Shown: positions 1 to 64,000 of the stretch, in pieces
Layout of the letters: the number at the start of each line of letters is the position of its first letter
Numbering within the stretch: the first letter of the stretch is position 1
Origin: Cymbomonas tetramitiformis
Taxonomy: Eukaryota; Chlorophyta; Pyramimonadophyceae; Pyramimonadales; Pyramimonadaceae
DNA length: 64,000 bases
Direction of reading: 5' to 3'
Assembly (NCBI GenBank): GCA_001247695.2
Contig: LGRX02025776.1
Coordinates: 113,727 to 177,726, forward strand
The notes under the pieces: generated by a model
Databases searched by the model: none
The model's input: only the letters and a program-made list of their open reading frames with translations
Told to the model about the DNA's origin: nothing
Program-made: the position numbers and the translations under genes

Positions 1-258
1 GTCTACGCGCATACGATGATTTAGCTTGACAGGACATACGCACACGATTCATCATGCTCAGATGATGCGCGATGATGGCATATATATGCAACATGCTATT
101 CAATATCTGTGATGCTCGCACATAAGAGATGATGTTTGTTCAATTACTGGCAGATTTACATACAAAGTTTGCAGTAAAATACATAATATGACATCATATG
201 AATATTGATGCTGTGCAATCATATGTGTGTGTACCATATGCTGTGTGTGTAGCACATA

Positions 259-259
<1 letters not shown>

Positions 260-289
<30 letters not shown>
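260..289. repeat. (CA)n microsatellite
   Basis: An uninterrupted CA dinucleotide run in the gypsy A leader. Similar runs occur in the gypsy B leader near 15303, 15412 and 17090. Confidence 0.95.
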
Positions 290-291
<2 letters not shown>

Positions 292-2708
292 CAGTATACA
301 CTATCCATTCAGTATATACCAAGTGTATGCAGCAATACCATGCATCACTATATCATGCAGCAATACCATGCATCACTATACCATGCAGCTATACCATGCA
401 GCATGATTCCGCCATGTTCAGGGTATATTGCTTACCGTGGCGGGCCGGCCCGGGGCCGTAGCTCACCACTCCGGGCCGCATGCGGGCCGATGGAATACAT
501 GGATGCGGGCCGTGACGTTTGATATGAAAATACCAAAATTTATGCAAAATTATGCGACTTTTACGATATCACCATACTTAAAATTAAAATTTCGCGCCTG
601 CGGCGGGCAATTTTGGATATTGGCCGTATTGGCCGAAAGCGGGCCAGTGGGTTTGCTGATTGCGGGCCGTAAAAGAAAAAATAAGCAATACACACTGGCC
701 ATGTTATACATTGACATATGCATACATGTATGCAGCCAACTTGATCACGATAACAGTTGGCGTGCATATTCATATATAACAGTGCATCAGATGTTGCAAT
801 AAATATCACATAGCATACCTGCTGTGCAAGTCTAAACTATAAACGAACCCACTTGGTATAAGGTGCCGATCATGATCTTAAGACAGTAATTAGCTCAGTA
901 TTCCCTGACGTAGAATTTGGGATGGGATACCGTTCTACTGTTGATCAATGAAAGGAATAGTCACCAGACCCATGTGTGAAATATACCAAGCAACTCGTCA
1001 TTGCCGATGAGATATGCAGGATTACATACACTAACCAAGTTGATATATATCATGTTAGCTGCATGCTGTTAGTGGTATACAGATCATTTTATGTGATAAA
1101 TCAATTTGGTATAGTGTACTAAATCATCAAGTACCTATACATAAGTATAATGTACTAAATCAGAAAGTACCTATACAGTGACTTATGTATTGTTATAACA
1201 CTGACATCATTATGTATAATGACATTACACTGACTCCTAAGTGTAATGATCAAGTCACCGATATCATTATGTATGTTGACATTACACTGACTCCTAAGTG
1301 TAATGATCAAGTATTATATCAACATATGATACATAGATACCATCCGACAAACACATGTGCGTGTTGGATGTCAAGCGATGGCGATAGATATGGGACAGGA
1401 TCAAACAACCTGCTGAAGGGCTGGATGGAGATATCTCCAGACCCGAAGGCAGTATACAGTGCTCAAATAACAGTTGGTCACTGTTGAGCACTGTCCATGC
1501 ATCCCACACAATCGCTGGAGCAACTACATTATCTACTTATGCATTATGACAATTGAATCAGAAACCTGATCACAATTCAATGCATACTTTGTACAGTAAA
1601 TCAGTAATTCAACATGATATCTGACAAAGTAGATAGTAGAAATACTATGAGCAATTGCTCCAACTACTTAGTATCTGGGTGGCAACACCACCCAGAGAAC
1701 TATCATGGGTCCAACGATATAAAGCAGATCTCCAGCAGACTCACTCGTGAGACTTTGCAATGCGATCGACTGCCAAAGACAGGCGACAGAACCAAGGAGT
1801 AATCTCGCCTGAAAAGGTCATCTACGGAGTTGATAGTCCTAAGGAAGTTAAATATATATCTGACAGACATCAGCCAGTTACTATAAGTCATTGTTGATAA
1901 CACACACATTATCACCACTTTTTGCATGGTCGTGGGTTTCAATCAGCAAAACCCCATGTGTTGACCATCACATATCTTCACGAAAATGCCATGAAAAATA
2001 TCATGTGTAAAAGTAAGATATGTTACATGAGTTCTGTAAGATGCACATAACACACACACTGCTATATATATACTGTAGTATATATATATATATATGGCCA
2101 GAAAAGGTGAAAATGGGTAAAATCCCATTGCGGGAGATTTCAAAATTGAAATTTGGACTCCATTTTTTCACGGAATATCATTTCATACCTATTAAGGTAC
2201 CTGAAAAACATTATGTGCACATTCATATCTCATGTAACACCCTAAAAATCTTGTGTGTAACACCTAGGGGTGTACATAGTGGCTGTAACTAAATGCGTGA
2301 AAAACTCACACGCATGATTTCAAAATGAAAATTTGGGTTCCATTTTTTTCGCTGATCTAATTATTCAGCTATTGATAAATATGCCCAAAATATTACAGCA
2401 CTTGTAACACCCTGTAACACCCTGAAAATCACGTGTGTGTGTTAGGGGTGTAACATACCTCCTAAATACCACGTGATATACAGTGACATATTAAATGCAG
2501 TTTTGCTTCAATTCCTTTAAAAAAATGTTCATACTGCTTTAATTTGATACAATTAAGTGTTACTGATACCATGTAACACCCTAATGTCACTGTAGGTGAT
2601 AAGGGTCAATGTAACCCAATACACCCTAAATGCCGCTATATAATAGCAAAACACTCTGTGTTTGGCATTTATGACATGTTGAAAACAGCACAATTATGAC
2701 AATATATT

Positions 2709-2774
2709 GGGCAACAACCCAAGAACTGTAGGGCAACAACCCAAGAACTGTAGGGCAGCAACCCTAGAATTGTA
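2709..2774. repeat. 22 bp tandem repeat in the gypsy A leader
   Basis: Three head-to-tail copies of a unit starting GGGCAACAACCCAAG; the third is diverged. Each unit contains a small GGG...CCC inverted motif. Gypsy B has about five copies at 18082-18191, so the array changes length between copies. Confidence 0.9.
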
Positions 2775-3008
2775 TGGGCTGTATAAGTTCCTTAAAAAAC
2801 AGCATGCTACATATATGAGGTATTAAGGCACTTGACAACTGCCTGTGGAGTTCACACTTCCTTGAGGGGGGAAGAAGGTGGAACCATATATATATTTCAC
2901 CTCATTACATCAATGTACAGAAATAATACATGTACAATATATATATATATATCACACACACACACAGCCAGTTGAAGGTTTTTGTTGGTGTTGTGTTTTG
3001 TCTTATAG

Positions 3009-3023
3009 ATGGCAGAAGTACCA
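3009..3023 (+). pseudogene. gag: Start of gypsy A gag (first five codons)
   Basis: The ATG at 3009 lies right after a splice-acceptor-like TTATAG, as in gypsy B at 18428. Only MAEVP is encoded before the copia 5' LTR begins at 3024; the frame continues after the copia element at 12609. Assignment rests on the matching start context in gypsy B. Confidence 0.75.
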
Positions 3024-3379
3024 TCACGGGGGACTAGATATACCGTACTGCCCCCTGTATGACATTCCTCGATGCATGTGACAGATGACTGCATTATTAT
3101 TCGGCTCGAGACCGCGAGTCATAGCGACAGAGACCGCGAGTCACAGCGATAGTGACTGCGAGCCACGTGTTAGAGTACTCGAGCATCACCGTAGCCGTAC
3201 TCGTACAGACTTACACAGCGCACGTAGCATAAGCTACTTAGACTCTCAGACTCTCATATGTTATATCTTTTACAGACATATTATCACCGTTTGAGCCTCA
3301 TATTTATGCGTACAGCGATAGTATTAAAACACGGATATATAGAATATTCTACCCTATATGTGTTTCATACTATCTATTA
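3024..3379 (+). repeat. Copia 5' LTR
   Basis: Direct repeat of 12254-12608. It contains short internal repeats around GACCGCGAGTCA and a promoter-like AT-rich stretch. It is preceded by the target duplication at 3019-3023. Confidence 0.92.
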
Positions 3380-3753
3380 GGTTATGTTAGACCACAACGC
3401 ACCACTGCAATCTCTGATGAAACGACAAATTTCAAATTAGCCGCTAAAAGCACTTTGAACTGGCAGTCAGCGAAAATGTTTGAAAATTGCGACTTGCTTG
3501 TACACTAACCCTCCGCAGGTCGGGCCGGTTTCAATTTTAACTCGCCGAAACCTTTTATGATTGAGAATTCTTTTACGATTGCCCTCTCGGCCTTTCATTT
3601 AACTTCAATGTTGAAACGAGCATTTACCGCGGAAGCGCTGGCCAATTTTTTGAAAATTAACAAAACTTAGAGAAAATCTTCATCTCAACCCCTAGGAGAA
3701 CGTCTTGCGCAACATCGTCGCCTTCACCGCCACCAACGGTCCGAAGGTCTACC
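3380..3753 (+). other. Copia 5' untranslated leader
   Basis: 374 bp between the 5' LTR and the Gag start. I see no canonical TGG-type primer-binding site immediately after the LTR; the sequence there begins GGTTATGTTAGACC. No gene is visible. Confidence 0.7.
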
Positions 3754-6700
3754 ATGTCAACGTTCACACCAACAACAACTCCGGGATCCCAACCGCCAAC
3801 ACAAGAACTTCAACCACGTTCTCAACGACGATTATTTACTTCACGACAACCTCTTCCCCCATCTCCAACAAACGAAGAAATCGCCATCACCATCAACGCC
3901 CTGCTTCAAGACCTCCATGCCGTCACCGCCAAAGCGGATGAGCTCTCCACCACCGTCACCTCGCTTGTAGTAGCATTTCAGCGCTCATCTGCTCAGTCCG
4001 ACGAGATCCACGAGAATTACGTCACGAAGGAAGAACTCAACGACGTCAACCAACTCAACGAGACCATCCTCGACGACTTAATCAAAGTCCGCGACGAATG
4101 CGTCAACGTCACCTCTCTGGCTCGCACTGTTGCGAGTAGAACTACTTCATCTTCGACGCCATCTTCAGTCGTAATTACTTCGGACAAGATGTTCGACGCC
4201 ACCAAGGAATTGGAGACTATTCCAGAGGTTACGCCATTGCAACATCGAGATGGGCGACCACTTCCTCCAACCAAGATCAAGCACATCATGGACGACAACT
4301 CCAGCGCCTTCAACACCCGCTCCACCACTCCTGACGTCACTCCGCTCCTGAAGCAGTTGAAGACCGCCTATTATGCCCTCACGGACATTCACGAGCGACA
4401 ACAACAACGTGAACTCCAATTGAACTTCCTCACCGCGGGCGGCGACATTGTGTTCAAGAAGTTCTGTGAGGCCCTGACCCGTGTGCTCACCGCCACCCGA
4501 CCTGGACACGCCCCAGCACTACTTAACCTTCAACACCGACTGAAGGACGAGCCCTACGACGGTATCTCCAATGGCCTTCTAGCTCAACTTCTACTTGCGG
4601 CCACTTGTGGCAACACACAAATTGTGTTGTCACAAATTGTGAAGGACTCCCCCCAGGCTCAGGTGGACGGCAGACTGCTTCTACTGCACGTGCACTGCCG
4701 CCTGATCACCTACCCCCCCTCCACGGACCACTCCAACCTCACCAAGGCCAAGGCCCTCCGAATCTCTGAGTCCGAGGACCCCGGCTTGAAGCTGAACACC
4801 TTCGCCACCCTCATCGGCAACCACAGGCAGCTTCACCCCGCCTTCTCTGGACAGCAGGAGCAGGAGGTCCTCATCGACATCTTACGGGCCTCCCAGGACA
4901 CGGCCGAGCACCTCTTTGACATCCCCCTGTACTTCGATGTCATCCGCACCTACGAGGAGAACAACCGCATGACCTCCTCTGGCTTCCCCGGTGGTCTTCA
5001 GAAGTTCATTGAGGCCATCGGTAATGTGTGGTACACCCGGGGCTCTGCCCACCATTCCCAGCTCCCTGGCTCTTCATCCCGCCCCCGAGCTGCCTCCATG
5101 ACGGGGGAAGTCCGTGAGGGAGGGCGGGGCTCGGCTGACACCACCAAGCCGAAGGAGAAGCACCCTAATGGCAAGGGCGGCAAGGGGGGCAAGGGTGGCA
5201 AGGGTACGCACCCTCGGGCCACCACACCACCTCCATCCAGGCCCCGATCACCACTACGGGGCGGCACCAGAGCTACCTTCATTGAGCACGAGAGGGCCCT
5301 GTACAAGGCCTCCAAGCTCAAGCACGCCGGCTCCACCAACAAGGACTCCACCCCCTCTGGCACCTGGGACAACTTCAAGTTCACCCCCTCCGACCCCAGT
5401 GACAAGTCCATCGGCCACCCCTGCCGCTCCTGCAAGTACAAGTACAACAAGACCGTCACCCACTCCCTCGGCAGGTTCGGCTGCCCCTGCACACTGGCTG
5501 AGAAGGCCGACATGTGGGTCAAAGCCGGCCCCCCTCCATCTGTGAACCATGTCTCTGCCCCCCGTCCCTCCACACCCGCACCCCCTGCCACCCCCACCGC
5601 ACCCCCTGCCACCCCCACCTCACCCCCACCGACAGGTGCATCCCAGCCAGCATCCGCACAGCTCTCAGCAGGAGAGGTTGCACAGCTCAGAGCAGCCACC
5701 CCTTCGCCACCCCCCCCCAACCGCTCTGAGTTTCACCATCCAGCTAAGGCAGTCAGCTTCCAGGCAGACCAGGAGGATGATGAGACTGAGTGGCCCGCCC
5801 TCACCAGTAAGCCCTGGATCCCTCAGTTCTCTGGCCCCTCACCTCACCCAACCCCCTCGGCTTCGGCCAACCACTTCTCCCCCAATCCCTTCAGCTCCCT
5901 CTCCCCCTCCGCCTCTCCACCCGACACCCAGTTCACCTTCCCCCAGCTGGAGCCCACCGCCCTCTTTGCATTCAGATATTTTGACACCGTCACGGCTACT
6001 GACTTGAGAGAGGACCCGGACCACGAGGACCCGGCTTGGGAGAGGACAAAGCGGCAGAGGAAGCGGGACAAGGAGAAGCAGAAGAAGGCCATTCAGCAGC
6101 AGCAGAAGCTTCAGCGGCAGCACCAGGTAGCTGAATCACTGGCTTCGGCCAACAGCACCGCCACCGCCCCAGTCCAGACAGACATCACCGTGGACTGCAA
6201 CACCCAGTGCCCTGTGCCCTACCTGACTGACCTCTTGACCGGCAGCACCTCAGTGGCCTCCACCATCTCCGAGGACACTCTGGACACTGCCTCCGAGGAC
6301 ACTCTGGACACTGCCTCCGAGGACACTCTGGACACTGCCACCGAGGACACTCCGGACACTGCCACCACCCCTCCCACCTCCACCGCTCCCCTCCCACCAC
6401 CATCACCACCCCCCGACTGCCACCAGCCTGAGCCTCGGGCCATTGGTATCCCCCCAGCCACCACAATTGCACCTGACACTGCATGCATTCATATTGCAGT
6501 GCCTGGGATGGGGATGCATTGGGAGGGCACGCATACGGACCCAGTTCACATTGCTGCCGTACACACCGCCACACCACAGCCTGGCTGTAACACTCCCTCA
6601 GTCACACGCACCCTGGTAGCCATTGCCATGCACTGGATCTCCTTCCACGTTGCTGTGCTCCTCGCACTTTTGCACATAACACTGACATACACATTCTATA

Positions 6701-7680
6701 TGTCACCTCGGCCGGCTATCACCTTCTCACAGCCGGCCTATGCCAGTGCCACGGCACCGGCCAATGCCTCACCTCAGCCGGCCTCCGCCAGTGCTAAGGC
6801 ACCGGCCAACCACACACCACATTTGCCCTCCGGTGGTGTCACCGCAGCTCCCACCACACTCTGTGAGCCTGCAGCTGCCTCCACACCGCCCCTGGGACAC
6901 AGTGCCGATGAGGCGCTTGTGGGCACGCCCACCGATCACACCGTCTGTACTGACGGTGCAACCACCGCTGACACCCCTACATCTCTCAGCACAGCTCTCG
7001 GGGCCGACACTACAGTGGCCTCCGAGCAACCGCCTACACTCGGTGCCCCTGACAGCTCCCTAGCCCCCTTGGAGTGTACATACCCCGGGCTTGAGGGTAT
7101 TGGCCGGTGGGCCGATGTCTCCGACTCAGGCTCCGAGTCAGACACCGAGGGCTATCCGCCCCAACACACACCTCCTTCTCCTCCTCCTCCTCCCGTATCC
7201 GACACTGACGGTACGGTGCCTGCTCAGCCCACTGCCGATAGGGCAACTACACGGGCTACAGCGGGCACCCTGCCTGCATTGGTGGACACTGACCGGCTGG
7301 CTGCTACCTCAGACACACACATGCAGCCCCCGGTCCCGTCCACAGTGCAGGCCTGTGCCGTCACACCGGATTTCCAGTTCCCTCCTATCCCTGAATCTCA
7401 GGAGGACACCTCGGAGACCACTACTAAGTGGAAGCAGTTCATGGCAGACACCCCGATCCGCACTGACACACCTCGGCCACGGCCAGACAGCTCACCCTCC
7501 CCAGAGCACTCTCAGTGGGATTTCTCAGTTGTGCCATCTCCCTCCTTCCAACAGCTTAATCAGTTCCTGGAGAACTACACTCTGACTCACCCCTCATATT
7601 GCACCAGTGACCCTAATGAGGATTGGGCCCAGTTTGAGGTCCTTGATGACCACCATTTGGGCCCCTGGGGTCAGCATTGA
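3754..7680 (+). CDS. gag: Copia Gag, unusually long (1308 aa), ending in TGA
   Basis: An open frame of 1308 codons, several times longer than a usual copia Gag. The N-terminal 450 residues look like a folded capsid-type region. They are followed by a basic Gly/Lys tract (about 470-490) and a cysteine cluster (CRSC at about 556 and CPC near 578) in place of a simple zinc knuckle. Then come long Pro/Ser/Thr-rich stretches, a fourfold EDTLDTAS repeat (nt 6268-6366), and a hydrophobic segment (about residues 959-981, HWISFHVAVLLALLH) that could span a membrane. The frame ends at TGA 7678-7680 and the pol frame continues in the same phase. Start chosen: ATG 3754, the first long in-frame Met after the leader. 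Function as a structural protein is by position. Confidence 0.85.
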   Translation: MSTFTPTTTPGSQPPTQELQPRSQRRLFTSRQPLPPSPTNEEIAITINALLQDLHAVTAKADELSTTVTSLVVAFQRSSAQSDEIHENYVTKEELNDVNQLNETILDDLIKVRDECVNVTSLARTVASRTTSSSTPSSVVITSDKMFDATKELETIPEVTPLQHRDGRPLPPTKIKHIMDDNSSAFNTRSTTPDVTPLLKQLKTAYYALTDIHERQQQRELQLNFLTAGGDIVFKKFCEALTRVLTATRPGHAPALLNLQHRLKDEPYDGISNGLLAQLLLAATCGNTQIVLSQIVKDSPQAQVDGRLLLLHVHCRLITYPPSTDHSNLTKAKALRISESEDPGLKLNTFATLIGNHRQLHPAFSGQQEQEVLIDILRASQDTAEHLFDIPLYFDVIRTYEENNRMTSSGFPGGLQKFIEAIGNVWYTRGSAHHSQLPGSSSRPRAASMTGEVREGGRGSADTTKPKEKHPNGKGGKGGKGGKGTHPRATTPPPSRPRSPLRGGTRATFIEHERALYKASKLKHAGSTNKDSTPSGTWDNFKFTPSDPSDKSIGHPCRSCKYKYNKTVTHSLGRFGCPCTLAEKADMWVKAGPPPSVNHVSAPRPSTPAPPATPTAPPATPTSPPPTGASQPASAQLSAGEVAQLRAATPSPPPPNRSEFHHPAKAVSFQADQEDDETEWPALTSKPWIPQFSGPSPHPTPSASANHFSPNPFSSLSPSASPPDTQFTFPQLEPTALFAFRYFDTVTATDLREDPDHEDPAWERTKRQRKRDKEKQKKAIQQQQKLQRQHQVAESLASANSTATAPVQTDITVDCNTQCPVPYLTDLLTGSTSVASTISEDTLDTASEDTLDTASEDTLDTATEDTPDTATTPPTSTAPLPPPSPPPDCHQPEPRAIGIPPATTIAPDTACIHIAVPGMGMHWEGTHTDPVHIAAVHTATPQPGCNTPSVTRTLVAIAMHWISFHVAVLLALLHITLTYTFYMSPRPAITFSQPAYASATAPANASPQPASASAKAPANHTPHLPSGGVTAAPTTLCEPAAASTPPLGHSADEALVGTPTDHTVCTDGATTADTPTSLSTALGADTTVASEQPPTLGAPDSSLAPLECTYPGLEGIGRWADVSDSGSESDTEGYPPQHTPPSPPPPPVSDTDGTVPAQPTADRATTRATAGTLPALVDTDRLAATSDTHMQPPVPSTVQACAVTPDFQFPPIPESQEDTSETTTKWKQFMADTPIRTDTPRPRPDSSPSPEHSQWDFSVVPSPSFQQLNQFLENYTLTHPSYCTSDPNEDWAQFEVLDDHHLGPWGQH
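6268..6366 (+). repeat. 24 bp tandem repeat inside copia gag
   Basis: Four nearly identical 24 bp units encoding EDTLDTAS or variants. The repeat keeps the reading frame and lies in the low-complexity acidic/Thr-rich part of Gag. Confidence 0.9.
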
Positions 7681-7758
7681 GATCTACGACCCTGCGGTTG
7701 CAGCGCCGTGGGGAGAGACCTCAGCTGCACCGACAGTGCCCCGCACTGTCCCCACGGC
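7678..7758 (+). promoter_or_regulatory. In-frame TGA with downstream hairpins: candidate readthrough element
   Basis: Gag and pol share one frame and are separated only by TGA 7678-7680, with context CAT TGA GAT. Beginning 25 nt downstream, GCCGTGGGG (7705-7713) pairs perfectly with CCCCACGGC (7750-7758). Inside it, GACAGTGC (7732-7739) pairs with GCACTGTC (7743-7750) around a CCC loop. A structure after a stop is the arrangement used for gag-pol readthrough in some retroviruses. The stop could instead be a recent mutation. Confidence 0.55.
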
Positions 7759-10700
7759 ACACCGGTCTTCCTCCCCCTGCTTGGGAAAGGCCGCCGTGCC
7801 TCCAACACGCACGGACACCTCCTTGTAGATTCAGGAGCCTCACATCTCCTCCTGAACAACAGGGAGCTCTTCACTGAGTTGTCCCCGTGCACCTCCAGCA
7901 TGACCACAGCCTCGGATCAGCATTACAAGCCTCACAGTGTCGGCACAGCCTCCATTGATTTCCAGTACACCGACGGCACTTGGATCACACTCCCCTTCCT
8001 CCAAGCCTTCTATGATCCAAATGCCCCAAACCTCCTCTCAGTCCGCCAGATGCTCAGACACGGGGCCCGCTCCCCTGACTTCATCGACCTCACATGGCAC
8101 CACGGTGCTTCTCTCTTTGACCTCTATGACACTGGCAGAGACTATGTTGTACACCCCAGCAGCTGGCGAGCCACCCCATCTGCCCACTCCATAGCACAGA
8201 GGAGACCCCTCCTGCAGCCTGCCCCTTCGGAGCTTGCAGAGAAGGGCACAGTCGACTGGATGGTTGCTAGGTCCGCCTACAGAGAGTTTGCTCAGCACAG
8301 TCCACATGGCTATTGTGACACAGACCTCTACACGGACGGCATCCCCTACCCACGGGGTAACACACAGTGCCAGCACTACTACTCCCTCGAGGACCCTGCT
8401 GAGGATCATGTCTGGTGCGGGCGCTCTTTCTGGGCCAACCCGCCCTTCATCAACTCCATCATCCAAAGGATGTTGATGAAGATGCTAGAGGACTTCTGGT
8501 TAGACCCTAATAACACCTCATACACGGTGTGTCTTCGGAAGTCACCATCTGCAGCCTGGTGGCCACTCACCTATCACTTTCAGGAGATAGCCACCATCCC
8601 AGCAGGCACACCCGGCTTCTTCTCCCGCCCTCGAGCTGGTACCTACTCCCCCCAGGACCTCACAGATGCAGGAGAGGAGGGCGGTGCTGACCGTGTCTTC
8701 ATCCAGGGGGCCCCGTTCGACACCATCATCCTTTTCAAGGATGCCACCACAGTCCCCAGGATTGACCCTCATCAGTACCTCCATGCCTGTCTGGGCCACT
8801 ACTCACACCAGTACATTGCTCACCTCTTCTCACAGGGGCTTCAGTTTGCAGTGCCCAGACGACACCTCTCCATGAAGACACTCAGGACTATCCTGTCAGG
8901 CTACGGGTGTGCTCATTGCAACACCTGGAATGCCAAGCGCCCAGGACCCTTTAATGTATTTGACAGAGCCAACCGCACACCACCTCCGGCTTTGCCAGCC
9001 AGCCACCGGCCTGTCAAATGGGAACAGTCCAGGCCATTTCAGCACATATTTGCTGACATTTGGGGCCCATGCAAACCCCCTGGCTACGACGAGTCAGTCT
9101 TCATCAGTGCCTTTAAGTGCCCCGTCACTAAAAAGGCCTTCGGGTATGCCTCACCTTCTAAGGGAGGCCAACACTTCCACCTCCAGATTGTCCTTGATGA
9201 CATTCAGTCCCACGGCTTCACACCAGAGACCATCACATTCCACACAGACTGTGCCACAGAGTACACATCGGAGGAGATGAAGACACTCCTCCGACAGTAC
9301 CGCATGCGTCATGAGACCGGTCCGCCATACATGCACGAGTTCCAGGCTCAGATTGAGGTGCTCTGGAGAGACATGCAGAAGATCATGAACAGCACCATGC
9401 GCACATATGATGCCCCGCTGTACACATGGCCTCTTGCTGCACTCCATGCCATTAACACAGTCCTCAATGTCATGCCTAACAAGCACATTGGGATGGACAC
9501 ACCTCACCTCAGATACACTGGCCGTCACTTCGACTACACCGAGCTCCGGCCCTTCTGGTCCGAGTGCAATGTCTGGCAGGACCCCGCACAGCGCTCTAAG
9601 GCAGGAGCTAAAGCTGACACTTCGGCTAAGCTACAGCCTAAGAGCAAGCCCTACCGCTATGTCGGGAATCTCACACCTGGCAACTATCTATGCCTTGACA
9701 CAGTGAAAGGAAAACTCAAGGCTCTCTCTAGGCCTACGTTTGTCACTGACCCTGCTCTCATGGCTAAGACACTTGCCAACACACACAACACTCTGGTTGA
9801 TCCCGCCTCCACAGCTATCTTCACAAAGAAGCTGTACCCCATCCGACGCCCCGCAGCCCTCTCCTCCCCCGACATCCTCCAGCTTGCATGCAGCACCCAC
9901 GAGTCAGAGACCTTTGCCTATGTCAAGGTCCAGTGTGCTAAACTCAAACATCCAGTCTGGGTAAAGCTCATACACTATCTCCAGCTGGTCAAAAGCCACT
10001 ATGCCACTCTCATCAGCTTTCTCAAGCACAGACACAAACATGGGGCACCTAATGTCTTTTACCCGTGTTTTGCTATGTGCTCGGCTAAGCCAGTTGACCG
10101 ACAGAAGTATCACCCTGCAGTCATCGTGTCTGTAGACCATAAGCCTCAGGTCCAGCACAGATACCAGGTGTACTTCGACTCTGCTGACTCACACTCCACC
10201 CAGTATGCAGACACCGATGCTGTCATCATCTCCCCAGACCAGAAGGCCATGCTCCTTGCCCTCAGGGATGCAGACTCGGACCCCGCAGACTTCCCGAGTG
10301 ATGCCTTCATGGACGAGCCAGACCCTGCCACATACAGACAGGCTCGGCTCAGCCCTAATTGGAGACAGTGGCACAAAGCCATTCAGTCAGAGATCGACGG
10401 CATACTTCAGCCAGACAGGGCCGATCCAGTCACCGCCTTCCCTCCAGGCTCCACCGTCCTCCCCAGTAAGTTTGTCTTTAAGCTCAAGAAGCTGACAGAC
10501 GGCTCCCTTGATAAGTTCAAGGCCAGATGCACCACCAGAGGAGACATGGACCGTACCTTCTATGAGGAGGCGGAGACCTTTGCCCCTACACCTCCTCAGC
10601 TCACCACCTTCAGACTCCTACTAGCGCTCTGCCTAAAGCACAGACTCATGCCATACCACTATGATGTCTCTCAGGCTTTCCTCCAGGCTCTAATACCTGA

Positions 10701-12072
10701 GGATGAGCGGTACTATGTCAGGTTTCCGAAGGGGTACATTCATCCCAAAGGATATGTAGGTGCCTATATGAAGAAGGCACTCTACGGACATCGGACCTCA
10801 GGCAGACTCTGGTCAGAGACCGCACACAGATTCATGACAGACCGCTACCCTACACTCAGCAGGTCCACATATGATGAGTGCCTATACATCGGCTGGATTG
10901 ACACTCAGCTCTTCATAGTCCTCATCTATGTTGATGACTTCATTGTGGCTTGTGCCGATGAGCTGTCCAGAGCCCGCTTTCACACTGACATCATGTCCAC
11001 ATTTCAGGCCACCTACTCTGGTGTCCTCAACCAGTTCCTCCAGCTCAGAGTTGATGTTCAGACTGAGACACTTCCTACAGGAGAGTCATACCCGACCAGG
11101 ATTGAGCTTTCACACGAGCGGAGCATCACAGATCTGTGTGCTAAGTTCAGCATAAACACGGATAAGCAGCCACCTCGATCACCGATGACAGAGGGTCTCT
11201 CCCTCCCCATTCCCTCACCTGATACCATTGACAGGTCCATTGAGACACCCCTCAGATCCTTGATCTACTCTCTGCTCTGGTTAGCCAGGACAGTCAGACC
11301 CGACATATATTACCACGTCACATATCTGGCTCAGTTCTGCCACCAGCCCACAGTTGAAGCCCTCACCGCTGCCAAACGGATTCTACACTATGCCTATTCC
11401 ACCAGGGACTACACACTTGCTATGGCTATTGACTCTGCAGCACCCCAGCTCACCGCATTTTGTGACTCAGACCATGCAGGAGACACTGCCACACGGAACT
11501 CAGTTTCCGGCTACTGTCTCTACTTTCACGGTATGCTCATTGACTGGTGGTCAAAGAAGCAGAAGTCATGCACTGCCCTTCACTCTACAGAGGCAGAGTA
11601 TGTTGCCATGTCAGAGGCATGCACCTCCGCCCTGGCCATCTATAACACACTGACAGAGTTCTTTCCCTCAGATGAGCTCATCACCATCAATGTAGACAAC
11701 TCAGCAGTTCAGACTCTAGTCACTCAGCGGGCACTCTCTTCTAAGCTCAAACACATTGCGGTTCGGTACCACGCGGTTAGGAACTGGTGTCAGGGGCCCC
11801 TCAGGAAGTTTACACCGGTCTGGATTCCGACTGATGACAATCAGTCTGACATTTTCACAAAAGCCCTTCCTATCACCAAACACGGGGTTCCCATTATTGA
11901 CAAGTTCACTGCCCGCCTATTGGATATTAAGGACCGGCGTGTTAAGCTGGTTGAGAAGCTACGAGCAGCTGAAGCACAGCAGCTACATGCCCAGCAGCAA
12001 CAACTACAACAACAGCAACGACAGGATGAGATTGTCCTAGCATCACTGCAGCGGCAGAACTTGATAGGGTGA
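7681..12072 (+). CDS. pol: Copia Pol: protease, MTase-like insert, integrase, RT, RNase H
   Basis: The open frame runs from the codon after the gag TGA to TGA 12070-12072; no ATG begins it, so it needs readthrough. Counting residues from 7708: protease with DSGAS near 40; a segment at about 199-310 with WANPPF near 241-246, resembling Dam-type N6-adenine methyltransferases; the integrase zinc region with H, H, C, C at about 355-410; the integrase core with D in ADIWG (~447), D in HTDCATEY (~513) and E in QAQIEVLW (~552); copia RT with YDVSQAF and YVDD (~1075); RNase H with DSDHAGD (~1251) and STEAEY (~1294). The C-terminus is glutamine-rich. All hallmark catalytic residues are present, so the enzyme may be functional. 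The product replicates the element through an RNA intermediate. Confidence 0.92.
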   Translation, partial: DLRPCGCSAVGRDLSCTDSAPHCPHGTPVFLPLLGKGRRASNTHGHLLVDSGASHLLLNNRELFTELSPCTSSMTTASDQHYKPHSVGTASIDFQYTDGTWITLPFLQAFYDPNAPNLLSVRQMLRHGARSPDFIDLTWHHGASLFDLYDTGRDYVVHPSSWRATPSAHSIAQRRPLLQPAPSELAEKGTVDWMVARSAYREFAQHSPHGYCDTDLYTDGIPYPRGNTQCQHYYSLEDPAEDHVWCGRSFWANPPFINSIIQRMLMKMLEDFWLDPNNTSYTVCLRKSPSAAWWPLTYHFQEIATIPAGTPGFFSRPRAGTYSPQDLTDAGEEGGADRVFIQGAPFDTIILFKDATTVPRIDPHQYLHACLGHYSHQYIAHLFSQGLQFAVPRRHLSMKTLRTILSGYGCAHCNTWNAKRPGPFNVFDRANRTPPPALPASHRPVKWEQSRPFQHIFADIWGPCKPPGYDESVFISAFKCPVTKKAFGYASPSKGGQHFHLQIVLDDIQSHGFTPETITFHTDCATEYTSEEMKTLLRQYRMRHETGPPYMHEFQAQIEVLWRDMQKIMNSTMRTYDAPLYTWPLAALHAINTVLNVMPNKHIGMDTPHLRYTGRHFDYTELRPFWSECNVWQDPAQRSKAGAKADTSAKLQPKSKPYRYVGNLTPGNYLCLDTVKGKLKALSRPTFVTDPALMAKTLANTHNTLVDPASTAIFTKKLYPIRRPAALSSPDILQLACSTHESETFAYVKVQCAKLKHPVWVKLIHYLQLVKSHYATLISFLKHRHKHGAPNVFYPCFAMCSAKPVDRQKYHPAVIVSVDHKPQVQHRYQVYFDSADSHSTQYADTDAVIISPDQKAMLLALRDADSDPADFPSDAFMDEPDPATYRQARLSPNWRQWHKAIQSEIDGILQPDRADPVTAFPPGSTVLPSKFVFKLKKLTDGSLDKFKARCTTRGDMDRTFYEEAETFAPTPPQLTTFRLLLALCLKHRLMPYHYDVSQAFLQALIPEDERYYVRFPKGYIHPKGYVGAYMKKALYGHRTSGRLWSETAHRFMTDRYPTLSRSTYDECLYIGWIDTQLFIVLIYVDDFIVACADELSRARFHTDIMSTFQATYSGVLNQFLQLRVDVQTETLPTGESYPTRIELSHERSITDLCAKFSINTDKQPPRSPMTEGLSLPIPSPDTIDRSIETPLRSLIYSLLWLARTVRPDIYYHVTYLAQFCHQPTVEALTAAKRILHYAYSTRDYTLAMAIDSAAPQLTAFCDSDHAGDTATRNSVSGYCLYFHGMLIDWWSKKQKSCTALHSTEAEYVAMSEACTSALAIYNTLTEFFPSDELITINVDNSAVQTLVTQRALSSKLKHIAVRYHAVRNWCQGPLRKFTPVWIPTDDNQSDIFTKALPITKHGVPIIDKFTARLLDIKDRRVKLVEKLRAAEAQQLHAQQQQLQQQQRQDEIVLASLQRQNLIG

Positions 12073-12253
12073 CCCGAGGCGAGGGAAGGTGGGCCTCTGC
12101 GAGCATGTCTATTTCTAAAGACCCGGAGGCACCAATAGGACCAGTTCTTGCCAATGCAAATGCCTGATATATGCTTGCTCCGTTCTTCGAGTATTATGAT
12201 ATTTGCTTACATTACCATGCCACTGCCACACACATCCACAGAATGTGGTGGTG
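12073..12253 (+). other. Copia 3' untranslated region
   Basis: About 180 bp between pol and the 3' LTR. No clear polypurine tract is visible; the bases just before the LTR are GT-rich (GTGGTGGTG). Confidence 0.7.
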
Positions 12254-12608
12254 TCACGGGGGACTAGATATACCGTACTGCCCCCTGTATGACATTCCTC
12301 GATGCATGTGACAGATGACTGCATTATTATTCGGCTCGAGACCGCGAGTCATAGCGACAGAGACCGCGAGTCACAGCGATAGTGACTGCGAGCCACGTGT
12401 TAGAGTACTCGAGCATCACCGTAGCCGTACTCGTACAGACTTACACAGCGCACGTAGCATAAGCTACTTAGACTCTCAGACTCTCATATGATATATCTTC
12501 ACAGACATATTATCACCGTTTGAGCCTCATATTTTTGCGTACAGCGATAGTATTAAAACACGGATATATAGAATATTCTACCCTATATGTGTTTCATACT
12601 ATCCATTA
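12254..12608 (+). repeat. Copia 3' LTR
   Basis: Direct repeat of 3024-3379 with a few mismatches. It is followed by the target duplication TACCA at 12609-12613, after which gypsy A gag resumes. Confidence 0.92.
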
Positions 12609-13915
12609 TACCAGCTATTAATCCAGATCCATCCACCTGGTTCTTTGATATCTTAGGCTCATATGATGCCTTCAGTCGGTTTAAAATACCCAAATGGCTT
12701 ACTGGTTACGCTGATACCCAGACCAGATTTGATGAGATAGGGTATTTCGACAACATCAATCGTATGAAACCCGACATGAGTAGATACAGAGACCCAGAGA
12801 CAGAACCGCAGGAGCCAGAGGAAGATTATTCAGAGGATCGTGCTCCACCGACCGGTATTCACAGACCCTGATGATGGTCATTTACCCCCAGCCAGTACTT
12901 GCTCCATCCGCACTTGTTCCAAAGGTGAAAATGGCTCCACCTAAGGAATGCAAGGTCGGACAGGATGCTGAGATTTGGATGGAAACAGTAGACAAATACT
13001 TTCAGTTTACCTATCCAGGTGTGCCAGATAAGGATCTTATTACAGTCTTCCTCACACTCATTCAGAACGATGACAGACACTATTTTCAGGTCGTGGCCAA
13101 AAAGCCAGATGCCACGTATGAAAATATCAGAAATACATTCCTCAGCCAGTTTGGTAATCCACACAAAAGATCAGTTGCCAAAAAGCATATTATGGCACTG
13201 AATCAGGGAAACCAGACCTTTGCAGATTATCTCCGCACGTTCACATCACTGGCTGCTTTAGCATCGGTTGATCTGGATGATGCCTTGATAAAGGACGGAT
13301 TCATCAGTAATATGGAATCAGATTTACGGAAACAGTTCCATCTTAGATTCCTTACGGAAGATGAAAGGAATAACCTGTCGTGGGCACAGACCACACAGGT
13401 TCTGCTCGATTTGAATTTTGTAGTTCATTCGAAGCAGTCAGAAACCCTTCACTATAGGGGACAGAAGGAACGGTCAGGAGGCCCAGTCAGAAAAGACAAG
13501 GACAAACGCCGTGGCAAAAAGCCTTATGACAGATCCAATCGGAATCGCAATGGCAACCAGAATCAGAATGCCAACCAGAATTCCCAGAGGAATAAAGGGA
13601 AAGGAGGAAAAGGCAAGGGAAAAGGAAAAGGAAAAGGAGCAGCAGCAAATCCTCCTCAGCCTTGTCAACGTTGTGGTCGTACCAATCACGTATTCACAAA
13701 GAATTGTTTTTCCACCAAGACACCAGAAGGGAAATCTATAAAAGGCAATCCTCCAGCTCAGAATCCATACAGAGGACAACAGCAACAGAATAATCAGGGT
13801 GCTAAAAATGAGTCTAACAAACTTGTAAAAACAGTCAACACCCTGGTTAAGGAGCTACAGAATCAGCAGAGCATCAATGCAGCAGTTCCAGCTCCAGTTC
13901 CAGCTCCAGCATCAG
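12609..13915 (+). pseudogene. gag: Gypsy A Gag (main part), cut at its 3' end by gypsy B
   Basis: This frame continues the gag interrupted at 3023. It matches gypsy B gag (18428-19700) almost codon for codon: an N-terminal region with PSTWFFDILGSYD, a capsid-like helical domain with FADYLRTFTSLAAL, a Lys/Gly/Asn-rich basic stretch, and a zinc knuckle beginning CQRCGRTNH with a spacing change before the last Cys. A frame change lies near 12860, where the product is otherwise collinear. The native 3' end is interrupted at 13915 by the gypsy B LTR, which supplies an accidental stop at 13927-13929. The role is structural (nucleocapsid) by family. Confidence 0.85.
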
Positions 13916-14551
13916 TGTCAGAGTTATGACCGATGACATATGTGCCATACATATCATACGTGTCATACCTGTCATGTCATGTCATGTCATGTCATGTCAT
14001 GTCATGTCATGTCATGTCATGTCATGTCATGTCATGTCGTGTCGTGTCGTGTCATGTCATGTCGTGTCGTGTCGTGTCGTGTCGTGTCGTGTCATGTCAT
14101 ATATTATAATGACAGACAGTCGTCAGTACGGTCGACTATGACATGTACAGTCATACCATCTGTCATTCACTCACCTTGAGTGACACCTGTCATCGAGAGG
14201 CCAGGTTGTGGCATCGAGATGACAAAGCAAGATGAAGTCTTGAAGAACCAAAGTGTTCGGAGAAAACTCATCTTCGCTTCAAGCATGTTCTGAACAAGCA
14301 TGCGAGTATCATATGGCTTATTCGTTCAGCCGATACTGATTGTTCAACCAATGCCTTGGGTTCACAACCCAATTGTGGTGGCATCTATGAGATGCGGGGC
14401 ATTGCGTAAATGAGGTAGCATTGAGCTACAACAGTCACTTCTGAAGAAGCACTGCACTCATACCCACACGTACGCTGCGTGAGCTATTAACGTTCCATAA
14501 TAGCCTCGCTATATATCATATATCATATCGCTTCCTAGCGAAGCCCAAAGA
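13916..14551 (+). repeat. Gypsy B 5' LTR
   Basis: Begins TGTCAGAGTTATGACC and ends CCCAAAGA. It matches the 3' LTR except for a much longer TGTCA array. It is preceded by ATCAG (13911-13915). Confidence 0.9.
13969..14098. repeat. (TGTCA)n / (TGTCG)n microsatellite in the 5' LTR
   Basis: About 130 bp of 5 bp repeats. The equivalent tract in the 3' LTR (about 44272-44311) is far shorter, which explains most of the LTR length difference (636 versus 565 bp). Confidence 0.95.
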
Positions 14552-14552
14552 G

Positions 14553-14570
14553 TGGTATTCTCTGACTCGT
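14553..14570 (+). promoter_or_regulatory. Candidate primer-binding site of gypsy B
   Basis: TGGTATTCTCTGACTCG begins one base after the 5' LTR. Starting with TGG (complement of the tRNA CCA end) at this position is diagnostic of an LTR-element PBS. I cannot name the tRNA. Confidence 0.6.
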
Positions 14571-16328
14571 CAAGGCGACGAACTGAGGACGCATCAAGTG
14601 TGAGTGCAGTAGTAGAGATATCGAATTTTGTGTGCGCAGGTTGCGGATCGCATAAATCAAACAGGCGTCGCAGTCGCACATATATCGACATATCTCGCAT
14701 AAACAGCGAAAGCAGTGCGCGAGGAGACATCGTCACAGTCGCATTTATTCGCATACACGCCGTCTGAGATAACAGCGCGAGAAGGTGTGCATACAGCATG
14801 CCGATCGCACATATGCGCTGCCACCATTCGTAAAATTGTTCGAGATTCGACAAACTGACGCGCAGATGCACAAATCATCATCAGTGTATGTTTCGTATAC
14901 AAAATGGCATTCGTATCATATGCCGTACATATCTGCAACGAGATATGATCACCATTCGCAGCGCGCACATCACCATTCGCAGCGCGCACATCAGCGATTC
15001 ATCAAAGTCGCAATAAATCGCAGTTTGCAGTTTTAATGCGTATACCGATCTCGTCATCGAAAAATCATCATTTCAAATGGTCGCAAAAATCACTTGTCGA
15101 CGTGCGCATGATCATTTTGCTTGACAGGATATGTATACACCTGCTAGACGCATCATAACAGATGACGCGCGATGATGGTATACATAGATGCAGCATGCTA
15201 CAATATCTGTGATGCTCGCACAATAAAGATGATGCTCATTCACTGTCAGATTCACATACAAACTTGCAATCATGAGTGTGTACTATATGCTGTGTGAGTA
15301 GCTATACACACACACACACACTCAGTATGACAGATAAGTGGATGCTGTGCAGCAAACATCACTGTGTGTACAATTATATGAGTGTGCAGTGATTATAATA
15401 CTTGCAGCACCACACACACACACACACACTTGCAGTATATACTAATCATTCAGTATATACCAAGTGCATGCACCATTCATTACTATACTGTGCAGTGATA
15501 ACATGCAGTTTGATTTCACTTTGTTATACAGTGACATGTGCATACATTTATGCATTCAGCTTGATCACGATAGCAGCTGTCATGCATGAACCAGCTTGAC
15601 CACGATAGCAGCTGGTATATATGGTCTCATATAACAATGCATCAGACATTGCACATAGCATACCTGCTGTGCATGTAAACTATATTTGAACCCATATGGT
15701 GTAAGGTGCCTCTTCAGTGGTCTTAACACAACAATTAGCTCAGTATATCCTGACGCGGGATTTGGGATGGATATATTGTTCTATTGTGGATCACTGAAAG
15801 GAATGCTCACCGGAACCATGTGTAAAATATACCCAAGCAACTCATCACTGCAGATGAGATATGCAGGATTACAATTACTAACCGAGCTGATATACATCAT
15901 GTTAGATACATTCTGTGAGTGGTATACAGATCATCCAATGTGATATATCAACTTGGTATAGTGTAATGAATCAGCAATTACCTATATACAAGTGTGTGTA
16001 GTAGCATAAATCCCACACACACACACATTGTACTCAATCAGAAAGCACCGCACATAAGTTATTGCATACACAAGTCACTGCAACTTATGTATAATACTGA
16101 TATCATTAAGTATAATGACATTACACCGATTCCCAAGTGTAATAATCAAGTCACTGACACTACTATGTAAGCTGACAACACACTGACTCGAAAGTGTAGT
16201 GGTCAAATATCATATCAACACATAATACATAGTACCATCCAGCTAACACATGTGCGAGCTGGATGTCATGTGATGGCGATAGATATGGGACAGAATCAAG
16301 CAACATGCTGTAGGGCTGGATGGAGATA

Positions 16329-16885
16329 CAGTAATCACTCACCGTTAAGAAAACCCGACGATAAGAAAGTAGCCAGCGTTTCAGGGGGGCCAAGTTGGTA
16401 AATATCGCTGGCTGGTTTTTGAAGGTTATGGCACGGACCAAAATAAGAAATATTGGTGCTGGCTGGCCGGCCTAAAATATGATTCTCCAATTTCTTATAG
16501 CTAAGAAAAAATTGCTGGCATTTGCAAAGATTACATATGATATTATATATATGTGACATCAATATATCACTTCTCTCAATATTTCATGCACATCGATATA
16601 CAACCACAATTCAAATAATAAGGGACAACTAGTACAACACATCAGATACATATGTGTGGACAGCTGGTGTTCATACGCTCATTATACTGTGAAAATTTTA
16701 AGAAACTGTCTGCGCTAGGTGCGTGTCCATGTGGATGGCTAAGAAATGCGCTGGCTGAGTGAAGAGATCGCGGTCCACTATTCATAGCGTTTTCATATGA
16801 CGCTGGCGCTGACGGGGTACCCAAGTTGGTGAATATCGCTGGCTGGCCCCATATCTCCTGTTTTCTTAAAGGTGGGTGATTACTG
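16329..16885. mobile_element. MITE 1, mariner-like (557 bp)
   Basis: Ends CAGTAATCACTCACC...GGTGGGTGATTACTG form terminal inverted repeats of about 26 bp, flanked by TA on both sides (16327-16328 and 16886-16887). The same site in gypsy A (TA 1432-1433) is empty. TA duplication plus CAGT-type ends are typical of Tc1/mariner-derived MITEs. It encodes no protein. Internal words (GGGTACCC, TCGCTGGCTGG) are shared with MITE 2. Confidence 0.9.
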
Positions 16886-18081
16886 TATCTCCAGACCCGA
16901 AGGCATTATACAATGCTCAAAAAGCAGCTGGTCATTGCTGAGCATTGTCCATTCGTCCCACTCACTATTGTTGGAGCAACAACAACAACTACATTGCATC
17001 ATGACAATTGATACAGAACTGATCAGTCCAAAATGCATGTAAATCTTTCAGATCGGAACTATATTGACATCTGATAGAGGTTGTTGTGGACACACACACA
17101 CACACACACACATTTGTGTGTGTGTGTGGCACTGCTTAGATATATTTATCAAGCTCTGTCCAAATCTACTTGGAAACTAAAGCTATCATTTGATACTCTT
17201 TCAGTAAGTAGATGATAGGTTCTGACAAGTTATCACTTAAGTTATCACACTTAAAGTTGATGCACCTAAAATATATCTTGGTCCACTTTCCATAGGTTTA
17301 AATCAGCAAAACCCATATGTGTGTGCAACCACACATACTGACCATCGAATATCTTCACTAAAAAGCCATGAAAAATTCCATGTGCAAAAGTGAGATAAGC
17401 TACGTGAGTTCTGTAAGTTGCACATTACACAACCACTGATATATATGTACTATAGTACATATATAAGTGGCCAGAAAAGGTGAAAAATGGGTAAAAACCC
17501 TTGGCGGGAGATTTCAAAACTGAAATTCGGACTCCATTTTTTCACGAATTATCATTTTATACCTATTAAGGTATCTGAAAAACATAATGTGCACAGTCAT
17601 ATCTCGTGTAACACCCTAAATATCAGGTATGTAACACCTAGGGGTATACAAAGTTGCTGTAACAAAATACGTGAAAAACTAATACGTATGATTTCAAAAT
17701 GAAAATTTGGGTTTCATTTTTTTCGTTACTCCATTTTATTAGCTATTGAAAAATATGCTCAAAATAGTACAGCACTTGTAACACCCTATAACTATATATA
17801 ATCACGTGTACAGTTACAGGGGTGTAACATACCTCCTAAATACCACGTGATACACAGTGATATATTAAATGCAGTTTTGCTTCAATTTCTTTGAAAAATG
17901 TTCATACTGCTTTAATTTGACATAATTTAAAGTTACTGATACCAAGTAACACCCTAATATCACTGTGGGAGATAAGGGTCACTGTAACACTATATACCCT
18001 GAAATGCCGCTATATACTAGCAAAACACTCTGTGTTTGGCATTATGTCATGCTGAAATCAGCACAATCATGACAATATATG

Positions 18082-18191
18082 GGGCAACAACCCAAGAACT
18101 GTTGGGCAAAAACCCAAGAACTGTCGGGCAACAACCCAAAAACCGTAGGGCGACAACCCAAGGACTGTAGGGCTGCAACCCTAAAACTGTA
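18082..18191. repeat. 22 bp tandem repeat in the gypsy B leader
   Basis: About five copies of the GGGCAACAACCCAAG-type unit also seen at 2709-2774. Copy number differs between the two gypsy copies. Confidence 0.88.
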
Positions 18192-18427
18192 TAAGCTGCT
18201 TCCTATAAGGACTGCATGCTATATTATGAGGTATTAAGGCACTTGACAACTGCCTGTGTGTTCACACTTCCTTGAGGGGGGAAGAAGGTGGATATATACA
18301 TACATCACCTCATTATTATGTACAGAAATAATACATGTACAATATATAGATATATATCATATTATATATGTCACACACACACACTCAGCCAGTTGAAGGT
18401 ATTTTGGTGTTGTGTTTTGTTTTATAG

Positions 18428-19780
18428 ATGGCAGAAGAACCAGATGTTCCAGCTATCAATCCAGATCCATCTACCTGGTTCTTTGATATCTTAGGCTCTT
18501 ACGATGCCTACAGTCGGTTTAAGATACCCAAATGGCTCACTGGTTATGATAATACCCAGACCAGATTCGATGAGATAGGGTACTTCGACAACATCAGTCG
18601 TATGAAACCCGACATGAGCAGATATAGAGATCCTGAGTCAGAACCACAGGATCCAGACGAAGAGTATACAAAGGATCGTGCTCCAACAGTTTTCACAGAC
18701 CCTGATGATGGTCCAGTGCCAGCACCAGCTCCATCCGCATTAGTTCCAAAGGTGAAAATGACTCCACCTAAGGAATATAAGGCAAGACAGGATGCTGAGA
18801 TTTGGTTGGATACAGTGGATAGATACTTTCAGTTCACCTATCCAGGAGTTCCAGACAAGGACATTATTACAGTCTTCCTGACACTGTCTCATACAGAACA
18901 ATGACCGACATTATTTTCAGGTCGTGGCCAAACAGCCAGATGCCACGTATGAGAATATCAGAAGGACATTCCTCAGTCAGTTTGGCAATCCACATAAAAG
19001 ATCAGTAGCCAAAAAGCATCTTATGGTGCTGAATCAAGGAAACCAGACCTTTGCAGATTATCTCCGCACGTTCACATCACTGGCTGCATTAGCATCAGTT
19101 GATCTGGATGATGCTTTGATAAAGGACAGATTCATCAGTAATATGGAATCAGATCTTCGCAAACAGTTCCATCTGAGATTCCTTACAGAAGACGAAAGGA
19201 ATAATTTGTCGTGGGCACAAACCACACAGATCCTGCTCTATTTGAATTATGTTGTTCATTCGAAGCAGTCAGAGACCCTGCACTATAGGGGGCAAAAGGA
19301 ACAGTCAGGAGGCCTAGTCAGAAAAGACAAGGACAAAGGCCGTGGCAAAAAGCCATATGACAGATCCAATCGGAACTGGAATCAGAATCAGAATGGCAAT
19401 CAAAATCGAAATGCCAATCAGAATTCCCAAAGGAATAAAGGGAAAGGAGGAAAAGGCAAAGGCAAAGGAAAAGGGAAAGGATCAGCATCAAATCCTCCTA
19501 AGCCTTGCCAACGTTGTGGTCGTACCAATCACGTCACAAAGGATTGTTTCTCCACCAGGACACCAGAAGGAAAACCTATAAAAGGCAATCCTCCAGCTCA
19601 GAATCCATACAGAGGACAGCAATAACAAGATAATCAGGGTGCTAAGAACGAGTCTAACAAACTTGTGAAAACGATCAACACCCTGGTTAAGGAGCTACAG
19701 ACTCAGCAGAGCATCAATGCGGCAGTTGCAGTTCCAGCTCCAGCTTCAGATCCAGCTCCTCAGGGAAACTCTCAGGGTAC
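18428..19780 (+). pseudogene. gag: Gypsy B Gag, broken
   Basis: Starts MAEEPDVPAINPDPS. Relative to gypsy A it has a frameshift near 18885-18905 and a nonsense codon (CAATAA) at 19620-19625, so the full Gag is not made. Recognisable parts in order are an N-terminal acidic region, a capsid-type helical domain with FADYLRTF, a basic Lys/Gly/Asn tract, and an intact CX2CX4HX4C zinc knuckle (CQRCGRTNHVTKDC, near 19504-19545). After the stop, sequence homologous to the gag-protease linker continues. Confidence 0.88.
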
Positions 19781-19879
19781 TGCGCGGGTACCAGTGTTGA
19801 GAGCACCCCGAAGGTAAATCAGCCTGAAGATGCCACTGAAGCAAGTGGCCGGGTTGAGAGTATCTCAGAAGAAGTCCTT

Positions 19880-22283
19880 TCCAGTCTAACATTACAGTTT
19901 CAGCAGATGGATACTCCCTCAGAGCACATCGCACAGATGCAGTCTCAGACAGCACAGCTGAAATCACAGAAGAAGCTGTTGTTGTACAAAGGGAAAGTAT
20001 ATGGACAGAGTACTCATATATTGGTGGATCCAGGAGCTACATCGTCTTTTATCGACAGACGGTTTGCTTCTCAGCTTGGTATTGCACCAACAGATTCCTC
20101 ATCATCATTCTCAGTGGGATTGGCTGGAGGAAGCCAACTACCCTGTACATCCTATCTTCCCAATGCTACATTCACGCTGGGTAAGTATAAGGACACAGAG
20201 GATTTCTACATCATTGACATGAAACCCTTCACCGTCATCCTGGGTCAAGATTGGTTGGAGAGAAGAAATCCACACATTGACTTCCAGTCCAAGAATATAA
20301 CGATCACGAGGAAACACTCATCAGGTTCCAGTGTTCGCACAGTTCTGTCCAGAGTTGAACAGCCTCCAGGCTCAGATGACCTTCCTGAAATGGAATTGGT
20401 CAGTGCGTGCCACCACTATGAGAAAGCACCTACGTCGTATACGATCCAGTGGGTCGGCTGAAGAAGCCGTAGCTTATCTCTTCTTTCTCTCAAAGGTCGA
20501 TGGTGAACTGGTCATGACAGCAGCAGACTCAGACACCACTATGGAAGACCCAAAGGTCACAGCAGCACGTGATCAGATGAGGGAAGACTTTTCAGATATT
20601 TTCCAGGAGGATCTTCCAGCTGGCCACAGGCCAGAACGGTTTGAAGGTGGATATCATCGCATCAACATTGAACCTGGGCATAAGCCACCATCACAGCCAG
20701 TTCGTACCATTCCAGTGCCTATGATGGAGGAGCTCAAATGACAGATCATCAAATATGTCGAACTGGGTATCCTTCGTCCGTCATCATCACCATATGGATG
20801 TCCAATCATTTTCGCTCCTAAGCCAGGGGGGAAGTGGAGGATGTGCTGTGATTATCGCGGAGCCCTTAATAACATCACTATAAAGGACACGTATCCATTG
20901 CCACCTCACGACACCCTTCTTGAACAGCTTAAAGGTGCACGATGGTTTAGCAGATTTGACTTCAATCAGTTCTTCCATCAGATTCCTATACACCTAGATG
21001 ACATTCACAAAACATCAATACGTACCAGATACGGTTCATATGAGGGGACAGTAATGCCTTTCGGGTTAACTACCGCTCCTGCAACCGCTCTTCGTGTTGG
21101 AAATCGAGCATTCTTTGACTGCATCGATCAGTTCTTGGTCATTTTCATGGATGACACCATAGTGTACAGTCCAGATTTTGACAGCCACGTGAAGCATGTT
21201 CGACAGCTCTTACAGCGCTGCAGAGATCATCAGTTCTACATCAGGCCTTCTAAGGTTGAGTTGTTCGTCAGATCCATCGATTTTATCGGACACCATATCT
21301 CTGAGGCAGGCCTATCCATCATCGAAGACAGAATCCGTGCAGTCATGGCTATCCAGCCTCCAGTGTCGCATGGTCCAACCGTTGGTAAACAGCCTCTACG
21401 CTGTATGGCTAAAGATGGCAAGTCATCTCTTCGGTCATTCTTGGGCATGGTCGGCCAGTTTAGGAGATTTATACCAAAGTTCTCCAAGATTGCCGAGCCG
21501 CTCAATCGTCTCCTTAAAGATAATGCAGAGTTTGTCTGGGAATCTGAGCAGCGGCAGGCATTTGATAATCTCAAAAGTGCCGTCTGCCATGCTCCAGTAC
21601 TACAGCTTCCAGATCAGAAACTGCCATCTATTATGGAGGTCGATGGATCAGGCACACACGTTGGTCAAGTGGTATTACAGGATCAAGGAAAAGGTATGAA
21701 GCCATGTGGCTATCACAGCGTCACTCTTTCTGATACACAGAGACGCTGGCCTATTCCTGAGATCGAGCTATTTGCCATTGTGGAGGGCTTCCGATTCTTT
21801 CGCCACATCTTGTTGGGAGCTCCTGAGACTACTGTACGCTCAGATCATCAGCCACTGGTTTATTTCCAGTCTAAATCCACACTAAGCCCCAAACAGGCGA
21901 GGTGGTTGGATGAGCTCTCCGAGTACAACTTCCGGATAGAGCACATTTCTGGCGAGAAGAATAAGGTTGCAGATGCACTCACTCGTATTTCTACACTTTT
22001 TGAACTCACTGATTGTCTGCAACATATAGACATCAGCGAGGTTCCAGTCATTGACATACAGTATCGTCTACAGATTCTACATTCATTGCTCTTATATCTG
22101 CATCATCAGCTCATCAGCTTCACGACATTATTATATCCCAGTATGATCGTGACACATTTGCACAGACCATATTATCTAAGCTGGCATCGTCGACATCATC
22201 ACAGTCAGTCAGCAATTTCGAGCTCATTCAGGGGTTGATCTATCGCAAGACCATATATGGCAGACAGCTTTACATTCTACCTA
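19880..22283 (+). pseudogene. pol: Gypsy B Pol, 5' part: protease, RT, RNase H
   Basis: Protease at about 20018-20060 with LVDPGATSSFID, where a chromovirus usually has D-S-G. RT includes DYR, DFNQFFHQI and FMDD (near 21145). RNase H includes VDGSGTHVG (near 21640) and DHQPLVYF. Compared with gypsy A it has an extra-base frameshift near 20403, a CGA to TGA change at 20739, an added codon in DYRGALNN, and another frame change near 22100. It runs into MITE 2 at 22284 in the linker before the integrase. The nucleotide match to gypsy A is very close. Confidence 0.88.
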
Positions 22284-22543
22284 CAGTAATCACCCACCTG
22301 TAAGAAAACAGAGAAATCCAGGTCAGTCAGCTTTTCTCATCGAGTTGGGTACCCCCCCCCCCCCCCCGCCAGCGTCAGCGTCATAAGAGAACGCTATGGA
22401 TAGTGGACCGCGATCTCGTGAGCCAGCCAGCGAATTCCATAACCATCCACGTGGACACCTTCCCTAGCCAGCCCGTTCTCTTAAGGTGTTCATTTTCCGA
22501 GAAAATGGACCCTGAGAGCCGTGCGCAGCTTAAAGAATTAAAG

Positions 22544-22717
22544 TGCTGAAAGTGACGCTCCGACTGTCATTCCTATAGTTAGGGTGTATGACTGTCACCG
22601 GTCCCGGACCCCTAGACCCCGAACATATAACGGGAAGACTCGGTATTCTATCCCCCCGGTTTTATCTATTCTGATGCACCACACTCCGAATATACAGTCA
22701 AGCTGATATATTCAGCA
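22544..22717 (+). repeat. TR-GAG 1 5' LTR
   Basis: Direct repeat of 36763-36936. It begins TGCTGAAAG and ends ATTCAGCA, with an inverted TGCTGAA/TTCAGCA end pair. A TGGTACCACGC sequence a few bases downstream is a possible primer-binding site. Confidence 0.9.
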
Positions 22718-23109
22718 GGTTTGGTACCACGCACGCTTGATTTTACACTGCGACTTTGGCCATGATTGGCTAAACACCGACGCTTGAGATGGGGTGAGGG
22801 ACCCGCGTTAGAGAGGCTTTCGGTACGGGCGGTATGGCTCAGTTTCAGCAGCGCGGTTGATTGGACATGATTGGGTAGCGCTGACGACAGCTTATTTTCC
22901 GTGAAGTATCGTTGGGCTGGGTTTTGTTGGTTCTGGTCTCGCGTACACCGTCCGACATTGATCGAATCTTTTTCGTCCCACACGACCGCGTGCAGTTTGC
23001 TGTTTCCCTGATTATCCTCGACGACCCGCCGCAACTCGCTAGCCGTCGCCCACGCCGTTAACCTCACCTCGCGTTTTACACCTCACCCTGTCTCTGCAGT
23101 CATTTCACT

Positions 23110-25027
23110 ATGGGTACTTCTACGAGATCTCACACCGCGGCCGCACGCCGCTCACTAGTTACAATTTTCGACGATGCCGCAGCTCGACATGCGACCACGC
23201 CAGCTACTCCTACGGTTACGGCTACACCAACTGCCCAATCGGCGGGGGCACTGTTCCTCGACGCAGTCAAACGTCTAGCGAAGGAATCCTTCGACGAGCG
23301 CGCCGCCAAGCTCGTCATCAAGAAGGTGTACGACGACAAACATGGGCGCTTTGATGGTACGGAGTCGAACGTCAGCTCCGTTTTCGCCCGTCTGGTGCTG
23401 GCATTACGGGACATTTTCGTCACTGAGGAGTCCGCGTTTTCTTCTCTGTTCGACCTGGAGGATGCCACGTTGCCCGTTCGCGCCGAGGCGAACAAACTGC
23501 TGTTTTCGACACTGGAGTTCGTCATCGCTCCGGTGTCGCCCGCGGCAGACTGGATGGAGTCTTCAGCGGAGGCACACCCGTTTGATGGGAAGCGGGTGTT
23601 GCTGGAGATCGCCAGGATGCTCCTGGATTCCGGCGGGCCCTTCCAGGGCACCGCGGACCTTCTGGCCATCAAGATCAACCAGTTCGACCCGTCGCGGGCA
23701 ATCGCCGCCTTCAACGCCGCTCTCCGATCCGCCCGACGAAAGAGCACACTCGACGACATGGAGGTCAAGTCCCTCTTCATCAAGTCCCTCGACCCGGTCT
23801 TTTATGCTCCGGTTGTCAACCGCCTGCTATTGCACGACCAACGTGCGGCGGAGTCCCTTGCTACCATTCAGCAATGGACCCGTGAGTGCCACGCACAACA
23901 CGGGACGGATTCACACGTCCCGCCTGCTACACGCACGTTCTCCGCCCTCACTCTGGCTGGGCAGAGCGACGACGAGGATGACAGGACCGTCTTCAGCGAG
24001 CTCCGCGACCAGCTCTACGACATGAAGAAGGAGATCAAGGCCCTCCACAACCGTCTCGACGACACGAAGGGCTACACGCCCCGCAACGACAAGAAGAACG
24101 CCATTGGACGCGGTGGACACGGTGACGGCGTCCGCTTCGCAGCGAAGCCCCTCCCTGAGCACGGCAACTTCCCGCAGAACTTCCGTGGAAAGTCTTCGGG
24201 TAAGGTGGCTTTCCACAAGCCCACCGGTACGTTCGTCCCGTTGTGCCGGCACCCGACATGCTCCGCTACGGCGGAGAAGCATTGGCATCGGGACTGCCCG
24301 AACGGCGGGCCACGCGGACATGTTGGGGCACACGGTTTCGGCATTGCGGACAGCGAGAACGACATGCTCGCCGTGATGTTCCAGAACGCCGTGGACGAAG
24401 ACGACGCCGTCCGTTTCGACGCCGTCTGCTGCATTGCAGACGGCAAACGTGATCTCTACGACACCGCCTCCGCGTTCTCCTTCGCTGTCGCCGAGGAGCG
24501 GGTGCCCGACACCATCGACGAGTACCTGGGGTACCGCCAGCCCGCTGACACCCACCTCGGGGTTTGCGCGGTTGGTGGTGCTACGAACATCCACAACTTC
24601 AAGATTCACGGAGAAGTCCGTTCCGACACTCTGGACGCGCCACCACCGCCGGCACCGCCCTCCGCTCCGCAGTCGGTGGTGTCCGACGAGGGGATGTACC
24701 CCATCAGCGCGCTACACGCGCACGAGCCGCACGCGACATTCATGGACAAGTTCGCGTTCAACTTGGACATCGCGGGAACGGAGCCGACACTTGCAATGCA
24801 CCACATGGGCCCCGTCGCGCCCGTGGACTCCGTCTCCGTAGCGACAGACGACTCCGAGGATGAGGACGAGTGTATTCCACCACCGAGACAGCCCTTGGGA
24901 TGCGGCAGACCGCCGATGGGTTTCGGATTCTCTGCCCTCACATCTCTCGCAGTCTGCCTGTTGTTTGTTATTTGTGCAGCTGCCGCGCCTTCGCGTGATT
25001 GCTCCGCGCCAACGTCTTCAGCAACAG
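23110..25027 (+). pseudogene. TR-GAG 1 Gag-like protein, first 639 codons (split)
   Basis: ATG 23110 is the first Met of the long frame. The N-terminal 330 residues are homologous to TR-GAG 2 and look like a helical capsid-type domain (e.g. FDGKRVLLEIARMLL). A Cys/His cluster lies at about 379-396 (CRHPTC...HWHRDC), a plausible zinc-binding nucleocapsid motif. An acidic/proline region follows, then a hydrophobic segment at about 610-626 (LTSLAVCLLFVICAAA) predicted to enter a membrane. The frame is cut by the transposon at 25028; past it the same phase continues at 36073. The protein would be 784 residues if uninterrupted. Function is inferred from position and zinc motif only. Confidence 0.82.
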
Positions 25028-25059
25028 AACGACCATATCGCAAAAATGAGACACGCGGG
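25028..25059 (+). repeat. Left terminal inverted repeat of the 11 kb transposon
   Basis: 32 bp, identical to the reverse complement of 36037-36068. A further short inverted motif (GAGACACGCGGGTGTCTC) overlaps its inner end. Confidence 0.95.
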
Positions 25060-25088
25060 TGTCTCATTATATTCTCATTTTTTAAAAG

Positions 25089-25903
25089 GTTATGATATCG
25101 AGGTTTTTTTTATATGACTAGATAGCATTTGGAGAGTAGATAATGAGACGTTATTTCAAAATTTGAAATTTTAGGGTATAGCCCGAAATTTGGGGTTTCC
25201 AGGCGATTTTTCGCCCCGTTTCGGGCGGTGCTCAGGTGTCAATCGGCGGAAGTTATGATAACGAGGTTTTTTTTATATGACTAGATAGCATTTGGAGAGT
25301 AGATAATGATACGTTATTTCAAAATTTGAAATTTTAGGGTATAGCTCGAAATTTGGGGTTTCCAGGCGATTTTTCGCCCCGTTTCGGGCGGTGCTCAGGT
25401 GTCAATCGGCGGAAGTTATGATAACGAGGTTTTTTTTATATGACTAGATAGCATTTGGAGAGTAGATAATGATACGTTATTTCAAAATTTGAAATTTTAG
25501 GGTATAGCCCGAAATTTGGGGGTTCCAGGCGATTTTTCGCCCCGTTTCGGGCGGTGCTCAGGTGTCAATCGGCGGAAGTTATGATAACGAGGTTTTTTTT
25601 ATATGACTAGATAGCATTTGGAGAGTAGATAATGACACGTTATTCAAAAATTTGAAAATTTAGGGTATAGCCCGAAATTTGGGGTTTCCAGGCGATTTTT
25701 CGCCCCGTTTCGGGCGGTGCTCAGGTGTCAATCGGCGGAATTTATGATAACGAGGTTTTTTTTATATGACTAGATAGCATTTGGAGAGTAGATAATGACA
25801 CGTTATTCAAAAATTTGAAATTTTAGAGTATAGCCCGAAATTTGGGGTTTCCAGGCGATTTGTCACCGTGATTCGGGTGGTGCTCAAGCGCCATTTGTTG
25901 AAA
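25089..25903 (+). repeat. Five 163 bp subterminal direct repeats
   Basis: Copies start at 25089, 25252, 25415, 25578 and 25741, an exact 163 bp period, with the last copy diverged at its end. Each has a T8 run, the word ACTAGATAGCATTTGG, and a small palindromic GCGA-TTTTT-CGCC region. They lie only at the left end of the transposon. Subterminal repeats often bind transposase; that role here is inference. Confidence 0.95.
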
Positions 25904-26485
25904 GTGGTGATAATGACGATGTTTTCATATTGGATACGTCAAAGTCATTCCAAACAAACTGAGTCTGAAGAAACTTTTGTTCATATCTTACATACACCCC
26001 GAGAATGGGAGGCTTTAATGTTAAAAGCGGTGGCACCAACCTTAAATCTAGGGGGTGTAGGTCTGCACGAGACTGTAACTGTGTGCGTAGCACAAAAAAA
26101 CAACAAAAACCGACAAAAGGCACGAAGAATGCTACCAGATAAGACGTTGGTGCTATGAAAATATACAGTCTTTATTTGAACAGTCAAAGCACCCAGGGTT
26201 AGGGGTTTTCTTGCGGGCGCGGTATTCTTCATTGTACAGGCCGGTATATACGATGGCAGTGCAGGTGCGATCTCTCAGTTCGTTTGCTGGCTGGCTTATT
26301 AAGCATACCTACCTATTTGCTAACAGACATGTACAGGTCAAACGTTTGCACAATCACCTTGGCGCGCAGAACTTGTTCAGACACTTCCAGGTGCTGGGCG
26401 AGCTCCTTGTACCCGTTGTACTGTGCGATCGCCGACCGTTTCTTGTCCGTGTCCTCGCACTTCAAGTCTGTCCAGAGGCTTTCTC
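25904..26485. other. Transposon left interior, no gene seen
   Basis: About 580 bp between the tandem repeats and the stop codon of the minus-strand accessory gene. It probably includes that gene's 3' UTR. No protein similarity or RNA gene is visible. Confidence 0.6.
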
Positions 26486-29400
26486 CTATCTTCTCAGCGT
26501 CAGCTTTCGCCGCCGGGTGAGGTCGAACTGACCTGGCCACTGCGGACCTGGTCGTGGTGGAGAAGCGAACATCGCCGGTCGTGATGGAGGAGAGGCTCCC
26601 GGGACTTTGGAGCCCGTTGGCGTCGTTAAAGCCGGTGACCCTCCTCCTGCGCCGAGCGCTGGCGCTCCCGGGTAAAAGCCTCCTCCGCCCAGTTGGAACA
26701 TTTGGGCGAACGGGCCTGCTGCTGTTACTGCCTGTTACCGGTGACGTACCAACCGCCCCCCCCCACACCAGTTACAAGTTCCGTGTCTTTCAATCTGGAC
26801 CTCAAGCCAGAGTTCCCTCCTCCACAATAAACACAAACAACTTGAACGTAACAACTAGCTCCTACCTGCACGGCTGTCTTCAGGATCTCCCTCATCGCTG
26901 CAGCCTCCGAGGCGTGGTGATTGTTAATCTCCTTCAAGGTGTCCGCGTTCTTCTCTAGCATCCTCTGTTGGGCCAGTGCATTATTTTCGAGCATCTTCGC
27001 CTGGGCCTCGTGGGCCATTTTCGCAGTCTCGGCAGAGGTCCTTTGGAAAGACTCCTGTGCCTCCTTCAAAAGCGAGTCCCGAGAAGTAAGCGCCTTCGTG
27101 TTCTCCTCCAGCAAAGCCTGTTGCGCCTTCGTGTTCTCCTCCAGCAAGACCTGCTGCCCTGACCAGAATGAACCCAATGTTGTCTGGTGCTCCTTGGCAC
27201 GAGTCTCCTCCCGTTGCTTCCCCTCGGCCATCTGCATCTGCAGGGCTTCAGCGTGCTTCGTCGTAAGGAGCTCCACTGTCTTACGGCTTTCGTCTCGCTC
27301 GGCAGACAGGGCCGAAGCCAGCTGTTTTTCCCCACGCAGACGTTCATCCTCCACCTTCTTCTGCATCTCTTCTCGAAGGCTCGCCAGTGTCTCATCCGCC
27401 TTCTTCTTCTCGGCCTCCACTGCTTCCTTGGCCTTCTTCAGCTCATTAAGGTCCCGCTCGCTTTCTTCACGTTTCCGCTTGTCACCGACGCTCTGCAGCC
27501 TCCGCGTCTCGTCGTTCACCGACACCGCGAGCAAGGCACTCCTCAACTCCCCCTCTTTCACGTTCTGCGGAGGTCCGTCCATGCGTAACAAAACATCGGT
27601 CAGTACGTACCAAGCTGTAACAAAAAAACAGACGATTGTAACTCAAGCAAAACTCCGTACTCACCTGCTTAGCCACATGCATGGCAACTGCTTCCGGCGG
27701 AGGCTGCTTCTCCCCCCCTCGCCGTCCGACGTCGCCCATGTCTTCGTCGCTGCTGTCATCCTCTTCGGCAAGATCCATAGGTACACGCACTACCGGGGCT
27801 TTGCCCTTCCCGCCTGGGATAGGGGTCGTGGTCTTCAGGGTGGAAGGCGCCTTCCGCGAGCTTCCAGTCGGGAAATCCTCATACACGGCGGTTTGGCCCT
27901 TGTTGCCTAAGATGATCTTCCCCACTACTCGCGCAGGGGCGTTTTTATTGAATTGGCTGCCCGCCAAGCACCACTTCCTAGCCTCAAACTTCCCACCAGC
28001 CTCTTTGCCCAGCTTCTCTGCTTCCTCGATCTTCTTCCAGAACATCCCCAGGACCTTATTGAACAACCTGTAGTGCTCGTTCTCCTTCTGAATTTCAGAA
28101 GGAGTTATCTGCCGCTCTTTCCTGTCTTCCACCAGGCGCGTGACGACGCCTGTCAGAGAAGCCTTCGCGCCACTCTTCTTTGTTATTCGCACGTGCGGGT
28201 AGTCGCCGGCATACTTCTCCTTTCGCTTCATCTCCAGCTTCCGCTCATACACAGCGGGAGCCTGGAACATCGTGCAAGTAACGTCGCCCTGCTTGGGGTG
28301 ATTGCCGTTTATCGCCATGTAAGTGGCGTGCCACTGGCCAACCCATGTCAGGCAAACGAACCTGTGCGTGGGCACCAACAACCTCCTTATTCATATATCT
28401 TGACTATGTACTACAAACGAATGTGTTACAAATGAAGTTGGGTCAGTGACAGGTTCATGGTCAGGCAAACGAACCTGTGGACACCTGCAAACTCCTTGTG
28501 CATGGTGGTGGTCACCCTCATCCCTTGCACCACTTCAAACCGGAACTCCAGGTTCCGCTCGCACTTCAGAGAAGCCTTGAAGGCTGGGATGATCGACTTT
28601 CCCTCCAGTATGCCGCTCTTGTTCAGTATCTTGTTTACCTGCTGATCAGGAACAAACTTCTGATAACTGACAATCACCCCGCTGTTCCCCATTTCCTCGG
28701 AAAGACTCGCGTCGAGATATTTCGGGCTGGTCTTCGTGTCGGCTGCTATCGTGGTTTGAAGCTTATCTATAGGACCATGGCCTGCTGGCAGTGCAATCCT
28801 CGTAATACCCTCCACCTCCTGGAACTTTTCGATACAAAAAAATAGTGCCTCTTGAACAGTACCCAAAACTTCGCATTCGTGTCGGGGATGCAATATAAGG
28901 ATGGCGTCCGCGTAAGGACAGTCCTTTGGCATCTCGTACAACATGGTCTTCACCGTCGAAACGAACGCCAACTCGGGTTGCAGCCTTTTGTTCTTCAGCT
29001 TGAAGGACAGAAGAAACCCCATCGTTGCGGCTCCGGCTCCTTATCGCTTTTGGGCTCCCAGGTCGAAGGGTCGGTGGCGTCCGTGCAGGCTGCAGAACCT
29101 TTAAGCACTTCTATCATCTCCGGGGTATGAGTCTGGTTAAAATCAAATGGCTCGCTGATTTCACAGCCACTGTTCTGCAACATCAGGACCAGGTCAGCGT
29201 AGGTGTATGCCGCCTGCAACGTCCAATTTTCAATTACCTGCATGCGCTGGTCAGGCACCGCACCCCTCGTCTCGTGTTCTTCGCTGGCAAGGGGGTTGTC
29301 TTGAAGTACCATTTGTGCCAGCGCTACGGGATCCCACCCTTGATCGGTCTCCTCGTCCAACCCAGTCAACATGAAGCCCGGGAGGTCCACGACATCTGGT

Positions 29401-30899
29401 ACCTGATTCAACAACGTAGGACGACTGCCTTCGCCAGAGGACACCGCCGTCTCCCCCAAGTCCCCCTGCTCCAAGGCTTCAGACGCTGTCTTAGCCAATT
29501 TCGACACTTCAGTGGGTTGAAGGCTGTCGCGACGCTGGGATCCCAATTCAGCGACTGTTCGGAGATCGTCAACGGCTGTAGTTTCGCTTGCATGTGCGCT
29601 GCCCTGTCCGCTGTTGTCACTGCCGTCCTGCAGAAGCTCGTACTTCTTCTGCAGCAGCTTTATCCGATAAAGGCTCCTACCGTGCGGATCCCAATTATGC
29701 CCTATTGCTGATTGGATAAATGTTGGTGCAGCTGGTGTTTCTGGTTTCCCCGAGCCATACGGTAACCCATCGTGCACAGTGTCGATCTCCTCGTTCGTCA
29801 TGAGCGCCACTTCTCTGAAGGCCGACCCGGCAGGCAACTGTTGCCCCATATATACCGCAAACGTCGCGTCCTCGTAAGTCATTTCGTCGAAATACCTGTC
29901 AAGTTCCTGCCGTTCAGACTCATCCAACTTTCGACTGTGGGCATCCTGAAGCAGGCTCAACATCCGCTGCCCCAGATTGAAAGCCTCGCGACCTTCAGGC
30001 TGCACGATGTAGTGTACGTCGCTCTGCACGTCTAAAGCAACCTCCAGAAGACTGTGTCCTGACCCCGTAGAATCTAAATATCGGACCATGACCTTCTCGT
30101 TTTCCTCTATTGTGTGAGCAACAACACACAAAACATAGTTTGGGGCCTCCGTAATCTCGGCGGCGAGATTGAAAGCAACGAGTTCCCCACGGTCCGTATC
30201 GTTCCCCCGAAGCAAGCGAGGTGCTTCAGATGGTTCTTTCAGGATGCTGCAGAGGTGCGTGCGGACGAACGCAGCTCCCGGCTCCGTACCTGAGGACACG
30301 CGATGTTCCATCAAGAACACGGAGGACGCGCCAAAGTGAAAAATAGGTTTTCGAACAGTACCTGGGGATGATGGTTGAGAGGAGACAGACACGGCTGCCC
30401 TATCCCTCATATCCTCCAGAAGATCCACGCAGGTCTGGTGGGCAAATCGTTCCCAGTCCGTTTTCGTTTTCGCCTTTTGGTCCTCGCTGTCTCCGGTCCA
30501 AGGTGCGCAAACTTTTTTTAAGCGATCGAACCGTCGCATTATGTCTATGTCCACCTTCCGACGCGACGCCTCTTCCGAGTGCAAGCTGAACAGGCAACCT
30601 TTCCGAAGACACCCAAACCCTTCTTCGTCTACTAACTTAAGGGATTCAACCTCAGCGAGCTCTTGTTTTGTCCCGATGGAAAGGCCCAAATCTTCTAGCG
30701 CAGCCTTATCAACACCCGCCTTCTCCTTCCCGACGCACCGCGCTATCACCGCCGAATCCGTCTTCAACTGCGTGCCGTCATTCTTAATCTGCTGGATATC
30801 TTCCAGAAGTTTATCATCATTATGAAACACCTCCTCCAAAAGACCTATTACAATTGACGGTAGAAAAGATGACATTGCGAAAAGTTTTGTATGCTGCAC
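26486..30899 (-). CDS. Transposon accessory gene, five exons, function unknown
   Basis: Proposed exons on the minus strand: 30899-29020 (about 626 codons; start ATG 30899 or 30875); the overlapping frame ending at 28475; 28361-27665; 27564-26866; 26731-26486 with the stop. The splice phases I checked agree (HR|FVCLT at 28475/28361, AKQ|NVKEG at 27665/27564, VQ|AVTAAG at 26866/26731). The first two frames overlap and need a -1 shift near 29013-29019. The N-terminal part has a region with LCVVAHTIEENEKVMVRYLDS that only faintly recalls Ulp1-type proteases, without a convincing catalytic triad. The fourth exon is a long charged coiled coil (Glu/Lys/Gln-rich). The C-terminus is Gly/Pro/Arg-rich. 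It is transcribed away from the palindrome array shared with the DDE-like gene, so the two may be co-regulated. I do not recognise the family. Confidence 0.65.
28362..28474 (-). other. 113 nt intron flanked by a 20 bp direct duplication
   Basis: The intron starts GTTCGTTTGCC and ends CACAG on the minus strand. The 20 bp at 28347-28366 and 28460-28479 are identical, so each splice site lies inside one copy. Removal joins two frames in phase (…VHR|FVCLTW…). The duplication looks like the trace of an intron gained by insertion. Confidence 0.65.
30290..30361 (-). other. Possible 72 nt in-frame intron
   Basis: On the minus strand a segment starting GTACTG and ending CTCAG is flanked by CAG|GTAC at both ends and is a multiple of three with no stop. 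It may be a retained or optional intron, or simply coding. Weak evidence. Confidence 0.3.
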
Positions 30900-30931
30900 A
30901 ACGGGCTCTGTTTAACCCTGCGAAACTCCCA

Positions 30932-31157
30932 GCCCAAGTCTTCGAAAACTTGGGCGGTCACTATCATCGCCCCGCCCAAGTTCTCGAGAACTTGGGCGGT
31001 GACGGTCATCGCCCCGCCCAAGTTCTCGAAAACTTGGGCGGTCACAGTCATCGCCCCGCCCAAGTTCTCGAAAACTTGGGCGGTCACTGTCATCGCCCCG
31101 CCCAAGTTCTAGAAAACTTGGGCGGTCAAGGTCATAACCCCGCCCAAGTTCTAGGAA
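30932..31157. repeat. Palindrome array between the two divergent transposon genes
   Basis: Five complete 42 bp-spaced units (centres near 30986, 31028, 31070 and 31112, plus a diverged first copy) and a partial last one. The unit at 30972-30999 is a perfect 28 bp palindrome with arms CCGCCCAAGTTCTC / GAGAACTTGGGCGG; others differ by one base at the centre. Arms are conserved while spacers (TCACAGTCATCG type) vary, as expected for protein-binding sites. It lies upstream of both genes and is probably a shared promoter or operator. Confidence 0.93.
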
Positions 31158-31225
31158 ACAAGGACCCTCATATCAGGTAAGCGTTCAAATATGAAACAGC
31201 ATAACAACGGTACGCGTCTCGCAAG

Positions 31226-34200
31226 ATGAGCAGCAATAGCAGCAACTCCAGCGGCAGGAGATTGTCAAAGCAGAAGACTCTTCAAATTGCACAGTCCAAT
31301 ATTCCCGGACTATGCGAGGGCGGTTTCAGCTGTGGGTGCGATCGGAACTGCAGTTTCTTGTTCAGCACATTCAAGGGCAATATGGACCATAAGGAGCGCA
31401 TGGGCCAAACTGAGTTCAAGTCTTACATTATGGCAACTATGCGCAAAGCGATCGTGAAGCGCGAGTCTGGAGAGCGTGTTATTGGCACCCTGAAGCTTTT
31501 CGAAAAGGAGATCTGCGAGGAGGCGTTCAGAACAGTGTGGGCGCTCCCCAGGAGCTCGTACCAGCGATATAAGGCACTTATCCTTGAAGAGAAGGGGGAA
31601 CTACCGGCAACAACTGCATTCCCTGTGGCGAAGGCGGTGGTGACGACGATTTCCTACCACGAGGAGGTGTTCCGCGAGTGGGCGGATTCGAATATGTTGA
31701 AAGGAGCACCACAGAGGATGCCGGTAAGTGGTGCGCGCCAAATTCCACCCATCGATTATGGTGTGCAGTACGACTTGTATAAGTTCGACACAGAGGACCA
31801 GTGGGCAGTATGTGCTGAAACCTTCAAAATATACGTGAAAAACCTGCTCAAGGCTCAAGACATAACGGTAAGGGCGAAGGTGGAGGTGTCCGGAATCTGC
31901 ACGACATGTGACGATCTGGGTGCAGAGAGGGCTCAGCTTCTTGGACAACAGGGTCGCGAACCTGCACGCTGGGACGCCTATTCTGCTCGTTTCGCGCGAC
32001 ACGACTACATTCACAGGTTGCAACGCACGTGTTATGACCTCAGGCGGAAGGAGGGTTCTGACCCTGACGGTCGGATCGACTCCATAGCGGCGGACGGCGC
32101 GGCAAATCAGAACACGGTTGTTCCGCATGCCCCGCATCAAGTTAAGGGCATCAGCGAGAAGAAACAGCATTTCTTTAACCTACACCTGCAGCTCACGATA
32201 CTTCATGGCTCGTTGCTTCTATTTTCCGTTGGGCTCCCTTGGAGCGGGGCTAAGGGTGCAAACATGCTGCTCACGACACTGTGGAACTTGTTGCACTACA
32301 CCGCACAAGGTCGCGCGGGCAAGCGCTACTTCCGGAAGGAGCTTCATTTGCAGCTGGATGGTGGCTCAGAAAACTGGAACAAGAACACGTTCGCGTTTTG
32401 TGCGTTGTTGGTGCACTACAATATTTACAACGTGGTTGTCTTCCACCGTCTGATGGTCGCGCACACCCATAACGACTGCGACGGTTGGTTTGGACTCATC
32501 AAGATGTTCATATTTGGGAAAGACGCGCGCAAATCTGGAGTGTGGCTGTTGACGCTGGAATCGTGGATTGCCTGGTTACGAAGCTGGCCGGTGAAGAAGT
32601 TCACCAAAATCACGGACGTACAAGGCCAACAGTTGGACTTCAAGGCTTGGCTGGAGCCGCACATAAACCCAAAGTTTGAAGGCTATTCTGGGAAAGTCAG
32701 GCGTACACACCTGATGCACTTCGAGAAGGACGTGGATGGTGTTACACGGCTGAAGTACAAGTTTGGAGAACAATACGCAAACCACATGCCTGACGGAGTG
32801 GATGAGGATCTCCGTAAGGGCCTGGAGGTAATGAAAACTTACCCAGCTTTCGACAGCAGCCCCACGTTAGAAGGGGTGAAGCCGCTAGACCCGAAGGAAG
32901 AGAGGGAAACTCGCACTGCTTTCAGTCGCATGTGCGACTACATCCACTACCGTATTCCAAGTGACACGCTGGACACGTTGCTCGGGTACTTTCCCTTGCC
33001 CAAGACCGCCGAGGACTACGATGTCTGGGCTGGACCGACGCCGACCCCACAGGCTCCTGTGGATTTGAAGGAGCTTTACGAGAACGCCTGGCACAAGAAG
33101 CCAGTGCAGGAGGAGGTGCCAGAACGGACGATGCCCGAACAGTTCGAAGTGTTATCCGATGGTCGCAACGTGTTAAGCAAGGACCTTCCGCGGAAACCTC
33201 CACAAGAGATCGTGCGCAAGTGCGTGGAGAAAGCGAGGGACGTCGAGTCCGTCGATTTTTGGTTCGTCCCGTTGGTCGGTTGCGAGCACCTCGATTTCAT
33301 TGTTAGGTCTTGCAAGTATTATGCCTACCTGAGTCTTAGCTGTATGTCTTACGCGTCGGCTGCCATTGCAGGTACACGGTGGCCGAGTGTAAAGCAGCGT
33401 TGCACCACCTGGGAGTTGAACTTCCTGAACGCCCACTCAAGGAGCCGTTGGCGAAGGCCTTATTTGAAGCGACGGATGTCGCCCGAAAGGCCCACCACGA
33501 ACAACTCAGAGTCCTTCGAAAAAAAAGCCGAGCGACGACAGGTGAGGAAACCGGGGAGGATGCGTCGCCGGGTACGGAGCAGGCCTTGCCTGCAAGAACT
33601 TCCGAAGCCGGCGGAGCTGCGCGGGCGGCGCCATCACTCGAGGCTGTAACAGCCACTACACAGGCAAGACGAGAAGGAGCTGCTGCGCGAGGCCCGCAAA
33701 CCAACGAAGCTATGCCTACTCGACCACAGGCACCGGCAGCACGAGGGCCAGGCGCAGGTGGCCGAGGATGCCCTGCTCCTGCAGCGCCACAGGGAGATCA
33801 AGCACGAGCTCCAAGCGACAAGCGTGCACGCAGTTCGCCATTGGCAAAGGCGTCCCCAGGGAGCAAGTCTCCACCCGGGAAGTCTCGACAAGCGCGGGGT
33901 CGTGAAAAGGGACGAGTGCTATTCCGAGCGGCCTCTGTGATCGGTCCGACAGGCGCCCTTATAACGGACAGCTTCGCTCCTGACGACGATTGCTTTTTCG
34001 AGGATGCAAATCAGATTGCGGAGCAGGTGGAGAACGCGCATCGCCCGGAGGCGGCCACTGGACAGTTCGCAGGCGTCTCGATGGACGAGGACGACGAGGA
34101 CGACGAGGACGACGAGGACGACTCGGACGACCCGGACGACGACATACCGTTGGCCTACCGTAACCTTCCTACGGACTACACCATCGACATGCTGGCGAAG

Positions 34201-34629
34201 AGTGCGGGCAAAAGTTTCGCAGTTACGGTGGCCGCGGGCAACGACGGCTGCAGCTTTACTATCCGCATGCCTGGGAACAACGCCGTGTCCATGCCCATGC
34301 ATTTCGTGGAGGTCTTGGAGGTGGATCTGATCACGAACAGAGTGAAGTGGGGGTTTTGGCTTCCATGTGCGCCTCTGCTTATGCCGAGAACGAGGAGAAC
34401 AAGCAAAACCTTCTCTGACTTGAACAGCTTGTTCACGGAAAACGCCTTCCGGAGAGCCGCTCCGAAAGTGACCGTAGGTTGGTACGACTTCGATGCGAGC
34501 GAGATCCTGACTTGCTGGGACGAACCTCCTGGCAAACCTGCTGTCGGCGGAGTTCCAGGAGGACCTGAAAAGGCAGAACTTCTGAAGGTGGCCAGGGAAA
34601 ACTTGGCCTCCGAGGCGTTGGACAGGTGA
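31226..34629 (+). CDS. DDE-like (RNase H-fold) protein, candidate transposase
   Basis: Exons 31226-33306 and 33372-34629, joined in phase (V-R-Y-T-V) across a 65 nt GT-AG intron, give about 1,112 residues. The N-terminus has a Cys cluster (CEGGFSCGCDRNC, ~30-43) and CTTC (~224), likely metal-binding. The core has SIAADGA (Asp ~289), LQLDGGSEN (Asp ~377) and AHTHNDCDGWFG (His/Asp ~412-419). This matches the layout of a widespread uncharacterised eukaryotic family with an HTHxDxD motif (DUF7869 in recent Pfam, from memory), which I read as an RNase H-type nuclease fold. The C-terminal 400 residues hold low-complexity Ala/Pro/Arg stretches, an acidic DED/DDE run (nt 34084-34143) and a small folded-looking end. 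It is the only nuclease-like gene in the element, hence the transposase call. Confidence 0.78.
33307..33371 (+). other. 65 nt intron in the DDE-like gene
   Basis: Begins GTCTTGCAAG and ends CCATTGCAG. Reading through it leads to a different frame and soon to low-quality sequence, whereas splicing joins two long frames in phase 2. AGGT occurs at both borders. Confidence 0.75.
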
Positions 34630-34766
34630 AGGTAAGCAACACAGCCTCATTCATTCCTCGTGGCACGCACACTAGATTACAATGGCAGCACGGCGTGAAA
34701 CTTATTGTTTTTCATACATGTAAATATACGGTTTATTTGTGTACAGTCACGTGACATAAGTGTTAG

Positions 34767-35249
34767 CTACCAAGCATACGTCTCCTCATTGCACGCGCTA
34801 GCATCAAATATGCGCGCCAGGGTGCAGGTTCTTAACATACGCCCGCAAACTGCGCATCTCCTATCATCTTCTTGCAGCAGATCGCTTTCCAGCTCTGTCA
34901 GGGCACCGTGCGTTGTTTCGCTGTAGCGGTTTCTATTTCGCCAGGCCCGCCACTCCAAATCTGAGTATCGGTGGTAGATCCACCCGCCCTCATACCAGTA
35001 CACGAGATGCCTCACACCGAACCTTTCGCTGGATCTACGGCCGTGGACGTACATCGGCCAAAAACTCCACCAGTGATAGGTCCTGAGATTAACTGCATGT
35101 TGCCCGAAGTCCTCCCAGTCTTCGTCTGCTTGTTCCCGCGCTTGCTGCCACAAGCGGAGAATTAAAGGGTCTTCAGGAACCCATTGGGCTTGTTGTAACT
35201 GGCAGTCGCGAAACGTAAAAGTATCGAAAGGCCATATCCAATACTGCAA
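34767..35249 (-). CDS. Small transposon protein with a C-terminal CxxC motif (160 aa)
   Basis: A single-exon frame, convergent to the DDE-like gene. It is rich in Trp, Tyr and Arg (WWSFWPMYVHGRR, VYWYEGGWIYH). It has CAVCGRMLRTC near residues 132-142, a possible zinc-binding hairpin. The composition is not that of a random frame, but I recognise no family. It could be a DNA-binding accessory factor; that is a guess. Confidence 0.45.
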   Translation of the reverse strand: MQYWIWPFDTFTFRDCQLQQAQWVPEDPLILRLWQQAREQADEDWEDFGQHAVNLRTYHWWSFWPMYVHGRRSSERFGVRHLVYWYEGGWIYHRYSDLEWRAWRNRNRYSETTHGALTELESDLLQEDDRRCAVCGRMLRTCTLARIFDASACNEETYAW

Positions 35250-36036
35250 TATTGGCCATACTGGTGTAGGTAGTCTAAGGTGCGGGTTGTGGTTCTATGT
35301 CACGAACGCAGGTGTGTGCAAACGACCTCCGGTTACGACTCCTCCAACATATACCCTAAAACCCTGAACCTTGGACGCCCCGATATATCCATGTGCAGCA
35401 CACCTGTAGGAACACCTGCCGCGGGATATTTTGCCTCTGACGTATTTTAATGTTTCCCGCGAAATAATACAGTTAACCGGTCTTCTTAGCTGCCGAGAAT
35501 CGTGCTGGAATAGCCTGTTCAGGGCAAATTTACCCGCTGAATGCCCATGTTGGGTCACATGAAGCCTGAGGGAGCATCACCCCTGGTTGGTTTCACTCCC
35601 GAACAACTTTTCCAGCACAATAGCTTTTGAAAATATCTCCTTTGCTGCTCACTTTCGCCCGATGAGAAGAATTTTAGTACGTGACCCTCCAAACACCCTA
35701 AAATGGGCCATAAATCTGCTGGATCTCTCCCATGTAAGCAAATAGTTGCATTTTCGGAAATGTCAAAATATTACATATTCTAATAGTGCAAAAATCTAAC
35801 ATTTCGTTCACAAACATAAGGCAAAATCATAACTTTCCACACCTTACACGATACTTCCACCTTTCCCGTTTTCTTGCCGCCCGCGTGACTCGCGTGGCTA
35901 CTTTGAAGAGTCAAAAACCAGATTTTTCGAAATTCCTTCAAGGACTATTCAAATTAACCCTAATATTTGTCATTCAGAACCCCAAAAACCAATTTGGCAG
36001 ACAATTTAATGCTTTCTCATTTTTTTCTCATTTACG
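35250..36036. other. Transposon right subterminal region, no gene seen
   Basis: About 790 bp leading to the right TIR. It becomes AT-rich near the end. It lacks the 163 bp repeats of the left side. An 87-residue minus frame at 35295-35558 is not convincing. Confidence 0.6.
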
Positions 36037-36068
36037 CCCGCGTGTCTCATTTTTGCGATATGGTCGTT
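36037..36068 (-). repeat. Right terminal inverted repeat of the 11 kb transposon
   Basis: 32 bp, exact reverse complement of 25028-25059, followed by the target duplication ACAG at 36069-36072. Confidence 0.95.
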
Positions 36069-36072
36069 ACAG

Positions 36073-36509
36073 GGCGCATCGGCGACGAGGTCGGTGGTGC
36101 TGGTGTGCTGACGCCCACAGCCATCCCGCCAAATCTCTACTGGCAGCCGGAAGGCTGGTACGGCAGCTGGTACCGTACTACGTACGGGTACGGGTGGACG
36201 TGGCTCCCGGGCCCCCCGCAGCCACCTGAGGCAGCCCCAATTATTGCTGCGCCGCCCTCACCGGGTGGTGCTCCGCCATCGCCGGACTACGAGCCACCCG
36301 CCTGGGGCGGTGGGACCGGGGATGCGCTTTCTTCTTCAATTCAACGCCGGGCCGGACCGATTGCACCCGGTGCAACTGCCTGCGACAACATCGGCACATC
36401 TTCAATCCTCTCAATTTGCTCTACGCATGATTTCACAGACAGTGGTACCAGCTCTCCTGGGCGCTGTCACAGTGGCACCGGCTCTCCCGGGCACTTTCGA
36501 AGTGGCTAG
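36073..36509 (+). pseudogene. TR-GAG 1 Gag-like protein, C-terminal 145 codons
   Basis: This continues the frame cut at 25027 and corresponds to the C-terminus of TR-GAG 2. It encodes a Trp/Tyr/Pro-rich tail (GWTWLPGPPQPPEAAP) downstream of the predicted membrane segment, followed by Ser/Gly-rich repeats (SPGRCHSGTGSPG). The role is unknown. Confidence 0.8.
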
Positions 36510-36727
36510 AGTTGCCGAGATTGAGATTAGCCTGCCTCCAGAGTTTAATGCTGTTGGTTCAGGTTGCCCCAAGATATGGGCTTAATTTAGGGCTTTAACT
36601 GTATCCGTATTCTGCACTATGCCTCACTTGCTGCTAGTTTCGGGGGTTACCCTGCCAGAAAGGACAGGTTCCCCTGTAGGATGCTTATTTCCACCGAAGC
36701 TGAGTAGGTGTTTGTTTCAGTTCCGTG

Positions 36728-36761
36728 ACCACCTAGTTTGCCAGTCACCACCCTAGGTGGT
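36728..36761 (+). promoter_or_regulatory. Hairpin next to the TR-GAG 1 3' LTR
   Basis: ACCACCTAG (36728-36736) and CTAGGTGGT (36753-36761) form a 9 bp stem ending one base before the LTR. TR-GAG 2 has a shorter equivalent at 41607-41631. It occupies the position where a polypurine tract is expected. Confidence 0.6.
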
Positions 36762-36762
36762 G

Positions 36763-36936
36763 TGCTGGAAGTGACGCTCCGACTGTCATTCCTATAGTTA
36801 GGGTGTATGACTGTCACCGGTCCCGGAACCCTAGACCCCGAACATATAACGGGAAGACTCGGTATTCTATCCCCCCGGTTTTATCTATTCTGATGCACCA
36901 CACTCCGAATATACAGTCAAGCTGATATATTCAGCA
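36763..36936 (+). repeat. TR-GAG 1 3' LTR
   Basis: Direct repeat of 22544-22717, followed by the target duplication TAAAG at 36937-36941. Confidence 0.9.
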
Positions 36937-37245
36937 TAAAGCAAGATTTTGATGACGATATTATATCTGAAACAGACTATCAGGAACTTCAACCTTTAAG
37001 ACAAGTTTTGTGCAAAAAATCATGAAAACCCATCAAATATACCATATTTGTCAATTTCCCGGCAAAGTTTTCTTAGTTTAAGAAATGCCTCTCCAGTTAG
37101 GCAGCCAGCGGTCATTTTCCTTATTTCAGGCCATCTCATAAGTCGGAAAATCCAGCCAGCTTTTCTCATCGAGTTGGGTACCCCCCCCCCGAAACGCTGG
37201 CTATTTCCTTAACGTCGAGTTTCCTTAAATGTGAGTGATTCTGCA

Positions 37246-37333
37246 TCGCCAAGGTCCCTACAGATGACGGTGAGATCCGACACAGCTTCGCCACATTCTA
37301 CTTCATGAGTGCCACTCAGCCACTATTTCTGGT
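37246..37333 (+). pseudogene. pol: Gypsy B integrase fragment before TR-GAG 2
   Basis: 88 bp that match gypsy A 47064-47149 (start of the integrase zinc region). An extra base near 37275 breaks the frame relative to gypsy A. It lies between the decayed MITE 2 end and the TR-GAG 2 LTR. Confidence 0.8.
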
Positions 37334-37548
37334 TGCTGGATTTGGCACAGTGACACCTAAAATATGTCACCTGCCTCATCCTAGAGTAGTCTGGGTGACC
37401 GTCACTCGTAGGCCGAAACCTAATCCCTGAACTTAAAGTCAGGTATATGTTTATCTCTTTTATCTTATCAATCCGACCGTTCTGATATCGAAACCCTATA
37501 TTGGGGTATAACGACAAATAGATATATATCGACCCTGTATATCTAGCA
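37334..37548 (+). repeat. TR-GAG 2 5' LTR
   Basis: Direct repeat of 41636-41850, TGCTGG...CTAGCA. It is followed by TTTTGGTTCGCACC, a possible primer-binding region. Confidence 0.9.
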
Positions 37549-37935
37549 GGTTTTGGTTCGCACCATCGCTTTTACACTGCTTCTACTATGAGTGGCTAAA
37601 CGCCGACGCTTGGGATGGAGTGAGCGGTCGCTAGGGAGGCACACGCGGTTCAGTGGTATGGCCTAGGCAGCTTGGTTGATTGAGCGGCTTCGCGGACGGT
37701 CACCGTGCACTTGGGCGTTTTGCGAGTTGATTTTACGTTGGCTGGATTTTGCCGTACTTCTTGTCGATATCACACCGTTTGCGGTACCCGGAAATCCTTT
37801 AAGTCCACACGACTTCATCGAGTTCTTCGTCCTTGTCCGCAAGTTTCGCTCTCGACGACCACCACCTCTTGGCCGCCACCACCGCGACCGCTTCCCGATC
37901 ACACCCGCTTGCTCCACCCCTACTGTCATTTCATC

Positions 37936-40900
37936 ATGGTTACCACCAGATCTACTTCGAGCGCTCCTCTGCGGAGGAGGAACCTAGCGACTGTTTTCGA
38001 CCAGGCTGCTGCCCGTCATGCGGCCACTCCAGGGACTCCGACGGCGACCGTCCCTCCAGCGTCTGGGCCCCCTGCGGCATTCGTGGCAGCTGTCCGTACT
38101 CTGATCCGCACCAGGCACGACGAGAAGGCCGCCAAATTTGTCGCCAAGAAGTGCTTCGGTTTGAAGGACGAGCGCTTCCATGGCAACGAGAAGAACGTGC
38201 ACGTCATCTTTACCCGCATGGTGGCTGCTCTTCGCGAAGCTTTCGTGGCCGAGGACGAGCAGCTGGGCGACCTCTTTATACTCGACGACGCCGGCATCAC
38301 GGTGCGAGAGGAGAGCAATCAGCTCCTCTTCTCCACCCTTGAGCTCCTCGTGCATCCTTCCAGTCCAGCTTCGGACTGGTTGGAGAGCTCTGTGTCCACT
38401 ACCCGGTGGTACATGGGGATGTACCCAAGAGGGTCTGGGTACATAGGGATGTACCCAAGCTAAATCGACGGTATGGGGGCATAAATTTAACGGTTTTTCG
38501 TTACGAATCATCAATATAGCTAGCCAACATCATCATGAACACGGGAATATGCCGTCACAAGCATCCTGGTAGGATATATATCATGTCAAGTGCATTCAAA
38601 CCCATGCAAATCGCAACTTGGCTCCCAAAAACATTTTTCTAATTGTTTTTTACCACGGTTTGTTGCGACTCGCCTTTTCCACAGTCTCGCATATCTTAGG
38701 GGGGGGGATTCTTCACAAAGTGGAATACTTTTTAAGGTTTGTTACACCACAATATCTTAATTAATTTATTCTCGTCATGTTCGGCGTACCCTAGATCCCC
38801 AAGCTTAACTGCTTACTTGCCGCACGGCACGAGGTACCTTATCGGGTATGGGGACGAGTCGACGCGAGCGGTTGAAGGTGACCTGTGATATTGATTATTA
38901 TGACCAAAAATATTTGTCAGCTCATTCTTTGGCAATCGTATTTGCGATAACATGCATTGCACATGTAAATATGCCTTCGTTCAATAGATCGATGGGTGGG
39001 AGTCATCACACATGTCCGCGCGCATTTTTTAGGCGAAATCTAAAATCTGACACTGTTTTATGATGAGAAGTCTTGATGATGAAGTATGATAACTTGTGAG
39101 GTATGGGACCGACCCATGATAAAATAAGTGCTTTGAAGGGTCTATGTTAATGCCCTAATGAAACATCGACCAAATATGCAATTTTCATGTGCATAACCAT
39201 GCATACAAATCGATGTACCCAAGCGATGTACCCAAGAATTTAGAACTTGAGAATTTCGTCTTTTCTGGAAAATCACCTAGGCAACCGCCCCCAAAAACCC
39301 ATGTCTATGACATGAATACCGCCAAACATATGGTTCATACCCAAGATTGGTGTGTTATTGACAACCTATATCGGCCATATGGACACTTGAAATGTTTCGA
39401 GCTCGCCATGGCGTGCGGAACAAAGAGTGGCTTGGGTACATCGTGATGTACCCAAGACCGGGTAGTGGACATCTGCTCAGACGTTTCCCGCGGATGGGAA
39501 ACGTGTTCTGCTCGAGTTTGCGCGTAAGCTGCTTCATGCCGACGCACCCTTTCAGGGGACGTCGGACTTGCTGGCAGTTGAACTGGGCTACGGCATGGAC
39601 CCCAACGACTCGATCATGGACTTCAACGCCGCGCTCGCCGCCGCGAAGCGCAAGAACACCCTGGACGAGGACGACGTCAAAGGGCAGTTCATTCAGGCCA
39701 TGGACGCCGACTACTACAGGCCTGTGGTGTCGCGGCTCCTGCTGCACGACCAGCGGGCGGCGGTGTCCCTGTTGACCGTTCAGCAGTGGGCCCGCGAGTG
39801 TCATGCGGCTCACGTGCGGGCTGGCACGGCTTCGCCGAAGTCGGCTGCGGTTGGCGGCCACATGTTGCCTGCGAGGTTTGGCGACCCGCCGAGCGGACAC
39901 ACTTCCGCGGACGCCGACGTGATGGAGATCCTCCTCGCGTTACGCAAGGAGGTGCGCGTTCTCTCCGACAAGGTCAACGGAAAAGGCTTCACTCCCCGCG
40001 CGGAGAAGCCTCACAACCCACGCACAGGGTTGAAGTACCGCTTCGCGGCCTCTCCGCTCCCGGAGGGGAATTACTCGCAGGGGAATTCGAAGCTTGTGGC
40101 GTTTCATCGTGGGACTGGACAGGCGATCCCGCTTTGCCAGCACTCGACGTGCACGTCGGCGCAAGCTAGGCATTGGCACCGCGACTGCCCGCACGGCGGT
40201 CCGCGTGCGGAGAAGACAACTGCTGGGGCGCATTCTTTCGCGGTTCAGGAGGTGGAGGGCGACTTCTACGCCGCTGCCTTCCAGCACGCCATCGACAACA
40301 ACGACACCGACCGCTTCGTACGACGCGCTATGCTTCTTGGCGGGCGGCAAGCCCGTAATGCTCGAGGATCTCTCCGCCGCCTCCTTCTGTGTTGGCGACA
40401 CCGTTGAGACTCACGCCATCGACGAGTATCTGGAGTGCTGCCAACCCGCTGACACCCGCTTCGGGGTCTGCGCGGTTGGTGGTGCCATGCACGTCAACAA
40501 CTTCCAAATCCACGACAAGATCCCGGACGACGCTCTGGACGTGCCGCCACCGCCAGCACCGCCTGCCGCTCCGCAGTCGGTGGTGTCCGACGAGGGCATG
40601 TACCCCGTCAACGCGCTGCACGCCCACGAGCCAGACACGTCCTTCATGGACAAGTTTGCGGTGCGGCTTGAATTCACTAACCCTAACCCGCCTCTCGCGA
40701 TGCATTGCATGGGGCCCGTGGCACCCGTTGATTCAGTTTCGGTGACTGAGGAGGAGTCCGAGGATGACGACGAGGGTGATCCGCCGCCGCGGCAGGCTCT
40801 TGGCTGCGGCAGACCGCCGTTGGGCTTTGGGTACTCTGCCCTCACGTCTCTCGCAATCTGCCTGATGTTTATTATTTGTGCAACTGCCGCGCCTCCAAGT

Positions 40901-41368
40901 GATTGCTCCGCGCCAACATCTTCGGCAACAGGGCGCATCGGCGACGAGGTCGGTGGTGCTGGTGAGCTGACGCCCACAGCCATCCCGCCGGATCTCTACT
41001 GGCAGCCGGAGGGCTGGTACCACAGCTGGTACCGTGCTACGTACGGGTACGGGTGGACGTGGCTCCCAGGCCCCCCGCAGCCACCTGAGGCGGCTCCGAT
41101 TGTTACTGCGCCGCCCTCGCCAGGTGGTGCTCCGCCATCGCCGGGCTACGAGCCACCCGCCTGGGGCGGTGGAGACGGGGATGAATTTTCTTCCTCAATT
41201 CGGCACAGGACCGAGCCGGTTGCACCCGGTATGACTGCCTGCGACGACATCGGCGCGTCTTCAATTCTCTCAATTTGCTCTACGCATGATTTGACAAACA
41301 GTGGTACCAGCTCTCCTGGGCGCTGTAGCGGTGGCACCGGCTCTCCCGGGCACTTTCAAAGTGGCTAG
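37936..41368 (+). pseudogene. TR-GAG 2 Gag-like protein, split and frameshifted
   Basis: ATG 37936 starts a frame homologous to TR-GAG 1. It is interrupted at 38392 by the 1.08 kb element and resumes in phase at 39476. A one-base shift near 40315 moves the rest into another frame that ends at 41368. Features in order: a helical capsid-like region, a Cys/His cluster (CQHSTC...HWHRDC, about nt 40137-40190), an acidic/proline region, a hydrophobic segment LTSLAICLMFIICATAA (about nt 40840-40890), and a Pro/Trp-rich tail identical in kind to TR-GAG 1. Native length would be close to 800 residues. Confidence 0.82.
38393..39471. mobile_element. 1,079 bp TIR element, non-autonomous, TGT...ACA ends
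   Basis: TGTCCACTACCCGGT at the left is the inverted match of ACCGGGTAGTGGACA at the right, flanked by TCTG (38389-38392 and 39472-39475). Removing it restores the TR-GAG 2 frame. Just inside the ends and near 39211 are several copies of GATGTACCCAAG in both orientations. No protein is encoded. A TGT/ACA terminus with a 4 bp duplication fits Ginger-type or similar superfamilies, but no transposase is here to test that. Confidence 0.88.
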
Positions 41369-41606
41369 AGTGGCCGAGGTTGAGATTAGCCTGCCTTCAG
41401 TTTGAGATGCTGTAGGTGCAGGTTGCCCCAAGATGGGCTCTGTTTCGGGTTTTCGGTGTATCAGAATTCGGCAGTAGAAAGTAGTGGCACAGCTGCTGCA
41501 CTGCCTATTCGGGAGAGGAGTCCTGGCCGGTATGAGCACAGTGCCTCCTGACCCACTAGCACTGACTTTTCTGCCTCTCGGTAGGCATTTGTTTACTGTT
41601 TCGGCT

Positions 41607-41631
41607 ACCTAGTTTGGTCCCCACACTAGGT
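41607..41631 (+). promoter_or_regulatory. Hairpin next to the TR-GAG 2 3' LTR
   Basis: ACCTAG (41607-41612) and CTAGGT (41626-41631) pair just upstream of the LTR. This mirrors the longer stem in TR-GAG 1. Confidence 0.5.
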
Positions 41632-41635
41632 GGTG

Positions 41636-41850
41636 TGCTGGATTTGGCACGGTGACACCTAAAATATGTCACCTGCCTCATCCTAGAGTAGTCTGGGTGA
41701 CCGTCACTCGTAGGCCGAAACCTAATCCCTGAACTTAAAGTCAGGTATATGTTTATCTCTTTTATCTTATCAATCCGACCGTTCTGATATCGAAACCCTA
41801 TATTGGGGTATAACGACAAATAGATATATATCGACCCTGTATATCTAGCA
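41636..41850 (+). repeat. TR-GAG 2 3' LTR
   Basis: Direct repeat of 37334-37548, followed by CTGGT 41851-41855. Confidence 0.9.
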
Positions 41851-42373
41851 CTGGTCATGTAGGCAAAAATCGCATGCTTCATCTATTGCGTAGCCGATAT
41901 TATTGGCCAGGAATGACGATGGCAGCCATTCAGTACATTCGGGAGTGCCCCGTGTGTCAACGCCAGAAAACGAGGAGACACAAACCTTATGGTCAGTCAC
42001 ATATACGATATTGTGTGCCTAAGACAAAATGGCTTGATGTATCTCTTGACTGGATTACTGACCTGCCTATCACTACTAATGGGCACGACAGTATATTTGT
42101 GGTAATGTGCCAATTCTCTCATCGTCGTCATCTCATTCCCTTCAGCATTACCTGGACTGCTCAGCATACTGCTTCGATATATATGCAACATATCTTCAAG
42201 CTGCATGGTCTTCCGAGGAACATCATCTCAGATCGAGACCCCAGATTTACTTCTACATTCTGGCAAACACTGTGGAAATCTACTGGTACGAGATTGTCTA
42301 TGACGTCTTCACACCACCCACAGTCGAATGCAAGCAATGAGAGGAGCCATGCCTTCATTGAGGACATCCTCAG
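41851..42373 (+). pseudogene. pol: Gypsy B integrase, zinc region end and catalytic core
   Basis: Carries the CPVC half of the HHCC zinc site and then the core: Asp in SLDWITDLP, Asp in SDRDPRFTS and Glu in NERSHAFIED. The frame is open through to the intron donor at 42374. It is separated from the N-terminal His residues by TR-GAG 2. Confidence 0.85.
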
Positions 42374-42450
42374 GTATTTTTCATTCTGTTTGATGCATGA
42401 TTCACCATCCTCTGGTTTATAAACTGGTTAGATAGTATTTTTCTCCTCAG
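42374..42450 (+). other. 77 nt intron in the gypsy B integrase
   Basis: CTCAG|GTATTTTTC ... TTCTCCTCAG|GTGTTG. The segment has an in-frame stop, while splicing joins ...EDILR to CCCNDTSANSWEDKLPLVEF, the normal integrase continuation. Gypsy A has the same 77 nt intron at 47668-47744, so it is a heritable part of this retrotransposon family. Confidence 0.82.
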
Positions 42451-43184
42451 GTGTTGTTGCAATGATACTTCAGCCAATTCGTGGGAGGACAAGTTGCCTC
42501 TGGTGGAGTTTGCAATTAACAACACAGTTTCTGCTACTACTGGTTATTCACCATTCTATCTCGACTCGATGGCGCAGCCACTTTCGCCTCATGACCTGGC
42601 AATCACTATTCCGCCAGAAGCTCCTGTTCCAATACAGAATGCTATTCGAGATCATTTTGACCAGTACTCGGCTGTATGTACATGCCAATGCGGTAGACAA
42701 CATTTCCCGAGCAGCAGAAATTAGCCAAGCCAGATTCAATAAGACTCACATGCCCCGGCAATATGCAGTAGGGCAGAAAGTTCTTTTACGGACCGAGTTT
42801 ATCCAATGGACTGGTTTGACAGAGGCAGGCGGACACTTTAAGCAGCCATATATTGGGCCGTTTACCATATCCAAAGTGCTCAGCCATGGACGTGCTTACG
42901 AGTTAGATTTCGGGGATCTCGATATTCGTATCCATCCGGTACAGCCTGTATCCAGAATAGAGCTGTATAACGACCCAATCCAAGCACCTTTGCCTCTGCC
43001 ACAGATGATCACCGAAGAAGGGCAACCACTGTTTGAGATATCACACATTTACTCAGATAAGATCACTAGAGGTGTCAAGTACTATTTAGTGCGATATGCA
43101 GGCTACGGTCCTGAGCATGACACCTGGGTCAAAGCCACAGAGCTGACCAATGCAGCAGACATGATAGCTGCCTATGAAGGCTAA
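42451..43184 (+). pseudogene. pol: Gypsy B integrase C-terminus and chromodomain
   Basis: Contains LPLVEFAINNT, a GPFTISKVL-type C-terminal integrase region, and a chromodomain (about 43030-43175) with YLVRYAGYGPEHDTWVKATEL. A 4 bp insertion near 42675 (gypsy A lacks it) breaks the frame before the GPFTI region. Chromodomains bind methylated histone H3 and direct chromovirus integration; this is family knowledge. It terminates at TAA 43182-43184. Confidence 0.88.
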
Positions 43185-44202
43185 CATTATATTAAGCCGC
43201 ATGCCCTTACTTCTTGTAATATATACTAATACATGTCGATCATCTATATACCTTGCTCTTAATGTTTTTATCATCATGTTGCATAGAAGCAGGAAATTGA
43301 TCCTTCCTTGCTAAAGGTGTAGTGAGCCTTGTACAAAATCATACCCTTGCACAGATACGCACACATGCGAGATATCATATCTGTGGATAAATAAAAACTG
43401 CTAAATGCTACCTTTGCCAGACCGTGGTTTGTCATTCGGATCTTATGGCCAGTAATCCGTGCTACCGGATAAAACCTGAGGTGGACGGAGTTGTGATCCT
43501 GAGTTATGCTTGACACACATAACTAAAACGAATTTCACATTAGTACGTGTCGAATCCACTCTGAATCGACAGATGTTCGTCAAAGCGCGCGTACCGGACC
43601 AAATATTGAGGAGTTGAGCAGACCGGGTAAAGGATTATAAGTCCAATCCCGTTAAGCAGGGCCACTCCGTTTGCATTAAAACAAGCCCCCAAAATCGGGC
43701 TCCCCATGACCGCCTGTGAACCTCCATAGTAGCTTCAGGAGGGGAGGAAGGGTTGGGTGCACTATATATAACTGTGGAAACATGTACCCAAGGGTTTTCG
43801 TTGATCAGTCGTATATATAAGGCCGAGAATCGTTGGTTAAATCGTCGAGCATCGTTCGCAAAGGCGTCGACGGCAAGCGCAAAATATATCCGTAACGTAA
43901 ACCTCGGATACCTTGAATCGTCACTCTGAAATACGATACGCAATTCATGGAAACCTTGAAACGTCACTCTGAAATACGATACGCAATTCAGGGGGGCTAC
44001 ATCCTAAGAACTGTAAGGCTAAATGCCTAAGGTGAGGGTTTAAAGTGGACTCAGTTCCCCCCAATATCCTAAAAATATATTGGAGGGACGCCTCACATCG
44101 GTGTAAGAAGACTTGTACCAGCAGCAACAACAACAAAGACATCAAAGACATATACAAAGGTATGCCCGTTGTGAGGTCACAACTCTCTTAAGAGGGGAGA
44201 TC
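43185..44202 (+). other. Gypsy B 3' untranslated region
   Basis: About 1 kb without a gene. It holds a 29 bp direct duplication (43919-43947 and 43962-43990). It ends in a purine-rich tract (AAGAGGGGAGA, 44190-44200) two bases before the 3' LTR, the expected polypurine tract. Confidence 0.75.
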
Positions 44203-44767
44203 TGTCAGGGTTATGACCGATGACATATGTGTCATACATATCATACGTGTCATACCTGTCAGACATGTCATACCATGTCATGTCATGTCATGTCATGTCG
44301 TGTCATGTCATATATTATAATGACAGACAGTCGTCAGTGCGGTCGACTATGACATGTACAGTCATACCATCTGTCATTCACTCACCTTGAGTGGCACCTG
44401 TCATCGAGAGGCCAGGTTGTGGCATCGAGATGACAAAGCAAGATGAAGTCTTGAAGAACCAAAGTGTTCGGAGAAAACTCATCTTCGCTTCAAGCATGTT
44501 CTGAACAAGCATGCGAGTATCATATGGCTTATTCGTTCAGCCGATACTGATTGTTCAACCAATGCCTTGGGTTCACAACCCAATTGTGGTGGCATCTATG
44601 AGATGCGGGGCATTGCGTAAATGAGGTAGCATTGAGCTACAGCAGTCACTTCTGAAGAAGCACTGCACTCACACAGTACCCACACGTACGCTGCGTGAGC
44701 TATTAACGTTCCATAATAGCCTCGCTATATATCATATATCCTATCGCTTCCTAGCGAAGCCCTAAGA
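44203..44767 (+). repeat. Gypsy B 3' LTR
   Basis: Matches 13916-14551 apart from the short TGTCA tract and a few changes. It ends CCCTAAGA and is followed by the target duplication ATCAG at 44768-44772. Confidence 0.9.
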
Positions 44768-47257
44768 ATCAGCTCCAGCTCCTCGGGGAAACTCTCCGGG
44801 TACTGCACAAGTACCAGTGATGAGGGCACCCCGAGAATAAATCAGCCTGAAAATGCCACTGAAGCAAGTGGCCGGGTTGAGAGTATCTCAGAAGAAGTCC
44901 TTTCCAGTATGAGTGTATGCCACTACAGTTCCAGCAGATGGATACTCCCTCAGAACACATCGCACAGATGCGGTCTCAGACAGCACAGCTGAAATCACAG
45001 AAGAAGTTGTTGTTGTACAAAGGGAAAGTATATGGACAGAGTACTCACATTTTGGTAGATCCAGGAGCTACATCGTCATTTATCGACAAACAGTTCGCTT
45101 CTCAGCTTGGTATATCACCAACAGACTCATCATCATTCTCAGTGGGATTGGCTGGAGGAAGCCAATTACCCTGTACATCCTATCTTCCCAATGCTACATT
45201 CACGCTGGGTAAGTATAAGGATACAGAAGATTTCTACATCATTGACATGAAACCCTTCACAGTCATCCTGGGACAGGATTGGTTGGAAAGAAGAAATCCA
45301 CACATTGACTTCCAGTCCAAGAATATGACGATCACCAGGAAACACTCATCAGGTTCCAGTGTTCGTACAGTTCTGTCCAGAGTTGAACAGACTCCAGGTT
45401 CAGATGACCTTCCTGAAATGGAATTGGTCAGTGCCACCACTATGAGAAAGCACCTACGACGTATACGATCCAGTGGGTCGGCTGAAGAAGCCGTAGCTTA
45501 TCTCTTTTTTCTCTCAGAGGTCGATGGTGAACTGGTCATGACAGCAACAGACTCAGACACCACTATGGAAGACCCAAAGGTCACAGCAGCACGTGATCTA
45601 ATGAGGGAAGACTTTTCAGATATTTTCCAGGAGGATCTTCCAGCTGGCCATAGGCCAGAACGGTTTGAAGGTGGATATCATCGCATCAACATTGAACCTG
45701 GGCATAAGCCACCATCACAGCCAGTTCGTACCATTCCAGTGCCTATGATGGAGGAGCTCAAACGACACATCATCAAATATGTCGAACTGGGTATCCTTCG
45801 TCCGTCATCATCACCATATGGATGTCCAATCATTTTCGCTCCTAAGCCAGGGGGGAAGTGGAGGATGTGCTGTGATTATCGAGCCCTTAATAACATCACT
45901 ATAAAGGACACGTATCCATTGCCACCTCACGATACCCTTCTTGAACAGCTTAAAGGTGCACGATGGTTTAGCAGATTTGACTTCAATCAGTTCTTCCATC
46001 AGATTCCTATACACCCAGATGACATTCACAAAACAGCGATACGTACCAGATACGGTTCATATGAGGGGACAGTGATGCCTTTCGGGTTAACTAACGCTCC
46101 TGCAACCGCTCTACGTGTTGGAAATCGAGCATTCTTTGACTTCATCGATCAGTTCTTGGTCATTTTCATGGATGACACCATAGTGTACAGTCCAGATTTT
46201 GACAGCCACGTGAAGCATGTTCGACAGTTCTTACAGCGCTGCAGAGATCATCAGTTCTACATCAGGCCTTCTAAGGTTGAGTTGTTCGTCAGATCCATCG
46301 ATTTTATCGGACACCATATCTCTGAGGCAGGCCTATCCATCATCGAAGACAGAATCCGTGCAGTCATGGCTATCCAGCCTCCAGTGTCGTATGGTCCAAC
46401 CGTTGGTAAACAGCCTCTACGTCGTATGGCTAAAGATGGCAAGTCATCTCTTCGGTCATTCTTGGGCATGGTCGGCCAGTTTAGGAGATTTATACCAAAG
46501 TTCTCCAAGATTGCCGAGCCGCTCAATCGTCTCCTTAAAGATAATGCAGAGTTTGTCTGGGAATCTGAGCAGCAGCAGGCATTTGATAATCTCAAAAGTG
46601 CCATCTGCCATGCTCCAGTACTACAGCTTCCAGATCAGAAACTGCCATCTATTATGGAGGTCGATGGATCAGGCACACACGTTGGTCAAGTGGTATTACA
46701 GGATCAAGGAAAAGGTATGAAGCCATGTGGCTATCACAACGTCACTCTTTCTGATACACAGAGACGCTGGCCTATTCCTGAGATCGAGCTATTTGCCATT
46801 GTGGAGGGCTTCCGATTCTTTCGCCACATCTTGCTGGGAGCTCTTGAAACTATTGTTCGCTCAGATCATCAGCCACTGGTTTATTTCCAGTCCAAATCCA
46901 CACTAAGCCCCAAACAGGCGAGGTGGTTGGATGAGCTCTCCGAGTACAACTTCCGAATAGAGCACATTTTTGGCGAGAAGAATAAGGTTGCAGATGCACT
47001 CACCCGTATTGGGATTGATCTATCGCAAGACCATTTTTGGCAGACAGCTTTACATTCCACCTACTCCCAAGGTGCCTACAGATGACGGTGAGATCACACA
47101 GCTTCGCCACATTCTACTTCATGAGTGCCACTCAGCCACTATTTCTGGTCATGTAGGCAAAAATCGCATGCTTCATCTATTGCGTAGCCGATATTATTGG
47201 CCAAAAATGACGAAGGCAGCCATCCAGTACATTCGGGAGTGCCCCGTGTGTCAACGA
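44768..47257 (+). pseudogene. pol: Gypsy A Pol: protease, RT, RNase H, start of integrase
   Basis: After the gag-protease linker, a continuous frame from 44917 to about 47010 carries protease (VDPGATSSFID near 45055), RT (CDYRALNN, DFNQFFHQI, FMDD near 46166) and RNase H (VDGSGTHVG near 46660, DHQPLVYF). Compared with gypsy B about 235 bp are deleted near 47010, shifting the frame. The integrase zinc region (His, His, Cys, Cys between 47121 and 47255) follows in another frame. A CAG to TAG change at about 47258 stops it. RT and RNase H are otherwise intact. Confidence 0.9.
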
Positions 47258-47667
47258 TAGAAAACGAGGAGACACAAACCTTATGGTCAGTCACATATAC
47301 GATATTGTGTGCCTAAGACAAAATGGCTTGATGTATCTCTTGACTGGATTACTGACCTGCCTATCACCACTAATGGGCACGACAGTATATTTGTGGTAAT
47401 GTGCCAATTCTCTCATCGTTGTCATCTCATTCCCTTCAACATGACCTGGACTGCTCAGCATACTGCTTCAATATATATGCAGCATATCTTCAAGCTCCAT
47501 GGTCTTCCGAGGAACATCATCTCAGATCGAGACCCCAGATTTACTTCTACATTCTGGCAAACACTGTGGAAATCTACTGGTACGAGATTGTCTATGACGT
47601 CTTCACACCATCCACAGTCGAATGCAAGCAATGAAAGGAGCCATGCCTTCATTGAGGACATCCTCAG
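47258..47667 (+). pseudogene. pol: Gypsy A integrase catalytic core
   Basis: Open from 47309 to the intron donor. It has Asp in SLDWITDLP, Asp in SDRDPRFTS (~47525) and Glu in NERSHAFIED (~47630). It lies downstream of the TAG nonsense codon, so it would not be translated as part of Pol. Confidence 0.86.
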
Positions 47668-47744
47668 GTATTTTTCAATTTGTTTGATGCATGATTCACC
47701 ATCCTCTGGTTTATAAACTGATTAGATAGTATTTTTCTCCTCAG
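47668..47744 (+). other. 77 nt intron in the gypsy A integrase
   Basis: Same position, length and borders as 42374-42450 (CTCAG|GTATTTTT ... CTCCTCAG|GTGTTG), with small internal differences. Confidence 0.82.
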
Positions 47745-48283
47745 GTGTTGTTGCAACGATACTTCAGCCAATTCGTGGGAGGACAAGTTGCCTCTGGTGG
47801 AGTTTGCGATTAACAACACAGTTTCTGCTACTACTGGTTATTCACCATTCTATCTCGACTCGATGGCGCAGCCACTTTCGTCTCATGACCTGGCAATCAC
47901 TATTCCGCCAGAAGCTCCTGTTCCAATACAGAATGCTATTCGAGATCATTTTGACCAGTACTCGGTTGTACATGCCAACGCGGTAGACAACATTTCCCGA
48001 GCAGCAGAGATCAGCCAAGCCAGATTCAATAAGACTCACATGCCCCGGCAATATGCAGTAGGGCAGAAAGTTCTTCTACGGACCGAGTTTATCCAATGGA
48101 CTGGTTTGACAGAGGCAGGCAGACACTTTACACAGCCATATATTGGGCCGTTTACCATATCCAAAGTGCTCAGCCATGGACGTGCTTATGAGTTAGATTT
48201 CGGGGATCTCGATATTCGTATCCATCCGGTTCAGCCTGTATCCAGAATAGAGCTGTATAATGACTCAATTCAAGCACCTTTGC
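47745..48283 (+). pseudogene. pol: Gypsy A integrase C-terminal region, truncated before the chromodomain
   Basis: Continues integrase through GPFTISKVLSHGRAYELDF and IRIHPVQPVSRIELY without the 4 bp insertion seen in gypsy B. Homology ends at 48283 in the middle of the linker to the chromodomain, and an accidental stop follows at about 48304. Confidence 0.86.
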
Positions 48284-49555
48284 ACTACCAAGTAAAGTGC
48301 TTCTAAGCACTACCTACAAAAGAGATCACGACGAGTCATCGAAGAATGTTGAAAATGTTGATTGTCGTTCTTAAAGATAATTTCAGGTCCCTCGAAGATC
48401 ATCACATGCCATGGGGACGTGGAGAAGGGTCAAAACTGAAAACTGGCCTTGGCAGATCGCGCGAAGTTATTTGGCTGCAAAATGTCGACGATGCCCACAC
48501 AAAACACGTCGAATTTTCTTGAAAATGATGCCGTTGAGGAACAGCTTTTGAGGGGTTAGGCTGTTCAGTTTGGTGTCGAGGAATCCCAACTTCCAGAGGG
48601 GTAGAGAGGAGAGAAGGGTCGACGAACGCGATGGGGCTGTAAATCTGGCCAGAAAATCTGCCAAAAGGCTGATTAGTAAAGAATGACGAAAGAAGTCAAA
48701 GGGGTTGAGGTAAGGATGCCCGGTTGACGGGTTACCACTTCCCAGAAGTCCATTGTCCAACATAAAAAATACGGCTGCCTCTAAAAACCTCGAAGGTGGC
48801 AAAATTGACAGTCGTTGGCGAATTGGGTTGGCACTGCCGATTTTCAGGATCTGAAATAGGGGGGCGATCAGAAAACAGGCAGAGAGCGGACAGCGCAGCG
48901 GGTCTGCGAGATTGCAGGCTGGCGGCGGTTGCTGCTAAGAGGTTGTCATCGGATGACGTTGGTCGCCAAAGTGGGGTCACTACTCCCATCGAAATGGCTG
49001 AAATTCCGGGGACACGAATTCCGGAAAAGAGATGTTGCTGCCGGGGTCACCACTCCCTTGTGGCAGCGAGAGAAAGATTGCAGCGGTCGCGTTGGCCAAG
49101 ATCGTCGCAAAAACCATGCCGGCTGTAAAATTGAAGCTAGAGAAGGCGGGAATTTCAAGATCTGCAGATCAGAAAGCTGAAACAAGCAGAGGAAGCGTAA
49201 GCGAAGCCCGTAACCTCATGAGAAACCAGAAATAAACTAGCTATATGAGGGTGGGAAAAGAGACGGTACGACAGCTGCCATAAGGCAGCAGCTGAAGGAC
49301 AATGGCTGCGGATAATATTACCAGAGTAAGGGCTGGCGGCTTGCGCCGCCAAGTTATTACGAAGGGAAGATTGTCTGAGAGGGGCGCGTGTCGCAGTGTC
49401 ATCATCACAATGTGTGACGCCGCGACCGCAACTACGATGCTTCAGGTGTGAGTGACACAAGGAGTCACATACTACTAGATACTACTACTATAGGGCACCC
49501 AATATTGTACTCTACGCGAGAGCCCTAATTTGCGAAATCTTAGAATGTTAAGAAT
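48284..49555. other. Non-coding sequence after the gypsy A truncation
   Basis: About 1.3 kb with no convincing gene and no match to the gypsy 3' end. It begins with a small hairpin (AGTGCTT...AAGCACT). It may be host sequence or part of another unrecognised element. Confidence 0.5.
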
Positions 49556-49557
49556 AT

Positions 49558-49628
49558 TTGGTCCGTCCGTCCGTCCCGCGTCCGTCCACCGTGGACGGAC
49601 AGTGGACGGACGGACGCTCGTGGACCAA
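49558..49628. repeat. GTCC-rich inverted repeat
   Basis: TTGGTCCGTCCGTCC... on one side faces ...GGACGGACGG and TGGACCAA on the other, around a CCACCGTGG centre. It could form a long imperfect hairpin. Confidence 0.75.
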
Positions 49629-49639
49629 CATCCTATCTC

Positions 49640-49782
49640 CCCCGGGGCGCGCCCCCTGAGCAGCGAACCCCGAGGCGCGCGCCCTGAATAGCGAGCACCG
49701 GGGCGCATACCCCGAGCGGCGAGCCCCGGGGCGCGCCCCCTGAGCAGCGAACCCCGGGGCGCGCCCCATGAGCGGCGATGTA
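49640..49782. repeat. GC-rich tandem repeat, about 28-31 bp period
   Basis: Five imperfect units of the type CCGGGGCGCGCCCCCTGAGC + GGCGA. Each unit contains the palindrome GGGGCGCGCCCC. It stands out from the surrounding moderate-GC DNA. Confidence 0.85.
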
Positions 49783-52537
49783 CTAGGGTACATCACGAAT
49801 CAGTACGAGAGACAGGCGTGTCAGAATGGCGAGGGACAGAAACGATGACAGTCACCAACCGGAAATGATGACAGTCACCAGCATGACCGAATGACAGAGG
49901 TGCCTGGCAGAATTGACAAAGGTGACCGACAGAAGTGACTGACTCAAATGTGACATTTGAATAATAGGATTCGATCAGTCGAACATAACTGGAGGGAATC
50001 GAGGAGGACCTCAGTTCTACAGTCACATCAGCAGATCTGTGAGTATTCAAATGAGAGACTTGGGAGGTGACAGTCAGAAACATTTAAGTACTGATGACAG
50101 ATCCCAGCTGATTGGTTGTTGCAGTCAGCAAATGACTGAACACATGAAGTGGCATGGTAAGGACGAGTTACCCTAAGTAGAGAGCTGTGCAAGCTCTCGG
50201 GGTTGAGTTTAAATTTGTCGTACATTGCAGCCACCTCTGTGGCTGTTAAGCAACTTGACCAAAAGAGTAATTAAAAAAAGATCCGTATCCGATATTATCC
50301 ATGTACTGTCTGTACATCCTATGATCATGGCATCATATTACCTGTAAGTGTTTGCTTACATACCTGTGAGACTGGCGGTTCAGTCCTCACACCCCGAATA
50401 AAGACAAACAATTTCCCAGAAGCAATTGTGGGACATAAAATCGATAGCGTGTTGGGAACATCATTCACATCCGTCATATACCAGCAGGCAGGTCACAAAG
50501 GAACCCTGTTCAAGTAATATTATCACGTCGTAACCTTATGTACTTGCACCTGCACAGGCACATATGGTATGGCCTTGCAGGTACATGTGCTAAATAACAT
50601 GAAGAATCAATACAAACCAACCCACCATCACAGGTGGAATGAAAAGCATTCCGGAATAGGGCAGAGCCGTGCCAAAACGCGACACACATAGAGAACTTGT
50701 GGGGAGGGGGTGGGGGTGGGGGGCAGCTGGGAGTAGATCCACCATTGCATTGCAGCTCCAATACAACAATATTCCATGAGGGCCCCAAACTGAACAGCAC
50801 GAGATCCACGAACAAAAGCCAGCCGACCATCATCCAAGTGGAAATGACAAGCATTCTGGAGTGCAGCAGGTCCAAGACTGCATACGATATGCAAACACAT
50901 CCTTGTAGGAAAGAAAGTATGGGGGAACTGGGTCCACCCACACACATGCACAATCACACATTATGTACCACAACCGATTAAAATTTGCAATAACATGATA
51001 CATTCTGTGTTTCATACTTAAAAGAAACTAACACCACCCTTGTGGATCCTGATTACGGATATCTCATAGCTTTGAGGATAAAATATCTTGTTCAAAGACT
51101 GGATGAAAGACTGTAGATTCGGAGGGATATGAAACCAGGGAACTGGAGTGGAAACTGCAAGTTGGAGGTCTATCCTCTCATACTAGCAGTAGTGTCTGCC
51201 CCCACATGTACTACAGGAGTGTTCTAGATTCCACCATGTCATTCGTGTTTCACCCTTGGAGCTTCCACTCTAAGCCCTGCCGGTGTTAAAGTGGGCCTGG
51301 GCTCAGAGCCCACGGCCAAGGGCACCATTCCATTGAAAAATCATGGTTAACACATCTGAGTAGGAGAATACAAATCTTTGGCAGTACTTTGCTGTGGACA
51401 AATAGAGAGTCTCAGCTAGCTATTTCAAACAATGGCCTTGTTCCTGCTCCTTCTCGTCGGAAATGCTCCTGCCTGGTCATTAGAGCTTGATTCACCAGTC
51501 ATATTCACAAACGTCCCCTTGATCAGCGCCTTTGCACTGGTAGAATAATAAGGTTGAGAAATCAGGGCCTCCTCGGTGTCAGATCATGGGTTGAACGCTG
51601 GAATACTTAAATGGCAATATCTATGCCGCAGTTGTGTCCAGTGGTAGAGCGTCCATTTCTTGCCCAAGGGACACCTGCCACTTGCCTGCCGAAGGAGGTA
51701 TATTATCCACAGAGCCATATGCTGCGGGGGCGGCGGCGACTGCTGTTGCCTCAGCTGCTGCTGTTGCCTCTGCTGCTGTTGTTGCTGTTGCAGCTCCAAG
51801 TGTCACTGAGCTGACTGCATCGGCCAATGTCGGATCTCCAGTTTGCACTTTGTCCTCAAATTCCTCGAGCTCAAAGGCTCCTTTGATCCTGCATGCCAAG
51901 AAAGTCGCAAGGTCAAAAGGAGACAGAACATCATCACCAGACAAGAGAGAGGTAGCAACCTCGTTGGCTTGCCCAGTAAATTTCTGGTCCTCAGGGCAAC
52001 TGACGTGCCACACTTGTATCCGTGCTGTTCTCTACTGTTGTGACCCCAAGGGGTTACATATCAGATTCTGATGTTTTGAGACACTTCCGGAAGAACTTAT
52101 TAGCAATCTGAAGGTACCCTGTTTAGAGAGTAACAGCAGCCTATGATATCAGACCGCTGGTGGACAGCACTCCTATCATGGGACGAGGTGTGCCCAATTC
52201 GGTGTTTGGGCCAGAGCAAAGTCCGTTGGATGCACTAAGTAGAATAAGGAGGCTCTCTCTCAAGATCTTCAAGGCTTTCCGATAAAAATATTGGAGACAC
52301 CTTCAGAGCGCGCCTACCATGAATACCCTGGTGCCCGTTCCCCAACTGACCTGCTTGTCATTATGTCCACGCAGCCGGTGAGGTTCAGGCGGATCTTCTG
52401 GATGTCAGTTATCATGCGTGCTTCTCCTGACTTCTTATGCGCAACTTGCTCTTCTGCACCAAAAGTTGAGGACCTTCCGTCAGTTGCACCATTCGGAACA
52501 CTGTTGAAGGGATGTACACAGTACACACACTGTTAAC
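49783..52537. other. Intergenic sequence, no firm gene
   Basis: About 2.7 kb. The part from 49.8 to 50.1 kb is dense in GACAGTCACC-type words, and there is a G-rich run at 50700-50725. Minus-strand coding-like stretches at 51640-52013 (Ala-rich) and 52314-52525 might be last exons of the channel gene, but phases are ambiguous. Confidence 0.5.
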
Positions 52538-55500
52538 TGTTTATCTATTTTAGTTCCACGCAACAAAACCTCCAGCATCTTGCTTCTAAATGGATCTGGT
52601 ACGGCAAGCCACGTCGGCACAACATTGATTGCATCAAGCTGCAACTGGAGAGATGGAACCGCTGTGAGGGGAGGGAGGAGCAGGGCCTGAGGAAAATCGA
52701 GCACGGACATAGGAAAACAGAAAAATGGGAGTGAAAGACAGGACTGGAAAGAGGACAGGGGAGAGGGAGGGATGAAGAAGAGTGGCAGGGAGTGGAGTGT
52801 GCGGCAGTAGGATCAGGGTAGAAAGGCTGACGGTTAGGTGAGGGAGGCATGGCCTGGGAAAGGGGCCATCTCTGTTGGCTTTGAAAAGTCAGAGATAAGG
52901 CCAGGCCTCTCCTCTTCAGCGGTCACTTGGGATCATCAGAAGCTAGGTACTTTCATAACCGTTAAACTCCCGAGTCGAGCTTTTGGATCTTTGGTTTTAA
53001 AATTAGTTTGCAGACCCTTTGGATAGCATGCTCTTATGAGACATCATCAAGCCCTTCCGCAGGCGTTCAACATAGATAAGAGGCCAAGAGACAAGAAAGA
53101 CTCCATGTTTGATCGCCTGCTCTGACGCTTAGTTTTTGACAACCAATATCATTTCAGCAGGTGGCCAAAGCAAGGGTTTTCGATTGTGTGACCTTCGTCA
53201 GCCTCTGGTTCGTCTTCCTCGTCATCTTCTTCCTTCTGGTCCCCATCTGTTGCCTTGCTTGGAGGAGGATCCACCTGAGCCTCTTCGGTCGTTCGCTCAT
53301 GCTCCTTGTGCTTTGCACTCACTGCATCTTTCATTGCCTTGAGCTTTTCCTCTTCCTCTTTGTCCGACTCGTTGATCGTCACTGCCAAACAACACCGAAC
53401 GACCTCAGCAAAACAGAATTGAAAACCTGGGTCTCGCTTCCCCCCAGGCCCTTTAGAGTGATCACAATATGCAAGTTGCCCCCAGCAAACAGCTCCTCCC
53501 CATACTCTTCTTGGCCCTCCTCTGGTTACATATGCCGAAAGCGGCGCACATATAGAGAATCAACCTTTCCAAGATATGAAACCTTTGACAGGGAGAATGA
53601 AACAGTGCAAAGAAGGCTCGTTCAGTTCAAGTCCCACCTTTACACACCGCATGATATACCAGAGGCAGAGGACGTAGGTGCACATCCAAGGCGCAAAACA
53701 GCAACGGATCGGTCTTAGCCACCCAATAGCTGTTCCCCTTAAGGTACTCTGCTAGAGAGTGAAGAGGGAAACCTGCCTACTGGGCTACCGAAGAGAATAG
53801 CTGAATACCACAACGGCAACCAAACACACTAGCTCACGCAGCAGCACATGCCGAGCATAAGGGCCTTATCTCCATCACTGTGGAGGGCAGCGCTTGACGT
53901 GCGAAGACGTAACGTGAGTGAGATGTGAGATCCCTGTCGCCTGGATGCTCCAGGTCGGCAGAGTTGTGGCTGAGGCAAGAAGGTGGGGGGCAGCGAAGAT
54001 AGAGGGAGCACGGGAGGTGCATCGGAAGGACAGTGACAAGCTGCTGCGAAGCTGTTGCATATGCGAACTCAAGGGCGGCGAGCTCCAAGAGCGTAGTTGC
54101 CCTGTGTGGAATATCGGCACGAAAACCTTGGTCGAACGAGCGCAAGCACGTGGTGCTTCCTTGTGTAGATGCCTTAACAAGGACCACAAGGTCCACTGGT
54201 AGTGCTTAACTAAGGGAGGGCAGTGTGCAATACAGGTCCCATCCAGTGGCGGAAGAAAGCAGCACCGATTCGAGTGCCCTGAAGATATCGTGTAGTCGGC
54301 TGTCATCGATACTCCAGCCGTGGGTTCTAGGGTTCTAGCGATGGGCAACGAGAACCAAGGAAAGACTTATCAGTCCGATATCGCGTCTCAGAGATTCTGA
54401 AGGTGAAACAAGGCCAGAGGGAACAATCGAGATGAAAATGCATGGAGGTGCCGATCAAAACGCTTCAGGGAACTTTACGACTGCGTATTTGAGGTTGCTT
54501 TGCACTCTCAAAAGACGACAGCGGCTGACTCGAAGCCTATGGTGCACCGTGCATAGCTACCGACAAGGAGAGCACGAAAGAGAACTCCTCAACGCACGGC
54601 AGAAAGAGAGTGGGAAGTCACAAGTTCCGATAAGGCACCCACTGTATTTGAACGGAACACCTGGCGAGTACATATCCAAGGATGAAAGTGGAAACCCCAT
54701 ATCCTGTTTTGCAATGAAACACGGTTTCGTCCATCATAAGGCCCCACTTAACCTCGAGCAACCCTCCCTATCACCCCTGCTGCTCACCGTTGGCGATCTT
54801 CTCCAGCAGCACAGCGATAACGATGTTCATGAGCATGACGCCAGCCACCAAAATATAGGACACGAAGTAGATAACTGACCACGGAACTTCGTCTATGAAG
54901 GGTCGAGCTATCACCTCAGCCCAGCTATCTCCCGTCAACACCTGCAGTAAAAAGAGAAAAAACGATCCACCCAAAGCAGACATCAAACAAGTGATATAAC
55001 CTCAAAACTGCTAACTAGATCCGAGCCCTAAAAGCAAAGGTAGCTTGAGGAGTTGAGGGTGCAGCGTGGTCACTTCCATCACTGGAACCTGTCGGACACG
55101 TCTCTTACCTGGAATAGGGAAAAAAAGGCGGAAGTGAAGTTTAGGAAGTAGTCGTTCGATGACGAAGAATCAAACGTGCGGAAGAATTCTACCCCGAGTA
55201 TGGCATAGATGGACGTGACCAGCACCAATATTGCAGCTGCGTTCGCACAGCCGGGAAGGGCCTGCTCGATTGCCAACAGGATGATCCGCAGAGCTTTGAA
55301 TCTCTTCACCAGTCGAAAGACTCTGCACCATCCCTCGCTTCCACCATCTTCAGAGCCCAAAGTTACAGGTTCCGAACACAAAACTCGGGAAGCAGAAAGA
55401 GCAACGGAGTTGCACGTGATATGGAAGAGGGGCTTAGAGGAAGGGGAAAGAATTTTGGGAGGCGTAGAAAGGAGAAAGGAGGCGATATTTTGATACTTCT

Positions 55501-58500
55501 CAGTGGCCGGAGGGGACTCAAAGAAGAAGAGATGGGTGCGATGGATGTCAAGTTCGGGTGCCCATAAATGAGAAGAAAGAGTTGACGCTGACAACTGAGT
55601 TCAGGGAAATGCAAGGAATGCAGCAGCGTAGGAAAGGAAGGTCAGCTGACATATCGAGTGACAGGAAATCATTCGTGCCATGAGGGCATATTTCTACACA
55701 GCTACCGAGTTTAACGATACGGTGCAGAGGAAGTTATTTTTGGATCGAGAAGAATTATCCTACACACGAATGGGGTTTAACTAAGACGATGCTTGTGCTC
55801 GGTGGTGCGGCTCACCCAGGCTGCACAAGGCACAAGCAGGAACAAGTTGAGAGACTTCGGCACACCTGAAAGCTCGCACCAGCCTCAGCTGAGTGATCCC
55901 TGGGATTCCAGCCAGCGTGCGCGCGAGAAGGGAGACCGTCACCACGAGGAAGTCGAAAATATTCCAGCCAGAACCCCAGAACTTCCAACACCAGTGGGCA
56001 TACATATTCAGGAAAAGCTCCACAGTGAAGATCACAGTAAAGATATCTTCGAAAACCGTAAATACGTCTTGCATGTCATCCGGGACAACGATATACTGCA
56101 AGTCAACAGAAACGATTACTGAGCGGACACACCGAAAACAAGGAAGTCACTTGCGTGAAAGTCCGCTTCGTGTGACTTGCTTTAAGAAAACCCTGATGAT
56201 GTGTAACACAAATGTCTGTACGTGTTTGAAGCCGACAAGAACCTTGGAGTGAGCGACACCATCAGCTTGGTATATGCGCATTAGGTTCGCAGGAAGCATA
56301 CCCATTCCCGCCTGATGACAGCAGGAAACACCTGCCTACTACGTCTAGAAAGAAGCGAGAACTGAGTACTCCAGTTCGATCCCGTGCGTACATAGTCCGT
56401 ACCTGAGCTTCGACAGCGTTCAATATGAAGTTTAGGAAAATTACGAAGGCTATGGCAAACTGTATGACATTGCTATTGTACCATTTACGAGCAAGCTTCT
56501 GGTATCTCCAAAAACCTTTGGTCCTGCACGGAACATGAAGCCGAACTTTAAAATTCAGCTCGGCAAGAACCCAAGACCCAAGGACAAGGGGGGTGTACTC
56601 CTGATTTTGTGAGAAACACTAAAGACTCAAGAGCGGGGCAGCAGGCAAATACACACGGCGAAAAAGGGAAGGAAGAACACGGCACACTTTTTCTTGGGTT
56701 TGAGTTCTTCAGGTACAACAGCGGGTTGTTCAGGTTTGTCTCCGTCGGCTTTGTTCGGAGCTTCAACGGTTGTTGGGTTTGTGTGCTCTGCTTCCTGCAC
56801 GATTCAACAAAAGCAAACAGTTGGGAAAGAACTAGCTACGCCAAGAAATTGTTTAAGACCCTAGTAACTGTTATGGAGTGAACGAGTTAGTCGAAGACGA
56901 GAAAGCACTTCAAGGGGGCACGAAGAAACGTGATGAAGAACCTTCGCAGCCCAGGCAGCCGCAACTATTTTCTTCCTTATCTTGTCTTCCTCTTCAAACT
57001 TAAGTTGATTTTCCTGTAACAGAAGGAAGTGTCTAAGAGCTTGGGCGGATGAAACTACAACAACAACAATATAGGAGGGCTCGTGGCGGACGCACGCTAT
57101 CAACAAGGGCTCTCACCTCCCGTCGAGCGGTCTCAATTCCTTGCAGGCTTTCAACACTTGACAAGATGAGGTCCACGACTTGCTGCTTGTCTGGGACGTC
57201 ACAAATCCAAGCCGCGTGTTGCGGAAGGAACTTGACATCATTCTGCTTGTCTGCCTCCGCAACTTGCACCTCCTACAAGGAAAACGCCGTAAGTTCAGGT
57301 GGCTGCAGCGTGGAGATCCGATTAAAAATGCCAACTCGACGGCGGTCTCAGCAATCTCACCTCGTCTACTTCCTCGGTACTCACGATTTTCTCCAGCAGC
57401 ACAGCAACAACCACGTTCACGAGCATAACAGACGTTATGAGAATGTATGATATGAAGTAGAGAGACGCGTGCGGGTATTCGTCGATGATCGGCCGAGCAA
57501 CTGCTTCTGCCCAGCTGTCGCCAGTCATCACCTGACGAAACCTCGTGTTTGTGAGTTGCAGCCCGCACTCAAGGGGTGGAAATTGAAAGGAATACGAAAC
57601 CTTCCAGTGGCAGGATAGTGACTTGCGCTTGCGAGTTAAAACAACAAAAAAAGGCTTTGTGATTTCATCTTCCTCACTTCTACTGACAGATGCTTCAAAT
57701 ATGGAGAGGAGAAATATATTCACAGGGAAACGAAAACTACCTTCTGTAGTTCCCTTTACCTTCATGAAGGAGCACCGGAGAGGGCAATTTTCAGGAGCAC
57801 CCACACATATGCCAGTACAAACGGAAGGTGAGCGACCCTTACCTGAAAAAGAGTAAAGAAAGCTGCAGAGAAGACTTTAAAGTATGGATGAATTTCTCCA
57901 AAGAAGTCCTTGCCAAGAATTGCGTAGATAGCAGTGATCAGAATAAGGATGAAAAAAGCGTTGCTGCATCCAGGAATTGCTTGCTCAAGACCCGAAATGA
58001 TTTTACGTAGTGATTCCAGCCGTTTGAATAATCGAAACACCCGGAATGCTCGCAAGAGACGCAGCGTCGCAATTCCTGTAACGTCCAACAGCGAGAAGTA
58101 TAAGTAGACTGCAGTGGGACTACAGCCAACAACAACGACTGATCTCGGCTTCAAGGACGCATGTTTTATCGAGGCAATCTTTCTAATCGTGAGCCAATAG
58201 AGTCACGCGTGATTTGAGTCTATACCAGCAGCCGAGAGAGAGAAACTGGAGCTTATTCTCTTTAAGACACGCCCCGTCTTCTTGTTCGAGTGAGAGAAGA
58301 TAAGAGTATGGCAAAGGCAAGTGATTACACACCTGACACATTACTTAAGAACATGGAGAGGAGAGAAATGAAAACAACAACGAAGTCGAAGAGGTTCCAT
58401 CCTGCAAATGGCGGAAGAGTTAACAAAAATATTTTGAAAACACACCTCAGGAAACAAGTCAGCCTCACCTGACATCCAGAAGGCGCGGAACCAGTTGGCG

Positions 58501-59509
58501 GTCATGTTGGTCAATAGTTCCATGGTAAATACGATCGTGAAAAATATTTCGAACCCAAAAAAAACATCAGCGGTCTCACTGCCTTCCTCTGGCAAAATCT
58601 GTCAAAGCCGTGGGAGGATAGTGAGCAGATTCAGTATCCCAACAGAGAGGGTCGGCCAGAGGCATAAGGACTACAACACAGGCGTAAGGTGTCTATGACC
58701 CCATAGATGTGGGAGAGCAAGAGTCTCGAAAATCAAAATACAGCTCACTGTTTCGCTGTAGGGAACATAGCTTCCATAAACCAAGCACGCCACAAAGGAG
58801 CCATGCTTCTGTGGTTCTTCTCAGTAGAACATGAGAATATCCTCTATGTGTGTTCACACGTCAGAACGAGCGACATGTTTCCGAAAGACTGCCCCTCACG
58901 TGGAAACAAGTCGGGCGAGCAGGCGGCGTTTCATAGTACCTGCGACTCCACGATGTTTACAAGGAAGTTGAAGAAAATTAGGGCTGCCACGACGATTTGA
59001 GATGTGTAGCCGTGGTATACTTCCCGCAAGTTATCTTGCATAATTTTGAGTTTGTTTGTATGTATTGAGGGTTTTTGTCCACGCCCAATTGCGCGTCCAA
59101 ATTCCCTCATCACCGACCACTTATCTTCTAACTGTTGCCTAGCTTTGGCCTGTAGCTCCTTAGCTGCCAACAGAGGGTCCACGTAGAGCATGCCATCCAT
59201 TATAGAGTCTCTTCTATGATTTTCTCCTTCCGCTCCAGCCACAGGCTGTACGTTTTGGGGCACCTCCTCAGTAGCATCTATCTCCACCGGTGTGTCCTCT
59301 AATTTTGAACTGTCACTTTCCTGGGGGGTATCACCCGCATCATTGGTTGCAGCAATTGCGGCGTCCCTATTCACAAGCATCTGTGTCAGGGTGTCTGCTG
59401 GGCTCTTCGCGGTTTCATTGTATTCTCCCTGCAGCTTCCGCATCTCTTCATCGTAAAATTGTTTTCGTCGTTTGTGTTCTTGCGCAGCTAGTACCGCGGC
59501 CGCAGCCAT
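52538..59509 (-). CDS. Two-repeat voltage-gated cation channel, at least 13 exons
   Basis: Minus-strand exons by GT-AG and phase: 59509-58940, 58598-58469, 58401-58333, 58075-57843, 57532-57361, 57272-57117, 57013-56942, 56498-56403, 56095-55866, 55322-55109, 54941-54788, 53381-53193, about 52661-52538. This is about 800 residues. Start ATG 59509 opens a ~165-residue charged cytoplasmic N-terminus. Repeat I: S1 (VVAALIFFNFLVNI), S2, S3 (NLFDFVVVF), an S4 with Arg/Lys every third residue (RLLRAFRVFRLFKR), S5, pore TGDSWAE and S6 (VMLVNVVVAVLLEKI). After a ~90-residue charged linker, repeat II repeats the same order with S4 RLVRAFRVFRLVKR and pore TGDSWAE. The tail is acidic (KEEEEKLKAMKD, EEDDEEDEPEADE). 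The T-x-D-x-W filter suggests Ca2+ and/or Na+ permeation. Two-pore (TPC) channels share the 2 x 6TM layout but not this filter. The last exon(s) are uncertain. Confidence 0.85.
53193..53381 (-). other. Channel C-terminal tail exon (acidic)
   Basis: The acceptor GTTTGGCAG precedes TGACGATCAACG. The phase matches exon 54941-54788, giving EKIAN-VTINESDKEEEEKL across a ~1.4 kb intron. The donor is probably GAAG|GTCACA. It contains a Glu/Asp-rich stretch that could bind cations or partners. Confidence 0.65.
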
Positions 59510-62479
59510 ATTAAACCAGCTGCCGACAAGGTCGGCTAAAGCTTCGCTTTGCTAAAACGTCTCACAAGGCTTCTTTCAGCTCCCTTAAACATCTGCAGTG
59601 AGATCGGCTCTGATATCGCGGAGGTGTGCTTTTTGACCAGTGACTAAGACTCATGGATCGATCGCTTTTATTCCAGCACTCCTGACCTCGGCCGTTCCAT
59701 AATAAGCAAGTACTTCTCTTCTAGAGCACTGGCGACGTGGTGCCGCCCTGTATGTAGTCAGTCTTTGCAGCGTATTTGGCATATCCAGCTGGCGGAAGTT
59801 ACCGTATACCCATAACAGTGACAACAGCGGTCAAGCGTCATAATACGGGTCGTGAGCGAGAGCATGACCCCACGCCTGCCGCAAACACAAGTGACGGAGG
59901 CTTGAGCATACGAACCGTGCCCTAAGGAAGTGCAAACTGTTTTGCAAAAACTTACAAAGCTTAACCTTCAGTGAAAGCCAAAAATAAATACTTCACAAGA
60001 CACTCAGTTTCCTGACTAACTCAGCGATAAAAGCCTTACGCATGAAAAGGTTTGGGAAGCAGGCACGCCAAGTGAACGTAAACGCGAACGTATCAACTGG
60101 GACGTATTTCAAGCTAGATCGGGAAGAATTGAAATATTTTTCATGAAGTAGTCAGGTAGTATTGTCCAAGCGCGAGCCCCCTTCAGCGAAGAGTGAAAAG
60201 AAGCGGAGCTTAATAGCAGGTGCCTATCGAGCTGAACTGCCTGGTAGGGGTGAAGTGTTTCTGGGGCTCTGCGCGTTTCTTCTGTTGCGGAACCTCTAAG
60301 TAACGAAACATTTCCCTCGGACCCAGGAGAAGGAATATGCAAGGCGCCGTGTACCTAAAGCAGTGCGTGTTCTTTATGGTTGACTCCTAAAACCGCAGAA
60401 GTACAGAAGTGGATAAAACCCTGCAGACGAAATCACAACTTGGGTACTTAGTAAAATCTGATACCACTAAGTTCTCAGGAAGAACAAAGACACGGTCGTA
60501 GGGGCTGAGGCGAGTTTCAATAGCGACATCCCGAACGGGGTGGTGCTAACTGAAAAGGTGACGGAACATCTGGTTATTTTCCGGTGACCGTGGCTTATCA
60601 AGCACTTCGAATACCATCGGGAAACTCCAATGGATATGAGTTCAAAGATTTAGAAACATTTTTTAACACAGTCCGCAGACCTACCAAAAGGTGGTATTTT
60701 TTTCGTGAGTGACCTGCCGCAGTTCTGCTATGGCGTCGCCCTCTCTGCCGGGAGGGCAAGCTTTGCGTCGAGCATATAAACTCGGAGCATTAGCAAAATT
60801 TCTTTAGAGTGGACAATTGAAATAATTAGTTTAGCATATCACTAACTATTGAAGTGGGTAGAGCCCCGAGTCTCGGCTCCTACTGTCGAGACACCAGTCC
60901 CACGCCAGCCTTCATTTCATTTGTTGCATCAGGCTCAGGTTTCGTTTTTTCTTTTTTGTTTCTTCCTCCGCTTCCTTGGAGGATAATTACACAGCTGTCT
61001 TCGGTTTGCAGGCGAGGGTTCGATTGCGGATTGGCTATATGTTGTGATGGTGAATTTCTTTTTCAATCCATGCGATTGTGCGTTAAATCACACGACAGAT
61101 CGACACGAATGGAATCGAAGTTGGAGTGTGGATGTGGGATGTCGCGACATCCTACATCCGACATCACATGTCGGTGTGCCCTGTCGATGTCGTCAACTTC
61201 GATTCGTGTCATATTCGATATTGTCATCTTCGATATTATCATCTTCGATCTTCATCTTGTCAAAAACAGACGGAGGAGGACCAAGCATGTAAATTGGACG
61301 CGAAGGCGCGGCGCGCCGTTTTGGACGCGATACAGTATCGCCTCCTCTGAAGGTGAGCCCACACCTTGTTGGGCGCGAGGCTGTTTGCTGGGCGCCGCGC
61401 CAACGGGGAGCAATTGGATTTCTTAACACTGTGATCAGCCAAAGCCACACGTGAGCTCAGTTGTTGCGTTCTCGCTCTTGCCAAATTCTGAAGGCGGTTT
61501 CAGCAGATATAATGGATATTTAGGCTTTAACATGAATATGTACCGTATTTGAAGGGCCCTTTGTATTTGAAGGCATGTATCATGTATCATATCCGGGGTT
61601 CTTGGCAACACGTATTTTTGCGCGCGTGCGTACTTTTGGTGTTGGAGTAAACGAACGGATGGTGTGACGTTCGGAGCTAGACATGGCTGATTCCCCTCCA
61701 ACAAACAAGCAAGGGCAAGAGCGGCTGTGGTAAGGGAGTCACGTGTTCTTACACCCTCGCCTCGCCGGTGGCGGCGGCGGTTATCGTGTTCGGTACGACA
61801 TGTGCCGGAGATGTATTCCCCAACCGCCAGCCAGCGAAAATACACGATTCCTTGCGAGCTCAAAATGCAAATAATGAATACCATTCCCAGCGGGCGCGCC
61901 ACTGTGGCGTTGTTGCGGCCTCAGTGCACCATACGGAAAGCGAGGTCGGCCACAAACTTACTCCTGTCTTCCGGCCACGTCCCCCGGGTTGTAGGCGACG
62001 CCGCGCAACTGGCAAATGCCCTTTGCCGAGAGCAGCTTGTCGGTGTCTCTTGTAGTCTTCACATAGAACGTCCGAATATTGTGAATCGGCTTGCCCGATT
62101 CCCCAAAAAGGTATTGATTTATCAAGATATTAATCGCATCACTACATGTACGATGACAAGATAATGTTTTCCCGAATAGACAGTTCGTTCGTTGTAATAA
62201 ATATATACGGTAATATTGATTTCGTATAATGTTGCTTCATATATTCCGGTGTATGAAATGTGTGCCAGGGGATAGTGGTACATCTAAGCCGTTCGATTGG
62301 CATATTGTATTTCTATCCAGTGGGGCAGCTCAATGGAAATGGGCACCGAAAGGGACCCCAGAACCATTTACTGCGTACTTTGGAGAGCGAGAGCATAGGA
62401 TCGCATATAGCTGGCAGCATATTAATGTCATGCCGTCTGGAGCGCTACGCCCGCTACGAGCGCTACGCACAGACGCTCC
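59510..62479. other. Region upstream of the channel gene, no convincing gene
   Basis: About 3 kb. The first part presumably holds the channel promoter and 5' UTR. Short frames at 60854-61426 and 61435-62160 show no recognisable domains and no coding-like conservation signal. A perfect 16 bp palindrome GGATGTCGCGACATCC lies near 61132-61148. Confidence 0.5.
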
Positions 62480-63120
62480 GGCCACCAACCACGAGACCAA
62501 CGCACCACAACCGCAGCATACGCACGCTCCGGCCACCAACCACGAGACCAACGCACCCACAAAACCCGCACACGCACGCCCGCCACCAACTACGGATCAA
62601 CACGCCCGCGCCTACGCAGTGCCATCAACTACGAGATCAATACCCCACCACACCACGGCCGCCAACCATCAACTACGAGGTCAACACGCCCGAAGGAGAA
62701 CCCCCGCTCAGCCATCCATCCAGGTTCACCACGCCCGCAGCCGCAGACGGCCAGCCATCAACTACGAGATCAACACGCCCGCGGCCGCAAACGGTCAGCC
62801 ATCAACTATGAGATCGGCACGCCCGCAGCCGCCGACGGTCAACCATCAGCTACAAAGTCGACACGCCCGCACGCGCAAATGCGACGTTCGGCCATCAACG
62901 ACGAGATCAACGCGCCCGCAACTGCAACCGCAAACACTCAAGCCATCAACTACAAGTTCAACACGCCCACAGCCGAGCCTCCCAACCATCGACTACGAGG
63001 TCAACACGCCCGAAGGAGAAACCCCGCTCAGCCAACCATCCAGGTTCAACACTCCCGCAGTCGCAGACGGCCAGCCATCAACTACGAGATCAACACGCCC
63101 GCAGCATCGAGATCAACACA
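62480..63120. repeat. Degenerate minisatellite
   Basis: Many imperfect units built on CATCAACTACGAGATCAACA followed by CGCCCGCAGCCGCAGACGGCC or variants, with a period of roughly 40-48 bp. A ~300-codon frame across it (62229-63143) is a by-product of the repeat and encodes only His/Thr/Arg/Pro-rich sequence. Confidence 0.85.
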
Positions 63121-63730
63121 TTAACCCGCAGACATGCTGTTAGGCTGCCCTGACGACCGACACCATGAGATCACCGTACAAGGGGGGGCGCTGACGCCCA
63201 AAGGAGAACCCCGCTCACATCGCGACCACAACCACGTCACTGACACCCGTCAGCTATGCGCCTCTCCAGCTTACATTCAAGTTTGCAGATCGCCAAAACA
63301 GTTCGCAATCAGTCATCCGAGACTCACGTCACATTTATACCGTGACGACGATCACCACAAATCTACATCAGCATCGCCGCGACGCGCGACCACTTCGAGC
63401 CGCTCGAGCATCGCAGAGCGACAAACATGACGTCGCAAATCTGCTTCGTGATGTGACAACGCCTGACGAGCTCCTGACGTCGCATGACATGACAACGCGA
63501 ACGCAAGCGCTTGTAGAAGCCAAACGCCGGAAAAAAGGTTATCGAGGAATAGAAAAGTGCAAAATGGGGAATAGAAATTTCAATCTGTTTTTGGGGAATA
63601 GATGATATGTCACATGTAACCATTAATTAATTCAATCGAGCGCCAAAAAAAAAAAAAAACAAAAATTAAAGCAGTTTGACTAGCGTACTCGATACTCGTG
63701 AAGGTATCGACTGATTAGACTGATTGATTA

Positions 63731-63786
63731 ATTCAGTCAGTGACATGAGCGACAAAAACCAAATCAGTTCATGTCACCGACTGAAT
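63731..63786. repeat. 18 bp inverted repeat near the window end
   Basis: ATTCAGTCAGTGACATGA (63731-63748) is matched in inverted orientation at 63769-63786 with one mismatch. It lies in AT-rich DNA after an A-rich run (63645-63668). The rest of 63121-64000 shows no gene. Confidence 0.8.
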
Positions 63787-64000
63787 ACGATGTCACCAAC
63801 CGAATACCAATTAATTCAGAAAACTCTCTCACCTCGCCCATCACAAATATAAATAATAATTTATTGCGGTGGGGGGCGACGTATATTAATATTACCGCCA
63901 GAAGTTAAGGATATATAATTATATATATGATTTATGGTATATATAATTTATATAACATATTTGCTTGAAATTTCTTGGCGCTTCGCGATAAGGAGGGGGG

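Follow-up and report, generated by a model that had tools for sequence, protein, structure and literature searches.

A complete 11-kb DNA transposon of the green alga Cymbomonas tetramitiformis encodes a DUF7869 protein, a putative DDD transposase

The unit described here occupies positions 25028-36068 of the window, by which we mean the whole stretch of 64,000 nucleotides of Cymbomonas tetramitiformis contig LGRX02025776.1 that was analyzed, and its 11,041 bp constitute a complete DNA transposon with terminal inverted repeats (TIRs) and a target site duplication (TSD). The left TIR (32 bp; plus strand, 25028-25059; AACGACCATATCGCAAAAATGAGACACGCGGG) and the right TIR (minus strand, 36037-36068) are identical at all 32 positions, with a longer stretch matching at 34 of 35 bp; by chance, 0.00 such repeats would be expected in the window. 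Inspection of the sequence revealed the tetranucleotide ACAG immediately outside the left TIR (25024-25027) and its copy outside the right one (36069-36072). The target was a long open frame: the host frame running from 23110 onward is interrupted by the transposon, and a paralogue that is 83.7% identical over 1,073 bp has the site uninterrupted, with the unoccupied ACAG at 40928-40931 embedded in the sequence CAACAGGGCG. Comparison within the window thus bears out the first-pass annotation of this DNA with respect to the perfect 32-bp TIRs, the ACAG duplication, the empty paralogous site, and the interruption of the host frame. Just inside the left TIR lies a subterminal tandem repeat (25089-25886, plus strand) of period 163, with 4.9 copies and 97% matches.

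The surrounding window is rich in retroelements, including Gypsy-type pol frames with RVT_1 and RNase H domains at 20841-22238 and 44917-47085, the latter also with a protease, as well as a gag frame at 12871-13929. A Copia-type polyprotein (7708-12069, plus strand) combines RVT_2, rve, and Pol_BBD, and between Pol_BBD and rve, at aa 217-297, shows a sub-threshold match to the Pfam Dam N6-adenine methyltransferase family (24.9 bits against a cut-off of 28.1).

On the plus strand, the transposon carries a gene with two exons (31226-33315 and 33372-34629) separated by a putative 56-bp GT..AG intron (33316-33371). The first-pass annotation was right in predicting a single spliced protein here, although its length is 1,115 aa rather than ~1,112 aa. 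Exon 1, the putative transposase exon, encodes an N-terminal Cys-containing segment, the invariant residues D290, D378, H413, H415, and D419, and the Pfam domain DUF7869 (PF25273) at aa 313-512, detected with 66 bits against a gathering cut-off of 26 (E 4.5e-18). Exon 2 encodes a linker with an acidic tract and the C-terminal part, in which no Pfam family scored above the cut-off; a weak TFIIA match of this frame fell below it and was rejected. The closest protein, P0001, is CYMTET_19716 of C. tetramitiformis, 91% identical in the alignment and, by BLASTP, 72% identical over 98% of the query. Neither phmmer nor profile searches found a relative of the DUF7869 protein in the PDB, and no prokaryotic relatives were found in genome_contigs.

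A divergent spliced gene occupies the minus strand at 26313-30899, with frames at 30899-28995, 29022-28426, 28381-27482, 27591-26725, and 26768-26313. No Pfam family matched it above the cut-off, and its weak matches (Pfam hits below the cut-off and PDB hits with E 0.27 or worse) were rejected. One GT..AG intron, inferred at 28362-28474 on the minus strand with boundaries placed by inspection, lies between near-perfect 20-bp direct duplications that contain the AG/GT junctions, as if the intron had arisen by tandem duplication. A small ORF with a CxxC motif (34767-35249, minus strand) likewise has no Pfam match above the cut-off, its weak hits being rejected. Between the two divergent genes, at 30928-31159, lies a feature absent from the first-pass description, a tandem array of a palindrome with period 42 and 5.5 copies, the 28-bp core being CCGCCCAAGTTCTCGAGAACTTGGGCGG. 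Our tentative view is that the two genes most likely share this array as a promoter or operator, to which a protein encoded by the element would bind, and that the minus-strand protein would most likely be an accessory DNA-binding or regulatory factor.

Other copies sharing the TIR and the 4-bp TSD, which the first-pass annotation had proposed to look for, are abundant. An exact search with the first 25 bp of the TIR across the genome (851.7 Mb, 25,745 contigs) yielded 701 ends, 347 forward and 354 reverse, and none with the reversed-pattern control. Among the first 100 listed places, six contigs have a minus end after a plus end, which makes seven end pairs together with the window, and perfect 4-bp TSDs, all different, flank six of the seven: ACAG in the window, ACCT on C386, GTAG on C418, CCGT on C1024, CTCA on C2228, and ACAT on C2266. 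These matches are not due to chance because the expectation is ~1 in 256 per pair. The seventh pair (C1209) was rejected as a single element, its ends being 38.9 kb apart and differing in their flanks, which is what two separate insertions would give.

The copy on C2228 is full length (11,236 bp) and 99.3% identical to the window element, with 10,610 matches and 78 mismatches; its palindrome array exceeds that of the window by 528 bp, and its left tandem repeat falls short by 326 bp. This copy has an open DUF7869 frame, with four differences from the window in exon 1, at codon positions 1, 2, 2, and 2. The first-pass annotation had named a lack of the ORFs at conserved positions in other copies as an outcome that would speak against it; in this copy, they are present at the positions corresponding to those in the window. 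The divergent minus-strand gene that it had proposed is real as well: on C2228, an open frame of 826 codons spans the first two window frames, which are interrupted in the window copy. Three further copies carry internal deletions yet retain both ends and their own TSDs (C386, 1,366 bp; C1024, 3,706 bp; C2266, 4,472 bp). In ordinary DNA transposons, the machinery acts in trans on the element ends, and these deletion derivatives with TSDs of their own suggest that the same is the case here.

The genome contains a second, distant DUF7869 family. Scanning with PF25273 produced 2,557 first-look candidates, and all 150 candidates that were scored lie above the cut-off. The 30 best-placed loci represent this second family (family 2), in that, of the 29 loci other than L020, 27 match it at 98.5-99.6% along most of their length, and L021 and L025 do so along a part. 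The family-2 domain is 23% identical to that of the window element over 188 residues (E 6e-9). The family-2 gene starts just downstream of a palindrome tandem array with a ~48-bp period and the core GGGCGACTCATCCGCGGATGAGTCGCCC (L051; L044, positions 3218-3577), which is unrelated in sequence to the window array and within which several contigs end. Cys-containing ORFs occur in the right arm of both families (34767-35249 in the window; frames on C1609, loci L055/L050, in family 2), the two family-2 ORFs looking alike by eye.

The family-2 termini also start with AAC, as in the window element. A right boundary, AACAGACTATTGGGG, is common to three copies, and its terminal 20-mer has 248 matches in the genome (control, 0); in the 30 right-end loci examined, the 14-bp flanks are unrelated, two loci resemble the others over no more than their first 61-65 bp, and no nearby second end was found. 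The left end, AACAGACTATTGGGAATA, was recognized in C3441; L077 contains it too, and L085 contains it with a single mismatch. The corresponding 25-mer has 595 matches (control, 0). Among the first 100 places of each, both ends occur on three contigs, with one correctly oriented pair, on C3584, which spans 11,406 bp and has the TSD ATAC on both sides, that is, a 4-bp TSD in one of one such pair. C2064 and C3701 have both ends, which do not form pairs, and were rejected; at L077, on C2064, a left end at 50 and a right end at 1501 face apart, ~1.45 kb from each other, representing either two nearby insertions or an assembly effect. Rejected as complete copies were also C3441, a rearranged copy with a genuine left end, for which no right end was found in the part that was read, and L025, a short candidate in which the right end is present and the left end was not found.

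The association of these ends with the DUF7869 gene was assessed with a 30-mer from the family-2 motif, which has 270 matches in the genome (control, 0). The first 100 listed places fall on 99 contigs, 27 of which also hold a listed right end; by eye, the motif points to that end in all 28 pairings among the listed places, at a distance of 5.1-7.3 kb in 24 and of 10.1-17.2 kb in the rest. Motif and left end co-occur on 8 listed contigs, in the expected orientation and 2.8-16 kb apart on 6, and arranged otherwise on C987 and C1888. Thus, the right end is well tied to the DUF7869 gene, and the left end loosely so. C3584 contains no exact copy of the 30-mer, in a listing that extends past that contig, and is therefore probably a deletion derivative or a variant. 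A lack of shared TIRs around relatives was another outcome that the first-pass annotation had named as speaking against it; the distant family 2 is linked to terminal repeats and includes one pair with a 4-bp TSD, on C3584, a putative deletion derivative or variant.

DUF7869 is widespread among eukaryotes, and its Pfam title (PF25273) states no function. The first protein search and its repetition with a profile recovered the same 7 DUF7869 proteins, whereas a search with the family-2 domain added 72 proteins, all marked PF25273, from Cymbomonas, corals, sea urchin, hemichordates, oyster, and many contigs. For alignment, 33 of these 79 proteins, picked for spread and length, were combined with the window and family-2 proteins (35 sequences; 46 proteins left out). 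Eight columns are invariant in all 35: D290, Q376, D378, H413, T414, H415, D419, and F422. The HTHxDxD motif named in the first-pass annotation thus holds in part: H-T-H and the last D are invariant, as H-T-H-x-x-x-D, and the first of its acidic positions varies. In this alignment, D290, D378, and D419 form a DDD triad with the spacing D-87-D-40-D; by eye, one hydrophobic stretch ends at D290 and another at D378, and D419 comes after the HTH motif, a layout that would be expected of an RNase H-like nuclease. In a midpoint-rooted FastTree phylogeny of 204 core columns, with the topology read without branch supports, the window protein groups with P0002, P0004, P0005, and P0006 on a long branch, apart from all others including family 2. 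The oyster protein P0063 shows, at aa 156-203 upstream of DUF7869, a sub-threshold match to the RFX DNA-binding domain (25.1 bits against a cut-off of 27), possibly a winged-helix DNA-binding part. The term DUF7869 was absent from the literature searched, subscription journals and other family names being outside its scope, and no paper on a DUF7869 element was among the matches listed.

Overall, the unit is very probably an autonomous-type, recently active DNA transposon moved by its DUF7869 protein, which would be a DDD transposase. What is observed consists of the boundaries, the 4-bp TSDs of independent copies, the insertion of gene-poor deletion derivatives, the invariant triad, and a second DUF7869 family linked to similar termini. 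A DDD transposase domain is the most likely identity of DUF7869 because two deeply diverged families in one genome are linked to terminal repeats and 4-bp TSDs, and the anatomy of the elements strongly supports this identity. The suggestion in the first-pass annotation that the domain is transposase-derived gains support from the shared TIRs and TSDs, the full-length copy, and the linkage of the distant family 2 to ends. From the sequences we infer, in addition, an RNase H fold, catalysis, and a cut-and-paste route for this protein. In the mechanism that we propose, the DUF7869 protein would bind the TIRs, cut the element out by means of D290, D378, and D419, and rejoin the DNA, inserting the element at a 4-bp stagger and with hardly any preference for the target sequence. 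A palindrome array next to the DUF7869 gene is an architecture common to two distant families, which suggests that the array matters to the element; most simply, it would be a binding site, within a shared promoter, for an element-encoded regulator.

If DUF7869 is a transposase domain, a domain that is widespread in eukaryotes gains the function that its Pfam title does not state, with testable catalytic residues, and many uncharacterized gene models become transposons or transposase-derived genes. With its near-identical copies, the window element is a candidate for an active transposon of a green alga. In the published assembly of C. tetramitiformis, 43.6% is listed as unclassified repeats (PMC10675990), which this reading of DUF7869, if true, would help to sort.

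The alternative that survives best challenges the novelty of the element, not the transposase reading: the unit may belong to the known Sola superfamily, most likely as a Sola1-like element, with DUF7869 being the Pfam name of a Sola-type core, a view that could just as well prove right as wrong. Sola motifs were reportedly set out by Bao et al. in 2009 and by Yuan and Wessler in 2011. Sola elements are described as having a DDD transposase, a 4-bp TSD, TIRs of 11-1124 bp, and sizes of mostly 2-9 kb, sometimes >15 kb (PMC10741241), a description that the element fits in its triad, TSD, TIRs, and size. It also resembles a 21.5-kb Sola1 family of Ectocarpus in which transposase and accessory gene are encoded on different strands (PMC12477816). 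However, the likeness to Sola is one of published description, and the Ectocarpus accessory protein is described as containing ParB-like and methyltransferase domains (PMC12477816), whereas the minus-strand protein has no Pfam match above the cut-off. We do not assign the element to Sola. The first-pass view that no superfamily can be named for the cargo nevertheless calls for qualification: a DDD core combined with a 4-bp TSD is the description given for Sola (PMC10741241). A bolder proposal, which we advance tentatively and with some doubt, is that these elements represent a superfamily of eukaryotic transposases that is separate from Sola and not yet described, with DUF7869 as its catalytic core, 4-bp TSDs, termini starting with AAC, and an internal palindrome array controlling the transposase gene; the coral, sea urchin, hemichordate, and oyster genes would then be its active, dead, or domesticated descendants.

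It is improbable that the minus-strand gene encodes the transposase, with DUF7869 acting as an accessory nuclease or a passenger. That gene is long and spliced, and the full-length copy on C2228 has it too, but its product shows no known domain, the invariant D-D-D triad sits in the DUF7869 protein, and the termini to which DUF7869 is linked differ between the two deeply diverged families. Less credible still is an integrated virus or virus-derived element (a Polinton-like virus or mirusvirus), considering that, although C. tetramitiformis is reported to contain numerous endogenous viral elements, among them complete Polinton-like genomes 15 to 25 kb in size (PMC10675990), none of the eight frames scanned has a viral Pfam family above the cut-off, the one match to a phage regulator being sub-threshold (Phage_CP76 in a minus-strand frame, E 0.035, 14.4 bits against a cut-off of 26), and no relatives were found in viral_contigs, by protein or TIR pattern, or in phages, two collections that may leave out records near the source genome.

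With the unit regarded as a transposon moved by a putative DUF7869 transposase, its relation to known systems can be considered. Within Pfam, the plus-strand protein is a DUF7869 member above the curated cut-off, found here inside a TIR/TSD unit. Its third motif presumably resembles that of piggyBac. Further likeness to piggyBac lies in the DDD motif, which in piggyBac is described within an RNase H-like fold (PMC9499001), and in the 4-bp target; however, piggyBac inserts at TTAA (PMC7351741), whereas none of the seven TSDs here (six of the window family and the family-2 ATAC) is TTAA, and with no piggyBac Pfam match this assignment was rejected. The KDZ group (Kyakuja, Dileera, and Zisupton) similarly comprises large transposons, from algae and fungi, that carry accessory genes (PMC12477816, PMC12730594), but the Zisupton TSD is given as 8 bp (PMC12730594) against 4 bp here, and no KDZ Pfam match was obtained. 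Rejected as well were Ginger, described by a Gypsy-like integrase (rve) core (PMC10741241), since none of the eight frames gave an rve match with an E of 1 or below, and Dada, which has 6-7 bp TSDs and targets small RNA genes (PMC3706591), in contrast to the 4-bp TSD and the long open frame targeted here. Among the superfamilies considered, and compared by description, Sola fits best, its 4-bp TSD being shared by both the window element and the family-2 pair and its DDD signature being matched, at the sequence level, by the DUF7869 triad (PMC10741241).
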